A stretch of 44,947 nt of DNA from Moritella sp. (lineage in GTDB: Bacteria > Pseudomonadota > Gammaproteobacteria > Enterobacterales > Moritellaceae): the NCBI RefSeq assembly GCF_013215705.1, contig NZ_JABSQR010000040.1:1-44947 (forward strand), read 5' to 3'. Positions within the stretch are counted from its first letter, which is position 1, and each line of letters opens with the position of its first letter. Under the pieces are notes generated by a model. It saw nothing but the letters and a program-made list of their open reading frames with translations. It did not search any database and was not told the DNA's origin. The position numbers and the translations under genes were made by a program. This document shows, piece after piece, positions 1 to 44,947 of this stretch.

Positions 1-66
1 AGTGAACCTTTTAAAATCCGTGATAATGATCTGATCACAAAGTTTACGAAAGGTTCCCTGATTTAG

Positions 67-450
67 TCAACAACGCCCTTTGATTATGTCGAGACTTACA
101 CACAAGAGTGCTATGAAAAAGATATCAGTAGTCAGTTAAGCCATACCGTTAAGATCGACATTAAAAATCAAGCTAATGCGCATAAATGGTATCCAGTTAA
201 GTGTGGACTAAAAATTAAATCTTACGATAGAGTTGAGCAAGGTATCGATTCTTGGCTATCTGCATTTGCTATTGGTTTTACTTTGGATAGAGCGGGCTGC
301 TTATCTATTTATGCGCCGTACGGATTAGAGGACGCCTTCAATATGTATGTAAAGCCAAACAAAATAGCAATGACAGAAACCAGTTATATTAAAATGAGCA
401 AGAGCTTTAAGGGCCGATGGCCATCAATAACCGTCGAACCTTGGACGTAG
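67..450 (+). pseudogene. Remnant of nucleotidyltransferase family protein (NTP_transf_6/DUF925), broken at the N-terminus
   Basis: Reading frame 1 is open from 67 to the stop at 448-450 and encodes about 127 residues. They resemble the C-terminal two thirds of the DUF925 nucleotidyltransferase family: KNQANAHKWYP, then YAPYGLEDAFNMYVKPN, then GRWPSITVEPW at the end. An in-frame TAG at 64-66 interrupts the frame. The 21 codons before it are open but do not resemble the family's expected N-terminal nucleotide-binding part, and no early ATG or GTG follows the stop. The family is normally near 180-190 residues, so this is best read as a decayed or rearranged gene. The window edge hides what lies upstream. 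The family assignment is from recalled consensus, not a search. Confidence 0.55.
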
Positions 451-493
451 GTAGGATTGTGAGTTTTTTGCAGCGTATATTTAACGAGGTTAC

Positions 494-976
494 ATGGAAA
501 TATATTGTAGAGTTTTGGAGGCTGAGGATAGCCGTGCATATCGTGAGTTGAGATTAGAAAGTTTGAAATTGCATCCTGAATGTTTCGGTTCGGGATACGA
601 AAAACAAGCTAAGTTACCTCAATTGTACTTTGAAAAACGCATTGAAGAAGAAAGTAAAAATAGCATTATGTTAGGTGCATTCATTGATCGTGAATTGATT
701 GGTTTATGTGGATTAATGCCTGCCACATCGACACAGGTCGAAATCATCCAAATGTATGTAGTAAACAAGCACAGAGGCCGAGGGATTGCTTTTAAATTAC
801 TTGATTTAGCAAAAAGTTATCTCAAACACTTTAATAGTAATTCGCTTATTTTAACTGTGTATCAAGCAAATTTAAGTGCTATAAAAACATACCAAAACGC
901 TGGGTTCAACATAGTGAATAGCCAAAATGATGAAATAGAAATGGCTTTTGTGACTCGAGATAAGATATCAGAATAG
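494..976 (+). CDS. GNAT family N-acetyltransferase
   Basis: A 160-residue single-domain GCN5-related N-acetyltransferase, the usual length for the family. The acetyl-CoA pyrophosphate-binding motif is at residues 93-98 (HRGRGI), preceded by the beta4 strand (IIQMYVV). The C-terminal part holds the motif-B-like segment (NLSAIKTYQNAGF), where alanine/tyrosine residues close the active site. These enzymes move an acetyl group from acetyl-CoA to an amine in the cytoplasm. The substrate cannot be told from sequence. The ATG at 494 follows a GAGG ribosome binding site. The next gene starts 13 bases after the stop, so the two may be co-transcribed. Confidence 0.88.
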   Translation: MEIYCRVLEAEDSRAYRELRLESLKLHPECFGSGYEKQAKLPQLYFEKRIEEESKNSIMLGAFIDRELIGLCGLMPATSTQVEIIQMYVVNKHRGRGIAFKLLDLAKSYLKHFNSNSLILTVYQANLSAIKTYQNAGFNIVNSQNDEIEMAFVTRDKISE

Positions 977-989
977 GGATCATTCATCT

Positions 990-1478
990 ATGGTTTTAGG
1001 GTTACAAGAGTCATTACTTTCAATGTTAAAAGAAGAGCAGACGTTATTACAAAAGCTGATTGATAGTGGTGAATTGAAAGACGATATATATCATCCTAAG
1101 ATGAAAACACTTCACGATAAAAATAATCTCTGTATTAAACATATTATTGATAAATTCGGTTGGCCTACGATAAGTTTGGTCGGTGAGGAAGCCTCAAAGG
1201 CTGCTTGGCTTATTGTTCAGCATGCCATATTAGATGAACAATTCATGAATAGATGTTTAGAGTTGTTGCAAGATGCTATTAACAATAATGATGCAGAACG
1301 TTGGTGCTTTGCCTACCTGAAAGATAGAACACTAACAATGAAAGGTAAGCCACAAATATACGGTACGCAATTTGATATGGAAAACGGAAAAGTTGTACCA
1401 TTTCCGATTGAAAAAATTGATATTGTAGATGAACTCCGTAAAGAACTAGGCTTGGATTCGCTTGTTGATGCAACCTAA
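990..1478 (+). CDS. DUF6624-type protein of unknown function
   Basis: A 162-residue soluble protein with no signal peptide or membrane segment. It carries the features I associate with DUF6624: a His-Pro segment at about residues 35-47 (HPKMKTLHDKNN) and a central block at 58-80 starting GWPTISLVGEEAS and running into an AWLIVQHA helix, followed by an acidic helical region and a basic QIYGTQF segment. Members are often carried in accessory regions and have no established biochemical role. It lies 13 bases after the GNAT gene and before an SH3-like gene on the same strand. No function is proposed. Confidence 0.7.
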   Translation: MVLGLQESLLSMLKEEQTLLQKLIDSGELKDDIYHPKMKTLHDKNNLCIKHIIDKFGWPTISLVGEEASKAAWLIVQHAILDEQFMNRCLELLQDAINNNDAERWCFAYLKDRTLTMKGKPQIYGTQFDMENGKVVPFPIEKIDIVDELRKELGLDSLVDAT

Positions 1479-1522
1479 CGAATTCAAGATCGGTATCGAC
1501 TTTAATTGTACGTAATAAGGAA

Positions 1523-1870
1523 ATGCGCATGAGAGTTGTGGTGAAAGATGCTCATAAATCAAACTACCCAAATCCTGTCTGTTTTTGCTTAGGAGAAGAG
1601 TTACTCCTTGGTCATTTGGATACAGAGTTTGCCGGTTGGATCCGTACGACCACTAAAAATGGTAACCAGGGCAGGGCACCAATCGATTATATTGACATGA
1701 GTAAGTGTAAAACAATTGGTATAGCCAAATGTGATTATAATGCGTTTGAACTTGATACTTCTATCGGTGAGTATTTAGCTGTGCTTGATGAGTTAAATGA
1801 ATGGTTTTTTGTCGAAAATGATAAGGCTATAAAGGGCTGGGTTCCAATGAGAACAGTTGGTGTTTTATAA
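1523..1870 (+). CDS. Tandem bacterial SH3-like domain protein
   Basis: A 115-residue protein made of two variant SH3-like repeats, about residues 1-58 and 60-115. Each has the pattern of a charged strand, a GEELLLGH or GEYLAVLD turn, and a tryptophan strand (GWIRTTTKNG; GWVPMRTVG). Small two-repeat proteins of this kind recur in Vibrio and relatives, including gene cassettes. The domain usually mediates peptide or cell-wall binding, but with no signal peptide this one is probably cytoplasmic. A second ATG lies two codons downstream. The first follows AAGGAAATGCGC, a usable Shine-Dalgarno. The family call is fairly firm; the role is unknown. Confidence 0.7.
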   Translation: MRMRVVVKDAHKSNYPNPVCFCLGEELLLGHLDTEFAGWIRTTTKNGNQGRAPIDYIDMSKCKTIGIAKCDYNAFELDTSIGEYLAVLDELNEWFFVENDKAIKGWVPMRTVGVL

Positions 1871-1889
1871 CGAGTAACATGAAGAATTT

Positions 1890-2393
1890 ATGGCAACGGC
1901 AATCGTATTAGGGACATCTAGACCTAATGGTAATACTCACAAGTTAGTCAACTTGTATCAACAGTATGAAACTGCAGATGTATTTAATTTAAGCGATTTA
2001 TCGATCTCTACCTTTGATTATGACCACAATAATAAACACGATGATTTTCTAGCGTTAGCCAAGCAGCTTCTTGATTATGAGCATCTTATTTTTGCAACGC
2101 CTATGTATTGGTATGCAATGAGTGGTCAAATGAAAGTGTTTTTAGACCGATTGTCTGACCTGCTAACAATAGAAAAAGAGTTAGGTCGGAGCTTGAGAGG
2201 GAAAACATGTTCTGTATTAGCCACGGGCGTAGATAAACAACCACTAGAATGCTTTGAACAACCTTTTAAATTAACAGCTACATACCTCGGCATGACCTAT
2301 CAACAAATGCTTTACTGCTCGTGTGCAGGTGATTTTATTGAACAAGAACATTCCGATAAGTTATTAAATCATATTGGCTTAAATATTGGGTAA
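1890..2393 (+). CDS. NAD(P)H-dependent FMN reductase, flavodoxin-fold
   Basis: A 167-residue flavodoxin-like oxidoreductase. The FMN phosphate loop is visible at residues 7-17 (LGTSRPNGNTH), and the second flavin-contact loop reads ATPMYWYAMSGQMKVFLDR. These match NADPH-dependent FMN reductase/NAD(P)H quinone reductase proteins (WrbA/YwqN-like). The family transfers hydride from NAD(P)H to flavin and then to quinones, azo or nitro compounds; the substrate here is unknown. It ends the first + strand run. A short perfect inverted repeat lies just downstream, before the convergent LysR gene. Confidence 0.85.
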   Translation: MATAIVLGTSRPNGNTHKLVNLYQQYETADVFNLSDLSISTFDYDHNNKHDDFLALAKQLLDYEHLIFATPMYWYAMSGQMKVFLDRLSDLLTIEKELGRSLRGKTCSVLATGVDKQPLECFEQPFKLTATYLGMTYQQMLYCSCAGDFIEQEHSDKLLNHIGLNIG

Positions 2394-2403
2394 TGCATTG
2401 TAC

Positions 2404-2422
2404 CGTACTGATAGTCAGTACG
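2404..2422. terminator. Hairpin between convergent genes
   Basis: Perfect inverted repeat with arms CGTACTGA (2404-2411) and TCAGTACG (2415-2422) around a 3-base loop. It lies between the flavodoxin-fold reductase stop and the LysR gene stop. No long T run follows on either strand, so it is a possible weak bidirectional terminator rather than a classic one. Confidence 0.4.
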
Positions 2423-2461
2423 TTCAACCTAAGCATAAATTAACCTGTTGGTTTTGCGTTA

Positions 2462-3346
2462 TTATTGATAGCGCAGTGTTTTCACGACAAATTCGATGAA
2501 CAGTCTAACTTTAAACGGAATATCAGTTCGCGACTTATAAAGCAGATGAACAGGACTTGGGCTTGGCTTATGAGTAGAAAGAATCTCTACTAATTTACCT
2601 GCTTTAAGTTCTTCTTCGATTAAAAGTCGTGGTTGAAGCAAAATCCCTTCGTGATTGAGAGACGCCATTTTTAACGCCATACCATTGTTAGATCTAAATC
2701 GACTACGAGTAATGTCAAATGCGTTTGTATCTAACGCTGATAATGTCTTTGATTGCTTTTTCCAATAAGAGAACCCTAAGCATCTATGTTTGTTGAGTTC
2801 TTTGATTGACGACGGGATACCAAAAGTATTTAGATATTGAGGTGAGGCGCAGAATACGAGTTCATACTCGGCTACTTTTTTTGCTACATAAGATGCATCT
2901 TCAAGTTCACCTATCCGAAAAATCAGATCGTACCCATCGTGAGTTGCGTCTATCAACTTGTCTGTTAGATCTAGGTCAATGTCCATATTCGGATATTGGT
3001 CCAAGAATTCACAGATGATTGGAGATAAAAGTAATGAGCCAAAAGTGATAGGGGCATTAACACGCAATGTGCCACTTGGTGCATCCCTTATTACAGACGT
3101 TTCTTGTTCAAGCGCTATATACTCATTAAGTATTTTATGACATCTCAACAAATAGGCATCACCGATTTCGGTTAGTGTTTGTCTGCGTGTATTTCTGTTT
3201 AGTAAAGGCGCTCCCGCATGATGTTCTAGGTGTTTGATGTGCTTCCCAACCATCGCGGGAGTGATACCAAATTTATCAGACGCTTTTGTGAAACTTCCAG
3301 CTTCAACGACCTCAACAAAGACCTCAATACTCTTCAATCTATCCAT
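2462..3346 (-). CDS. LysR family transcriptional regulator
   Basis: A 294-residue LysR-type regulator. The N-terminal winged helix-turn-helix spans about residues 1-60 (MDRLKSIEVFVEVVEAGSFT, then KASDKFGITPAMVGKHIKHL), followed by the LRVNAP start of the periplasmic-binding-like effector domain at about residue 87. I chose the ATG at 3346 because the family starts MDRL; the frame is open to a GTG at 3370, which would add eight atypical residues. It is divergently transcribed from an SDR gene with about 100 bp between them. This is the usual layout for a LysR protein controlling its neighbour and itself. The effector is unknown. Confidence 0.9.
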   Translation of the reverse strand: MDRLKSIEVFVEVVEAGSFTKASDKFGITPAMVGKHIKHLEHHAGAPLLNRNTRRQTLTEIGDAYLLRCHKILNEYIALEQETSVIRDAPSGTLRVNAPITFGSLLLSPIICEFLDQYPNMDIDLDLTDKLIDATHDGYDLIFRIGELEDASYVAKKVAEYELVFCASPQYLNTFGIPSSIKELNKHRCLGFSYWKKQSKTLSALDTNAFDITRSRFRSNNGMALKMASLNHEGILLQPRLLIEEELKAGKLVEILSTHKPSPSPVHLLYKSRTDIPFKVRLFIEFVVKTLRYQ

Positions 3347-3375
3347 TCTAAACTCTGGGTTTATAAACACTAAAC

Positions 3376-3429
3376 TGATTGTCTATTTAATGATTGTTGG
3401 TTGTCAATATAATAAATCAAATCAATCAT
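3376..3429 (+). promoter_or_regulatory. Putative LysR operator/promoter between divergent LysR and SDR genes
   Basis: The divergent gap holds repeated TGATTG half-sites (3376-3381 and 3391-3396) and an inverted CAATCAT at 3423-3429 facing ATGATTG at 3390-3396. A TATAAT box lies at 3408-3413, suitably placed for the SDR gene. The half-sites could bind the LysR protein. The -35 is not obvious. Inference from arrangement only. Confidence 0.35.
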
Positions 3430-3445
3430 AACTGGAGAATAAATA

Positions 3446-4045
3446 ATGAAAGTTCTAGTAATTGGGGCGACTGGCACTATAGGAAATGCAATCGTCAATA
3501 ATATGGAAGATCGTCATAATGTGGTTAAAGTGGGAAATACGAAAGGGGATTTTCAGGTAGATATTAGATCTTCGCAGAGTATACAGGCGTTATTTGACGT
3601 TGTTGGTAAAGTCGATGCCATTATATCAGCTTGTGGTAATTTACACTTTGGTCCGCTGGTAGACATGACTTCGGAGAATTTCAATATTGGCCTACAGGAT
3701 AAATTGTTAGGTCAGGTGAATCTTGCTTTAATTGGTCAGCATTACCTGAATGACGGTGGTTCAATTACATTAAGCTCTGGTATTGTTAGCGCGCAGCCAA
3801 TAATTGGTGGGGCAAACGCAACCTGCGTGAATGCCGCTATAGAAGGGTTTATTTTGGGGGCATCAATCGAGTTAAAGAATAATCAGCGGATTAATGCAGT
3901 ATGCCCAAGCGTTGTAACTGAGTCGTTAGAGACATATGGACCATTTTTCCCTGGTTATGAATCGGTATCTGTCGCAAGTGTTGCGAAGGCTTATCAGCGT
4001 AGCGTCGAAGGCCCGCTGAATGGAACCCTATTTAAAGTATGGTAG
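3446..4045 (+). CDS. Short-chain dehydrogenase/reductase family protein
   Basis: A 199-residue Rossmann-fold protein. The dinucleotide-binding motif GATGTIG is at residues 7-13, and the second strand ends in an acidic DIR segment. The catalytic region reads SSGIVSAQPIIGGANATCVNAAIEGF. The usual YxxxK pair is not visible; a small subgroup of short (~200 aa) SDR proteins has this alternative segment with a conserved Asn-Ala-Ala. A role as an NAD(P)-dependent reductase is therefore likely but the chemistry is uncertain. Start ATG 3446 follows GGAGAATAA. Divergence from the LysR gene suggests it is that regulator's target. Confidence 0.82.
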   Translation: MKVLVIGATGTIGNAIVNNMEDRHNVVKVGNTKGDFQVDIRSSQSIQALFDVVGKVDAIISACGNLHFGPLVDMTSENFNIGLQDKLLGQVNLALIGQHYLNDGGSITLSSGIVSAQPIIGGANATCVNAAIEGFILGASIELKNNQRINAVCPSVVTESLETYGPFFPGYESVSVASVAKAYQRSVEGPLNGTLFKVW

Positions 4046-4259
4046 TCATTGTGCCATAAGATAATGAGTGTATTCTGAACCATCGAAATTAGTTTGTGCT
4101 TTGGTTTTTTAATGTAAGTGTATAAAATAAATGACTTATATTTATTTACACTAATTAATGTTATGGTATTTTTACTTGCGCTAGCCTCCATTATCTTGGT
4201 GGATAGCGTCTAGTACGTACATCTGTTTTATACACTAACCTGTCTTTAGGAGACTTCAT

Positions 4260-5015
4260 ATCAAGACATATATTTACGATGTGTTCTGCGGTGAGCAAGC
4301 TTTAGGTAACCCATGTGGTGTCGTTTTTCTCGATGAGTGGTTAGATAGCTCAAAGCTGCTCGATATTACGCAAAGCCTATCTCAACCTGTCACGTCTTTT
4401 ATCGTTAAAAACATTCTTGGTTATTCAATCCGATGGTTTTCCAATACAGCTGAAATAAACCTATGTGGTCACGGAAGTCTGGGTGCTGCGGCTGCCATTT
4501 TAGAAAGGACAGGTGAGGAAAGGGTTTTATTACAAAGTAAGTATGGTGATATTGAAATAACCCAACAGGACAGTTTTTATCAAATGGAACTTCCTGCGTG
4601 GACTCCTGAGTTCATTCATCACGGGATAGATTACCAAGCGCTAAATATCGATCCAATTGAGGTTTATGCGACAAGAGATTTGGTTTTAGTTGTAGAGTCA
4701 GAGCAAGCAGTCCGTGACTTTATCCCAAATCATGCATGGTTTGAAAAGTTTGCCGATTACCACGCATTAATCGTAACGGCTCAAAGTGATACTTATGAGT
4801 ATGTGCTAAGATATTTTGCGCCTCGTATCGGCATACCTGAAGACTTAGCAACGGGTTCTGCTCAGTGCTCTCTCGCACCGTATTGGTTTAGTAAACTTGG
4901 CGCTAATAACTTGAACGTGCGTCAATTGTCTTCTGCTGGTGGCGTCTTTGAAGTAAGTTTGAAAGATGAAAGCACGATACGTTTATCTGCTCAAGTAACG
5001 AAAAGAAAGGTTTAA
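4260..5015 (+). CDS. PhzF family isomerase-like protein (copy 1), start codon altered
   Basis: PhzF/YddE-like fold with the hallmark NLCGHGSLGAA segment and the C-terminal half-barrel signature DLATGSAQCSLAPYW. Homologues start M-K-x-x-I-x-D-x-F; here that sequence is found as IKTYIYDVFCGEQALGNP with ATC at 4260 where ATG is expected, six bases after an AGGAGA ribosome binding site. The first conventional start is GTG 4281, which has no ribosome binding site and would remove the first beta strand. The frame is closed upstream at 4236-4238. The residue equivalent to the catalytic Glu of PhzF (E47 in copy 2) appears to be Val here (PVTSF versus SETAF). So copy 1 may be weakly expressed, inactive or decaying. 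Confidence 0.72.
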   Translation: MKTYIYDVFCGEQALGNPCGVVFLDEWLDSSKLLDITQSLSQPVTSFIVKNILGYSIRWFSNTAEINLCGHGSLGAAAAILERTGEERVLLQSKYGDIEITQQDSFYQMELPAWTPEFIHHGIDYQALNIDPIEVYATRDLVLVVESEQAVRDFIPNHAWFEKFADYHALIVTAQSDTYEYVLRYFAPRIGIPEDLATGSAQCSLAPYWFSKLGANNLNVRQLSSAGGVFEVSLKDESTIRLSAQVTKRKV

Positions 5016-5046
5016 AGTCGTATAGGACTATTTACAGGGAATTAAA

Positions 5047-5526
5047 ATGTCAGAGTATTTTGCCAAAATCAATTGGGTTAGAGATAGCAATGAAAGCTAT
5101 GTTGATAACAAATATAGCCGAGGGCATGAATGGATTTTTGATGGCGGTGTAATTGTTCAAGCCTCATCTTCTCCTCACGTTGTACCTTTACCTTATTCTG
5201 TCGAAGCAAATGTAGATCCAGAAGAAGCGTTTGTTGCATCCCTTTCTAGTTGTCATATGTTGTTCTTTTTATCTATTGCAGCTAAACGAAAATATGTAGT
5301 TGATTCATATATAGATGATGCTGTTGGAATAATGGAAAAAGACGGTGATGGTAATATGTCAATGACAAAGGTAACACTTCGACCTTATGTTGAGTTTTCG
5401 GGAACTAAAAGACCGACGATAGCGCAACTTGAAAAAATGCATCATCAATCGCATCAACAATGCTTCATCGCCAATTCGGTCAAAACCGAAATTGTGACAG
5501 AGATTATTACAGATAAAAATTCATAA
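5047..5526 (+). CDS. OsmC family peroxiredoxin-like protein
   Basis: A 159-residue OsmC/Ohr-fold protein. The two redox cysteines are visible at C69 (ASLSSCHM) and C139 (HQQCFIANSV), about 70 residues apart as in the family. A glutamate before the first cysteine (DPEEAF) fits the Arg/Glu activation network. OsmC proteins reduce organic hydroperoxides in the cytoplasm. The YhfA/OsmC branch looks closer than Ohr. The ATG at 5047 lies after an AGGGAATTAAA segment. Its neighbours are PhzF copy 1 and a LysE exporter, with no obvious shared pathway. Confidence 0.85.
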   Translation: MSEYFAKINWVRDSNESYVDNKYSRGHEWIFDGGVIVQASSSPHVVPLPYSVEANVDPEEAFVASLSSCHMLFFLSIAAKRKYVVDSYIDDAVGIMEKDGDGNMSMTKVTLRPYVEFSGTKRPTIAQLEKMHHQSHQQCFIANSVKTEIVTEIITDKNS

Positions 5527-5618
5527 CGCTTATTATCTATAGATCCGCAACATCTAGGCTTGTAACTCACTGAATGTGAAGGAATATTTTAATAATCACT
5601 AAAAAGGAGTAAATAATA

Positions 5619-6245
5619 GTGAATGACATATTAGCTTTTAGCTTAATCGCGTTACTTTTAGTTGTATCACCAGGCCCAAATGGCGTGTTGATTTTAAAAA
5701 CCGCATCGTCACAAGGGCTGCGAGCCTCAATCCTGAATATTTTTGGATTAACGACCGCAACCTTCTTTCATGGGGCCCTGTCTATTTTCGGATTTTCTGC
5801 ATTATTGATGCAATCAGCAGAGTTATTTTTCATCATTAAAATACTCGGTGCTGGGTACCTGTTTTATATTGGCGTAAAGGCAATTATTAGTTCTTACAAA
5901 ACAACCAATGGCGATACTAAAACGAATAAAACAATACCGTCACAAAAGAAAGGCATTGGCTATTTTAATGAAGGATTCATAACACAAATCCTAAATCCCA
6001 AGGTATCGATGTTTTACTTGGCGGCCTTTCCTCAATTCATATCGCCTGACAACTTCTCGTATTTCAGTGCATTTTCGTTAGTATTAATTCATGCCAGCAT
6101 CATATTTATGTGGTTTGTCGGCGTAACCTTAGCAATAGATAAAATAAAATCATCGGCTAAAAATACCAAAATGGGCAATTGGGTTCAAAGGCTCTCGGGC
6201 ACTGCGATGATATATTTCAGTTCAATGATCCTGACACAAAAATAA
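5619..6245 (+). CDS. LysE/RhtB family amino-acid exporter
   Basis: A 208-residue inner-membrane protein with five to six hydrophobic segments and the LysE-family signature near the N-terminus (VVSPGPNGVLILKTASSQG). The middle segment GYLFYIGVKAI and then GFITQILNPKVSMFY are also typical of RhtB/YggA-type translocators. Such proteins export amino acids or homoserine-like compounds using the proton gradient; the substrate is not predictable. The start is GTG at 5619 after an AAAGGAG site about ten bases upstream. The cytoplasmic loop between helices 3 and 4 is lysine/threonine rich. Confidence 0.87.
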   Translation: MNDILAFSLIALLLVVSPGPNGVLILKTASSQGLRASILNIFGLTTATFFHGALSIFGFSALLMQSAELFFIIKILGAGYLFYIGVKAIISSYKTTNGDTKTNKTIPSQKKGIGYFNEGFITQILNPKVSMFYLAAFPQFISPDNFSYFSAFSLVLIHASIIFMWFVGVTLAIDKIKSSAKNTKMGNWVQRLSGTAMIYFSSMILTQK

Positions 6246-6390
6246 CAGTAAGTATCATAAGGACAAACTTTGAATTACAGATCAGGCAGTAATGATTCAA
6301 CCCTATTTATGATGTCCATTGAGTAGTCGATTACTTTATGATCTTTTAATCATGGTAATGGCCTTAAGCAAGAGTAAATAAGCAGGTTTC

Positions 6391-6987
6391 ATGGAAAAAA
6401 ATGCAGATATTTGGCGTCAATATTACGAAAAGGCGTTAACGCGTAAACATAAACCAAGCACTGAATCCGCGGTTAAGCTAAACACATCTAATTATAAAAC
6501 AGCAACGGATTGTGGCTGTGGGACAGGAAGTGATATTTATTATCTGAGTGATTTAGGTTATCAAGTTTCTGGTTTTGATATTAATGAAGATGCGGTAGCA
6601 ATTTGTCATGAACGTTTTGCTGATAATGCTTTGGTCGACATATCTTGTGATAGTTTTGAAGACTATGACTACCCAAAGAGTGGTCTGGTTTTGGCTCATT
6701 CGAGTCTTTATTTTGCCGAGCCTAGCGAGTTTCAAAACACATGGATAAAAATATCATCCAGTTTAGCCCAAGGTGGTGTGTTTGCTGGTGATTTTATGGG
6801 AACGAATGACAGTTGGGCTGCTGGGTATCGTAGTGCAACAAACCCGATGAACAAGCAACAAGTCTTGAATTTGTTTGACGAGTTTGAAATTATAGGATTT
6901 CACGAACGTGATGAGAAAGGTCAAACGGCCATAGGCAAAATCAAGCATTGGCATACTTTCTCTGTGATTGCGGTAAAGCGAGCATAA
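6391..6987 (+). CDS. Class I SAM-dependent methyltransferase
   Basis: A 198-residue Rossmann-like methyltransferase. SAM-binding motif I is at residues 40-46 (DCGCGTG), followed by motif II ending in an acidic residue (VSGFDIN) and a motif IV region (GLVLAHSSLYF). The overall shape is TehB/UbiE-like. The substrate is unknown. It precedes a second, sequence-distinct methyltransferase gene by 32 bases and may be co-transcribed with it. The cysteine-rich motif I (two Cys flanking Gly) is slightly unusual. Confidence 0.83.
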   Translation: MEKNADIWRQYYEKALTRKHKPSTESAVKLNTSNYKTATDCGCGTGSDIYYLSDLGYQVSGFDINEDAVAICHERFADNALVDISCDSFEDYDYPKSGLVLAHSSLYFAEPSEFQNTWIKISSSLAQGGVFAGDFMGTNDSWAAGYRSATNPMNKQQVLNLFDEFEIIGFHERDEKGQTAIGKIKHWHTFSVIAVKRA

Positions 6988-7019
6988 ACGTTGGCTGATG
7001 GTTTTTAAAGGAGATTAAT

Positions 7020-7664
7020 ATGGAACCCGAACATTTGGCATCTCAACTTCGATGCCCGAACGGTGATAAAGCGCTTGAAGTTGGGCTTAGCATGAATAAA
7101 GCCAACTATAATCTTAATCGAGAATGTATAAACCTATTAGAATTAAATGACGAAAACGTGGTGCTAGAAATTGGACCTGGTAATGGGGCATTCGTACAAG
7201 AAATTTTGCAAGAAGCCAAAGGCATTAATTATGTGGGAATTGATATTTCAACAGAGCTCGTTGCCGAGGCTACTAGGCTTAATGACACTCAGGTTAGAAA
7301 AGGAACTGCTAAATTTGAGTGTGGTGACTCACGGGCACTTCCTTTCGAAGCGGGTTATTTTGACAAGGTGTTTACGGTACACACCATATATTTTTGGGAA
7401 AAACCTTATGAACATCTTTCTGAAATTCGACGAGTATTGAAGCCTTCTGGCACTTTTTGTATTGCTTTCGGAAACCGAGAGTTTATGAAAAACCTTCCTT
7501 TCGTGAAATATGGTTTTGAACTGTATGATGACGCTAGTGCTTGTCATCTTTTACGCGAAGTTGGTTTTAAAATTGAACGTGTCCATAAATTTACTGAACG
7601 TGGTTTAAGTAATACTGGTGAGAGTGTCGATAAAGTTGTGCATGTTATTGTATGTAAAGCTTAA
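7020..7664 (+). CDS. Class I SAM-dependent methyltransferase (UbiE/Methyltransf_11 type)
   Basis: A 214-residue methyltransferase with motif I EIGPGNG at residues 50-56, motif II ending VGIDIS, and post-motif LPFEAGYFDKVFTVHTIYFW, followed by RRVLKPSGTFCIAFG. This is the classic Methyltransf_11 pattern. The substrate is not evident. The ATG at 7020 follows a strong AAAGGAG site. The next gene on the same strand encodes a HAD fragment. Confidence 0.88.
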   Translation: MEPEHLASQLRCPNGDKALEVGLSMNKANYNLNRECINLLELNDENVVLEIGPGNGAFVQEILQEAKGINYVGIDISTELVAEATRLNDTQVRKGTAKFECGDSRALPFEAGYFDKVFTVHTIYFWEKPYEHLSEIRRVLKPSGTFCIAFGNREFMKNLPFVKYGFELYDDASACHLLREVGFKIERVHKFTERGLSNTGESVDKVVHVIVCKA

Positions 7665-7709
7665 TATATCCTCTATCGTATGGAACGGTTAAACGCAAAG
7701 GAGTGCCTA

Positions 7710-7988
7710 ATGGCTAAGATTTATCTGTTTGATTGGGGTGATACCTTAATGGTTAATCCAGCGCATATGAAAGGAAAAATGTGTAATTGGGAACATGTAG
7801 CGGTGATCGAAACGCTTGGTGTTGACGCAAGCGAAGTTACCATGGTCGGTGATATATTGCATCGTGATATAGAGCCTGCTGTTGAGGCCGGATTGAATGC
7901 GATTTGGTATACCCCCGATGCCTCACTGGCAGAGGTGAGTGGAGATTATCAACAAATCCAGCACCTCAGTGAATTGTGTGATTTATGA
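7710..7988 (+). CDS. HAD-superfamily protein lacking its central segment
   Basis: A 92-residue protein. It starts with HAD motif I (MAKIYLFDWGDTLM, nucleophile D8 and acid D11) and then jumps to HAD motif IV (EVTMVGDILHRDIEPAVEAG, with the GD acidic pair). Complete HAD hydrolases of this kind are about 170-220 residues, with motifs II (Ser/Thr) and III (Lys) between these blocks. About 70-80 residues appear to be missing between KMCNWE and VDASEV with the frame kept. It is probably an internally deleted, likely inactive phosphatase. The start at 7710 has an AAAGGAG site six bases upstream; the in-frame ATG at 7680 has none. Confidence 0.7.
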   Translation: MAKIYLFDWGDTLMVNPAHMKGKMCNWEHVAVIETLGVDASEVTMVGDILHRDIEPAVEAGLNAIWYTPDASLAEVSGDYQQIQHLSELCDL

Positions 7989-7999
7989 GTTAAGGAGAA

Positions 8000-8803
8000 A
8001 TGATGAAGTTAGACATATATCAAGTTGACTCATTTACAAATGAAGCTTTCACGGGTAATCCTGCAGGCGTATGTATAACGGAACATCCACTCGATGAATC
8101 ATTGATGTTTTCTATTTCCGCTGAAATGGCTGTATCTGAAACTGCATTTTTGTCATTGAATGATTTTAATCTAAGGTGGTTTACACCTGAGGTAGAGGTT
8201 AACCTTTGTGGCCATGGGACACTTGCCATGGCACATATCCTAAAGCAAAAAGGGTTAGTTGCTATTGGTGAGAGTATTGTTTTTGAAACATTATCAGGGC
8301 CGTTAGAGGTGACTGTTGGTGAACATGATATTGACATGTTATTTCCAACGGCTGAACTTGAGTTTGATACTCTGGTTAATACAGTACTGCTAGAATTACT
8401 CGGTCTTAAATTGTCTGATGTCGTTTCTTATGTGCAATTTGGACCTAAGTATCTAATCGAAATTAAAAATGAAGAAATATTGCGGTCATTATCGCCTAAC
8501 TTTGATGGCTTGAACGAATTGGAAGGGCGTGGTGTCGTTGTTACAGCCAAGTCGGATTTCAGCCATGTGGATTTTGTGTCTCGGCATTTTTCTCCTTGGG
8601 TTGGTATCAATGAAGATCCAGTCACGGGCTCGGCACATTGTGCTTTAGCTGTATATTGGGCTGAAAAATTAAATAAAGTGGCACTAAAAGGTTTTCAAGC
8701 ATCTAAACGCGGCGGTTTTGTTGGTGTTGAATTAATGCCAAACAAAAAGGTTAAACTGACTGGCAGTGCGATAACTGTCATTGAAGGTATTATACACGTA
8801 TAA
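8000..8803 (+). CDS. PhzF family phenazine biosynthesis-like isomerase (copy 2)
   Basis: A 267-residue PhzF/YddE-like protein. It has the starting strand KLDIYQVDSFTNEAFTGNPAG, the AVSETAF segment with the putative catalytic base E47, NLCGHGTLA, and the C-terminal signature EDPVTGSAHCALAVYW. The fold consists of two similar half-barrels around one active site. Characterised members isomerise trans-2,3-dihydro-3-hydroxyanthranilate or similar substrates, but no other phenazine genes are present here, so the substrate is unknown. Two adjacent ATG codons (8000, 8003) follow TAAGGAG. Unlike copy 1 at 4260, this one keeps the start and the Glu. Confidence 0.88.
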   Translation: MMKLDIYQVDSFTNEAFTGNPAGVCITEHPLDESLMFSISAEMAVSETAFLSLNDFNLRWFTPEVEVNLCGHGTLAMAHILKQKGLVAIGESIVFETLSGPLEVTVGEHDIDMLFPTAELEFDTLVNTVLLELLGLKLSDVVSYVQFGPKYLIEIKNEEILRSLSPNFDGLNELEGRGVVVTAKSDFSHVDFVSRHFSPWVGINEDPVTGSAHCALAVYWAEKLNKVALKGFQASKRGGFVGVELMPNKKVKLTGSAITVIEGIIHV

Positions 8804-8818
8804 ATTTAAGGAAGAGGT

Positions 8819-9217
8819 ATGATAAACAAAGGAAGTTGTTTGTGTAATAAAGTGCAATACGAAATTGATGGCGAATTTGACGATGTACTCAATTGTCATT
8901 GTAGTATGTGCCGAAAATTACACGCGTCGGCATTTAGAACCAGAGCCAAGATAAAAACTGAGAGTTGGAAAACTCTTCAAGGTGAAAAATTCATTAAGTT
9001 TTACGAATCGTCACCCGGCGAACATAAAGGTTTTTGTGTTGAATGTGGTTCGAGTCTGTTTACAAAGTTTGACGCTTGTCCTGACATACTTGGTTTCCCT
9101 TTTGGCACGCTTGATACCGATCCGCAAGTCAAAGCAACACGACATGTTTATGTGGGAAGTAAGGCTGCGTGGCATGACATCACTGATGACTTACCTCAGC
9201 AACAAGAGTTTGATTGA
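8819..9217 (+). CDS. GFA-family zinc protein (glutathione-dependent formaldehyde-activating-like)
   Basis: A 132-residue protein with the GFA/CENP-V zinc arrangement: C7 and C9 (SCLCNKVQYE), C26, C28 and C31 (NCHCSMCRK), and C73 and C76 (GFCVECGSSL). All expected metal ligands are present. The family includes glutathione S-hydroxymethyl-related proteins, though most members have no proven reaction. It begins 15 bases after PhzF copy 2 behind an AGGAAGAGG site and is the last gene of the left accessory run. Confidence 0.88.
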   Translation: MINKGSCLCNKVQYEIDGEFDDVLNCHCSMCRKLHASAFRTRAKIKTESWKTLQGEKFIKFYESSPGEHKGFCVECGSSLFTKFDACPDILGFPFGTLDTDPQVKATRHVYVGSKAAWHDITDDLPQQQEFD

Positions 9218-9260
9218 ATCATGAGATCGGGCTGTAGTCGTTCTAAGTAATAACGAGAGA

Positions 9261-9283
9261 ATGCCATAGCTAAGTTATGGCAT
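9261..9283. terminator. Hairpin between convergent GFA and ppiB genes
   Basis: Arms ATGCCATA (9261-9268) and TATGGCAT (9276-9283) form a perfect 8-bp stem in the gap between two convergent genes. No T run follows, so an intrinsic terminator is only possible. Confidence 0.35.
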
Positions 9284-9292
9284 CCGCATACA

Positions 9293-9784
9293 TTATTTGA
9301 TGACTACTTTTTTAATTATAATTGTTTCACTTGGTACATCTTCATGGCCTTTTACTGTGGCTGTTCTAGAACATGCAATCATGTTAACTACATCTATGCC
9401 AGCGGTCACAGTACCAAAGGCCGTGTAGCCCCAGCCAGTATTTGTCGTCGCTGTATGATCAAGAAACTCATTGTCATCTAAGTTAATAAAGAACTGCGCT
9501 GTTGCTGAGTGTGGCGAATCTGTACGCGCCATTGCAATTGAACCGATCACATTTTTAAGGCCTCGATTAGCTTCGTTAGCAATGGCTGGGCGAGTCGATT
9601 TTTCTTGCATGTTTTCAGTAAAACCACCACCTTGGATCATGAAGTCTTTAATCACACGATGAAAAATAGTACCTTCATAAAAATCGTCTTTGCAATAGCG
9701 TAGAAAGTTCTTCGATGTGACCGGCGCTTTCTCCATATTCAGTTCAATTTCGATGTCACCTAAGTTCGTGGTAAAAATAATCAT
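9293..9784 (-). CDS. ppiB: Peptidyl-prolyl cis-trans isomerase B (cyclophilin)
   Basis: A 163-residue cytoplasmic cyclophilin with no signal peptide, the PpiB length. Active-site residues are visible: FHRVIKDFMIQGG (R43, F48, Q51) and AQFFINL, with a GYTAFGTV segment near the C-terminus. It catalyses proline cis-trans isomerisation during protein folding. The start ATG 9784 has divergent orientation to the DMT transporter gene, with about 160 bp of AT-rich spacer. Confidence 0.95.
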   Translation of the reverse strand: MIIFTTNLGDIEIELNMEKAPVTSKNFLRYCKDDFYEGTIFHRVIKDFMIQGGGFTENMQEKSTRPAIANEANRGLKNVIGSIAMARTDSPHSATAQFFINLDDNEFLDHTATTNTGWGYTAFGTVTAGIDVVNMIACSRTATVKGHEDVPSETIIIKKVVIK

Positions 9785-9945
9785 TGTGTTGCACCATCTT
9801 TGTATTAGTGTTGGTATTAATTTAATCGCTGCAGTATACGCAAATATAACGCTAAACTGTAGTAGTGAATATTTAAAACTACTTTCATTTAGATGATTAT
9901 TTTTATAGAATTACGACTCTAATCATCTGAAGTTAATCACTCTCT

Positions 9946-10854
9946 ATGCCTATTCAATTTATAAATAATATCCCTGTCAGTGTAAGGTTTATGCTGATGT
10001 CTGCATTGGCTTTTGCGATCATGACGAGCTTGGTTAAATTAGTCAGTACTTATGGTATTCCGGTTTTTGAAATTGTTGCCGCAAGAGCGATGGTGTCATT
10101 GATTATTAGCTATGTGGACGTGCGTCGAAAACGCATATCCGTTTGGGGAAATAATAAAAAACTGCTGATGGCGCGCGGTGCTGTTGGTTCATTAGCTCTC
10201 ATCTGTGTGTACTTCGCGGTGACGACTCTGCCTTTAGCCGAAGCCACTATTTTACAATATTTACATCCGGTATTTACGGCAATACTGGCCTTGATTTTTC
10301 TTAAAGAACGTATTCAACGCTCGACGATTATCTGCATTCTGTTTTGCATCATTGGACTATTACTTATTGTTAGCCCAAGCCTGACATTTTCTGGGTCGAC
10401 AGCGTTACCTTTATTTAGCGTTGTAGTTGCACTGTTGGGCGCGTTGGGGAGTGCGATTGCTTATGTGATTGTTAAGCGTCTTAGTGGTACCGAAGATAGC
10501 TCTGTGATTATATTTTATTTTCCACTTGTGGCATTACCCCTGTCATTAATCTTACTCGGTGATAATTTTGTTATGCCTAATATAGAAGCGTTTGTATTGT
10601 TGATCTTTATTGGTATTTTCACTCAAATAGGGCAGGTGGGGTTAACCAAAGCCATGCAAACGGAAGTGGCGAGTAAAGCGACGGCATATTCTTATGTGCA
10701 AGTGGTTTTCTCAATCATATTTGGTTGGTTATTGTTTAGCGAAGTCCCTTCTTTGTGGACTTGGATTGGAGGCAGTTTAATTATTCTTGGTGCGCTAATT
10801 AACGTATTTGGTAGCCTTAATCTAAGATCATTAAAACCCAAGCAAGCGGGCTGA
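9946..10854 (+). CDS. DMT superfamily (EamA) transporter
   Basis: A 302-residue inner-membrane protein with about ten hydrophobic helices in two homologous EamA halves. The first half carries the typical LPLAEATILQYLHPVFTAIL and FLKERI segments; the second half carries AYSYVQVVFSIIFGWLLFSEVPS. EamA proteins export metabolites such as amino acids or take up small molecules; specificity is unknown. It is followed after 46 bp by nnr on the same strand. No signal peptide is needed; the first helix starts about residue 13. Confidence 0.9.
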   Translation: MPIQFINNIPVSVRFMLMSALAFAIMTSLVKLVSTYGIPVFEIVAARAMVSLIISYVDVRRKRISVWGNNKKLLMARGAVGSLALICVYFAVTTLPLAEATILQYLHPVFTAILALIFLKERIQRSTIICILFCIIGLLLIVSPSLTFSGSTALPLFSVVVALLGALGSAIAYVIVKRLSGTEDSSVIIFYFPLVALPLSLILLGDNFVMPNIEAFVLLIFIGIFTQIGQVGLTKAMQTEVASKATAYSYVQVVFSIIFGWLLFSEVPSLWTWIGGSLIILGALINVFGSLNLRSLKPKQAG

Positions 10855-10900
10855 TCATAAAGCATACTTGGCTAAAGATACTCAGTGATGGAGTAATAGA

Positions 10901-12307
10901 ATGCAAAAAGTATTTGATGATGTGAACGCTTTAGATAAGCGATGTGTTGATCAGTTCGGGCTAAGTGAAGATTTACTGATGGAGCATGCCGCTGCGTCGA
11001 TGATGCAATATATAGGCGGTAAGTTTTCAAATAATGAAAAGATACTAATCGTCTGTGGCGCAGGTAATAATGGCGCCGATGGCATCGCGCTTGCCAGACT
11101 TTTATATTCACAATACGATGTCAGCATACTTGTGCCGTATCACGTGAAATCGGCGATGGCTAAATTACAATATAAAAGAGCTAACCTGCTAGGCGTTAAT
11201 ATTATCGATACCTTATCTGAGTTATCAGTTGAACACGGGCCCGATGTCATTGTTGATTGCCTTTTTGGTTCCGGATTAAACAGAGATCTGGATGACGAGT
11301 CACAACGTCTGCTCACTCGACTAAATTCTCGGCGTGGGCATAAAATTGCTTGTGATATTCCGTCGGGAATAAACAAGCAGGGCCAAGTAACGACCGTCGG
11401 TTTTTGTGCTGACATAACCATCACTATGGGCGCGTTAAAAACGCAACTTTACAGTGACGTCGCGAAAGATTATACGGGAAATATTATCGTCAGTGACTTA
11501 GGCGTACACCGTAATATTTATGAAACGGCAACCAATACCTTTCTTTTAGACTCCTTTGATATGCAACTGCCATTACGTGCGAAACAAAACTCGCACAAAG
11601 GGTCATTTGGTCATTTGAGCGTCATTGTCGGTAATAAAACAGGAGCGGGGATCATTGCTGCAGAGGCCGCTTTTGCATTTGGTGCAGGTTTGGTCACTGT
11701 GGTTACTGATGAAAATGTAAATATACCGTTTCATATTATGCAGCAGCATACGCTGCCAGAAAAATGTACTGCGATCGCAGTTGGTATGGGACTTGGCCAA
11801 TTTATAAAAGCGGAAATGAAAAAGATTTTAGATCTTGATATGCCAAAAGTTGTTGATGCAGATTTATTTCATGACGAGATTATTCTAACGGTTTTAAATC
11901 ATGAAAATGTGGTGTTAACGCCGCACCCTAAAGAGTTCTGCTCTCTGTTGAAATTAACCAAGCTAGCAGAAATCACCGTAGCAGAACTGCAAAATAATAG
12001 ATTCAAGTATGTAAGACTCTTTGCTGTAAATTATCCCAAAACTGTGCTGTTGTTAAAAGGCGCGAACTCACTTATCACCTATAATAATATTATCTACATC
12101 AATCCTTTGGGAAGTAATGTCCTGAGTAAAGGTGGATCTGGAGATGTGTTAACTGGATTGATTTCGGCATTGTTAGCGCAAGGGTACAGTGTAATAAATG
12201 CGACAATTACGGCAAGTCTCGCTCACGCTATGTCAGCAAAAACTTATACTAAGAATAATTACGCTTTAACACCAATGGATATCATCGAGGGAGTAAAAGG
12301 ACTGTGA
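10901..12307 (+). CDS. nnr: Bifunctional NAD(P)H-hydrate repair enzyme
   Basis: A 468-residue fusion of the two NAD(P)H-hydrate repair activities. The N-terminal YjeF_N epimerase part shows GAGNNGADG at residues 53-61 and CLFGSGLNRDL. The C-terminal ADP-dependent dehydratase part (ribokinase-like) shows VLTPHPKEFCSLL and GGSGDVLTG at 411-419. It rescues hydrated, inactive NADH and NADPH in the cytoplasm. It is somewhat shorter than the ~500-515 residues of enterobacterial Nnr, mostly in loops; the signature motifs are intact. In many gammaproteobacteria nnr sits upstream of tsaE; here it is followed by a small membrane protein gene instead. Confidence 0.92.
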   Translation: MQKVFDDVNALDKRCVDQFGLSEDLLMEHAAASMMQYIGGKFSNNEKILIVCGAGNNGADGIALARLLYSQYDVSILVPYHVKSAMAKLQYKRANLLGVNIIDTLSELSVEHGPDVIVDCLFGSGLNRDLDDESQRLLTRLNSRRGHKIACDIPSGINKQGQVTTVGFCADITITMGALKTQLYSDVAKDYTGNIIVSDLGVHRNIYETATNTFLLDSFDMQLPLRAKQNSHKGSFGHLSVIVGNKTGAGIIAAEAAFAFGAGLVTVVTDENVNIPFHIMQQHTLPEKCTAIAVGMGLGQFIKAEMKKILDLDMPKVVDADLFHDEIILTVLNHENVVLTPHPKEFCSLLKLTKLAEITVAELQNNRFKYVRLFAVNYPKTVLLLKGANSLITYNNIIYINPLGSNVLSKGGSGDVLTGLISALLAQGYSVINATITASLAHAMSAKTYTKNNYALTPMDIIEGVKGL

Positions 12308-12383
12308 AGGCCATTACTATCTTGAATAATCATTATTTTAAGTAATCAATAGCATATTAAATGCGTCAATTTTGGAGTGTGTT

Positions 12384-12662
12384 ATGTCAACAAGAAAGCA
12401 TAAACGTAAAGCAGCAAAGCATTCACATAAACATCAAGGTTCAAATAAATCGGTTAAACAGATTGGTTTTGTCAGTACCCATCCTCGAGCCGCAATGTTC
12501 GCTGGCTCATCACTTATTGTGGTCGGTCTGTTTTTACTCATTATGGGAATGGGGAGTGACGCTAAGTTTGGATTGGCGATGTTATCAATGGCTATCGGCA
12601 CAATAGTCATCTTTTTCGCGAGTTCAGCGTTGCCTAAGAAGGCGATAAAGGTAATTAAATAA
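12384..12662 (+). CDS. Small membrane protein of unknown function
   Basis: A 92-residue protein. The first 35 residues are strongly basic (RKHKRKAAKHSHKHQG), followed by two predicted transmembrane helices at about residues 44-62 and 67-87 and a short basic tail. I do not recognise a family. By the positive-inside rule both ends should face the cytoplasm. I chose ATG 12384, eight bases after a GGAG site; the frame extends four codons further to a TTG. It sits between nnr and serC on the same strand. Confidence 0.7.
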   Translation: MSTRKHKRKAAKHSHKHQGSNKSVKQIGFVSTHPRAAMFAGSSLIVVGLFLLIMGMGSDAKFGLAMLSMAIGTIVIFFASSALPKKAIKVIK

Positions 12663-12756
12663 ACACTTTGAAAAACAACGTTAATCGCTTACATTAGATA
12701 GTCATTCAATAAGGGTTTAAAATGTTTAAGCTGCTTTGTTAACAAGGATTATGGAT

Positions 12757-13848
12757 ATGAGTCAGACTTATAATTTTTGCGCTGGTCCCGCAATGTTGCC
12801 ACATGCAGTGATGGAACAAGCCCAAAAAGAATTTATTAATTGGAATAATACTGGCGTATCGGTAATGGAACTCAGTCATCGTAGTAAAGACTACATGGCT
12901 GTTGCGACGGCAGCAGAACAAGATCTGCGTGATTTGTTAGCGATCCCAGACAACTACAAGGTTATCTTTTCACAAGGTGGTGGTCGCGGTCAGTTTGCTG
13001 CAGTGCCCCTGAATATCCTTGGTGATAAAACCCAAGCCGATTACCTATTAACGGGTCAATGGTCAAAATCAGCGGTTGTTGAAGGTAAGAAATACTGCCA
13101 AATTAATGAATCAAATATTCTAATGCCAAGTACCGATGGTATTGTTGCAGTTAAACCTGCATCACAATGGCAAGTATCCAGCAACAACACGGCTTATGTA
13201 CACTACTGCCCGAATGAAACTATCGAAGGCATTGAGATTAATGATATCCCTGACACTGGTGATATCCCGCTTGTTGCTGATATGTCATCAAACATCCTTT
13301 CTAAACCATTAGATATTAGCAAGTTCGGTATTATTTATGCGGGTGCGCAAAAGAACATCGGCCCATCTGGTTTGGGTGTTGTGATTGTACGTGATGATCT
13401 GCTCGATAAAGCTAAACAAGAAACCCCATCAATCTTTAACTATAAGTTGATGGCTGAAAATGACTCGATGTTTAATACGCCGCCGACCTATTCTTGGTAT
13501 TTAGCAGGACTTGTGTTCAAGTGGTTAAAAGCACAAGGTGGTCTATCTGCTATCGAAGAAATTAATGCCGAAAAAGCCAAGCTACTTTATGGCTATATTG
13601 ATAGCAGCGATTTCTACAGTAATAACGTAGCGACGGTTAACCGCTCAAAAATGAATGTGCCGTTTACATTAGCATTAAGTGATCTGGATGCGGCGTTCTT
13701 ACAACAATCTCAAGATGCGAATTTAATGGCATTAAAAGGCCACCGTATTGTCGGTGGTATGCGCGCAAGTATTTATAACGCGATGCCAATCGAAGGTGTG
13801 AAAGTACTTATTGGCTTTATGGAAAAATTTGAACGTCAACAGCGTTAA
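12757..13848 (+). CDS. serC: Phosphoserine aminotransferase
   Basis: A 363-residue class V aminotransferase starting [15 protein letters not shown], as in SerC. The PLP lysine is K199 in [10 protein letters not shown]. It converts 3-phosphohydroxypyruvate and glutamate to phosphoserine, and the analogous step in pyridoxal phosphate synthesis. Start ATG 12757 is preferred because it lies eight bases after AAGGA and gives the family's N-terminus; ATG 12751 and an upstream TTG are in the same frame. It heads the conserved serC-hisC-aroA-cmk-rpsA order. Confidence 0.97.
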
Positions 13849-13987
13849 TCGCGAATAGATAAAAAAGCGTTCTTAGCAAGAGAACAATTAATACGTATTT
13901 AAAGGCAATGGAAACATGTGTTGAGCATGATTAATGTCGATGACAAGCGTGCCAGCTAAATAAGAGTGCCGTCTACAAGGATTTATT

Positions 13988-15100
13988 ATGAGTTGTGATT
14001 TTTTTGCTTTAGCAAATACAGGGGTACAAGGTTTACACCCTTATCAAGCGGGAAAACCGACTGATGAATTAGAGCGTGAACTAGGGCTAACAGATATTGT
14101 TAAATTGGCATCGAATGAGAATCCATTGGGTGTTGGTGAATTAGTTAAAGCAGCATTAGAGAAAGAACTAGCGGGTATCACCCGTTATCCAGATGCGAAT
14201 GGCTTCTATCTAAAGCAAGCGCTAGCAGATAAATACGACCTTGCACCAGCACAATTTACCTTAGGTAATGGTTCAAATGACGTACTGGAACTCATCGCTC
14301 GCAGCTTTGTTACGCCAGAGCATGAAGTGATTTTTGCACAGCACGCGTTTGTGGTTTATCCATTAGTGACACAAGCGATTGGTGCAACGGGGATAGCTGT
14401 ACCAGCCAAAGACTGGGGACATGATTTACCTGCAATGCTGGCGGCAATTACCGAACGTACACGTCTTATCTTTATTGCCAATCCAAATAATCCGACAGGT
14501 ACGTTTTTAACCGCAGAAGCCTTGTATGACTTTTTAACTAAAGTGCCAGAAGATGTGATTGTGGTATTAGATGAAGCGTATTTTGAATACGTAGACAAAG
14601 AGTTACAAGCGCCGTCTATTACGTGGTTAACTGAGTTTTCAAACTTAATTATTACCCGTACGTTCTCTAAAGCCTATGGCCTTGCCGGTTTACGTGTTGG
14701 TTATAGCATGTCACATCCTGATATTGCAGATATTTTAAACCGCGTTCGCCAACCCTTTAATTGTAATAGTTTTGCATTAGCGGCTGCGCAAGCGGCATTG
14801 TCTGATCATGATTTTTTAACGGCGAGTGTGGCGTTAAATAATGAGCAACGCGCTGTATTAGAAACATTTTTCAGTGAACAAGGTATAGGTTATATTCCAT
14901 CTAAAGGTAATTTCATTACCATGGAACTAGCTCAAGATCCGGCCGTTGTGTATCAAGCTTTATTGCACAAAGGCGTGATTGTACGTCCTGTTGCTGGTTA
15001 TGGTTTAACAAAACACCTACGTGTGAGCATAGGAACTGAGCTGGAAAATGAAACGTTTATGCAGGCGCTACTGACAGTGCTGGCTGAGTTAGACGCATAG
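13988..15100 (+). CDS. hisC: Histidinol-phosphate/aromatic aminotransferase
   Basis: A 370-residue class I/II PLP aminotransferase. Key features are KLASNENPLG near the N-terminus, NPNNPTGT in the middle, and the PLP lysine K228 in TFSKAYGLAGLRVGY, with a C-terminal arginine segment (LRVSIGT). It matches HisC; a copy between serC and aroA, outside the his operon, is often called hisC2 and may also transaminate aromatic prephenate/phenylpyruvate substrates. A separate his-operon copy is likely elsewhere. Start ATG 13988 follows CAAGGATTT. About 140 bp separate it from serC. Confidence 0.93.
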   Translation: MSCDFFALANTGVQGLHPYQAGKPTDELERELGLTDIVKLASNENPLGVGELVKAALEKELAGITRYPDANGFYLKQALADKYDLAPAQFTLGNGSNDVLELIARSFVTPEHEVIFAQHAFVVYPLVTQAIGATGIAVPAKDWGHDLPAMLAAITERTRLIFIANPNNPTGTFLTAEALYDFLTKVPEDVIVVLDEAYFEYVDKELQAPSITWLTEFSNLIITRTFSKAYGLAGLRVGYSMSHPDIADILNRVRQPFNCNSFALAAAQAALSDHDFLTASVALNNEQRAVLETFFSEQGIGYIPSKGNFITMELAQDPAVVYQALLHKGVIVRPVAGYGLTKHLRVSIGTELENETFMQALLTVLAELDA

Positions 15101-15155
15101 CAAGTAACGCTAGCGACTATTCGTTGTATTAATTAAAAATTAAGTGAATAAATTT

Positions 15156-16439
15156 ATGGAAAAATTAACATTACAACCAATTGGTAAAGTATCAGGCACT
15201 ATTAACTTACCTGGCTCTAAAAGTGTTTCAAATCGTGCATTATTACTTGCTGCACTTGCTAAAGGCACGACACGTTTAACGAATTTATTAGACAGTGATG
15301 ATATTCGTCATATGTTAAACGCACTGACAAAATTAGGTGTGCAGTATGATCTGTCTGCATGTAAAACCATTTGTACCGTCACTGGTTTAGGTCGTGCATT
15401 TTCTGTAAATGAAAAACTGGAATTATTTTTAGGTAATGCTGGTACGGCAATGCGTCCTTTATGTGCGGCATTATGTCTGAGCGAAGGTGAGTTTGAATTG
15501 ACTGGCGAACCGCGTATGGAAGAGCGTCCAATTGGTAGCTTGGTTGATAGCTTACGCCAAGCGGGGGCGGATGTTACTTACTTGAAAAATGAAGATTACC
15601 CACCAGTGCTAATTAAAGGTACTGGCTTGAAAGGCGGTAATATTAAGATTGATGGTAGTGTATCTAGCCAGTTCTTGACTGCATTCTTAATGGCGGCACC
15701 TTTGGCTGACAATGATACGACGATTGAGATCGTTGGTGAGCTTGTATCTAAACCGTATATTGAGATCACGCTTCACATTATGCAACAGTTTGGTGTGACG
15801 GTAACGCATGATAATTATCAGACCTTTACCATTAAAGGTAAGCAAACCTATCAAGCTGCCGGTGACTTTTTAGTTGAAGGTGATGCGTCTTCGGCGTCTT
15901 ATTTCCTTGCTGCTGCGGCAATTAAAGGTGGTAAGATCCGGGTCACGGGTATTGGTAAAAAATCAATCCAAGGTGATATCCAGTTTGCAGATGTGATTGC
16001 AGCAATGGGCGGTAAAATCACTTGGGCCGATAGTTATATCGAAGCTGAAGTGGGGGAATTAACTGCCGTTGATATGGATATGAACCATATTCCGGATGCG
16101 GCGATGACAATCGCGACAACTGCATTGTTTGCAAAAGGTACAACGGTTATTCGTAATGTATACAACTGGCGCGTGAAAGAAACTGACCGTTTAGCTGCGA
16201 TGGCGACTGAATTACGTAAAGTCGGCGCTGAAGTAGAAGAGGGTAATGATTACATTAAAATCACTCCACCTGCACAGTTAGTTCACGCTACCATTGATAC
16301 TTATAATGATCACCGTATGGCAATGTGTTTCTCATTAGTTGCATTAAGTGATACACCGGTAACGATTAATGATCCTGGCTGTACCTCAAAAACCTTCCCC
16401 GATTATTTCGAACGCTTTACCAGTTTAGTTCAAGCATAA
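15156..16439 (+). CDS. aroA: 3-phosphoshikimate 1-carboxyvinyltransferase (EPSP synthase)
   Basis: A 427-residue class I EPSP synthase, the same length as the E. coli enzyme. The start MEKLTLQPI and [18 protein letters not shown] bind substrate; [11 protein letters not shown] and the DGSVSSQFL and NDHRMAMCF segments are also conserved. It condenses shikimate-3-phosphate with phosphoenolpyruvate in chorismate synthesis. I chose ATG 15156 over the upstream in-frame GTG 15144 because it gives the family's exact N-terminus. It ends with an intrinsic terminator before cmk. Confidence 0.97.
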
Positions 16440-16488
16440 GTCAAAATACATTATATTTGATGCCGTGACGATAGCATCAATCTTAAAT

Positions 16489-16528
16489 AGCGAGGTATTA
16501 CTGATAAGGTGATACCTCGCTTTTTTTT
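16489..16528 (+). terminator. Intrinsic terminator after aroA
   Basis: Ten-base-pair stem AGCGAGGTAT (16489-16498) with ATACCTCGCT (16512-16521) and a loop of 13 bases, directly followed by a run of seven to eight T. This separates the serC-hisC-aroA transcripts from cmk. Confidence 0.85.
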
Positions 16529-16637
16529 ATTTACGGTTATTATTCCATACCATCTTTATGAAGATCCGTTATAATCGCGACCAGATCCATACAGCACCAT
16601 TTAAAGTTGTATGTTAGATATTGAGTTTGGAGAATTT

Positions 16638-17312
16638 ATGACAGCAATAGCACCGATGATTACGGTTGACGGACCTAGTGGTTCAGGTAAAGGCACATTA
16701 TGCCAATTACTTGCGGCCAAGCTAGGTTGGCATATACTTGATAGTGGCGCCATTTATCGTGTATTAGCATTAGCTGCGCTGCACCATAATGTTGAGTTAG
16801 ATAACGAGCCGGCTTTAACTATACTTGCTGCAAACTTGGATGTACGTTTTGAGCCCACTGATAACGGCTTACAAGTGATCCTTGAAGGCGAGAACGTATC
16901 ACGTGAAATTCGGACAGAAGAAGCGGGCTTTGCAGCCTCTCGAACAGCCGTTTATCCTGCGGTACGTGAGGCATTGTTACAACGTCAACGAGATTTCCGT
17001 GTTGCACCTGGTTTAATTGCAGACGGCCGTGATATGGGTACTGTTGTATTCACTGATGCCAACGTAAAAATATTTTTAGATGCATCTGCTGAAGAAAGAG
17101 CCATTCGCCGCTTTAATCAGTTGCAAGACAAAGGCTTCGATGTTAGCATGTCAGCCCTTCTGGGAGAGATCGAGAAACGTGATCATCAAGATCGCAACCG
17201 CTTGGTCGCACCATTAAAGCCAGCAGATGATGCACTTGTTATCGATTCGACATCTATGTCGATTGAGGACGTAGTTGCTAGTGTGTTAGCTTTTGCAGAA
17301 GGTAAAATTTAG
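16638..17312 (+). CDS. cmk: Cytidylate kinase
   Basis: A 224-residue NMP kinase. The P-loop [12 protein letters not shown] lies at residues 11-22, and [30 protein letters not shown] and [12 protein letters not shown] are all typical of bacterial Cmk. It phosphorylates CMP and dCMP with ATP. I chose ATG 16638 (TTTGGAGA site seven bases upstream, N-terminus MTAIAP as in E. coli) over the in-frame ATG at 16611. Its position directly upstream of rpsA is conserved across gammaproteobacteria. Confidence 0.97.
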
Positions 17313-17434
17313 GGTAGTCGGTATTCTATCGACTACTTAGCGGTCAAGCATCAAGGATGATGATGACTTTTGATTAACAACCCACATTAGCCGGATTGCT
17401 TATGTGAACGTTTTATAAGTACATATAACTCATT

Positions 17435-19102
17435 ATGAATGAATCTTTCGCTTTACTCTTTGAAGAGTCACTACAAGAACTTGCTGCTCCTGGTAGCATC
17501 ATCAAAGCAACTGTTGTTGCAATCGAAAACGGTTACGTTTTAGTTGACGCTGGTCTTAAATCAGAATCTTCTATTCCTGCTGAAGAATTCAAGAACGCTG
17601 CTGGCGAACTTGAAGTTGAAGTTGGTCAAGAAGTTGATGTAGCACTAGAATCAATTGAAGACGGTTTCGGTGAAACTCAACTTTCTCGTGAAAAAGCTAA
17701 ACGTCATGAGTCTTGGATTCAGCTTGAAAAAGCATACGAAGATCAAGAAACTGTTATCGGTGTTATCAACGGTAAAGTTAAAGGTGGTTTCACGGTTGAA
17801 GTGAACACAATTCGCGCATTCTTACCAGGTTCTTTAGTAGACGTTCGTCCTGTACGTGACACTACTCACCTTGAAGGCAAAGAGTTAGAGTTCAAAGTAA
17901 TCAAACTTGACCAAAAACGTAACAACGTAGTTGTTTCTCGTCGCGCAGTTATCGAAACTGAAAACAGTGCAGAACGTGAAGAACTTCTTGCTAACCTTCA
18001 AGAAGGTCAAGAAGTTAAAGGTATCGTTAAGAACCTTACGGACTATGGCGCATTCGTTGATCTTGGTGGTGTTGATGGTCTTCTACACATTACTGATATG
18101 GCTTGGAAACGCGTTAAGCACCCAAGTGAAATCGTTAATGTTGGTGACGAAATCAGCGTTAAAGTTCTTAAATTCGATCGTGAACGTACACGTGTATCAC
18201 TAGGCCTTAAACAGCTTGGCGAAGATCCATGGGTAGCTATCGCGAAACGTTACCCTGAAAGCACTAAGCTTACAGGTAAAGTTACGAACCTAACTGACTA
18301 CGGTTGTTTCGTTGAAATCGAAGAAGGCGTTGAAGGTCTAGTTCACGTTTCTGAAATGGATTGGACTAACAAAAACATTCACCCTTCTAAAGTGGTTAAT
18401 GTTGGCGACTCTGTTGAAGTTATGGTTCTTGATATCGACGAAGAACGTCGTCGTATCTCTCTAGGTCTTAAGCAATGTATCGCTAATCCTTGGGAAAACT
18501 TCTCAACTTCACGCATGAAAGGCGAGCAAGTTACTGGTAAGATCAAATCTATCACAGATTTCGGTATCTTTATCGGTCTTGACGGCGGCATCGACGGTCT
18601 AGTTCACCTATCTGACATCTCTTGGGATGCTACTGGTGAAGAAGCAGTTCGCGAATACAAAAAAGGCGACGAAATCACAGCTGTAGTTCTACAAGTAGAC
18701 CCAGAGCGTGAACGTATTTCTTTAGGTATCAAGCAAATTGATGAAGACCCGTTCAACGAATACCTAGCTAATAACAAGAAGAATGCTATTGTTAATGGTA
18801 CAGTTTCTTCTGTTGACGCTAAAGGCGCGACAATTGAACTTGCTAAAGGTGTTGAAGGTTACATCCGTGTTGGCGATATCTCTCGCGACCGTATCGAAGA
18901 TGCAAGCTTAGTATTATCTGTAGGCGAAAAACTTGAAGCTAAATATGTTGGTGTTGATCGTAAAAACCGCGTAATTAGTCTTTCAATCAAAGCTAAAGAT
19001 GAAGCTGACGAGAAAGAAGCAATGGCTAGTGTAAACAGCCAACCGCAAGAGTCTGGTCTTTCTGCTATGGAAGAAGCATTTAAAGCTGCTAAAGGCAAAT
19101 AA
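17435..19102 (+). CDS. rpsA: 30S ribosomal protein S1
   Basis: A 555-residue protein with six S1 RNA-binding repeats, close to the 557 residues of E. coli S1. The repeats start at about residues 21, 105, 192, 277, 364 and 451, with repeated [16 protein letters not shown] and [10 protein letters not shown] segments. The first two bind the ribosome and the rest bind mRNA. Codon usage is strongly biased (GAA, GTT, CGT), as expected for very high expression. It follows cmk after 122 bp and precedes ihfB, a conserved order. Confidence 0.98.
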
Positions 19103-19108
19103 TTAGCC

Positions 19109-19132
19109 TGAGGGATGTTTATTCATCCCTCA
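19109..19132 (+). terminator. Hairpin between rpsA and ihfB
   Basis: Perfect stem TGAGGGATG (19109-19117) and CATCCCTCA (19124-19132) with a six-base loop just after the rpsA stop. Only a short TT follows, so partial termination or mRNA 3' end protection is more likely than full termination. Confidence 0.5.
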
Positions 19133-19169
19133 TTAGTACGATGTCGACAATATTCTTAATGGAGATTAT

Positions 19170-19454
19170 ATGACAAAATCAGAACTAATCGAACGTCTTT
19201 GCACTGCAAATTCGCAGCTGGCGACTAAAGATGTTGAATTATCTGTGAAAGCTATACTTGATCAGATGGTAGATACTTTAGCTACTGGTGATCGAATTGA
19301 AATTCGAGGTTTTGGAAGTTTTTCTCTGCATTACCGTGAACCTAGAATTGGGCGTAATCCTAAGTCAGGTGAAAAGGTTGAATTAGAGGGGAAATATGTT
19401 CCTCATTTCAAACCTGGTAAGGAACTTCGAGATCGTGTTAACGCTTCTTTATAG
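19170..19454 (+). CDS. ihfB: Integration host factor subunit beta
   Basis: A 94-residue DNABII protein, exactly the size of IHF-beta. It starts [10 protein letters not shown] and has [22 protein letters not shown], which includes the beta-arm proline that intercalates DNA, and then [11 protein letters not shown]. With IHF-alpha it bends DNA at specific sites in transcription, recombination and replication. Start ATG 19170 follows TGGAGATTAT. A strong terminator follows. Confidence 0.98.
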
Positions 19455-19469
19455 CCGTTGATACTTGTA

Positions 19470-19503
19470 AAAACGACATACTTAGGTATGTCGTTTTTTT
19501 TTA
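19470..19503 (+). terminator. Intrinsic terminator after ihfB
   Basis: Stem AAAACGACATAC (19470-19481) with GTATGTCGTTTT (19486-19497), 4-base loop, running directly into a long T tract. A strong rho-independent terminator for the rpsA-ihfB transcript. Confidence 0.9.
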
Positions 19504-19526
19504 CTTTTTTTTGCGTCATGATACCC

Positions 19527-19544
19527 ATACCCAAGTTACTTCAA
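19527..19544 (+). repeat. Copy 1 of dispersed ATACCCAAGTTA-type intergenic repeat
   Basis: The 18-base sequence ATACCCAAGTTACTTCAA recurs with one mismatch at 44743-44760 in this window. The motif resembles short dispersed intergenic elements common in Vibrio, Shewanella and relatives. This copy lies between the ihfB terminator and lapA and lacks the downstream CTTGGGT arm seen in the other copy, so it looks partial. Confidence 0.5.
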
Positions 19545-19673
19545 TATAGTTTTTGTGTTGTTTATATACTAGCAGGGAATAGTAGTTTTGGATTACACCA
19601 TATATTACTAGCACTTGACCCATTTATTGGCGATAATCCCTTGTATTACCAATTTATCTCACAGAGGACGTCG

Positions 19674-19961
19674 ATGAAATCATTTATCTTTTTTATTATT
19701 ATCGCTTGCACACTGGCGCTGGCAGCTGCATTTGCTGCGAGTAACGATCAGTTAGTGGATTTTAATTATCTCATTGCCTTAGATTCATTTAAGTTATCGT
19801 CTCTGCTTATTGGTGCATTTGTGTCAGGTGTCGTGGTTGCTGGTGTATGCATGAGCTTATTCATGATGAAATTAAGATTATCTATTTCGAAATTTAAACG
19901 TAAATCAAAGCGTCAAGTTGCAGAACTTGAGCGATTACGTGCTGCTGAAATTAAAGGTTAA
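19674..19961 (+). CDS. lapA: Lipopolysaccharide assembly protein A
   Basis: A 95-residue inner-membrane protein with two transmembrane helices, about residues 4-22 and 42-66, and a basic, helical cytoplasmic tail (KLRLSISKFKRKSKRQVAELERL). This is the size and layout of LapA (YciS). LapA works with LapB to control LpxC turnover and LPS assembly. I chose ATG 19674 (GAGG site eight bases upstream); the frame extends back to a non-ATG codon inside the ihfB terminator, which is not credible. lapB starts eight bases after the stop. Confidence 0.88.
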   Translation: MKSFIFFIIIACTLALAAAFAASNDQLVDFNYLIALDSFKLSSLLIGAFVSGVVVAGVCMSLFMMKLRLSISKFKRKSKRQVAELERLRAAEIKG

Positions 19962-19969
19962 TTTACCGT

Positions 19970-21139
19970 ATGTTCGAACTTTTATTTCTTTTACTTCCTG
20001 TTGCCGCTGCATATGGCTGGTATATGGGTAGAAGAAATGGTCGCTATTTGCAACAAGATAAGCAGCATACGATCTCTAGAGAGTATGTAACCGGGCTTAA
20101 CTTTTTATTATCAGACCAACCTGATAAAGCGGTTGATTTATTTATCGATTTACTTGATGTTGATAGTGAAACGATTGATACGCATTTAGCGCTTGGCAAT
20201 CTGTTTCGTCAACGTGGCGAAGTACAACGTGCAATTAAGATCCATCAGAATCTCATTGCTCGACCTTCATTGACTCATGAACAGCGTAATCTTGCTTTAT
20301 TACAACTAGCGCGAGATTATCTTGCTGCGGGCTTAGTGGATCGCGCAGAAGAATTATTTTTGAAATTGATTGATGAACCTGATCATCGTGAAGTCGCGTT
20401 ATTGCAACTCATCATTATTTATGAACAAACCAAAGAATGGGAACAAGCGATAGCGATCGGCAATAAACTGAAGAAAATGGGTGATTCAAAAATTGAACGT
20501 AAAATTGCACATTTTTATTGTTCGTTAGCGACGACATCAACAATGCTTGATGATCCTAAGAAGCGTTTAACGAGTCTTAAGAAGGCCCTACAATATGACA
20601 AACACTGCGTGAGAGCGAGCATCATGCTTGCCGATTTGCATATTGAGCAAGGTGAACATAAAAAAGCGATTGTTTGGCTTGAGCATGTGTTGATTCAAGA
20701 TGTTGATTTTGTCACCGAAATACTCCAAAAATTAAAAGAATGCTACGTTGAAATTAATAATGAAGATGGTTTTATCCACTTTCTTAACGATGCCCAAAAT
20801 AATAAAGCGGGTATCAGTGTCGCTATTGCATTAGCTGATTTTACCGTAAACAGTGTTGGATTAGAGCCAGCAGAAAAATTGATTTTAAATCAAATTGTTC
20901 GAACCCCGACGATGAAAGGTTTTTACCATCTGATGAAATATCAAGAACAGGCTGCTGAAGAAGGTAAAGCAAAAGAAAGTTTAACCATGTTACGGAATCT
21001 AGTCGGTGAGCAGCTTAAATTAAAACCCATTTACCGGTGTCGTAAATGTGGGTTTAGTACTAAAAGTATTTACTGGCATTGTCCATCGTGTAAGCGCTGG
21101 GGAAGTGTTAAACCAATTCGTGGATTAGATGGCGAGTAA
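19970..21139 (+). CDS. lapB: Lipopolysaccharide assembly protein B
   Basis: A 389-residue protein, as in E. coli LapB/YciM. It has an N-terminal transmembrane anchor (residues 1-20), a long stretch of TPR-like helical hairpins, and a C-terminal rubredoxin-like zinc site with C357, C360, C371 and C374 (YRCRKCGFS and WHCPSCKRWG). LapB promotes FtsH degradation of LpxC, balancing LPS with phospholipid. It is coupled to lapA by an eight-base gap and followed by pyrF, a conserved order in gammaproteobacteria. Confidence 0.95.
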   Translation: MFELLFLLLPVAAAYGWYMGRRNGRYLQQDKQHTISREYVTGLNFLLSDQPDKAVDLFIDLLDVDSETIDTHLALGNLFRQRGEVQRAIKIHQNLIARPSLTHEQRNLALLQLARDYLAAGLVDRAEELFLKLIDEPDHREVALLQLIIIYEQTKEWEQAIAIGNKLKKMGDSKIERKIAHFYCSLATTSTMLDDPKKRLTSLKKALQYDKHCVRASIMLADLHIEQGEHKKAIVWLEHVLIQDVDFVTEILQKLKECYVEINNEDGFIHFLNDAQNNKAGISVAIALADFTVNSVGLEPAEKLILNQIVRTPTMKGFYHLMKYQEQAAEEGKAKESLTMLRNLVGEQLKLKPIYRCRKCGFSTKSIYWHCPSCKRWGSVKPIRGLDGE

Positions 21140-21218
21140 CTTTCCTTAAAAAGCCAAACCTAATCGCTATACGTAATAACAAGAATATGATAATGAGTAA
21201 CGGGACCTAGGAAGAGAT

Positions 21219-21920
21219 ATGTTGCAAGATAGTAAAGTAGTTGTCGCACTTGATTATGCTGATGAAGCAAGTGCATTGAATTTTGTTGATAAGATTAATC
21301 CTAGCCAATGTCGTCTGAAAGTCGGCAAGGAAATGTTCACATTATTTGGGCCTGAATTTGTGCGTAAATTAGTTGCGCGTGACTTTGATGTGTTCTTAGA
21401 TCTTAAGTTCCATGATATTCCTAACACGGTGGCGAAAGCAGTTGCCGCAGCTGCAGAGCTTGGTGTATGGATGGTGAATGTACATGCGTGCGGTGGCCAG
21501 CGTATGATGGAAGCTGCGAAAGCGGCATTAGTACCTTATGGTGATAAAGCACCAATCTTGATCGCAGTGACTGTGCTAACCAGTATGGAGCAAGAAGATT
21601 TAGCACAAATGGGCGTTAATATTACTCCAGCTGAACAAGTTATTCGTTTAGCGACGTTAACACAAAAAAGTGGTTTAGACGGTGTTGTTTGTTCTTCACA
21701 AGAAGCAGCAATGCTTAAAGAAGCATTAGGTAAGTCATTCCAGTTAATTACTCCGGGCATTCGTCCAGCAGGTAGTGCTGCGGGTGATCAACGCCGTATA
21801 ATGACGCCTGTTGAAGCGGTAGCTGCGGGTGCAGACTATTTAGTGATTGGTCGTCCAATCACGCAAGCTGAGTCACCAATGCAAGTATTAACTGAAATCA
21901 ACGACAGCTTAGCAAGTTAA
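21219..21920 (+). CDS. pyrF: Orotidine 5'-phosphate decarboxylase
   Basis: A 233-residue type 1 OMP decarboxylase. The catalytic DxKxxD lies at D61-K63-D66 ([12 protein letters not shown]), with the phosphate-binding LITPGIRP and [11 protein letters not shown] segments in the C-terminal half. It makes UMP in de novo pyrimidine synthesis. Start ATG 21219 follows a GGAAGAG site. It lies downstream of lapB and ends in a bidirectional-looking hairpin shared with the convergent rhombosortase gene. Confidence 0.97.
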
Positions 21921-21950
21921 CCACTGCTTCGATGTTAGTTGGTATCGATA

Positions 21951-21974
21951 AGGGCGCTTAGGCGCTCTTTTTTT
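21951..21974 (+). terminator. Intrinsic terminator after pyrF
   Basis: Stem AGGGCGC (21951-21957) with GCGCTCT (21962-21968), including one G-T pair, a TTAG loop, and an eight-base T run. It overlaps the stop codon of the convergent rhombosortase gene. Confidence 0.75.
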
Positions 21975-22536
21975 TGTTTAGATAAACATACAGTGGGGCA
22001 ATGATTAATCCCGTCACCAGGCCATATAGGTGCGCCTCTGTGAGCACTTTAGCTTCAATTAATTGACTTATTTCTACTGGGCTATTGAAAAGTTGTTCAT
22101 TGATTACTTTGATCACAGTACCAATCATCAAAACATAGCCTGAATAATATTTTTTTGTCACGTCAATGACTGCACCAACAATTATAATGCCATGTAAAAT
22201 ACCGGATAGGCCGACGTATAAATGCGTACTTGGGGATAACCACAGTATGCCTACACCGACGCCGATTGATAACAGTAAAATCAAGCTTGTGTAAGCCGCA
22301 CTATTATAATAGCGGTAATGTAATCCGCCTATAACAGCTAAAGCCCCTAAGTTTAAGAGCAGGTGATAGATATTAGTATGGTTAAAATTACCACTGATCA
22401 AGCGCCAGTATTCACCATTAATAATCGATTCCCTGTTATAATCTAACACGGTTATATTCTCGGCTGAAATCGCATATATAATTAGGCATAATAACCCGAG
22501 AAAAAACCAATTTAACCACCGATGTTGAATTAGCAT
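21958..22536 (-). CDS. rrtA: Rhombosortase-like rhomboid intramembrane serine protease
   Basis: A 192-residue membrane protein with about six hydrophobic segments. Rhomboid features are present: GEYWRLISGNFNHTNIYHLLLN, the nucleophile S111 in GLSGILHG, and the second catalytic residue H169 in EAHLYGLVTGL. The short length and the GLSGxLHG form fit rhombosortase, the protease that processes GlyGly-CTERM-tailed proteins in the inner membrane for surface display. A plain rhomboid protease is the alternative. It is convergent with pyrF and divergent from the DTW-domain gene. Confidence 0.82.
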   Translation of the reverse strand: MLIQHRWLNWFFLGLLCLIIYAISAENITVLDYNRESIINGEYWRLISGNFNHTNIYHLLLNLGALAVIGGLHYRYYNSAAYTSLILLLSIGVGVGILWLSPSTHLYVGLSGILHGIIIVGAVIDVTKKYYSGYVLMIGTVIKVINEQLFNSPVEISQLIEAKVLTEAHLYGLVTGLIIAPLYVYLNKKKSA

Positions 22537-22567
22537 ATCTTATTAATCCATAATATTTAGGTTTGTT

Positions 22568-23194
22568 GTGAGCAAAAGAAAAAAGTGTACTGTATGTGAT
22601 AAAGCATTAGCCGCGTGTATATGTCAGCACATAATAGAGATCGATTCTGATATTGAATTAATAATATTACAACACCCAGGCGAAGTTAAAAATGCGATTG
22701 GTACTGCTCGTATTCTCAACCTTTCATTACCACAATGTCAAATTATAATTGGTGAAGATTTCACTGATAATACCCAGTTAAACGACATATTGAATGATCG
22801 AACAAGACAATGTTTTTTGCTTTATCCGAGCGAAGAAAGTATTGCTGTTGAGTATTTAGCTGGTAATGAAAGTAGTAATCGAGACACGAATATTAAACGT
22901 ACATTTATTTTACTTGATGGTACGTGGCGTAAAGCGTTTAAAATGTATCAATCATCAATAAATTTACAAAAACTGCCAGCTGTTCGATTAAATGCAGAAC
23001 AAGAAAGTCAATATACAATAAGACAAACGTCTATTGAAGGCGGTTTATCGACTGTTGAAGCGGGTTTTTTATTGCTTTCAACCTTAGATAAAGATAAAGA
23101 TAAATATCAGCCTTTGCTGACTGCATTTGAATATATGATTAATTTTCAAATAGCGAAAATGCCAGCCGGTTTGTTTAATAAAAATTACAAATAG
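22568..23194 (+). CDS. tapT: DTW-domain tRNA-uridine aminocarboxypropyltransferase-like protein
   Basis: A 208-residue DTW-domain protein. Four N-terminal cysteines (C7, C10, C17, C19) form a likely zinc site, and the signature is at residues 117-120 in LLDGTWRKAFKM (D-G-T-W). The C-terminal GGLSTVEAG segment is also typical. TapT-type enzymes transfer the 3-amino-3-carboxypropyl group of SAM to uridine 47 of tRNA. It is shorter than E. coli TapT and may be a paralogue with a different tRNA site. The start is GTG 22568, 32 bp from the divergent rhombosortase start. A GATAAA triplet repeat near the end encodes DKDKDK. Confidence 0.75.
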   Translation: MSKRKKCTVCDKALAACICQHIIEIDSDIELIILQHPGEVKNAIGTARILNLSLPQCQIIIGEDFTDNTQLNDILNDRTRQCFLLYPSEESIAVEYLAGNESSNRDTNIKRTFILLDGTWRKAFKMYQSSINLQKLPAVRLNAEQESQYTIRQTSIEGGLSTVEAGFLLLSTLDKDKDKYQPLLTAFEYMINFQIAKMPAGLFNKNYK

Positions 23195-23327
23195 CGACGT
23201 AATCATCTCATGATAGAATAAATATATAGTCGTAATAAGCTACATAGTTTAATTATATAATGGTTAGCTTACCTTATCGAAAGGTATATAAATTTTTACT
23301 AAGTTATTAATTAATATTGGATTTAAT

Positions 23328-23570
23328 ATGTCACAACAAGCATTGATTGAAGCAATTAATACCATGATGCCATTTGGTAAATACCGAGGACGTTTATTAC
23401 TTGAGTTGCCTGAACCTTATTTAGTTTGGTTTCACAGTAATGGCTTTCCAGATTCTAAACTAGGGCAACAACTTGCACTTATGTATGAAGTAAAGCTGAA
23501 TGGACTGGAAACAATGCTCGTGCCATTATTGAAACGACCATCGGTATATTTGAATAATGAAGGGAAATAA
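23328..23570 (+). CDS. DUF3820 family protein
   Basis: An 80-residue soluble protein with the DUF3820 core: MPFGKYRGRLLLELPEPYLVWF followed by a short helical stretch ending LLKRP. The FGKYRGR and LPxxYLxW features resemble the N-terminal strand/helix of several exonuclease-associated domains. The family is annotated as a putative quorum-sensing-regulated virulence factor on thin evidence. The ATG at 23328 lies in an AT-rich leader of about 130 bp. No function is proposed. Confidence 0.82.
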   Translation: MSQQALIEAINTMMPFGKYRGRLLLELPEPYLVWFHSNGFPDSKLGQQLALMYEVKLNGLETMLVPLLKRPSVYLNNEGK

Positions 23571-23645
23571 ATCGCAATGACGTCAAGCATCAGATTGGAA
23601 TAGATACTTGACGCTGATAATGTCTAGCGATGAATCATAACGGTA

Positions 23646-24077
23646 TTAACCTTTATGAGTGATAAAGCCAGCTTGAAGCTTACTTGAAATCATGGTGACT
23701 AATTGTAGGGTCTGTTGCGCTGTTCTACTGATTGCTGGTATTTGACCCCAAATCGGTTTCGGCCAGCAAGCATCGTTTTTAAAGCGTGCAACATGATGGA
23801 TATGTAACTGTGGCACCATATTACCTAACGCTGCAATATTGATCTTATCGGCGCTTAATCCGTCTTTTAATAGTTTGCTGACAGCGTTAGATTCAGATAA
23901 AAACTGAACTTGTTGTTCATCTGTTAATTCATGGAATTCGCTGATATTATTAATTTTAGGCACTAAAATTAACCATGGGAAATTACCATCATTAGCCAGC
24001 AGGACCTGACATAATGGAAATTCACCAACAAAACTGGTATCCGCAGCAAGCTGTGGATGTAATATAAATTTCGTCAC
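23646..24077 (-). CDS. HIT-domain nucleotide-binding protein
   Basis: A 143-residue HIT-superfamily protein. The histidine triad region reads PQLHIHHVARF, close to the HxHxHxx signature with one changed position, so hydrolase activity on nucleotidyl substrates is likely but not certain. FPWLILVPKI corresponds to the substrate-facing strand. The start is GTG 24077 with an AAGGGAT site upstream. It starts nine bases downstream of the H-NS-family gene on the same strand, so the two are probably co-transcribed. Confidence 0.85.
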   Translation of the reverse strand: MTKFILHPQLAADTSFVGEFPLCQVLLANDGNFPWLILVPKINNISEFHELTDEQQVQFLSESNAVSKLLKDGLSADKINIAALGNMVPQLHIHHVARFKNDACWPKPIWGQIPAISRTAQQTLQLVTMISSKLQAGFITHKG

Positions 24078-24086
24078 AAGATCCCT

Positions 24087-24494
24087 TTATATTAAGAATT
24101 CTTCAATCGAGCCTTTTTCATTCATTACTTCTTGGAGTGGTAAAGGCATGCGGCCTTGGCCTGTCCATGTTTTAGATTCGCCATTGAAGTCATATGCGTA
24201 TTTTGCAGGGCGAGGGCCTCGTTTAGTTTTATTTTTTGCTTTTTCAGCGGTTGAATCAGTTAAGCCCATTAATTCTTCAGGGCTAATGCCATTCTCTTTA
24301 AGTTGTAATAAGATTTCGTTCATTTTAGCTTGTTTTGCTTGCTGTTTTTCTAATTCAACGGCGTCAGCTTCTTTTCTATCATCTACAATTGTAGTGAATT
24401 TAATTAAAACTTCTTCTAATTGTTCAACGCTTAATTCTTTTGTCGCAGCGCGCAGGCTACGTGCATTTAAAAATATTTTAATAAAATCGTTCAT
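24087..24494 (-). CDS. H-NS family nucleoid-associated protein
   Basis: A 135-residue H-NS/StpA-type protein. The N-terminal half is a helical, charged oligomerisation region with a coiled coil (residues about 20-75). A basic linker (KNKTKRGPRPAKYAY) leads to the C-terminal DNA-binding domain with TWTGQGRMPLPLQ, matching the conserved AT-hook-like loop. It silences AT-rich DNA in the nucleoid. The upstream 360 bp are very AT-rich, which fits autoregulation. Assignment as hns itself or a paralogue cannot be made here. Confidence 0.93.
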   Translation of the reverse strand: MNDFIKIFLNARSLRAATKELSVEQLEEVLIKFTTIVDDRKEADAVELEKQQAKQAKMNEILLQLKENGISPEELMGLTDSTAEKAKNKTKRGPRPAKYAYDFNGESKTWTGQGRMPLPLQEVMNEKGSIEEFLI

Positions 24495-24858
24495 AATTAA
24501 TACCTAAAAGTAGACAGGGATGAGTAAACATTAAATAAGATTAATACTCTAATACAACTTATTTATTCTAATATAAAAATATACTTTAATACAATTAATA
24601 TACTATAGCCAAATAAATATTAGAAACGTATTTACATTTATTTATAAAATTAACGTGTATGGATTAATTATGTAAACAATGCATGTATCAATGTAACTTT
24701 AAACTATAATACGGAATTAGGGTGGAGATTGTTTTTAATCTATTTAATGGTCTATTATTTGACGACGATATACTTTAGGCTGAAAAAACAAGTGGGCATA
24801 GAAATAGGTTTTTGTGTCATGTGTTGGTCGCATTGTGAACTTTAACGCTGATTACTGC
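24495..24858. other. AT-rich intergenic spacer upstream of H-NS gene
   Basis: About 360 bp between the divergent H-NS gene and the lysine riboswitch promoter. It is very AT-rich with repeated AATA/TTTA runs. I see no ORF with a ribosome binding site and no RNA gene. It probably holds the H-NS gene promoter and H-NS binding sites. Confidence 0.5.
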
Positions 24859-24886
24859 TTGAAGTGGTGAAATTATCTGCTATTAT
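24859..24886 (+). promoter_or_regulatory. Sigma70-type promoter of the lysine riboswitch transcript
   Basis: TTGAAG at 24859-24864 and TATTAT at 24881-24886 with a 16-base spacer, ending about 14 bases before the first paired stem of the riboswitch. The position is right for transcription to begin just before the aptamer. Confidence 0.6.
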
Positions 24887-24894
24887 CTTGCTTC

Positions 24895-25080
24895 CTCCTA
24901 AGTAGAGGTGCGCAACTCATCAGTAGTGTTATTTAGGTAGCTCCGATAATAACGACACAAAAGGGAATTGCGCCGAAGAATGAATTTCTAAGCTAAAAGT
25001 ATTCATTCTGGGGATGTGTTCGAATAGAGACATCACTGTCATAGTCAATTTTAAATTAACTATGGGGCGCTACTGAAATA
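24895..25080 (+). promoter_or_regulatory. Lysine riboswitch (L box)
   Basis: The leader matches the LYS element in order: AGTAGAGGTGCGC at 24901-24913, the CAGTAGTG stretch, AAGGGAATTGCGCCGAAG at 24960-24977, CTGGGGATGTG and ACATCACTGTC of the later stems, and the closing TATGGGGCGCTACT at 25061-25074. P1 forms between AGTAG (24901-24905) and CTACT (25070-25074). Lysine binding to this class lowers expression of lysine synthesis and import genes. The following 115 bases contain a weaker hairpin (25092-25125) without a T run, so control may act on translation. The start codon of the transporter lies about 110 bases downstream. Confidence 0.9.
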
Positions 25081-25189
25081 GAAGAGTATATGGGTATCTT
25101 TACATCTATCCTATTGTAAATATCCTTATTGCACATCTCATCTGTCTTGTTTAGTCGTTCCCTGTAAAAATTATTAGGTCAAAGGGATC

Positions 25190-26785
25190 ATGGAACTCAT
25201 TAATTATTCAGACTCAGCGTTATCGCTAGTCGTACCTCTAGTTGCACTGACATTAGCCATTTTTACACGTAAAGTATTGTTATCACTTGGTTGTGGTATT
25301 TTACTTGGCGCACTATTTTTAACAGACTTTAATATTGTTAATGCAGCTAAACATCTTGCAGATTTGGCATTAAGCTTAGTCTGGGAGTCGGGTGATGCGA
25401 GCAAGGGCTCGTTCTGGGAAATAGGTTCGTTCAATACTTGGAATCTATCAATCATCGTATTCTTACTCATACTGGGTATGTTAACGAGTATTATGATGGT
25501 AAGTGGCGCAACCAGTGCGTTTGCTGATTGGGCGAAACAAAGAATCACTACACGTCGTGGTAGCATATTATTAACAGCATTTTTAGGTGTTTTCATTTTT
25601 GTTGATGATTACTTTAATAGCCTTGCTGTGGGTAGTGTAAGTCGTCCGCTGACAGACCGTTATAAAGTTTCTCGTGCTAAATTAGCTTATCTGCTTGATT
25701 CTACCGCAGCACCTATGTGCGTATTAATGCCGATATCAAGTTGGGGTGCTTATATCATTGCTGTTATCGGTGGTATTTTAGCCTCTCACGCTATTACGGA
25801 TATCAGCCCTCTGGCGGCATTCGTACAAATGATACCAATGAATTTCTACGCTATTTTTGCTATCGCAATGGTATTTGCGGTTGCTTGCTTCAACCTTGAT
25901 TTTGGCGTAATGGCAAAAGAAGAAGAAGCGGCAAGAAATGGTGAGTTGTTTGATGCTAAAAAAGGCAATCCAGCAGGTTCAACGGTAGAGTTAAAAGAAG
26001 CGGAAGGTGGTCATATTTCAGGCCTAATCCTGCCTATTTTAGTGCTTATTTTTGCGACTATCTTCTTTATGATCAACTCTGGTGCATCGGCACTAGTCGC
26101 GGATGGTAAAGCATTTGATATTTTAGGTGCATTTGAAAATACAGATGTAGGTAGTTCTTTAGTGTTTGGTGCATTATCAGGCCTTGCTGTGGCACTCGTG
26201 CTAAGCCTTATTTCTGGTGTGTCTATTTCATTATTAGCACAAGCAAGTTTCCACGGTGCTAAATCAATGCTACCAGCGGTTTATATCTTATTCTTCGCGT
26301 GGGCAATTGGTTCGACTATTGGCTCTATGGAAACCGGTAAATATCTGGCTGCATTAGTGGGTGATTCAATCCCAATGAGTCTATTACCAATTATCATGTT
26401 TGCATTAGCTGGCTTTATGGCATTTGCAACGGGTACAAGTTGGGGCACATTCGGTATCATGTTACCAATCGCGGGCGATATGGCTGCGGGTACTGAAATA
26501 TCGTTGATGTTACCTATGTTAGCATCTGTGCTTGCCGGTTCTGTATTTGGCGATCATTGTTCACCTATCTCTGATACTACGATTTTATCGTCAACGGGTG
26601 CTAACTGTCACCATATGGACCACGTAATGACACAACTTCCATATGCATTATCGATTGCGTTAGTCAGTGCGATTGGTTATTTAGTGCTAGGTGTAACAAG
26701 TTCTGTACTATCGGGCTTTATCGCTTCAGCAATTGCATTTACAGTGGTGGTTGCTATTATGTCTCGAATAAGTCGTAAAGTTTAA
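25190..26785 (+). CDS. lysW: NhaC-family transporter, probable lysine importer
   Basis: A 531-residue inner-membrane protein with about 11-13 transmembrane helices. It belongs to the NhaC Na+/H+ antiporter superfamily: GVFIFVDDYFNSLAVG in the first half and the FGDHCSPISDTTILSS signature near residue 454. The lysine riboswitch in its leader argues for lysine, not only sodium, as substrate; LYS-controlled NhaC-like proteins in Vibrio and relatives were named LysW as candidate lysine transporters. The start ATG 25190 follows AAAGGG. Lysine transport is inferred from regulation and family precedent. Confidence 0.85.
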   Translation: MELINYSDSALSLVVPLVALTLAIFTRKVLLSLGCGILLGALFLTDFNIVNAAKHLADLALSLVWESGDASKGSFWEIGSFNTWNLSIIVFLLILGMLTSIMMVSGATSAFADWAKQRITTRRGSILLTAFLGVFIFVDDYFNSLAVGSVSRPLTDRYKVSRAKLAYLLDSTAAPMCVLMPISSWGAYIIAVIGGILASHAITDISPLAAFVQMIPMNFYAIFAIAMVFAVACFNLDFGVMAKEEEAARNGELFDAKKGNPAGSTVELKEAEGGHISGLILPILVLIFATIFFMINSGASALVADGKAFDILGAFENTDVGSSLVFGALSGLAVALVLSLISGVSISLLAQASFHGAKSMLPAVYILFFAWAIGSTIGSMETGKYLAALVGDSIPMSLLPIIMFALAGFMAFATGTSWGTFGIMLPIAGDMAAGTEISLMLPMLASVLAGSVFGDHCSPISDTTILSSTGANCHHMDHVMTQLPYALSIALVSAIGYLVLGVTSSVLSGFIASAIAFTVVVAIMSRISRKV

Positions 26786-26842
26786 TAAAACATTAAAAAC
26801 ACGCTGTTTATAATGAACAGTGTTAATGATTAGTAATTATAT

Positions 26843-26871
26843 ACGCCTGTTGATACAGGCGTTTTTTTTTG
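26843..26871 (+). terminator. Intrinsic terminator after lysW-like gene
   Basis: Stem ACGCCTGT (26843-26850) with ACAGGCGT (26855-26862), TGAT loop, followed by nine T. It ends ten bases before the tdk start, so tdk needs its own promoter or read-through. Confidence 0.9.
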
Positions 26872-26881
26872 AGGGTATAAA

Positions 26882-27463
26882 ATGGCATCTTTGCATTTCA
26901 AATTTGCAGCTATGAATTCGGGTAAATCAACACAATTAATCCAAGCTCACTTTAATTATATTGAACGTGGTATGTACCCATTAGCGATGACACCTGAGTG
27001 TGATAGTCGTTATGGCAAGGGTGTTATTGGTGCGCGTGTTGGCTTAAAACTAGAAGTTGAAGTGTTTGAGAAAGATACCAATTTATTTACCACTGTTTCT
27101 ATCCGATTAGAAAATAAAAAAATCGATGTATTTATCATTGATGAAGGTCAATTTCTAACGCGAGAACAGGTTTATCAATTAGCCAATGTTGTTGACCAAC
27201 TTCACATCCCTGTGATTGTTTATGGCTTAAAAACAGATTTTAAATTAGAGATGTTTGAAGGCTCGTACCATTTGATGTGTCTGGCTGATAAAGTTGAAGA
27301 ACTTAAAACCATTTGCTGGTGTGGTAATAAAGCGCACATGAATGCACGAGTGAGTGAAACTGGGGTGGTATTAAGAGAAGGCGAGCAAGTTGAGATTGGT
27401 GGCAATGAGCTCTACGTATCCTTGTGCCGTAAGCATTTCATGAATGGCAACGCAAGCGCTTAG
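26882..27463 (+). CDS. tdk: Thymidine kinase
   Basis: A 193-residue type II thymidine kinase. The P-loop AAMNSGKSTQLI is at residues 9-20, VFIIDEGQFLTREQV supplies the Walker B/catalytic acid region, and the zinc-binding lasso domain shows TICWCGNKAHMNARVS and a C-terminal LCRKH. It phosphorylates thymidine in the salvage pathway. The ATG lies right behind the lysW terminator, leaving only about 10 bp for its leader, so its promoter must overlap the terminator or lie within the lysW 3' region. Confidence 0.95.
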   Translation: MASLHFKFAAMNSGKSTQLIQAHFNYIERGMYPLAMTPECDSRYGKGVIGARVGLKLEVEVFEKDTNLFTTVSIRLENKKIDVFIIDEGQFLTREQVYQLANVVDQLHIPVIVYGLKTDFKLEMFEGSYHLMCLADKVEELKTICWCGNKAHMNARVSETGVVLREGEQVEIGGNELYVSLCRKHFMNGNASA

Positions 27464-27518
27464 TTCTATTCTGTCGTTATTATTCTAGCATGGCTAACCG
27501 TCCTCGATGATGAGCGTA

Positions 27519-28157
27519 TTATGTAGCGCTTATTATCTGTGTTGGTTGTATACTTTGGATAGTATTAATTTCATTTAATACTATCTCTGGTTCAGAGAAT
27601 AAATAACCTTGAAAATATGTGCTTTGCAGATTCTTAGCTTGTTCAAATTGGCTCTCAGTTTCTATCTTTTCTATTAATATACTTATCTCATGTTTCGCTA
27701 ATAATGGTTTTAATGTTTTAATTTCTTTAAATGAAGTCAGGGTAATATCGAATTTGATAATATCAACAATGTCAAAAAACGGTAGCCAATCTTCTGAATA
27801 AATAAAATCATCCAATGCAATGGTAAATCCCATATTTTTTAATTGCTTTAACGCTTTAAATATAGCCACCGTTGGCGGTACGTCCTCGAGTACTTCAATC
27901 ACAATTGGTTTATTGATGAGTTTATGAGGCAAGCCATCGAGAATACTTTGCTCTGTAAAATTGATAAAGTAGGGCTTGTTATCAACGAGTTTATTAATAT
28001 TAGAACTCAATAAGTGCTCGTGAACCAACCGTTCTGTTGCGATTTCGGCATTTATGATTGGGAAGGTATTCTCTAAACTATCACGATATAACAGCTCATA
28101 GGCGACGATGTTACGGGTGCTATTTAGGATTGGTTGTTTAGCGATATATGAGTGCAT
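27519..28157 (-). CDS. EAL-domain protein lacking the usual HDOD domain
   Basis: A 212-residue EAL domain of the YuxH/CdgJ branch. Recognisable positions are AYELLYRD (EAL-motif equivalent), INFTEQS (Asn), VIEVLED (Glu), IALDDFIY (metal-binding Asp pair), IIKFDIT (Lys/Asp) and IEKIETESQFEQA, then QGYLFSEP. Family members such as Vibrio CdgJ are about 400 residues with a C-terminal HDOD domain; this one stops just after the EAL fold, with only 55 bp before tdk. It may be a c-di-GMP phosphodiesterase or a non-catalytic c-di-GMP binder. I chose ATG 28157 (MHSYIAKQPIL); the frame reaches a TTG at 28208. Confidence 0.8.
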   Translation of the reverse strand: MHSYIAKQPILNSTRNIVAYELLYRDSLENTFPIINAEIATERLVHEHLLSSNINKLVDNKPYFINFTEQSILDGLPHKLINKPIVIEVLEDVPPTVAIFKALKQLKNMGFTIALDDFIYSEDWLPFFDIVDIIKFDITLTSFKEIKTLKPLLAKHEISILIEKIETESQFEQAKNLQSTYFQGYLFSEPEIVLNEINTIQSIQPTQIISAT

Positions 28158-28394
28158 AAAAAGTACTTTATTAACAAAGGTACCTATAAGCTTATGCGTA
28201 ATTATCAAAATGGCGAACTATTTAGTCAATATAGGTAACGGTTCATTACTATGCGTGAGAAATTGATTGGTACTGTGCTGTTCAGTACTATCATTTTATG
28301 AACGAAACGTATCGTATTTTTATTAGATGATAGGTGAATCGATTTATGCCGCAATAGACTTAGCATCTATTACGGCTGAACGAAGGTGTATTGT

Positions 28395-31331
28395 CTATTG
28401 TTGTTGGAAAACTTTAGTCATTTTATTTATCTCAATCACATCAGCAAAAGGAATGTTTTGCTCAGGGAAGGCTGCTTGAACCTTACTTGTCAGTGGCTTA
28501 GAGAATGAACGGTAGTTTATTTTAGCGACTACAGTGATTGGGTAACTTATCCCTGCTGGTAGTTCGAATGATTCAACACGAGTTTCATCAGGAGATATAC
28601 GGGTATCTGATAGAATCTTCTCTACGCGCCAGAATTTAAGACCAACTGGTTCACCATGCATGTAACCGGATTTCTTAGCAAACACACGGCTGTCTTTTGG
28701 TAAGTAACCATCGTTTAACTGACCACTCACTAAACGCTTTTCGCCTTTGCTATCCGTTACCACAAGATCAATCCATACTTGACGACGTGCGCCACCTGGC
28801 ATTTTGTGGCCGGTATTATGGTTGGTGACTTTGACATCAATACTGCGGCCATCTTCGCTGGTTTCCACGTCGAGTAGTAGGGCGTTACGTAAGATATCAC
28901 GACTGAGTTTACCGTGTTCTTTCGAACGCATATCAGAGAAGTAGTAGTTACCACCAATAAAGTTATGTGCAATCAAGTTTGGTTTAATTGGCCCATTATC
29001 GGTTGCTTGACCCGGTACTTTTTTATCAAAATCTGTCATGTCTAAGCGCATGTGACAATCTATACAGGTTTTGTTCTGCTCTGGGTTGTCTGGTGAATTA
29101 AATTTAGAGGCTTGCCATTCGCCATAGTTGTTATTCACATTGGCACCTTGCCCAGGGGTGAATTCATTATGACAGGTCGCGCAATACAAAGAGCTTTTGT
29201 ACAGTTCAGGGTTTGAATAGCTGTCTTTGTGCTGTTGCGGTGATGCATTTATTTGAGCTTCAGCAATGAATTTTAATGCGGGGTTACTCGAAAATTCAAA
29301 CAAGTATTCAGCGCGGTCTTTTAAGTTTACGGTGAGGTCGGTATTACCGCCTGCATCTTCCGCTTTGGTGATTCGATGACAGAACACACAGCTGGTGCCA
29401 GTTTCATCAACGGGGAGACCTTCTCTTAGTGCATCACGTAGGCTCTGCCCTTCTTTTTCATACATGCTATTAAGATGAGTCAATGGCGCGGTATTGTTAT
29501 TTAGAATCGTTTGTGGGGCATGACAGCCTCGGCATAAGTTTCTAAATGGTTCACCTTCTGATTCTGCGGCTAAGTTTTCTTGGAAGCGATAATAAGGGCT
29601 ATCCATGTGCATTCCATGGTTAGAGTCTGCCCACTGTTTATAGAGCGTACTATGGCACGATTCACAACTGGCTGAATTTAACCATTCTGATTTATGAGTG
29701 AACTTACGTTCGTCATCAAAGCGTAACCAGGTTGATAGATAGGGTAAATTTTCTTTCGTGGTTACGTACATATTTAATGCTGACATTAAGCGTACGATCT
29801 CTGCAGACGGTGCTTTAGGATCAACTGTTGGTAGTTCTGGTTTCTTAGGGTCTGTTCCCATACCACCTTGCGTTTTTTGGATCATATCGATATAGGCTTC
29901 GATAGGATCGCCAGCGATCATGGTTGCTAAGCCTATATGACCTGTCATTGCATTGACTTTAACGTCTTTAGTACCGTCAGCTAACAAGTATTTGTTGGTG
30001 AAGTTAAACCCGTCAACATGACAAGAATTACAGCTCATCCAGAAATCACCAGCCATGGCTGAGTTTTCAAACTTATTGCTGTTTGCAAGATTGAAGAGCG
30101 TTTTACCTAAACGCAGTTCAGGCGCGATTGGATCGTGACTAATTAATTTGGCGAATTGCGCGTTAGCCAATTTAACTTTAGCAAAAGGGCCTTGACCACT
30201 CACATCAAAACTCACTAAGTCGTGAGACATGGCATTTTGGACATAGAGTGTACCGTCTTTCTCAATCATGCTACGGGGATTCGTACCGGGTATATGACGG
30301 TAAATTTGCGTCGCTTTTACGCCGCCTTGTAATTTGGTACGGCGATGGCGTTTTGATTTTTTACCTATTTTACCTTGACGAGATAAATCAAACACGAGCA
30401 GATCTTCTGATCCTGATAGGGTTATAAATACTTTTTTACCGTCTTCACGGAATGTCACGTCATGCGGGTTAGACACAATACGCGTGGTATTGTTGTTCTC
30501 AATGATGTTGATTTGTTTAAATAACTGTTTACGTTTATCAACCATTTCTTTTTCTTTACCTGGGGTGAGGTCAAGTAGCGAAATAGTTGGGAAGACGGTT
30601 GATTGAAACTGGAAGTCTTGTGTAAACGACCACAATACATGGGGTAGCCAAGCTTGTGTGCCATCGGGAGAAATCGCAATATTATCTAATACCCGTGGTT
30701 TACCTTGCGGTGTTGCACGAGATGAATGTACTGGCGTATCAACAAGTTGGATGATTTTGTTTAATTTCAATTTTGGCTGTCGGGTATCATAAATGGATAC
30801 TTGGCCAGTCATGCTATGGGTCACAAACAAACGACCATCGTCAGCTAATGCAAGACCACGTGGTGTATCTGCTGTTTGTGTTGTTGCGGTTATTTCACCA
30901 TCTGTTGAAACGGTTATTAGCTGTTTAGCTTCAAACAATGTGACGTAGTATTGTTTGTTATGCTCATCATAAACGATACCAAAAGGGCGATAGCCTGTTT
31001 TGATTGTTTTAATTAGTTTAAGGCTTTTAGCATCAATGAGGTAAAGTTGATCTGCAAGATAATCACTGACTAATAACTGATTGTTAATCGGGTCTAATGC
31101 AAGACGGCGTAAGTCTTTACCCAATGCTTGCTCTTTTAAGAGTTCACCAGTTTCAACGTTAATAATACTGACGCTGCCTGCATCCATATTGGCACTAATA
31201 AACTGAGTTCCATCTGTTGATAGTAGTAAACTGTTACTTTTTGTATTCGAAAAATCAGTACTGGCGTAAAGTGAGTTGCTTGCTAACAATAACAAGGCGC
31301 ATATTAATTTAGGCAGAAAATGTATGTTCAT
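28395..31331 (-). CDS. Exported beta-propeller/hexaheme c-type cytochrome
   Basis: A 978-residue protein with a signal peptide (cleavage near residues 23-24, LYAS). Residues about 30-400 form YncE/NHL-like beta-propeller repeats (GTLYVQNAMSHDLVSFDVSG, GRLFVTHSMTGQVSIYD). Six CxxCH haem sites follow: CNSCH 434, CESCH 556, CRGCH 600, CVFCH 648, CATCH 717 and CIDCH 756. The first sits in a cytochrome-c-peroxidase-like segment; the other five resemble cytochrome c554/NrfA-like multihaem domains. The last 170 residues are an Ig-like domain (NHNTGHKMPGGARRQVW). It should be periplasmic or surface-exposed and carry electrons. It starts three bases after the GT-C gene, the last gene of the minus-strand iron-permease cluster. 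Its partner is unknown. Confidence 0.88.
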   Translation of the reverse strand: MNIHFLPKLICALLLLASNSLYASTDFSNTKSNSLLLSTDGTQFISANMDAGSVSIINVETGELLKEQALGKDLRRLALDPINNQLLVSDYLADQLYLIDAKSLKLIKTIKTGYRPFGIVYDEHNKQYYVTLFEAKQLITVSTDGEITATTQTADTPRGLALADDGRLFVTHSMTGQVSIYDTRQPKLKLNKIIQLVDTPVHSSRATPQGKPRVLDNIAISPDGTQAWLPHVLWSFTQDFQFQSTVFPTISLLDLTPGKEKEMVDKRKQLFKQINIIENNNTTRIVSNPHDVTFREDGKKVFITLSGSEDLLVFDLSRQGKIGKKSKRHRRTKLQGGVKATQIYRHIPGTNPRSMIEKDGTLYVQNAMSHDLVSFDVSGQGPFAKVKLANAQFAKLISHDPIAPELRLGKTLFNLANSNKFENSAMAGDFWMSCNSCHVDGFNFTNKYLLADGTKDVKVNAMTGHIGLATMIAGDPIEAYIDMIQKTQGGMGTDPKKPELPTVDPKAPSAEIVRLMSALNMYVTTKENLPYLSTWLRFDDERKFTHKSEWLNSASCESCHSTLYKQWADSNHGMHMDSPYYRFQENLAAESEGEPFRNLCRGCHAPQTILNNNTAPLTHLNSMYEKEGQSLRDALREGLPVDETGTSCVFCHRITKAEDAGGNTDLTVNLKDRAEYLFEFSSNPALKFIAEAQINASPQQHKDSYSNPELYKSSLYCATCHNEFTPGQGANVNNNYGEWQASKFNSPDNPEQNKTCIDCHMRLDMTDFDKKVPGQATDNGPIKPNLIAHNFIGGNYYFSDMRSKEHGKLSRDILRNALLLDVETSEDGRSIDVKVTNHNTGHKMPGGARRQVWIDLVVTDSKGEKRLVSGQLNDGYLPKDSRVFAKKSGYMHGEPVGLKFWRVEKILSDTRISPDETRVESFELPAGISYPITVVAKINYRSFSKPLTSKVQAAFPEQNIPFADVIEINKMTKVFQQQ

Positions 31332-31334
31332 AGA

Positions 31335-32858
31335 TTACAGCATCTTGGTAGGGAAATAGGCATTACGATTAAGAATGGTTATCATTATATCGGTTTGACG
31401 TGATAGTGCAATATTTGCGGTTATGTTTAAATGATTAGGATCAAAGTAATATAAGTATAAACTTCGCTCGCCAAGAAATCGGCCTTTAAATTGCTTAACT
31501 ATGCTTTCGTTATTTAACCTATTACTACTCAGTCGCCAATATCCTTGTTGCTGCGCTTGGTAATTACTGCTGCTTTGATAATGTCGGTCTAAAATCACAT
31601 GTTGTGGCAGGTTATTCCGTAAATTATCAATGTTATAATTACTGATAATCATTTGCTGCTTGTCCATTGTTTTAAAGAACTGAGTCGCTTGTAATACAGG
31701 GGCATTTCTTTGTTGGGTGAATTGTTTGATACTGTGATAACCCAGTGTCACGAGTAAGATACAACTCAATATGTATAGAGCAGGGCGCATACGCTGAGTT
31801 TGGTAAACGTGTTCAATGAGTTGCGCGCAGATAATCGGTAACAATAAACTGAAAACGGCTAAGTGACGAATATTTTCTGGATTCTGGCCTCGGATGATCC
31901 AGGCAAACCAACAGCACACCAAAATACTTAATCCACGGGTTCTTGGTAGATATAAACCAATGGCTAATATCGAGGTTAATAATATAACCCCGAGCGTGGA
32001 ATAGGTATTGGTTAATGTAGTCAACCACTGGCTCAATCGCGAATCTGTGGTACTGGTGGTATTACCCCAAATCGTAAAGTGACCTTGGGTGAATCGCTGT
32101 CCTTCTTCAATATAGGCCCAGCCGTCTTGCATGAACACGTAGAACGCACATATGACCCCTACCAGGGTAATGCTGAATATCTGCCAGCCAAGGCGTTGAT
32201 AACCTTGTCTACGTTGACGGTGATAAAATAGTTCTAACAACATTGCACAGGCGACTAAGGGTAAATAAGAAGGTCGAGTTGCTAAACATGCCGCTAATAA
32301 TAACCCGCTAATAATCGCGGAGAATGTTTGTCTTGGTAAAAGAGACTGTAATACACGGTGTAATTTAGTCTTTAATAAAGGGCCTGAGCCAAGCGGTAGA
32401 TGAAAACGGGTTAATAATAAATATAAGCTAAAGAACCACAGTGCGGAAGCGTCTGATAAACCGTTTAAGGCCAATTCGGCAATGTTGCCTTGCAGTAAAA
32501 ACAGCAGTACTGCGAATAATGCAAATGACTTTATTTTCATACGTTGGTAGCAATACATAAAAACACTTATTGTAAGCGTAATTGCCGAAAGGAAACTGAG
32601 TATTACATTGCTGTTGGGATGTGAATTTATTACGTGGATAAGTCGTTCTAACCAAACAAAACCAGGGTAACCAGGAAAGTGAGGGCTAAATTCTAATACT
32701 GAAAAATGGCTCAAGGCACGCTGAAAATAAAGCGCATCATCACTGCTAATATCAAAACTATAATAATTGAGTAAACCAAAATAGCCTGCAATGCAGGCTA
32801 TTAAGCCAATACTAATTATTAAACCAGCGCGCCAAGGTTTATTATTTGGTTGGTGCAT
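31335..32858 (-). CDS. Polytopic membrane protein, GT-C glycosyltransferase-like
   Basis: A 507-residue inner-membrane protein with about ten or more hydrophobic helices and a soluble C-terminal part of roughly 120 residues. The first periplasmic loop has an acidic motif (SFDISSDDALYFQRAL) followed by FPGYPGFVWLERL, as in GT-C enzymes such as ArnT/PMT-type lipid-linked sugar transferases. That assignment is by architecture only. I chose ATG 32858, which overlaps the preceding gene by 17 bases; a TTG at 32906 is in the same frame. The cytochrome gene starts three bases after its stop, so the two are surely co-translated. Confidence 0.65.
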   Translation of the reverse strand: MHQPNNKPWRAGLIISIGLIACIAGYFGLLNYYSFDISSDDALYFQRALSHFSVLEFSPHFPGYPGFVWLERLIHVINSHPNSNVILSFLSAITLTISVFMYCYQRMKIKSFALFAVLLFLLQGNIAELALNGLSDASALWFFSLYLLLTRFHLPLGSGPLLKTKLHRVLQSLLPRQTFSAIISGLLLAACLATRPSYLPLVACAMLLELFYHRQRRQGYQRLGWQIFSITLVGVICAFYVFMQDGWAYIEEGQRFTQGHFTIWGNTTSTTDSRLSQWLTTLTNTYSTLGVILLTSILAIGLYLPRTRGLSILVCCWFAWIIRGQNPENIRHLAVFSLLLPIICAQLIEHVYQTQRMRPALYILSCILLVTLGYHSIKQFTQQRNAPVLQATQFFKTMDKQQMIISNYNIDNLRNNLPQHVILDRHYQSSSNYQAQQQGYWRLSSNRLNNESIVKQFKGRFLGERSLYLYYFDPNHLNITANIALSRQTDIMITILNRNAYFPTKML

Positions 32859-33498
32859 CAGGCAATGTAAATTGTAATGCAACTTGTAAGTTAGTGCGGT
32901 ATTCAATGTAGCGCGTTAAATCTGCAGGTTTTTGACCCACACCAAATACCCCCGGGTTACCGATTGATGCAAGGGCGCCGCGAATGGCTATATCGGCTTT
33001 TTGGCGATTGTCGGCAGTTAAATCAGCAGCAAGTAAATCAATGAATAACTTACTTTTGACGACCAGCACTTTAGCTACTTGATATTCATTGATGTTTTGC
33101 TCTGCACCTTCAAGACGACGCATGACTTCTGCTTTTATCGTGGTGGTTAGTGCTCTGGCCACACCTTGTTGATCTTTATTCGTGATCGCGGTTTGCATTT
33201 GTTTATCGACAGCGAGCCCATGGTGCTCGTTAAAATACACGAATTCTTTCTGCATCGAATCATAGGCAGTTTGCACTGCACTATAATCACTTGCCGATAA
33301 TGCTTTTAACAAGGCTTCTCGACCTTCAATTAATGGTTCTTTACCTGCTGCGGCATAAGAATAAGCAAAGCTTTGCGCACTAAATAATAATACGAAAAAA
33401 CTGAATAACAGTGATGCTAAGTTTCTGTTAATAGCCGTTTTCTTCGCTGCTTTTTTAGTGTCTATTTGGGTCAATTGTATAATAGGTTTAAGCGACAT
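32842..33498 (-). CDS. Exported helical protein of unknown function
   Basis: A 218-residue protein. A long basic n-region (KKAAKKTAINRN) precedes a hydrophobic stretch and a likely signal cleavage after QSFA near residue 45. The mature part is almost entirely helical and charged: AAAGKEPLIEGREALLKAL, then a DYSAVQTAYDSMQ helix, EFVYFNEHHG and RRLEGAEQN. Acidic and histidine residues could bind metal. In helical character it recalls the extracytoplasmic helical domains fused to some FTR1 permeases, but I do not recognise the family. Its ATG overlaps the end of the FAD-enzyme gene by 11 bases (coupled translation). Confidence 0.7.
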   Translation of the reverse strand: MSLKPIIQLTQIDTKKAAKKTAINRNLASLLFSFFVLLFSAQSFAYSYAAAGKEPLIEGREALLKALSASDYSAVQTAYDSMQKEFVYFNEHHGLAVDKQMQTAITNKDQQGVARALTTTIKAEVMRRLEGAEQNINEYQVAKVLVVKSKLFIDLLAADLTADNRQKADIAIRGALASIGNPGVFGVGQKPADLTRYIEYRTNLQVALQFTLPDAPTK

Positions 33499-34930
33499 TT
33501 GTTACCTCTGGCGTTTTCTTATCATCCATAATGCTTTGCACTTCAATCACGGTTTTTTCGTTACGGTGGTCAAAGATCTGGCGACGATTATCTTCACCCT
33601 TAATGATACCTTCTGCTGCCATCAGGCCCATTTCCATCGCGGTATCGGTGAAGATGTAACGGAAAGTACCTTGGCGACCAGTCATAACCAAGTTGCCAAA
33701 TTGGTTAAGATGAGTGATTGCACGTTCACGTTTAGCGTTATAACTCACGTCCATCATTGGATAAGCGTATTCGGTGTAAGTGGTAAAGAATTCACCGGTA
33801 CTTACATCTGGCACTCCGAGATGATTAAGATCTTGTTTTACGCGTTTTAATAGTTTGTTGTTGTCCATGTGCCAAACGTCATCACCTTTGTTACACGGGA
33901 TTTCGATCATCACTGATGTTTGTCCTTTGGGTGCCATAAATGGTGAACGGCGACGCGGTTCTTGCAAACGCGTACCAATTAACTCTGGGTCAGACAGATA
34001 CTGCCAGGTATTTTGTGACACGTTTTCTGTGGCCATCGGCATGTTGAAAAAGCGTAGCGAGCGATAAGTTAGGCCAGAATCAAATCCTGTTAAAGTACAA
34101 ACCACTGGTAAAGGAATAGTACCGACAACGTGATCACAGCTAATTGAGTTTGTCTCACCGTTAAGTTCATATGTGACGGCATCAATACAATTCTTACCTT
34201 GATTCAGAGCGGTGATATTAGCGCCTCGAACAATCGTTACACCTTGTTCTTGCAGTCTTTCTGCAAGTTTTGTGTACATTTGGCCAAAGCCGAGTTTTGG
34301 ATAGCGGTATTTTTTAGCGTAAGTACGCGGTGTTGCGCCACGTGTTGGGATTAAACGTCGAGCAACATCTTTTAAATCTAATAAGCTAATACGTTGTGAT
34401 GCCCAGTCGGCTGATAATTGACGCGGGTCGATACCCCATAGTTTACCGGTGTAACCTTCAAAGAAGTTTTTGTATAGTGTGGTGCCAAAACGGGTTTCAA
34501 TCCATTCGGCAAAGTTACTGGTGCTTTGTTCACTTGGGCGTTTTTGGAAGGGTAATTTGAAAACCAGATCAATGGCCGCTCCGGCTAATAAACTTATCGG
34601 CGCATTACGTAATAAGTTACCAATCGCAAGCGGGTAGTTGTAGGTACGCCCTTTAAAACGGATCACACTAGTACGCTCTGCATACAGCAGATCGTCAGTC
34701 ATTAAGTCATCGATAAACTGTAATAGTTTCGGATTTTTAGTAATAAAGCGATGGCCGCCATAATCAAAACGGTATTCACCTTTTTCACCTTGGAAGGTTT
34801 GCGTTGCGCACATGCCACCAACAAACTCTTCACGTTCTAGGATAGTGACTTGGTAACCAGCTTGATTAAATTCCCATGCGGCCATTAGCCCAGCAGGACC
34901 AGCGCCTAAAATTACAATTTGTTTCGACAT
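33488..34930 (-). CDS. FAD-dependent oxidoreductase, amine oxidase/UDP-galactopyranose mutase-like
   Basis: A 480-residue flavoprotein starting MSKQIVILGAGPAG, with the Rossmann GxGxxG at residues 9-14, the ribose-binding E near TILEREE, and GGMCAT, DYGGHRF and the C-terminal GNLVMTGRQGTFRYIFTDTAMEMG segment. It belongs to the large group including protoporphyrinogen oxidase, phytoene desaturase and UDP-galactopyranose mutase; ENFFEGYTGKLWG-like text (NFFEGYTGKLWGID) favours the mutase-like side. No signal peptide, so cytoplasmic. The reaction is unknown. I chose ATG 34930; the frame runs to a TTG at 34936. It is coupled to the exported helical gene. Confidence 0.82.
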   Translation of the reverse strand: MSKQIVILGAGPAGLMAAWEFNQAGYQVTILEREEFVGGMCATQTFQGEKGEYRFDYGGHRFITKNPKLLQFIDDLMTDDLLYAERTSVIRFKGRTYNYPLAIGNLLRNAPISLLAGAAIDLVFKLPFQKRPSEQSTSNFAEWIETRFGTTLYKNFFEGYTGKLWGIDPRQLSADWASQRISLLDLKDVARRLIPTRGATPRTYAKKYRYPKLGFGQMYTKLAERLQEQGVTIVRGANITALNQGKNCIDAVTYELNGETNSISCDHVVGTIPLPVVCTLTGFDSGLTYRSLRFFNMPMATENVSQNTWQYLSDPELIGTRLQEPRRRSPFMAPKGQTSVMIEIPCNKGDDVWHMDNNKLLKRVKQDLNHLGVPDVSTGEFFTTYTEYAYPMMDVSYNAKRERAITHLNQFGNLVMTGRQGTFRYIFTDTAMEMGLMAAEGIIKGEDNRRQIFDHRNEKTVIEVQSIMDDKKTPEVTNVA

Positions 34931-34966
34931 TATCAACTCAATTTTTTAATTTTTTTAGTGTTCTTA

Positions 34967-35044
34967 AGTCGGTAGAATAAACTTATCGTGGGCTTGCGCA
35001 GGCATTCATGCTTGCAACAGCTGTCTTTGTTTATACCACCGACT
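34967..35044 (-). repeat. Long inverted repeat between FTR1 and FAD-enzyme genes
   Basis: Arms of 16 bases at 34967-34982 (AGTCGGTAGAATAAAC) and 35029-35044 (GTTTATACCACCGACT) pair at 14 of 16 positions, enclosing 46 bases that hold a small GCATTCATGC palindrome. The structure fills most of the 139-bp gap between two genes of the same strand. It is too long for a standard terminator. On the minus strand the second arm is followed after a few bases by an A- and T-rich stretch. It may be an RNA processing/stability element, an attenuator or a small RNA. Confidence 0.6.
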
Positions 35045-35075
35045 ATGTATATATTATTTAGCGTTTGCTTTAATA

Positions 35076-35912
35076 CTAAGTTGCGGCTGTTTTAGTTGGC
35101 ACTTGGTATCCTCGGTGCCAAAACACGGTGAATATCGCTAAATAAACGAACCAAATAACAAGCGGTAATAAATTTGGTGATGAATTATAACCAAATAAAG
35201 CACGTAAGAAAGTACCGAATACGCCTTGATCATCAAGGACATGACTAATATCAAACACGGCAGTCTGGAATACCGGTAACACGTCTGCGCTTTGTAGCAT
35301 GTTACTTGCCGAAGACAATAGGCCTGCGGCAATAATGATAATCAGCAAGCTGGTCCATTTAAAGAATGCTTGTAGTGGTACTTTACGGGTACCACGCATC
35401 AGTACGATAACTAATATCAGCGATGCGATTAAACCTGCGCCTGCACCGATTAACCCATCTTGTAGTGAGAAATCGCCTTGGCCTGAATACATCAACGCGG
35501 AGAAAAATAGCACGGTTTCAAAGCCTTCGCGCATGACCGCAAGGAAAGCCAAAAAGATTAAACCAAAGACATTGCCTGTCGTTAATATTTCGCGAATGTT
35601 CTGTTGCATGTTAGAGACTTGGGTTTTGGCTTGGCGTTGCATCCAAATGGCCATGTAGGTGAGTACCAAGGTCGCAAAGCCTAAAATACCCGCCATTAAT
35701 AAATTACGGTATTCATGCGAGTCGAACTGATCGACCACGAACTGGAAAATGAAAGCGACAATTAATGAGGCAATTAAACCAAGTGCAACACCCAGATAGA
35801 TAAGTTTGTTGTGTTTTGATTGGCCAAGCTTTGCTAAATAAGAAAGTATAATGCCAACGAGTAGGAAGGCTTCAAGTCCTTCACGAAAAGTGATTAAAAA
35901 ACTGGCAAACAT
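35076..35912 (-). CDS. FTR1-family iron permease
   Basis: A 278-residue inner-membrane protein with seven hydrophobic segments. Both iron-binding REXXE motifs are visible: R10-E14 (FREGLEAF) and R128-E132 (MREGFETV). The two motifs in helices 1 and 4 are the hallmark of Ftr1/EfeU permeases, which import iron after oxidation of Fe(II) by a partner protein. The start codon lies four bases after the stop of the cytochrome b-like gene, so the two are co-translated. No EfeO, EfeB, P19 or cupredoxin is seen nearby, so its redox partner must be something else, possibly its haem-protein neighbours. Confidence 0.92.
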   Translation of the reverse strand: MFASFLITFREGLEAFLLVGIILSYLAKLGQSKHNKLIYLGVALGLIASLIVAFIFQFVVDQFDSHEYRNLLMAGILGFATLVLTYMAIWMQRQAKTQVSNMQQNIREILTTGNVFGLIFLAFLAVMREGFETVLFFSALMYSGQGDFSLQDGLIGAGAGLIASLILVIVLMRGTRKVPLQAFFKWTSLLIIIIAAGLLSSASNMLQSADVLPVFQTAVFDISHVLDDQGVFGTFLRALFGYNSSPNLLPLVIWFVYLAIFTVFWHRGYQVPTKTAAT

Positions 35913-35916
35913 AATA

Positions 35917-36399
35917 TTAAGACTTCCTAAAGAATTTGATTACAGTCCAGCGCCAAGCGTGACGAAGAACAAGCGGGGCAAGCAGCCATGAGCTGTAAAA
36001 GTGGATATCTTGCATGAGTATACTGAAGTTATTACCCGTGTTACCCCAAAAAGTAAGGTAGACGCCGGTAAGAGTACAAACAATGAGCAAATATTCGATA
36101 ATGGTACCGGTTTGGCGTAAGAATTTCTTTTTACTATTTTGAATAAGATTTCGGTGAGACAGCCAGAAACTACCAACAAAAACAGGGAAGATACTGATAC
36201 CTGCAAGCATATGCATGAGTAGTACGGTACGTTCCACTTGCCATGGAATAGTGATAAATGGCCACAGTAAAAGTCCTGACAGGAACATCAAATATAATAT
36301 CGCTTCGGCTTTCTTATGATGGAAAGCGAAACGTTTAAAATGAGACTGTAAACGTGACCAGATGTTATCACCGGTTGGGGTTGCTATTTGAGCTGACAT
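35917..36399 (-). CDS. Four-helix membrane protein, putative cytochrome b
   Basis: A 160-residue inner-membrane protein with four predicted helices at about residues 33-53, 60-82, 96-116 and 130-152. Histidines lie in or near helices in pairs typical of b-type haem ligation (LLMHMLAG, SHRNL, DIHFYSSWLL and LRHAW). This is similar in layout to small cytochrome b/DUF4405 proteins. It probably relays electrons across the membrane for the adjacent FTR1 permease, analogous to the way FtrD serves FtrC. Haem binding is inferred from histidine placement only. It is four bases upstream of the FTR1 start. Confidence 0.6.
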   Translation of the reverse strand: MSAQIATPTGDNIWSRLQSHFKRFAFHHKKAEAILYLMFLSGLLLWPFITIPWQVERTVLLMHMLAGISIFPVFVGSFWLSHRNLIQNSKKKFLRQTGTIIEYLLIVCTLTGVYLTFWGNTGNNFSILMQDIHFYSSWLLAPLVLRHAWRWTVIKFFRKS

Positions 36400-36433
36400 G
36401 ATAAAACCTTATTCATATCGACGTAATGAAAAC

Positions 36434-36469
36434 GCAAAAAGGGCTGAGTTAATCCTCATCCCTTTTTGC
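36434..36469 (-). terminator. Terminator/attenuator hairpin after the 673-aa gene
   Basis: Arms GCAAAAAGGG (36434-36443) and CCCTTTTTGC (36460-36469) with an inner TGAG/CTCA stem form a 14-bp hairpin with one internal mismatch. On the minus strand it is followed by GTTTTC. It lies between the 673-aa exported protein gene and the cytochrome b-like gene, so it may let the exported protein be made in excess over the membrane genes. Confidence 0.65.
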
Positions 36470-36564
36470 AACTTTTATTTTAGTTTCGCAACACTTTCAT
36501 TAATCAATACACGTTAATTAACAAGTGTGCTACGAGATGGCTTTTCATTGCCAAAAGAGTGAGA

Positions 36565-38586
36565 CTAGTTTGCACTAACCGACACTTTTGCTGCCATCGT
36601 TTGTGCTGTACCGTATTTACCGCCAGCAGCTGTTACTTGTTGTACGCCATCATTATCTGAATCGGTAGTTGAATTGTTTTTCAGTAAGTTTTCACCTGAA
36701 TCACCAACCCATTCTGATAATTGTTGACCACCATTAACTACTTTCTTGAACCAAGCAGTGTAACGCTCTGTTAAGTGTTGTAGTTCTAGTGCAGGAACAT
36801 GTTCGCCTTCTTCATTTGAAAGGTGAAGCATAGTTTCACGTAAACCACCAGAGATTGCTGCAGCCGTTAACGGTGTGTGAATTGTTGCTTTACCTGGTGT
36901 TTGTGCCCATGTACCTAGCTCTGCATCAAACATGTTTTTCTCTACCGCGAGGAAGATAGAACGTGCTGCTTGCTTGTAAGTATCATCTTGTGTCGCAAGA
37001 TAAGCAGAAACTAAACCACGGATTGCAGCGAATTGTGCATCAAGAGATTGGTTTTTATCTACTGATTTACCAACTGTAGCGCCATCGTATACTAGACCGT
37101 TTTTAGCGACTAGTGTATTAACGATGTAATCTGCTTGCGCTTTGATTAAACCAAGAGCTTGTTTACCTTGAGGTGTTGCTAAGTCAACATCACCACCGTC
37201 TGCTGCTGCATAACCAACAGGTAGTGCATCTTGTGAACGTTGGTAAATAGATAGTGCTACGATGCTGTATGCCGCGTCAAACGTTTCAACTTGCGCATTT
37301 TGCTTGCCGTCGTATTTCGTTACAAACGTACCAGCTTTCTTATTGAAGTGTAGATTTGCTAAATTTTGGAACGATAGGTTAGCAATGTTGCTTGCAAGAG
37401 AGAATGCATCGTCAGCAGCTACATTGTTGTTTGTTTTACCATCGATATTTTGTTTTGGTGCGGCAGCAAATGGTTTGCCATCAAATACAGCTTTAAACGC
37501 TGGATTTTGTGCAGTATTCGCTGTGCGTTGGTCAGTAAATGCATAGAATTCACTTACAGGCCATAATAACATCCACGTATCACGTAGTGATGATGAACCA
37601 TCTGTAACTGTTAATTTACCGATGTTATTTACGTTGTTCTTTTGTGTTTCTTTAACTGCTACTTTGTGTGCAAACCAGATTGGGTTTTTAGATGCATCGT
37701 AGTCAGGACCGAATTTAACACCTAGGTTCTTACCGTCAAAGCCCAGTTGCTGTTGCAGGATAAGTAGTTTGTCTATTGACATTTCAGTTAAGATCATGCC
37801 ATTGAAACCATCGGCAGCAGATACACCAAGACTGTGTTTACCGTCTTGATCCATTGTGCTTGATGTTGCTTCAACTTCTTCATCTGTCGTTGTAACGTGC
37901 ATGCCACCTAGGAAATCTTGTGACCACATTACTTCTTTAAGGAAGATGCTACCGATTGCGCCTGGATTTAAGGCTTTATCAAAACTTGCGTTGTCCCATG
38001 CTAACGTTTTGTAGTCACGGAAGTAAGCTGGAATTACTGTGTTGTGTACCGCTGCTTTACCTGTTGCAGATAATACTTCTAACTCTTCGCCATTAACTTT
38101 CGTTGTATCTACTTTACCTGCAAATTCAGGGCTACCTGAAACGTATGGTACAGAAATAGGGTACATGTTTAATGGGATTTCTTCACTTGGGAAGCCAACT
38201 GCGCCTGCAAGTGAGATGAAGCGTTTACCTAAGTCAGCAAGAGAACCACCACGTGCTTGGTTAACTGGACCATTAACTAGGTGAGGACCCATAGTTGATT
38301 GGTAGTTTAACGCGTACATAGCTTCTTCAGAATACTCGTAGCTTTCAATACCTGCTGCGTAATCGAATGCAGTCGGTTGATCAACTTGGTTAGGATCTAA
38401 AACATCAAGGTCTAAACCAAGAGCTTCAGCAAGAGGTTCACCTGATAATTCAAATTCTGTATATGCAAGAAAGTTTGCAGCAGGAGAAAGTGTTTTATCA
38501 AGCACTTTTACGTTTACAGCATGTGATGCAAACGAAGCAGTAAGTAATGCTGAAGAGATGGCAAAGCAGAGAGCAGATTTTTTCAC
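36565..38586 (-). CDS. Large exported protein of unknown function, first gene of FTR1 cluster
   Basis: A 673-residue protein with a clear signal peptide (SALCFAISSALLTASFASHA, cleavage near residue 23). The mature protein is soluble and acidic. The N-terminal half has no motif I recognise. The C-terminal half (about 380-640) is helical with repeated hairpins (LDAQFAAIRGLVSAYLATQDDTY cut here, then SIFLAVEKNMFD), resembling an alpha/alpha-barrel. It has very few or no cysteines and no CxxCH. Start is GTG 38586 behind an AAGGA site. It sits downstream of two Fur-like boxes and ahead of the cytochrome b and FTR1 genes, so it is a candidate periplasmic iron-binding or iron-oxidising partner. That role is inference. 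Confidence 0.8.
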   Translation of the reverse strand: MKKSALCFAISSALLTASFASHAVNVKVLDKTLSPAANFLAYTEFELSGEPLAEALGLDLDVLDPNQVDQPTAFDYAAGIESYEYSEEAMYALNYQSTMGPHLVNGPVNQARGGSLADLGKRFISLAGAVGFPSEEIPLNMYPISVPYVSGSPEFAGKVDTTKVNGEELEVLSATGKAAVHNTVIPAYFRDYKTLAWDNASFDKALNPGAIGSIFLKEVMWSQDFLGGMHVTTTDEEVEATSSTMDQDGKHSLGVSAADGFNGMILTEMSIDKLLILQQQLGFDGKNLGVKFGPDYDASKNPIWFAHKVAVKETQKNNVNNIGKLTVTDGSSSLRDTWMLLWPVSEFYAFTDQRTANTAQNPAFKAVFDGKPFAAAPKQNIDGKTNNNVAADDAFSLASNIANLSFQNLANLHFNKKAGTFVTKYDGKQNAQVETFDAAYSIVALSIYQRSQDALPVGYAAADGGDVDLATPQGKQALGLIKAQADYIVNTLVAKNGLVYDGATVGKSVDKNQSLDAQFAAIRGLVSAYLATQDDTYKQAARSIFLAVEKNMFDAELGTWAQTPGKATIHTPLTAAAISGGLRETMLHLSNEEGEHVPALELQHLTERYTAWFKKVVNGGQQLSEWVGDSGENLLKNNSTTDSDNDGVQQVTAAGGKYGTAQTMAAKVSVSAN

Positions 38587-38624
38587 AACAAATCCTTTTT
38601 ATTTTTTATAATAGACTATGTCTT

Positions 38625-38692
38625 AATGAGAATAGTTCGTATTATCCATATAATTATGCTAAATGCAACTCTAATTGATAATTATTACTATT
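38625..38692 (-). promoter_or_regulatory. Putative Fur-controlled promoter of the FTR1 cluster
   Basis: Two 19-base sequences, AATGAGAATAGTTCGTATT (38625-38643) and ATTGATAATTATTACTATT (38674-38692), each match the Vibrio-style Fur consensus AATGANAATNATTNTCATT at 13 of 16 defined positions. Between them, on the minus strand, lies a promoter-like TTGCAT (38663-38668) with GATAAT (38641-38646) and a 16-base spacer. One box covers the -10 and start region and the other abuts the -35. Transcription would begin about 48 bases before the GTG of the 673-aa gene. Iron repression is inferred. Confidence 0.5.
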
Positions 38693-39357
38693 TATAATGA
38701 TCTAGCACAATTTGATTTAAACTCGCGTAATAGTTGAACAAATTCTGCTGGTGCACGATCGAGATCATCGTTTGGGAAGTAAATATCATAACCAAGCGTA
38801 TTGTGGAGATACTGCATTCGGTTAATAAACATGGCCTGTAGTCCGTGATAATTGTGGGTTACTTTTACGTCTGGATAAAGCATATTATCGGCATTTCCGT
38901 ACAGGCTCGAACTTGGATCAGTGAGCATGATAAGGGCTCTTTGCTCTAATAACATATGAGATAAAGTGGGTAACGAAGCGCTATTGATAAGGTGCTCTCG
39001 CTGTTTGAGGCGGATACCGATGTAAGGTAATTCTTTTAACGCTAATCCGTCATTTATCTTTGGTATATCGATGCGTTGTATATCTTGCCAGAGGATAGTA
39101 AAACCATCTCGTGAGGTGAAATAATGCAGTCCTTCTTTGGTCAGTGAGAAACGGTAATATACGTCATTAATTTTCACGATCCCAACAATTAACAAGCATA
39201 TACCGATCATAAGCGCCCCTGCTGACAGAGGAAAATAAAGGGAATTGTCTGAGTCTGCAGATGTTGTTAACAACGATATGATACTGCTGAAAATGAACAG
39301 GGCAGCAACAATAGTCACCGTTACGCCATTACGTTTTGCGATAGGCCGTATCAACAT
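38692..39357 (-). CDS. DUF2982 family membrane protein
   Basis: A 221-residue protein with two N-terminal transmembrane helices, about residues 13-32 and 41-63, and a cytoplasmic domain resembling a PH-like fold (YYRFSLTKEGLHYFTSRDGF, then ILWQDIQRIDIP). It matches DUF2982, a family seen in Vibrio and relatives with no known role. Start ATG 39357 has a strong GAGGAGGTG site. It follows pdsS by 18 bases and is likely the last gene of the pdsR-pdsS transcript. The upstream Fur-like box of the next cluster overlaps its stop codon. Confidence 0.75.
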   Translation of the reverse strand: MLIRPIAKRNGVTVTIVAALFIFSSIISLLTTSADSDNSLYFPLSAGALMIGICLLIVGIVKINDVYYRFSLTKEGLHYFTSRDGFTILWQDIQRIDIPKINDGLALKELPYIGIRLKQREHLINSASLPTLSHMLLEQRALIMLTDPSSSLYGNADNMLYPDVKVTHNYHGLQAMFINRMQYLHNTLGYDIYFPNDDLDRAPAEFVQLLREFKSNCARSL

Positions 39358-39375
39358 TGCACACCTCCTCTGAGA

Positions 39376-41439
39376 TTACTTGTCTATTGGTAATAATAGT
39401 TCAAATATAACCCCTTTATCACCCGGCAAGTTTCTTGCTTTTATGTTTCCATGATGGAAATCACTGATTAACTTGACGATATGTAAACCTAAGCCAAGAT
39501 GTGGAGTATCTGATTGTTGGCGATTGGAGACCATAGAGTCAAACAGCTGGGGGATATTATCACTGCTAAAGTGCGGTCCTTGGTTTTCGACCGAGAGTTG
39601 TAGTTGCGTGTTGATCTTATTTAGCTTAAAACGAATCGGTTGACCTACTGGCGCATAATCAACGGCATTACTGATGAGCTTATCGAGTAATTGGACGATA
39701 AGTTCTGGGGCTAAATTTATCGTGTAATCATCATTATGGTCGTATTCAAATTGAAATTGATGATGGCTGTAAATTTGTCGGTAAGCTTCGGTTACCTCTT
39801 CTAACATATCGTCAAACGGGACCACTTGCCACTGTGCATATTCAAAGCTTTGTTCTAATTTATTGGCTTCACTGAGTGCGTTTAATGTTTGGCTTAGGCG
39901 ATTTGTACCTTGCATTGCCCGTGTGAGGTATTTTGTTGCTTCCGGGTCTAAGTCCGATAATTCAAGGTTTTCGAGCGATGTACGAATCACGGCAACTGGT
40001 GTTTTCAATTCGTGAGAAAGTTTATCAGCCAAAGTAGCCAGATAGTCAGTGTACTTACCTTGATTAATCGTCAGTTGTTGCATCACTCGGGATAAATCAC
40101 CCAATTCATCAGGCAGTCTGCTGGCGGCTGGCACCGCCATTATCTTACCGTCGCTATCGATTGCTGCGCGGTAGTTCTTCTTCATTCGAACAATACGCCA
40201 AGACAAAGACGATGCAAATGCAAATAAGCCGGTCACAATCACGGCGATGATAGTAAACAGTAATATTAATAATTGGTTTAACGCTTTGCTGGCAGACAGT
40301 AAACTTTGTCGTGAATCTTGTACAGCAACCAAATAGAATTGTTGGCCATTAGCGATAATGACTTTACTATGCAGTTGTTTATTAATCGGCGAGTCTTGGT
40401 ACCAAGTTGTTTGTTCTAATTGCGGTGGAGATATCCAGCGGCCTAGGCTGGTAGGTTCTCGCCAATAAGGTAATGAGTTGGAGGTAAATAATCTGTTGTA
40501 GATTGCATTGGTGAGCCAGGATGGACCTGTTTGGTCACTATTACTATTATCATCTGAGTCATTCATCAGCTGATCTGCATTTTGTTGCCCAACCAGCCAA
40601 TATTGACTATTGAGCAAATACAAACTTAGTCCGGGTTGTAAATAATTAGCGAGTTGGTGGTTTAAATCCAATTCTTCACGCACTAGACTGCGTTCGTAAG
40701 TCGTCGTCGGCTTAGATTTAAAATGTTGATTTATTTGGCTGTCATTAAGTATGAGATCAAAGCCAATCGCATTGCTTGCTAAGTCAATTGGGATTGCAAT
40801 TTCTATATTGTAGTGGCCATCGCGCCATAACCAGGTACCAGCATCTCTACGCGTTGTCATTGTTTGACTCGTGTTGCGTATTTCTACACGACCAGAGCCT
40901 TGGGGGTTAATCTGCCAATGTGAAACCAGACCAGTATTATTGATACTGCGGATATTAAGCTGATCTGCAGCTCGCTGTGGTTGCATTGGATTATAATAAT
41001 GCGGTGTCAGCGCTGATGTCTGTATAAAGATATAGAGTAATCTATTATTTGCAGCTAACCTAAATTTGACTGTTGTGGCTGGCTTTGCTTCTGCCGATAA
41101 ATTGGCCACGTGATCATAGTTGTTAAGTTGAAACCAAGGTGTGGTGATATTTTTCCAATCACTTTCTTCACCGTCAAATCCGTCCAATAACATTTTACTG
41201 TCAGTGAGCGGGGCGTAATAGTTACCTTGGTGAGTATGAAAAATGGAATGTGGTGACTGGTTTAATGTGTGTTTAAGCTGTTGTGTTGCAGCGGTCATTT
41301 GCACATCAAGTAACTGGCTGTGGCTTTGGCGTAAACTGGTTTCTAAAATACTGACACTCTGACAACCAGCCCAAGGCAGTAATAACATTAGACTGGCAAC
41401 AAGTAGGAGTTGTGTCTTTAAGCTGAAGCGAATTTTCAC
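39376..41439 (-). CDS. pdsS: Sensor histidine kinase, proteobacterial dedicated sortase system type
   Basis: A 687-residue kinase. TM1 is at residues 12-30. The periplasmic region has a CBM9-like beta domain (about 75-235, with LLDGFDGEESDW and WLWRDGHYNIEIAIP). TM2 is near 387-410, then HAMP, then the phospho-accepting H476 in LSHELKTPVAVIRT, N-box DKLISNAVDYAP, and LGLGLHIVKLI. This layout matches the sensor kinase of the proteobacterial dedicated sortase system, common in marine species. The GTG start overlaps the pdsR stop by three bases. The partner sortase and its target are not in the window. Stimulus unknown; a glycan ligand is possible from the CBM9-like domain. Confidence 0.85.
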   Translation of the reverse strand: MKIRFSLKTQLLLVASLMLLLPWAGCQSVSILETSLRQSHSQLLDVQMTAATQQLKHTLNQSPHSIFHTHQGNYYAPLTDSKMLLDGFDGEESDWKNITTPWFQLNNYDHVANLSAEAKPATTVKFRLAANNRLLYIFIQTSALTPHYYNPMQPQRAADQLNIRSINNTGLVSHWQINPQGSGRVEIRNTSQTMTTRRDAGTWLWRDGHYNIEIAIPIDLASNAIGFDLILNDSQINQHFKSKPTTTYERSLVREELDLNHQLANYLQPGLSLYLLNSQYWLVGQQNADQLMNDSDDNSNSDQTGPSWLTNAIYNRLFTSNSLPYWREPTSLGRWISPPQLEQTTWYQDSPINKQLHSKVIIANGQQFYLVAVQDSRQSLLSASKALNQLLILLFTIIAVIVTGLFAFASSLSWRIVRMKKNYRAAIDSDGKIMAVPAASRLPDELGDLSRVMQQLTINQGKYTDYLATLADKLSHELKTPVAVIRTSLENLELSDLDPEATKYLTRAMQGTNRLSQTLNALSEANKLEQSFEYAQWQVVPFDDMLEEVTEAYRQIYSHHQFQFEYDHNDDYTINLAPELIVQLLDKLISNAVDYAPVGQPIRFKLNKINTQLQLSVENQGPHFSSDNIPQLFDSMVSNRQQSDTPHLGLGLHIVKLISDFHHGNIKARNLPGDKGVIFELLLPIDK

Positions 41440-42140
41440 TCAATAACCCAGCGATAACCCATCCCGTAAGCTGTTTTAATAGCGTTGAAATCGGCATCTA
41501 TGTAACTGAATTTTTTACGTATGCGTTTGATGTGTGTGGTGATGGTATTGTTATCGAGTACCACATGTGCGGCATCCATGAGTTGGTCTCGACTTTTAAC
41601 CTGACCAGGGTACTTAGCAAGGGTATGTACAATCCAAAACTCAGTTAACGTGAGCATGACGGGCTGATCTAGCCAGTAAGTCTCAATACGCTCGATATTG
41701 ATCCGCAATGAACCATGAGTAATGACTTGTTCGTCTACTGACGGCGGTTTTTTTAACGCTCGGACCCGGCGGAAAAGCGCCGCAACACGCGCTAAAACTT
41801 GATGAATACTGACGTCTTTTGTTAAGTAATCATCAGCGCCAAGACGTAACGCTGAAATCTCGTCTAGTTCACTGTTGCGCGCGGTTAAAAATATAATCGG
41901 TAGGGTTTCTGAAAGTTGGCGTAATGTACGGCATAGATCAAAGCCTCCTTCGTATTCACCCTGCAAACCGACATCAATAATAGCCATATCAGGCAATGCA
42001 AGGGTAAAGGCCGCTAGTGCGTCCTGGCGATTATGAAAGAGTGAAACCCGGTAGCCGATTCGTTGTAAGGCATCACGATAATTTTCTGCGATATTGATTT
42101 CATCTTCAACGAGGGCAATATGTAATTGTTGTTTTATCAT
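41436..42140 (-). CDS. pdsR: OmpR-type response regulator, dedicated sortase system type
   Basis: A 234-residue response regulator. The receiver domain has E12, D13 and phosphoacceptor D56 (AIIDVGLQGEYEGGFDL), and LRLGADDYLTKD with the conserved lysine. The C-terminal winged helix has LTLTEFWIVHTLAKYPG and ITTHIKRIRKKF. The EYEGG insertion after D56 and the C-terminal YGMGYRW fit the marine sortase-associated regulator family. It is translationally coupled to pdsS. The target genes are not evident. Confidence 0.88.
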   Translation of the reverse strand: MIKQQLHIALVEDEINIAENYRDALQRIGYRVSLFHNRQDALAAFTLALPDMAIIDVGLQGEYEGGFDLCRTLRQLSETLPIIFLTARNSELDEISALRLGADDYLTKDVSIHQVLARVAALFRRVRALKKPPSVDEQVITHGSLRINIERIETYWLDQPVMLTLTEFWIVHTLAKYPGQVKSRDQLMDAAHVVLDNNTITTHIKRIRKKFSYIDADFNAIKTAYGMGYRWVIE

Positions 42141-42181
42141 TCGGACTAACTCATAAATCGATAATAAGGAGGTGCGCTTCT

Positions 42182-42256
42182 ATGCCGTGCTATGTTATCA
42201 AGGATAAAAATATTAATACAGCTTTTAGCAAGCCTGTCGAGATTCATATCGCTTAA
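42182..42256 (+). CDS. Possible 24-residue small ORF with perfect Shine-Dalgarno
   Basis: ATG 42182 to TAA 42256 encodes MPCYVIKDKNINTAFSKPVE followed by IHIA. The leader has AAGGAGGT (42166-42173), a full match to the 16S anti-Shine-Dalgarno, nine bases before the ATG. It is divergent from pdsR, whose start is 42 bases away. No hydrophobic segment or known microprotein family is seen. The perfect ribosome binding site is the only evidence, so this may be chance. Confidence 0.35.
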   Translation: MPCYVIKDKNINTAFSKPVEIHIA

Positions 42257-42315
42257 GCTTTTTAATAACAGGGTAGTATGACGGGAAGTGTTGATATTGA
42301 AGTATATGTTTGACT

Positions 42316-42364
42316 AAAAATAAAACCAACACAGCAGCTGTTATCATCACTGGGTTGGTTTTAT
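42316..42364 (-). terminator. Terminator of the 347-aa membrane protein gene
   Basis: Arms ATAAAACCAAC (42320-42330) and GTTGGTTTTAT (42354-42364) give an 11-bp perfect stem. On the minus strand it is followed by TTTTTA. It lies 18 bases past the stop of the minus-strand gene that ends at 42382. Confidence 0.7.
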
Positions 42365-42381
42365 CGAACAAAGTCGAGGCG

Positions 42382-43425
42382 TTAAGCTACGTTTGCTTGT
42401 CTTATCCAACGTAAATGATTATTACGTTTTCTCTCAACAATACCGAAGTATAGAAATTCTTCGAAAGCCTGATCGACTTCGTCCATGCTCAACTTTAGTA
42501 TTTCAGCGATGTATTTTTTAGAGCATTTCAAGTCTTGTTCTTGTGTTGCTTGTAAAATAGCTGAAGACCTTGCTGACATTTGCTTTTCAATTAATAAGGA
42601 TTGATCTTCTAATTGAGCCGGCGCTTCAATTTCAATATAGCTCTGTGTTGCTAAAAGACGTAAATGTTCAGCTTTATCCGCTTTTTCTTGTTCTTTTTTA
42701 CGGCTAATTGAATGACGGAAACGCAGTTCTTCACCGATTAAACCAACAAAGAAAGCAGCAAAAATATCAAGTAATACCGATAAGAAGATCACTAACCATG
42801 ATTGTGCATTTTCTGTTGTGGTATTAAGGATTTTCGCCAGGCTTGCGATCAAACTGATAACCGAACCTTTTTCAGAGACCGGAACGCTATCACGCTCAAT
42901 TCTAAGTTGTGTTTGTTTTTCTCGGAGAATTTGATTTTCTTTTTGGATCCGAGTCACACCAAGTGAAATCATTTTTAATTCGAGGTATTTATCTGCGGCT
43001 TTGTTATTAAGCGCAATTTCATCGTCGAGCGCTGATATTTGCAGAGTAATGGCATTTACCTTGTTATCGCGTTGATCAACATACTGTTGTGCTACATTGG
43101 TAGCACTGTTAATACCACCGATACTGCCGCCTATCGAAATAATAGCAAGGATACAGTAGAAACCTAGCGCTACAACTGCGGCATGGAATGCTTTACGTGC
43201 AATGCGCTCACCAAATTCGTACCAAGCAAAGAATTTACCCAGTTCAAAAATGACGGCTAAACTTCCGAACAAAATTTGCATAAGTAATTTATCGTGAATA
43301 GATAAAAAGAGTAGCAGTGAGAATATTACTGATGCGGTAATCGCTGCGCCAGTAAAGGCATACAAGCTGCACATTGCAAGGGTGCCTTTAGGGCGGCGAG
43401 TATATGTTAATGAAGAATCATGCAT
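42382..43425 (-). CDS. Membrane protein with coiled coil and C-terminal winged-helix-like region
   Basis: A 347-residue protein. Three helices lie at about residues 18-44, 48-70 and 82-105. A periplasmic coiled coil of about 65 residues (NKVNAITLQISALDDEIAL, then RIQKENQILREKQTQL) is followed by a fourth helix at about 203-230. The cytoplasmic tail is highly charged and ends in a winged-helix-like segment (KKYIAEILKLSMDEVDQAFE and YFGIVERKRNNHLRW). I do not recognise the family. The layout suggests a membrane-bound sensor or DNA-contacting protein. It has its own terminator and lies alone between pdsR and the LpxR-like gene. Confidence 0.7.
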   Translation of the reverse strand: MHDSSLTYTRRPKGTLAMCSLYAFTGAAITASVIFSLLLFLSIHDKLLMQILFGSLAVIFELGKFFAWYEFGERIARKAFHAAVVALGFYCILAIISIGGSIGGINSATNVAQQYVDQRDNKVNAITLQISALDDEIALNNKAADKYLELKMISLGVTRIQKENQILREKQTQLRIERDSVPVSEKGSVISLIASLAKILNTTTENAQSWLVIFLSVLLDIFAAFFVGLIGEELRFRHSISRKKEQEKADKAEHLRLLATQSYIEIEAPAQLEDQSLLIEKQMSARSSAILQATQEQDLKCSKKYIAEILKLSMDEVDQAFEEFLYFGIVERKRNNHLRWIRQANVA

Positions 43426-43555
43426 GTTAAATGTATCTTAAAGCAGAAAGGTGACTAATTTGCGGGCATACTAACACGGCTAATTAGTAACGGATAACTA
43501 CTTTTGGCTATTTTAACAAACGGGCATATTTCAACCATTTTGTGATGGGGATCTA

Positions 43556-44512
43556 TTAAAACTGCCAGAATAATCCCAGACTGCCTACTATATATTCTTT
43601 GTGTGGGTCTTCTTCATAGTCCGGACTCATTGCAACGACGCTAAACTTGATGCCTACATTTTGATAGTAAGCAAGTAAGCCAGCGGCAGCCGTCGCTTGT
43701 ATGTTTTTTAAGGTGATGTCGGGCACTTCAACGGGGGTCTTACCTTCAATGGTTATATCATTAAAACGATAACGAATTTCTGCTGTCGCATAAAGCATGA
43801 TACCTGAGCTATTTGGCGCCAGTAACATGCCTTGCAATCGGTGTGGGTGTAAGCTGAGATTATTATAATTAACCCCTAAATTAGCGCCCCAACGTACCGT
43901 CGAACCAAAGGCCACTTCACTTTGAAAGTTACCGACAGCTAAGCGTTGATAAATTGACAGATCCGATTCACCAATGAGCATAAGAGGTCGGCCGACAAGT
44001 TGATCTGCCTCTGTTGTGACTTGGTAAACAATCTCATCTTCAATTTGATAGTCCCAACCTTGTGGTGTGGTGGCATCAATCGCATCATGAATGAATTTTT
44101 GGGTGTCACCTGCTCTTGATTGTTCACCGACACCGCCCACTAACAATGACAGACGATAAGAACTCACGGCGCTGTAACCTAATACACTTGCTTCACCAAA
44201 CAACAGACCAGCGTATGGGCGCTCATCAGTTTGGGGCGTAATGGCTGATATATCACTGGGTGTCCACATTTGCTGACCGAATTGATAATTCACTGCATAT
44301 TTAAGTGCGTTAGGATCAAAGGCCGTTAATGCTTGCCAAAATTGATTATTTAAAGCTGGTGCTTCTGCAGTGTAGTTAATGAAAACTGCATTGGTATAGT
44401 TACCATCCTCATCTGAGATAACGTCATTATGCATGCCAAATAGCCAACCGTTTGCAAAACTGCTCATTGGGGTTAAAGCGAGCAATATAATGCTGCATAA
44501 TTTAAAACGCAT
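43556..44512 (-). CDS. lpxR: LpxR-like outer membrane lipid A deacylase (DUF2219)
   Basis: A 318-residue protein with a signal peptide (cleavage after SSFA, residue 20) and alternating beta-strand character ending in an aromatic residue (LFWQF), typical of an outer-membrane beta-barrel. LpxR-family segments are visible: an N-terminal HND (28-30) with YTN (39-41), DERPYAGLLFGEASV, QKFIHDAID with H142, and PQGWDYQI. LpxR removes the 3'-acyloxyacyl chain of lipid A. Activity is inferred from the family. Confidence 0.82.
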   Translation of the reverse strand: MRFKLCSIILLALTPMSSFANGWLFGMHNDVISDEDGNYTNAVFINYTAEAPALNNQFWQALTAFDPNALKYAVNYQFGQQMWTPSDISAITPQTDERPYAGLLFGEASVLGYSAVSSYRLSLLVGGVGEQSRAGDTQKFIHDAIDATTPQGWDYQIEDEIVYQVTTEADQLVGRPLMLIGESDLSIYQRLAVGNFQSEVAFGSTVRWGANLGVNYNNLSLHPHRLQGMLLAPNSSGIMLYATAEIRYRFNDITIEGKTPVEVPDITLKNIQATAAAGLLAYYQNVGIKFSVVAMSPDYEEDPHKEYIVGSLGLFWQF

Positions 44513-44848
44513 GGGTATTCCTTTGTGTCATTTTTACGTCGTTACCTGTCAAATATATTAATAAATAATCTTAAGCACTAATTATACCAAGATTATGCCT
44601 GGTGTCGTTATTTAATGCTTGGTTTAGGCTTACTCTCATACTTATTAGTTATGGAGTGTTAGATATCGATACTTGCTAGGCATGGTTTTTTATAAAATAA
44701 TTGCTTCGTATAAGCATACAAAGACATACTAATGAGAAATGTATACCCAAGTTATTTCAAGCTGATATAGCTTGGGTGTAGATATAAATGAGACAACAAG
44801 GATCGTTGTTTATTACTTCGCCCTAGTTACTGGTTTCTTTGATGGGGA
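44513..44848. other. Intergenic region with a dispersed repeat
   Basis: About 336 bp upstream of both the LpxR-like gene and the partial exported-protein gene, which are divergent. Apart from the repeat at 44743-44777 I see no gene-like ORF and no clear RNA gene. It presumably carries both promoters. Confidence 0.5.
44743..44777 (+). repeat. Copy 2 of dispersed ATACCCAAGTTA-type repeat, hairpin-forming
   Basis: ATACCCAAGTTATTTCAA (44743-44760) matches the copy at 19527-19544 at 17 of 18 bases. Here it is followed by an inverted CTTGGGT (44771-44777) that pairs with ACCCAAG (44745-44751), so this copy is a small hairpin element. It resembles repeats spread through Vibrio-like genomes. Confidence 0.55.
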
Positions 44849-44947
44849 ATGAAATTGAAATCATTAATAACATGCTGCGGGTTAATTACCTTAGGCTATA
44901 TAACGTCAAGCGTTTTGACCAGTGTCAACGCTGAAATAAAGGTAAAG
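44849..44947 (+). CDS. Partial exported protein (5' end only)
   Basis: ATG 44849 behind a GGGGAA-type site opens a frame that runs off the window end, giving 33 residues. The sequence is a signal peptide: MKLKSLITC with a hydrophobic core (LITLGYITSSVL) and a likely cleavage after VNA at residue 28, before EIKVK. The mature protein is unseen and no function can be given. Confidence 0.55.
   Translation, partial: MKLKSLITCCGLITLGYITSSVLTSVNAEIKVK

Follow-up and report, generated by a model that had tools for sequence, protein, structure and literature searches.

Which system does an FTR1 iron permease serve when it is encoded among cytochromes and sugar-handling proteins? This question is raised by a 44,947-nt stretch of Moritella sp. 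DNA (contig NZ_JABSQR010000040.1, here called the window), in which an initial annotation, made from the DNA letters alone, read seven minus-strand genes as one unit. All seven ORFs were verified as genes at the positions claimed for them (Table 1), and together they form one conserved system, which appears to join a known type of iron channel (FTR1) to heme electron carriers and sugar-handling proteins that replace the usual partners. The initial annotation knew of no described system with this gene set, and none was recognized in the open-licence literature searched.

Table 1. Features of the seven-gene cluster, with positions in the window
Feature	Position	Strand	Remarks
ex673 (673-aa exported protein)	36565..38586	-	Predicted (alpha/alpha)6 barrel; DxDxDG motif near C terminus
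cytb160, membrane cytochrome b-like	35917..36399	-	Four invariant His
FTR1 family permease	35076..35912	-	PF03239, E 5.8e-46; two REXXE motifs
FADox482, PRK07208/NF005547 flavoprotein	33488..34936	-	Likely start ATG at 34930
hel218 (218-aa), exported all-helical protein	32842..33498	-	AYSYAAAGKE and GNPGVFGVG conserved
GTC523, GT-C type membrane glycosyltransferase	31335..32906	-	Likely start ATG at 32858
cytc978, exported YVTN-type beta-propeller and hexaheme cytochrome c	28395..31331	-	
Fur-like site, upstream of ex673	38674..38692	-	15/18; shuffle p 0.007
Second Fur-like site, upstream of cytc978	31368..31386	-	Within 3' tail of the window's GT-C frame
Hairpins, ex673/cytb160 intergenic	36400..36560	-	MFE -49.1; z -5.3

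Conservation of the grouping could be followed at several depths. In a sample of 197 genomes from the order of the window, hel218, ex673, the flavoprotein, and the full-length hexaheme cytochrome occurred in exactly the same 19 genomes, and FTR1 was found in all 19. The cytochrome profile also hit segments of proteins in another 23 genomes of the order, scoring no more than 175.7 bits there versus at least 1,421 bits for the full-length cytochromes. A wider scan, covering about 85,000 species, used two hel218 peptides as anchors, which makes co-occurrence conditional on hel218 and passes over loci with diverged hel218 proteins; it returned 65 loci, from Campylobacterota and from gamma- and alphaproteobacteria, with gene content kept and the order taking three forms. 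The genes for FTR1, flavoprotein, hel218, and GT-C are contiguous wherever the contig permits, except in one MAG (L150), where six genes are kept and no FTR1 match occurs anywhere in the genome. In Aeromonas, ex673 lies apart from the cluster, 52 to 117 kb away in four genomes and on another contig in three. The system is patchy, since class-level samples (303 genomes each) gave the source genome as the sole carrier. The species tree confounds the mirror-tree correlations (0.86 to 0.96), on which no weight was placed. The grouping of the seven genes is far beyond chance, and the cluster is held together in several groups of mostly aquatic bacteria. Co-occurrence thus reaches well past FTR1 plus cytochrome b, and the proposal that the set recurs elsewhere stood for gene content across three lineages but not for gene order, which is rearranged.

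The gene spacings first reported also hold in the window: 4 nt separate cytb160 from FTR1, 11 nt are shared by the flavoprotein and hel218 genes, 3 nt separate GT-C from cytc978, and GT-C overlaps hel218 by 17 nt, the last only when GT-C is read from an internal ATG; counted from the first TTG of the frame, this overlap is 65 nt. A single transcript is open to doubt because a 165-nt gap with strong hairpins separates ex673 from cytb160 and 139 to 145 nt precede the flavoprotein gene. A terminator-like hairpin, judged by eye, recurs after ex673 in 10 Moritella loci. In scans of the window, the ex673/cytb160 hairpin was not among the terminator calls, and promoter prediction gave 16 sites, fewer than in shuffles (mean of 30.3), and no support. 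The seven genes are one unit as a conserved set, but they may be transcribed in more than one unit.

The REXXE motif is a hallmark of FTR1 permeases, and the cluster's permease carries it at residues 10 to 14 and 128 to 132, with R10, E11, E14, R128, E129, and E132 invariant in 19 aligned sequences. This protein scored 157.5 bits against the Pfam FTR1 profile (cutoff of 25.3), fell under the NCBIfam EfeU equivalog cutoff (207.3 versus 255), and gave nothing significant in a PDB profile search; its gene is single copy in its own genome. In cytb160, His residues 63, 82, 133, and 147 are invariant across 25 sequences, and the protein is probably diheme; it had no Pfam match and nothing significant in the PDB profile search. 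All 58 cytochromes longer than 900 aa contain six CxxCH motifs, and cytc978 has weak matches to MtrC/MtrF-type and ExtKL profiles. In 13 loci, cytochrome b and hexaheme cytochrome are a single fused protein. The domain calls of the initial annotation were sound for these three proteins, as they were for GT-C when its relatives are included.

None of the known FTR1 systems compared has this composition. The claimed lack of EfeO and P19 partners extends to the whole genome of origin, in which neither the M75/EfeO family (PF09375) nor the P19 family (PF10634) had a match. The DyP peroxidase profile (PF04261, EfeB-type) matched none of the cluster proteins and one protein on another contig (27.3 bits; cutoff of 20.4), so the genome may encode an EfeB-like protein outside the cluster. 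In the account given in PMC9174327, EfeUOB and EfeUOB-M of Escherichia coli and Pseudomonas syringae comprise an FTR1-family permease, periplasmic partner(s), and the heme-containing EfeB. The cluster resembles EfeUOB in having an FTR1-family permease with periplasmic and heme partners, but it lacks an EfeB and encodes a glycan module along with multiheme c-type and b-type cytochromes. Another likeness is to the multigene FTR1 systems with extra redox proteins, FetMP/P19 and FtrABCD (Bordetella), in the latter of which FtrB is a cupredoxin. For FetMP-FetABCDEF/P19-cFtr1 of Campylobacter jejuni, PMC10783030 describes extra redox proteins as needed for low-iron growth and the redox part as thioredoxin-like. 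In the cluster, by contrast, the redox part is heme based and sugar genes are present. Yeast, which has Fre ferric reductases, provides a further parallel, in that Fet3-Ftr1 plus a ferric reductase also offers possible heme electron transfer joined to FTR1 transport. The yeast Ftr1p-Fet3p pair is an FTR1 transport system (PMC9174327) with a multicopper ferroxidase, whereas the cluster encodes no such ferroxidase but a bacterial hexaheme cytochrome c and a quinone-type cytochrome b.

Structure prediction, proposed in the initial annotation as a way to look for metal sites in ex673 and hel218, gave a recognizable fold for the former and no significant structural relative for the latter. The first gene had been suggested to encode the iron-binding partner, but ex673 is predicted to fold as an (alpha/alpha)6 barrel like those of sugar enzymes (GH/epimerase type), and an EfeO-like iron binder was rejected on this ground; ex673 has no Pfam match and was assigned to no named family. 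The hel218 model is all-helical (pLDDT of 88.3), as expected for the exported helical protein described at the outset, and the alignment contains one invariant carboxylate and zero invariant His. No Pfam match was found for hel218, and a PDB profile search returned nothing significant. Foldseek placed EfeO at ranks 1 and 2 and EfeM at rank 6 with nonsignificant E values of 0.47 to 1.8, and VIA-align returned generic helical bundles only, so EfeO/EfeM homology was left as a hint. A PHROGs search gave nothing useful.

The protein first called an FAD oxidoreductase is indeed a flavoprotein, scoring 596.7 bits against NF005547 (cutoff of 380), a group named "hypothetical protein," but it is better called UDP-galactopyranose mutase-like. 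Residues 7 to 315 matched solved UDP-galactopyranose mutases (UGM), its nearest solved relatives, in a PDB profile search (E 7e-27), although its score was below the UGM equivalog cutoff (TIGR00031, 65.2 versus 303.75). Among 22 aligned GT-C proteins, PMT_2 was matched by 5 (best, 6.4e-8) and GT87 by 3; the window's own protein had no profile match above any cutoff. D57 and QNP..RH are invariant, and the protein has a likeness to mannosyltransferases. A sugar epimerase gene lies within or beside the cluster in four loci (L119, L135, L092, and L096), with a UDP-glucose dehydrogenase gene in L092. Three of the seven proteins point to glycans; we know of no FTR1 system that requires them.

Fur control, also proposed initially, is supported by sites upstream of the lead genes. 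The outcome depends on the consensus string supplied, of which two were used, the second being picked after the first. With GATAATGATAATCATTATC and mononucleotide shuffles, the region before ex673 in the window gave a weak 13/19, and the strongest signals came mainly from Campylobacterota. With AATGATAATNATTATCATT and dinucleotide shuffles (300 per lead gene and 60 per control), 21 of the 24 loci outside the alphaproteobacteria, counting the window, had a Fur-like site ahead of their first gene, compared with 16 of 205 control genes; the misses were L099 (p 0.116), L094 (0.076), and L145 (0.99). Three of five alphaproteobacterial loci passed the same test and two failed. Because the 29 representatives contain groups of congeneric species, combined p-values overstate their independence. 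Upstream of cytc978, raw scores were 14/18 in all 10 other Moritella loci and 9/18 in L079. In Aeromonas, a Fur-like site stands before the unlinked ex673 gene in all 7 genomes, and in both of the genomes whose neighborhood was checked, siderophore genes (EntC, EntE, and EntB-like) are about 1 kb away. Within the fetched stretches, feoB is in or near 4 of the 65 loci (L130, L145, L119, and L111).

The cluster is probably an FTR1 iron importer under Fur control, to which a cytochrome electron path and a glycan module belong. Under iron limitation, Fur would release the cluster genes and FTR1 would carry its presumed substrate, iron, over the inner membrane, with cytochromes as its redox partner rather than a multicopper oxidase, EfeB, P19, or FtrB. 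In such a path, cytb160 and periplasmic cytc978 could pass electrons between iron in the periplasm and the quinone pool, while periplasmic hel218 may hand iron to FTR1. The UGM-like mutase, GT-C, and exported ex673 would make and handle a sugar required for iron capture or for the maturation of an exported partner. We lean slightly toward cytochromes accepting electrons from Fe2+, because FTR1 transporters are described as oxidase dependent; ferric reduction is nearly as likely. More tentative is the proposal of a new FTR1 architecture in which a cytochrome b/c electron run is combined with a dedicated, possibly acidic (uronate) periplasmic glycan, handled by ex673 and essential for capturing or guiding iron. 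To our knowledge, no iron transporter relies on a glycan from its own operon.

Parts of the evidence also suit other readings. The cytochrome b/c fusion and the MtrC/MtrF-type and ExtKL matches would fit a respiratory or extracellular electron-transfer module, running from quinol through cytochrome b and the hexaheme cytochrome to an external acceptor, with FTR1 only bringing in the iron for heme loading. This is unlikely given the Fur-like sites, the siderophore and feoB neighbors, and the contiguity of FTR1 with its three neighbors outside L150; among the flanking genes, a minority of which were annotated, no outer-membrane partner gene was identified. The mutase-like flavoprotein, PMT_2-like GT-C, (alpha/alpha)6 barrel, nearby sugar genes, and the L150 cluster without FTR1 could instead reflect envelope-glycan assembly, in which FTR1 and the cytochromes supply iron and electrons for one enzymatic step, but the lead-gene Fur-like sites and iron-gene neighbors point to iron nutrition and make this reading less probable still. 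The initial annotation had also allowed for two neighboring operons, one for iron uptake and one for a glycan/cytochrome function, and the hairpins after ex673 and the second Fur-like site do suggest more than one Moritella transcript. However, the seven genes reappear in shuffled order across the three lineages of the hel218-anchored scan, and ex673 is present even in genomes where it sits apart from the rest. Because both halves are inherited together and reshuffled, two unrelated operons were rejected on gene content and are highly improbable.

If the iron-importer reading is correct, the cluster would be an overlooked iron-uptake system in which respiratory-type heme proteins replace copper oxidases, carried by many Aeromonas and Photobacterium species and by members of Moritella, Pseudovibrio, Arcobacter, and Sulfurimonas. 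It would assign a role to ex673, hel218, and cytb160, as well as to NF005547 flavoproteins, and would turn the FTR1 redox step and the part of glycans in metal capture into testable questions.

One detail of spacing is particular to the window. The GT-C frame ends earlier and leaves a gap of 89 to 129 nt before the cytochrome gene in 9 of 10 other Moritella loci (the tenth, L078, was left out of the count because its GT-C frame was mis-picked), and the 3-nt gap occurs in the window alone among the Moritella loci compared.

The seven minus-strand genes of the window are one system and encode, in order, an exported 673-aa protein (Ex673), a cytochrome b-like protein (CytB160), the iron permease FTR1, a UGM-like flavoprotein (FADox482), an exported helical 218-aa protein (Hel218), a GT-C glycosyltransferase (GTC523), and a propeller/hexaheme cytochrome c (CytC978). 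Across 197 genomes sampled from the order, Hel218, Ex673, NF005547 (counted over its cut-off), and the full-length cytochrome (counted at a minimum of 1,421 bits) each occurred in 19, and the four genome lists were identical. FTR1 was present in 68 of the 197, including all 19 carriers. These span three families, with 11 genomes from Moritella, 7 from a second genus, and 1 from a third family; G189, also of the second genus, was absent from all four lists. The carriers are related and represent few independent events, yet the lists match exactly. In stretches from the other 18 carriers, all seven genes lay together in ten Moritella genomes and at locus L079, and six lay together in the seven second-genus genomes.

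Searching one genome from each of 84,980 species, we found 65 loci with the Hel218 alignment and sought the other genes there by tblastn. Genera included Moritella, Photobacterium, Aliivibrio, Vibrio, Aeromonas, Ferrimonas, Endozoicomonas, Modicisalibacter, and other Gammaproteobacteria, Pseudovibrio and other Alphaproteobacteria, and the Campylobacterota genera Sulfurimonas and Arcobacter. GTC523 was found at all 65 loci, CytC978 at 64, FADox482 at 63, FTR1 at 61, CytB160 at 60, and Ex673 at 38. Contig ends were judged responsible for absences at L108 (all five genes beyond GTC523), L125 and L141 (CytB160), L147 (FTR1 and FADox482), and L149 (FTR1), and a profile recovered the CytB160 of L135 and L145 that tblastn had missed. 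Ex673 was not at the locus in the 26 Aeromonas loci; a search covering the seven second-genus carriers out of the Aeromonas group found it elsewhere in 7/7, 52 to 117 kb away in four and on a separate contig in three. The sole exception without a contig end or similar cause was L150, from a Motiliproteus metagenome-assembled genome, which keeps six of the seven genes, with a divergent Hel218, and has no FTR1 match at the locus or in the whole genome record. Three gene orders occurred: Ex673-CytB-FTR1-FADox-Hel218-GTC-CytC, (Ex673-)CytB-CytC-FTR1-FADox-Hel218-GTC, and FTR1-FADox-Hel218-GTC-Ex673-CytB:CytC.

Family scans identified FTR1 (PF03239, E 5.8e-46), FADox482 as a flavoprotein related to Amino_oxidase/UGM (NF005547, 596.7 bits; cut-off, 380), and the propeller and multiheme cytochrome of CytC978. 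The window's Ex673, Hel218, and CytB160 matched no Pfam family at E 0.1 (for CytB160, in a scan of the window protein alone), none of 27 Ex673 members matched any at 0.01, and 28 Hel218 members hit five unrelated families, one member each (best, 0.0062).

A role of the cluster in iron uptake is suggested by an FTR1 in which both REXXE motifs are invariant, Fur-like sites, siderophore and feoB neighbors, and an own genome with one FTR1 match and neither P19 nor M75 family matched. That genome's one DyP-type match lies away from the cluster. The best Fur consensus match within 250 nt upstream of the lead gene passed against dinucleotide shuffles (p < 0.05) in 21/24 nonalphaproteobacterial loci, window included (15 of 18 positions, p 0.007), versus 16/205 flanking control genes; 3/5 alphaproteobacterial loci also passed. 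Unlinked Ex673 genes had their own Fur-like site in 7/7 genomes (12 to 13 of 18; p 0.002 to 0.034, mononucleotide shuffles). In both genomes examined, an isochorismate synthase gene lay about 1 kb from Ex673 (separated from it by a single small gene in L087), followed by EntE, over its cut-off, and a gene that we read as EntB-like, which had no NCBIfam match at 1e-20. Four of 65 loci searched had feoB in or near them.

Coordinates and positions of the cluster and of features in and around the loci
Feature	Location	Position	Remark
Seven-gene cluster	window, minus strand	38586 down to 28395	
GT-C frame past the stop of Moritella relatives	window	31335-31424	intergenic DNA in the relatives; the extension covers the Fur-like site upstream of CytC978
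Response regulator, histidine kinase	window	39376-42140	regulator over cut-off of "proteobacterial dedicated sortase system" model; kinase below its cut-off
LpxR-type outer-membrane gene	window	43556-44512	PF09982, E 2.2e-69
Sugar epimerase	L092	2202-4594	also UDP-glucose dehydrogenase
Sugar epimerase	L119	14034-15059	in or beside cluster
Sugar epimerase	L135	9360-10412	in or beside cluster
Sugar epimerase	L096	14858-15943	in or beside cluster
Two extra genes	L135 (one Sulfurimonas locus)	4990-7003	335 and 334 aa, between GT-C and Ex673; exported, judging by N termini
Additional FTR1 matches	G103 (one Moritella genome)	C1:219044-219910	649-codon frame, beyond the cluster's own FTR1
Gene upstream of system	L111 (Ferrimonas)	1493-2759	clusters with the L153 gene
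Gene upstream of system	L153 (Endozoicomonas)	258-1484	matches NapC/NirT multiheme family
feoB	L130	400 nt upstream of FTR1	divergent
feoB	L145	directly downstream of GT-C	
feoB	L119	~1.2 kb past cytochrome	
feoB	L111	~3.8 kb upstream	

The gene spacings in the initial annotation (a 4-bp gap, 11-bp and 17-bp overlaps, and a 3-bp gap) held. The window's GT-C frame extends further than that of 9/10 other Moritella loci, which is why only 3 nt precede CytC978, compared with 89 to 129 nt in those nine. Hairpins 3' of Ex673 in Moritella (z −5.3), one of them terminator-like and recurring in 10/10 other Moritella loci, and a candidate second Fur-like site upstream of CytC978 (a consensus match in the same 10/10) suggest that two or three transcription units, together a regulon, may make up the cluster instead of a single transcript. 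The terminator-like hairpin was not among the calls of a terminator scan, and a promoter scan found fewer sites than in shuffles.

All 58 CytC sequences longer than 900 aa have exactly six CxxCH motifs (excluding six that were shorter, cut, or broken), and four His are invariant across 25 CytB alignment rows, the number that two bis-His hemes would require. The two cytochromes share one reading frame in 13 loci, by a shared stop (L101, L102, L109, L119, L122, L128, L130, L140, L144, L147, and L149) or a profile match in the same frame (L135 and L145); the set comprises every alphaproteobacterial and Campylobacterota locus except L106, whose frames are broken, and L108, where the contig ends. 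Such fusion points to electrons passing directly between the two cytochromes.

Redox partners of known FTR1 systems (PMC9174327, PMC10783030) differ from those of the cluster. Searches of an open-access library brought up no description of the seven-gene set that we recognized, and we file it as a form of FTR1 iron uptake outside EfeUOB, FetMP, and FtrABCD because defining features of theirs, among them the P19 and M75 families, were sought in the genome and not found. Judging by the Fur-like sites, iron shortage would lead Fur to release the genes; iron would reach the periplasm via a route outside the cluster, and Hel218 and FTR1 would carry it over the inner membrane. The cytochrome pair, fused in some loci, could exchange electrons between periplasmic iron, the presumed partner, and quinones. 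Acceptance of electrons from Fe2+ is favored because FTR1 transporters are described as oxidase dependent (PMC9174327); activity as a ferric reductase instead would be nearly as likely.

Judged by its conservation, the glycan module (FADox482, GTC523, and Ex673) is obligate, and we suspect that its product is either an iron-binding glycan or a sugar attached to some exported partner. Sugar epimerase genes in or beside the cluster at four loci, with UDP-glucose dehydrogenase at L092, might mean a uronic-acid-type sugar. A DUF2982 gene sits between the histidine kinase and Ex673 in the window; no sortase was among the scanned neighbors of the regulator and kinase genes, and the regulator/kinase/DUF2982 order is conserved in ten other Moritella loci.
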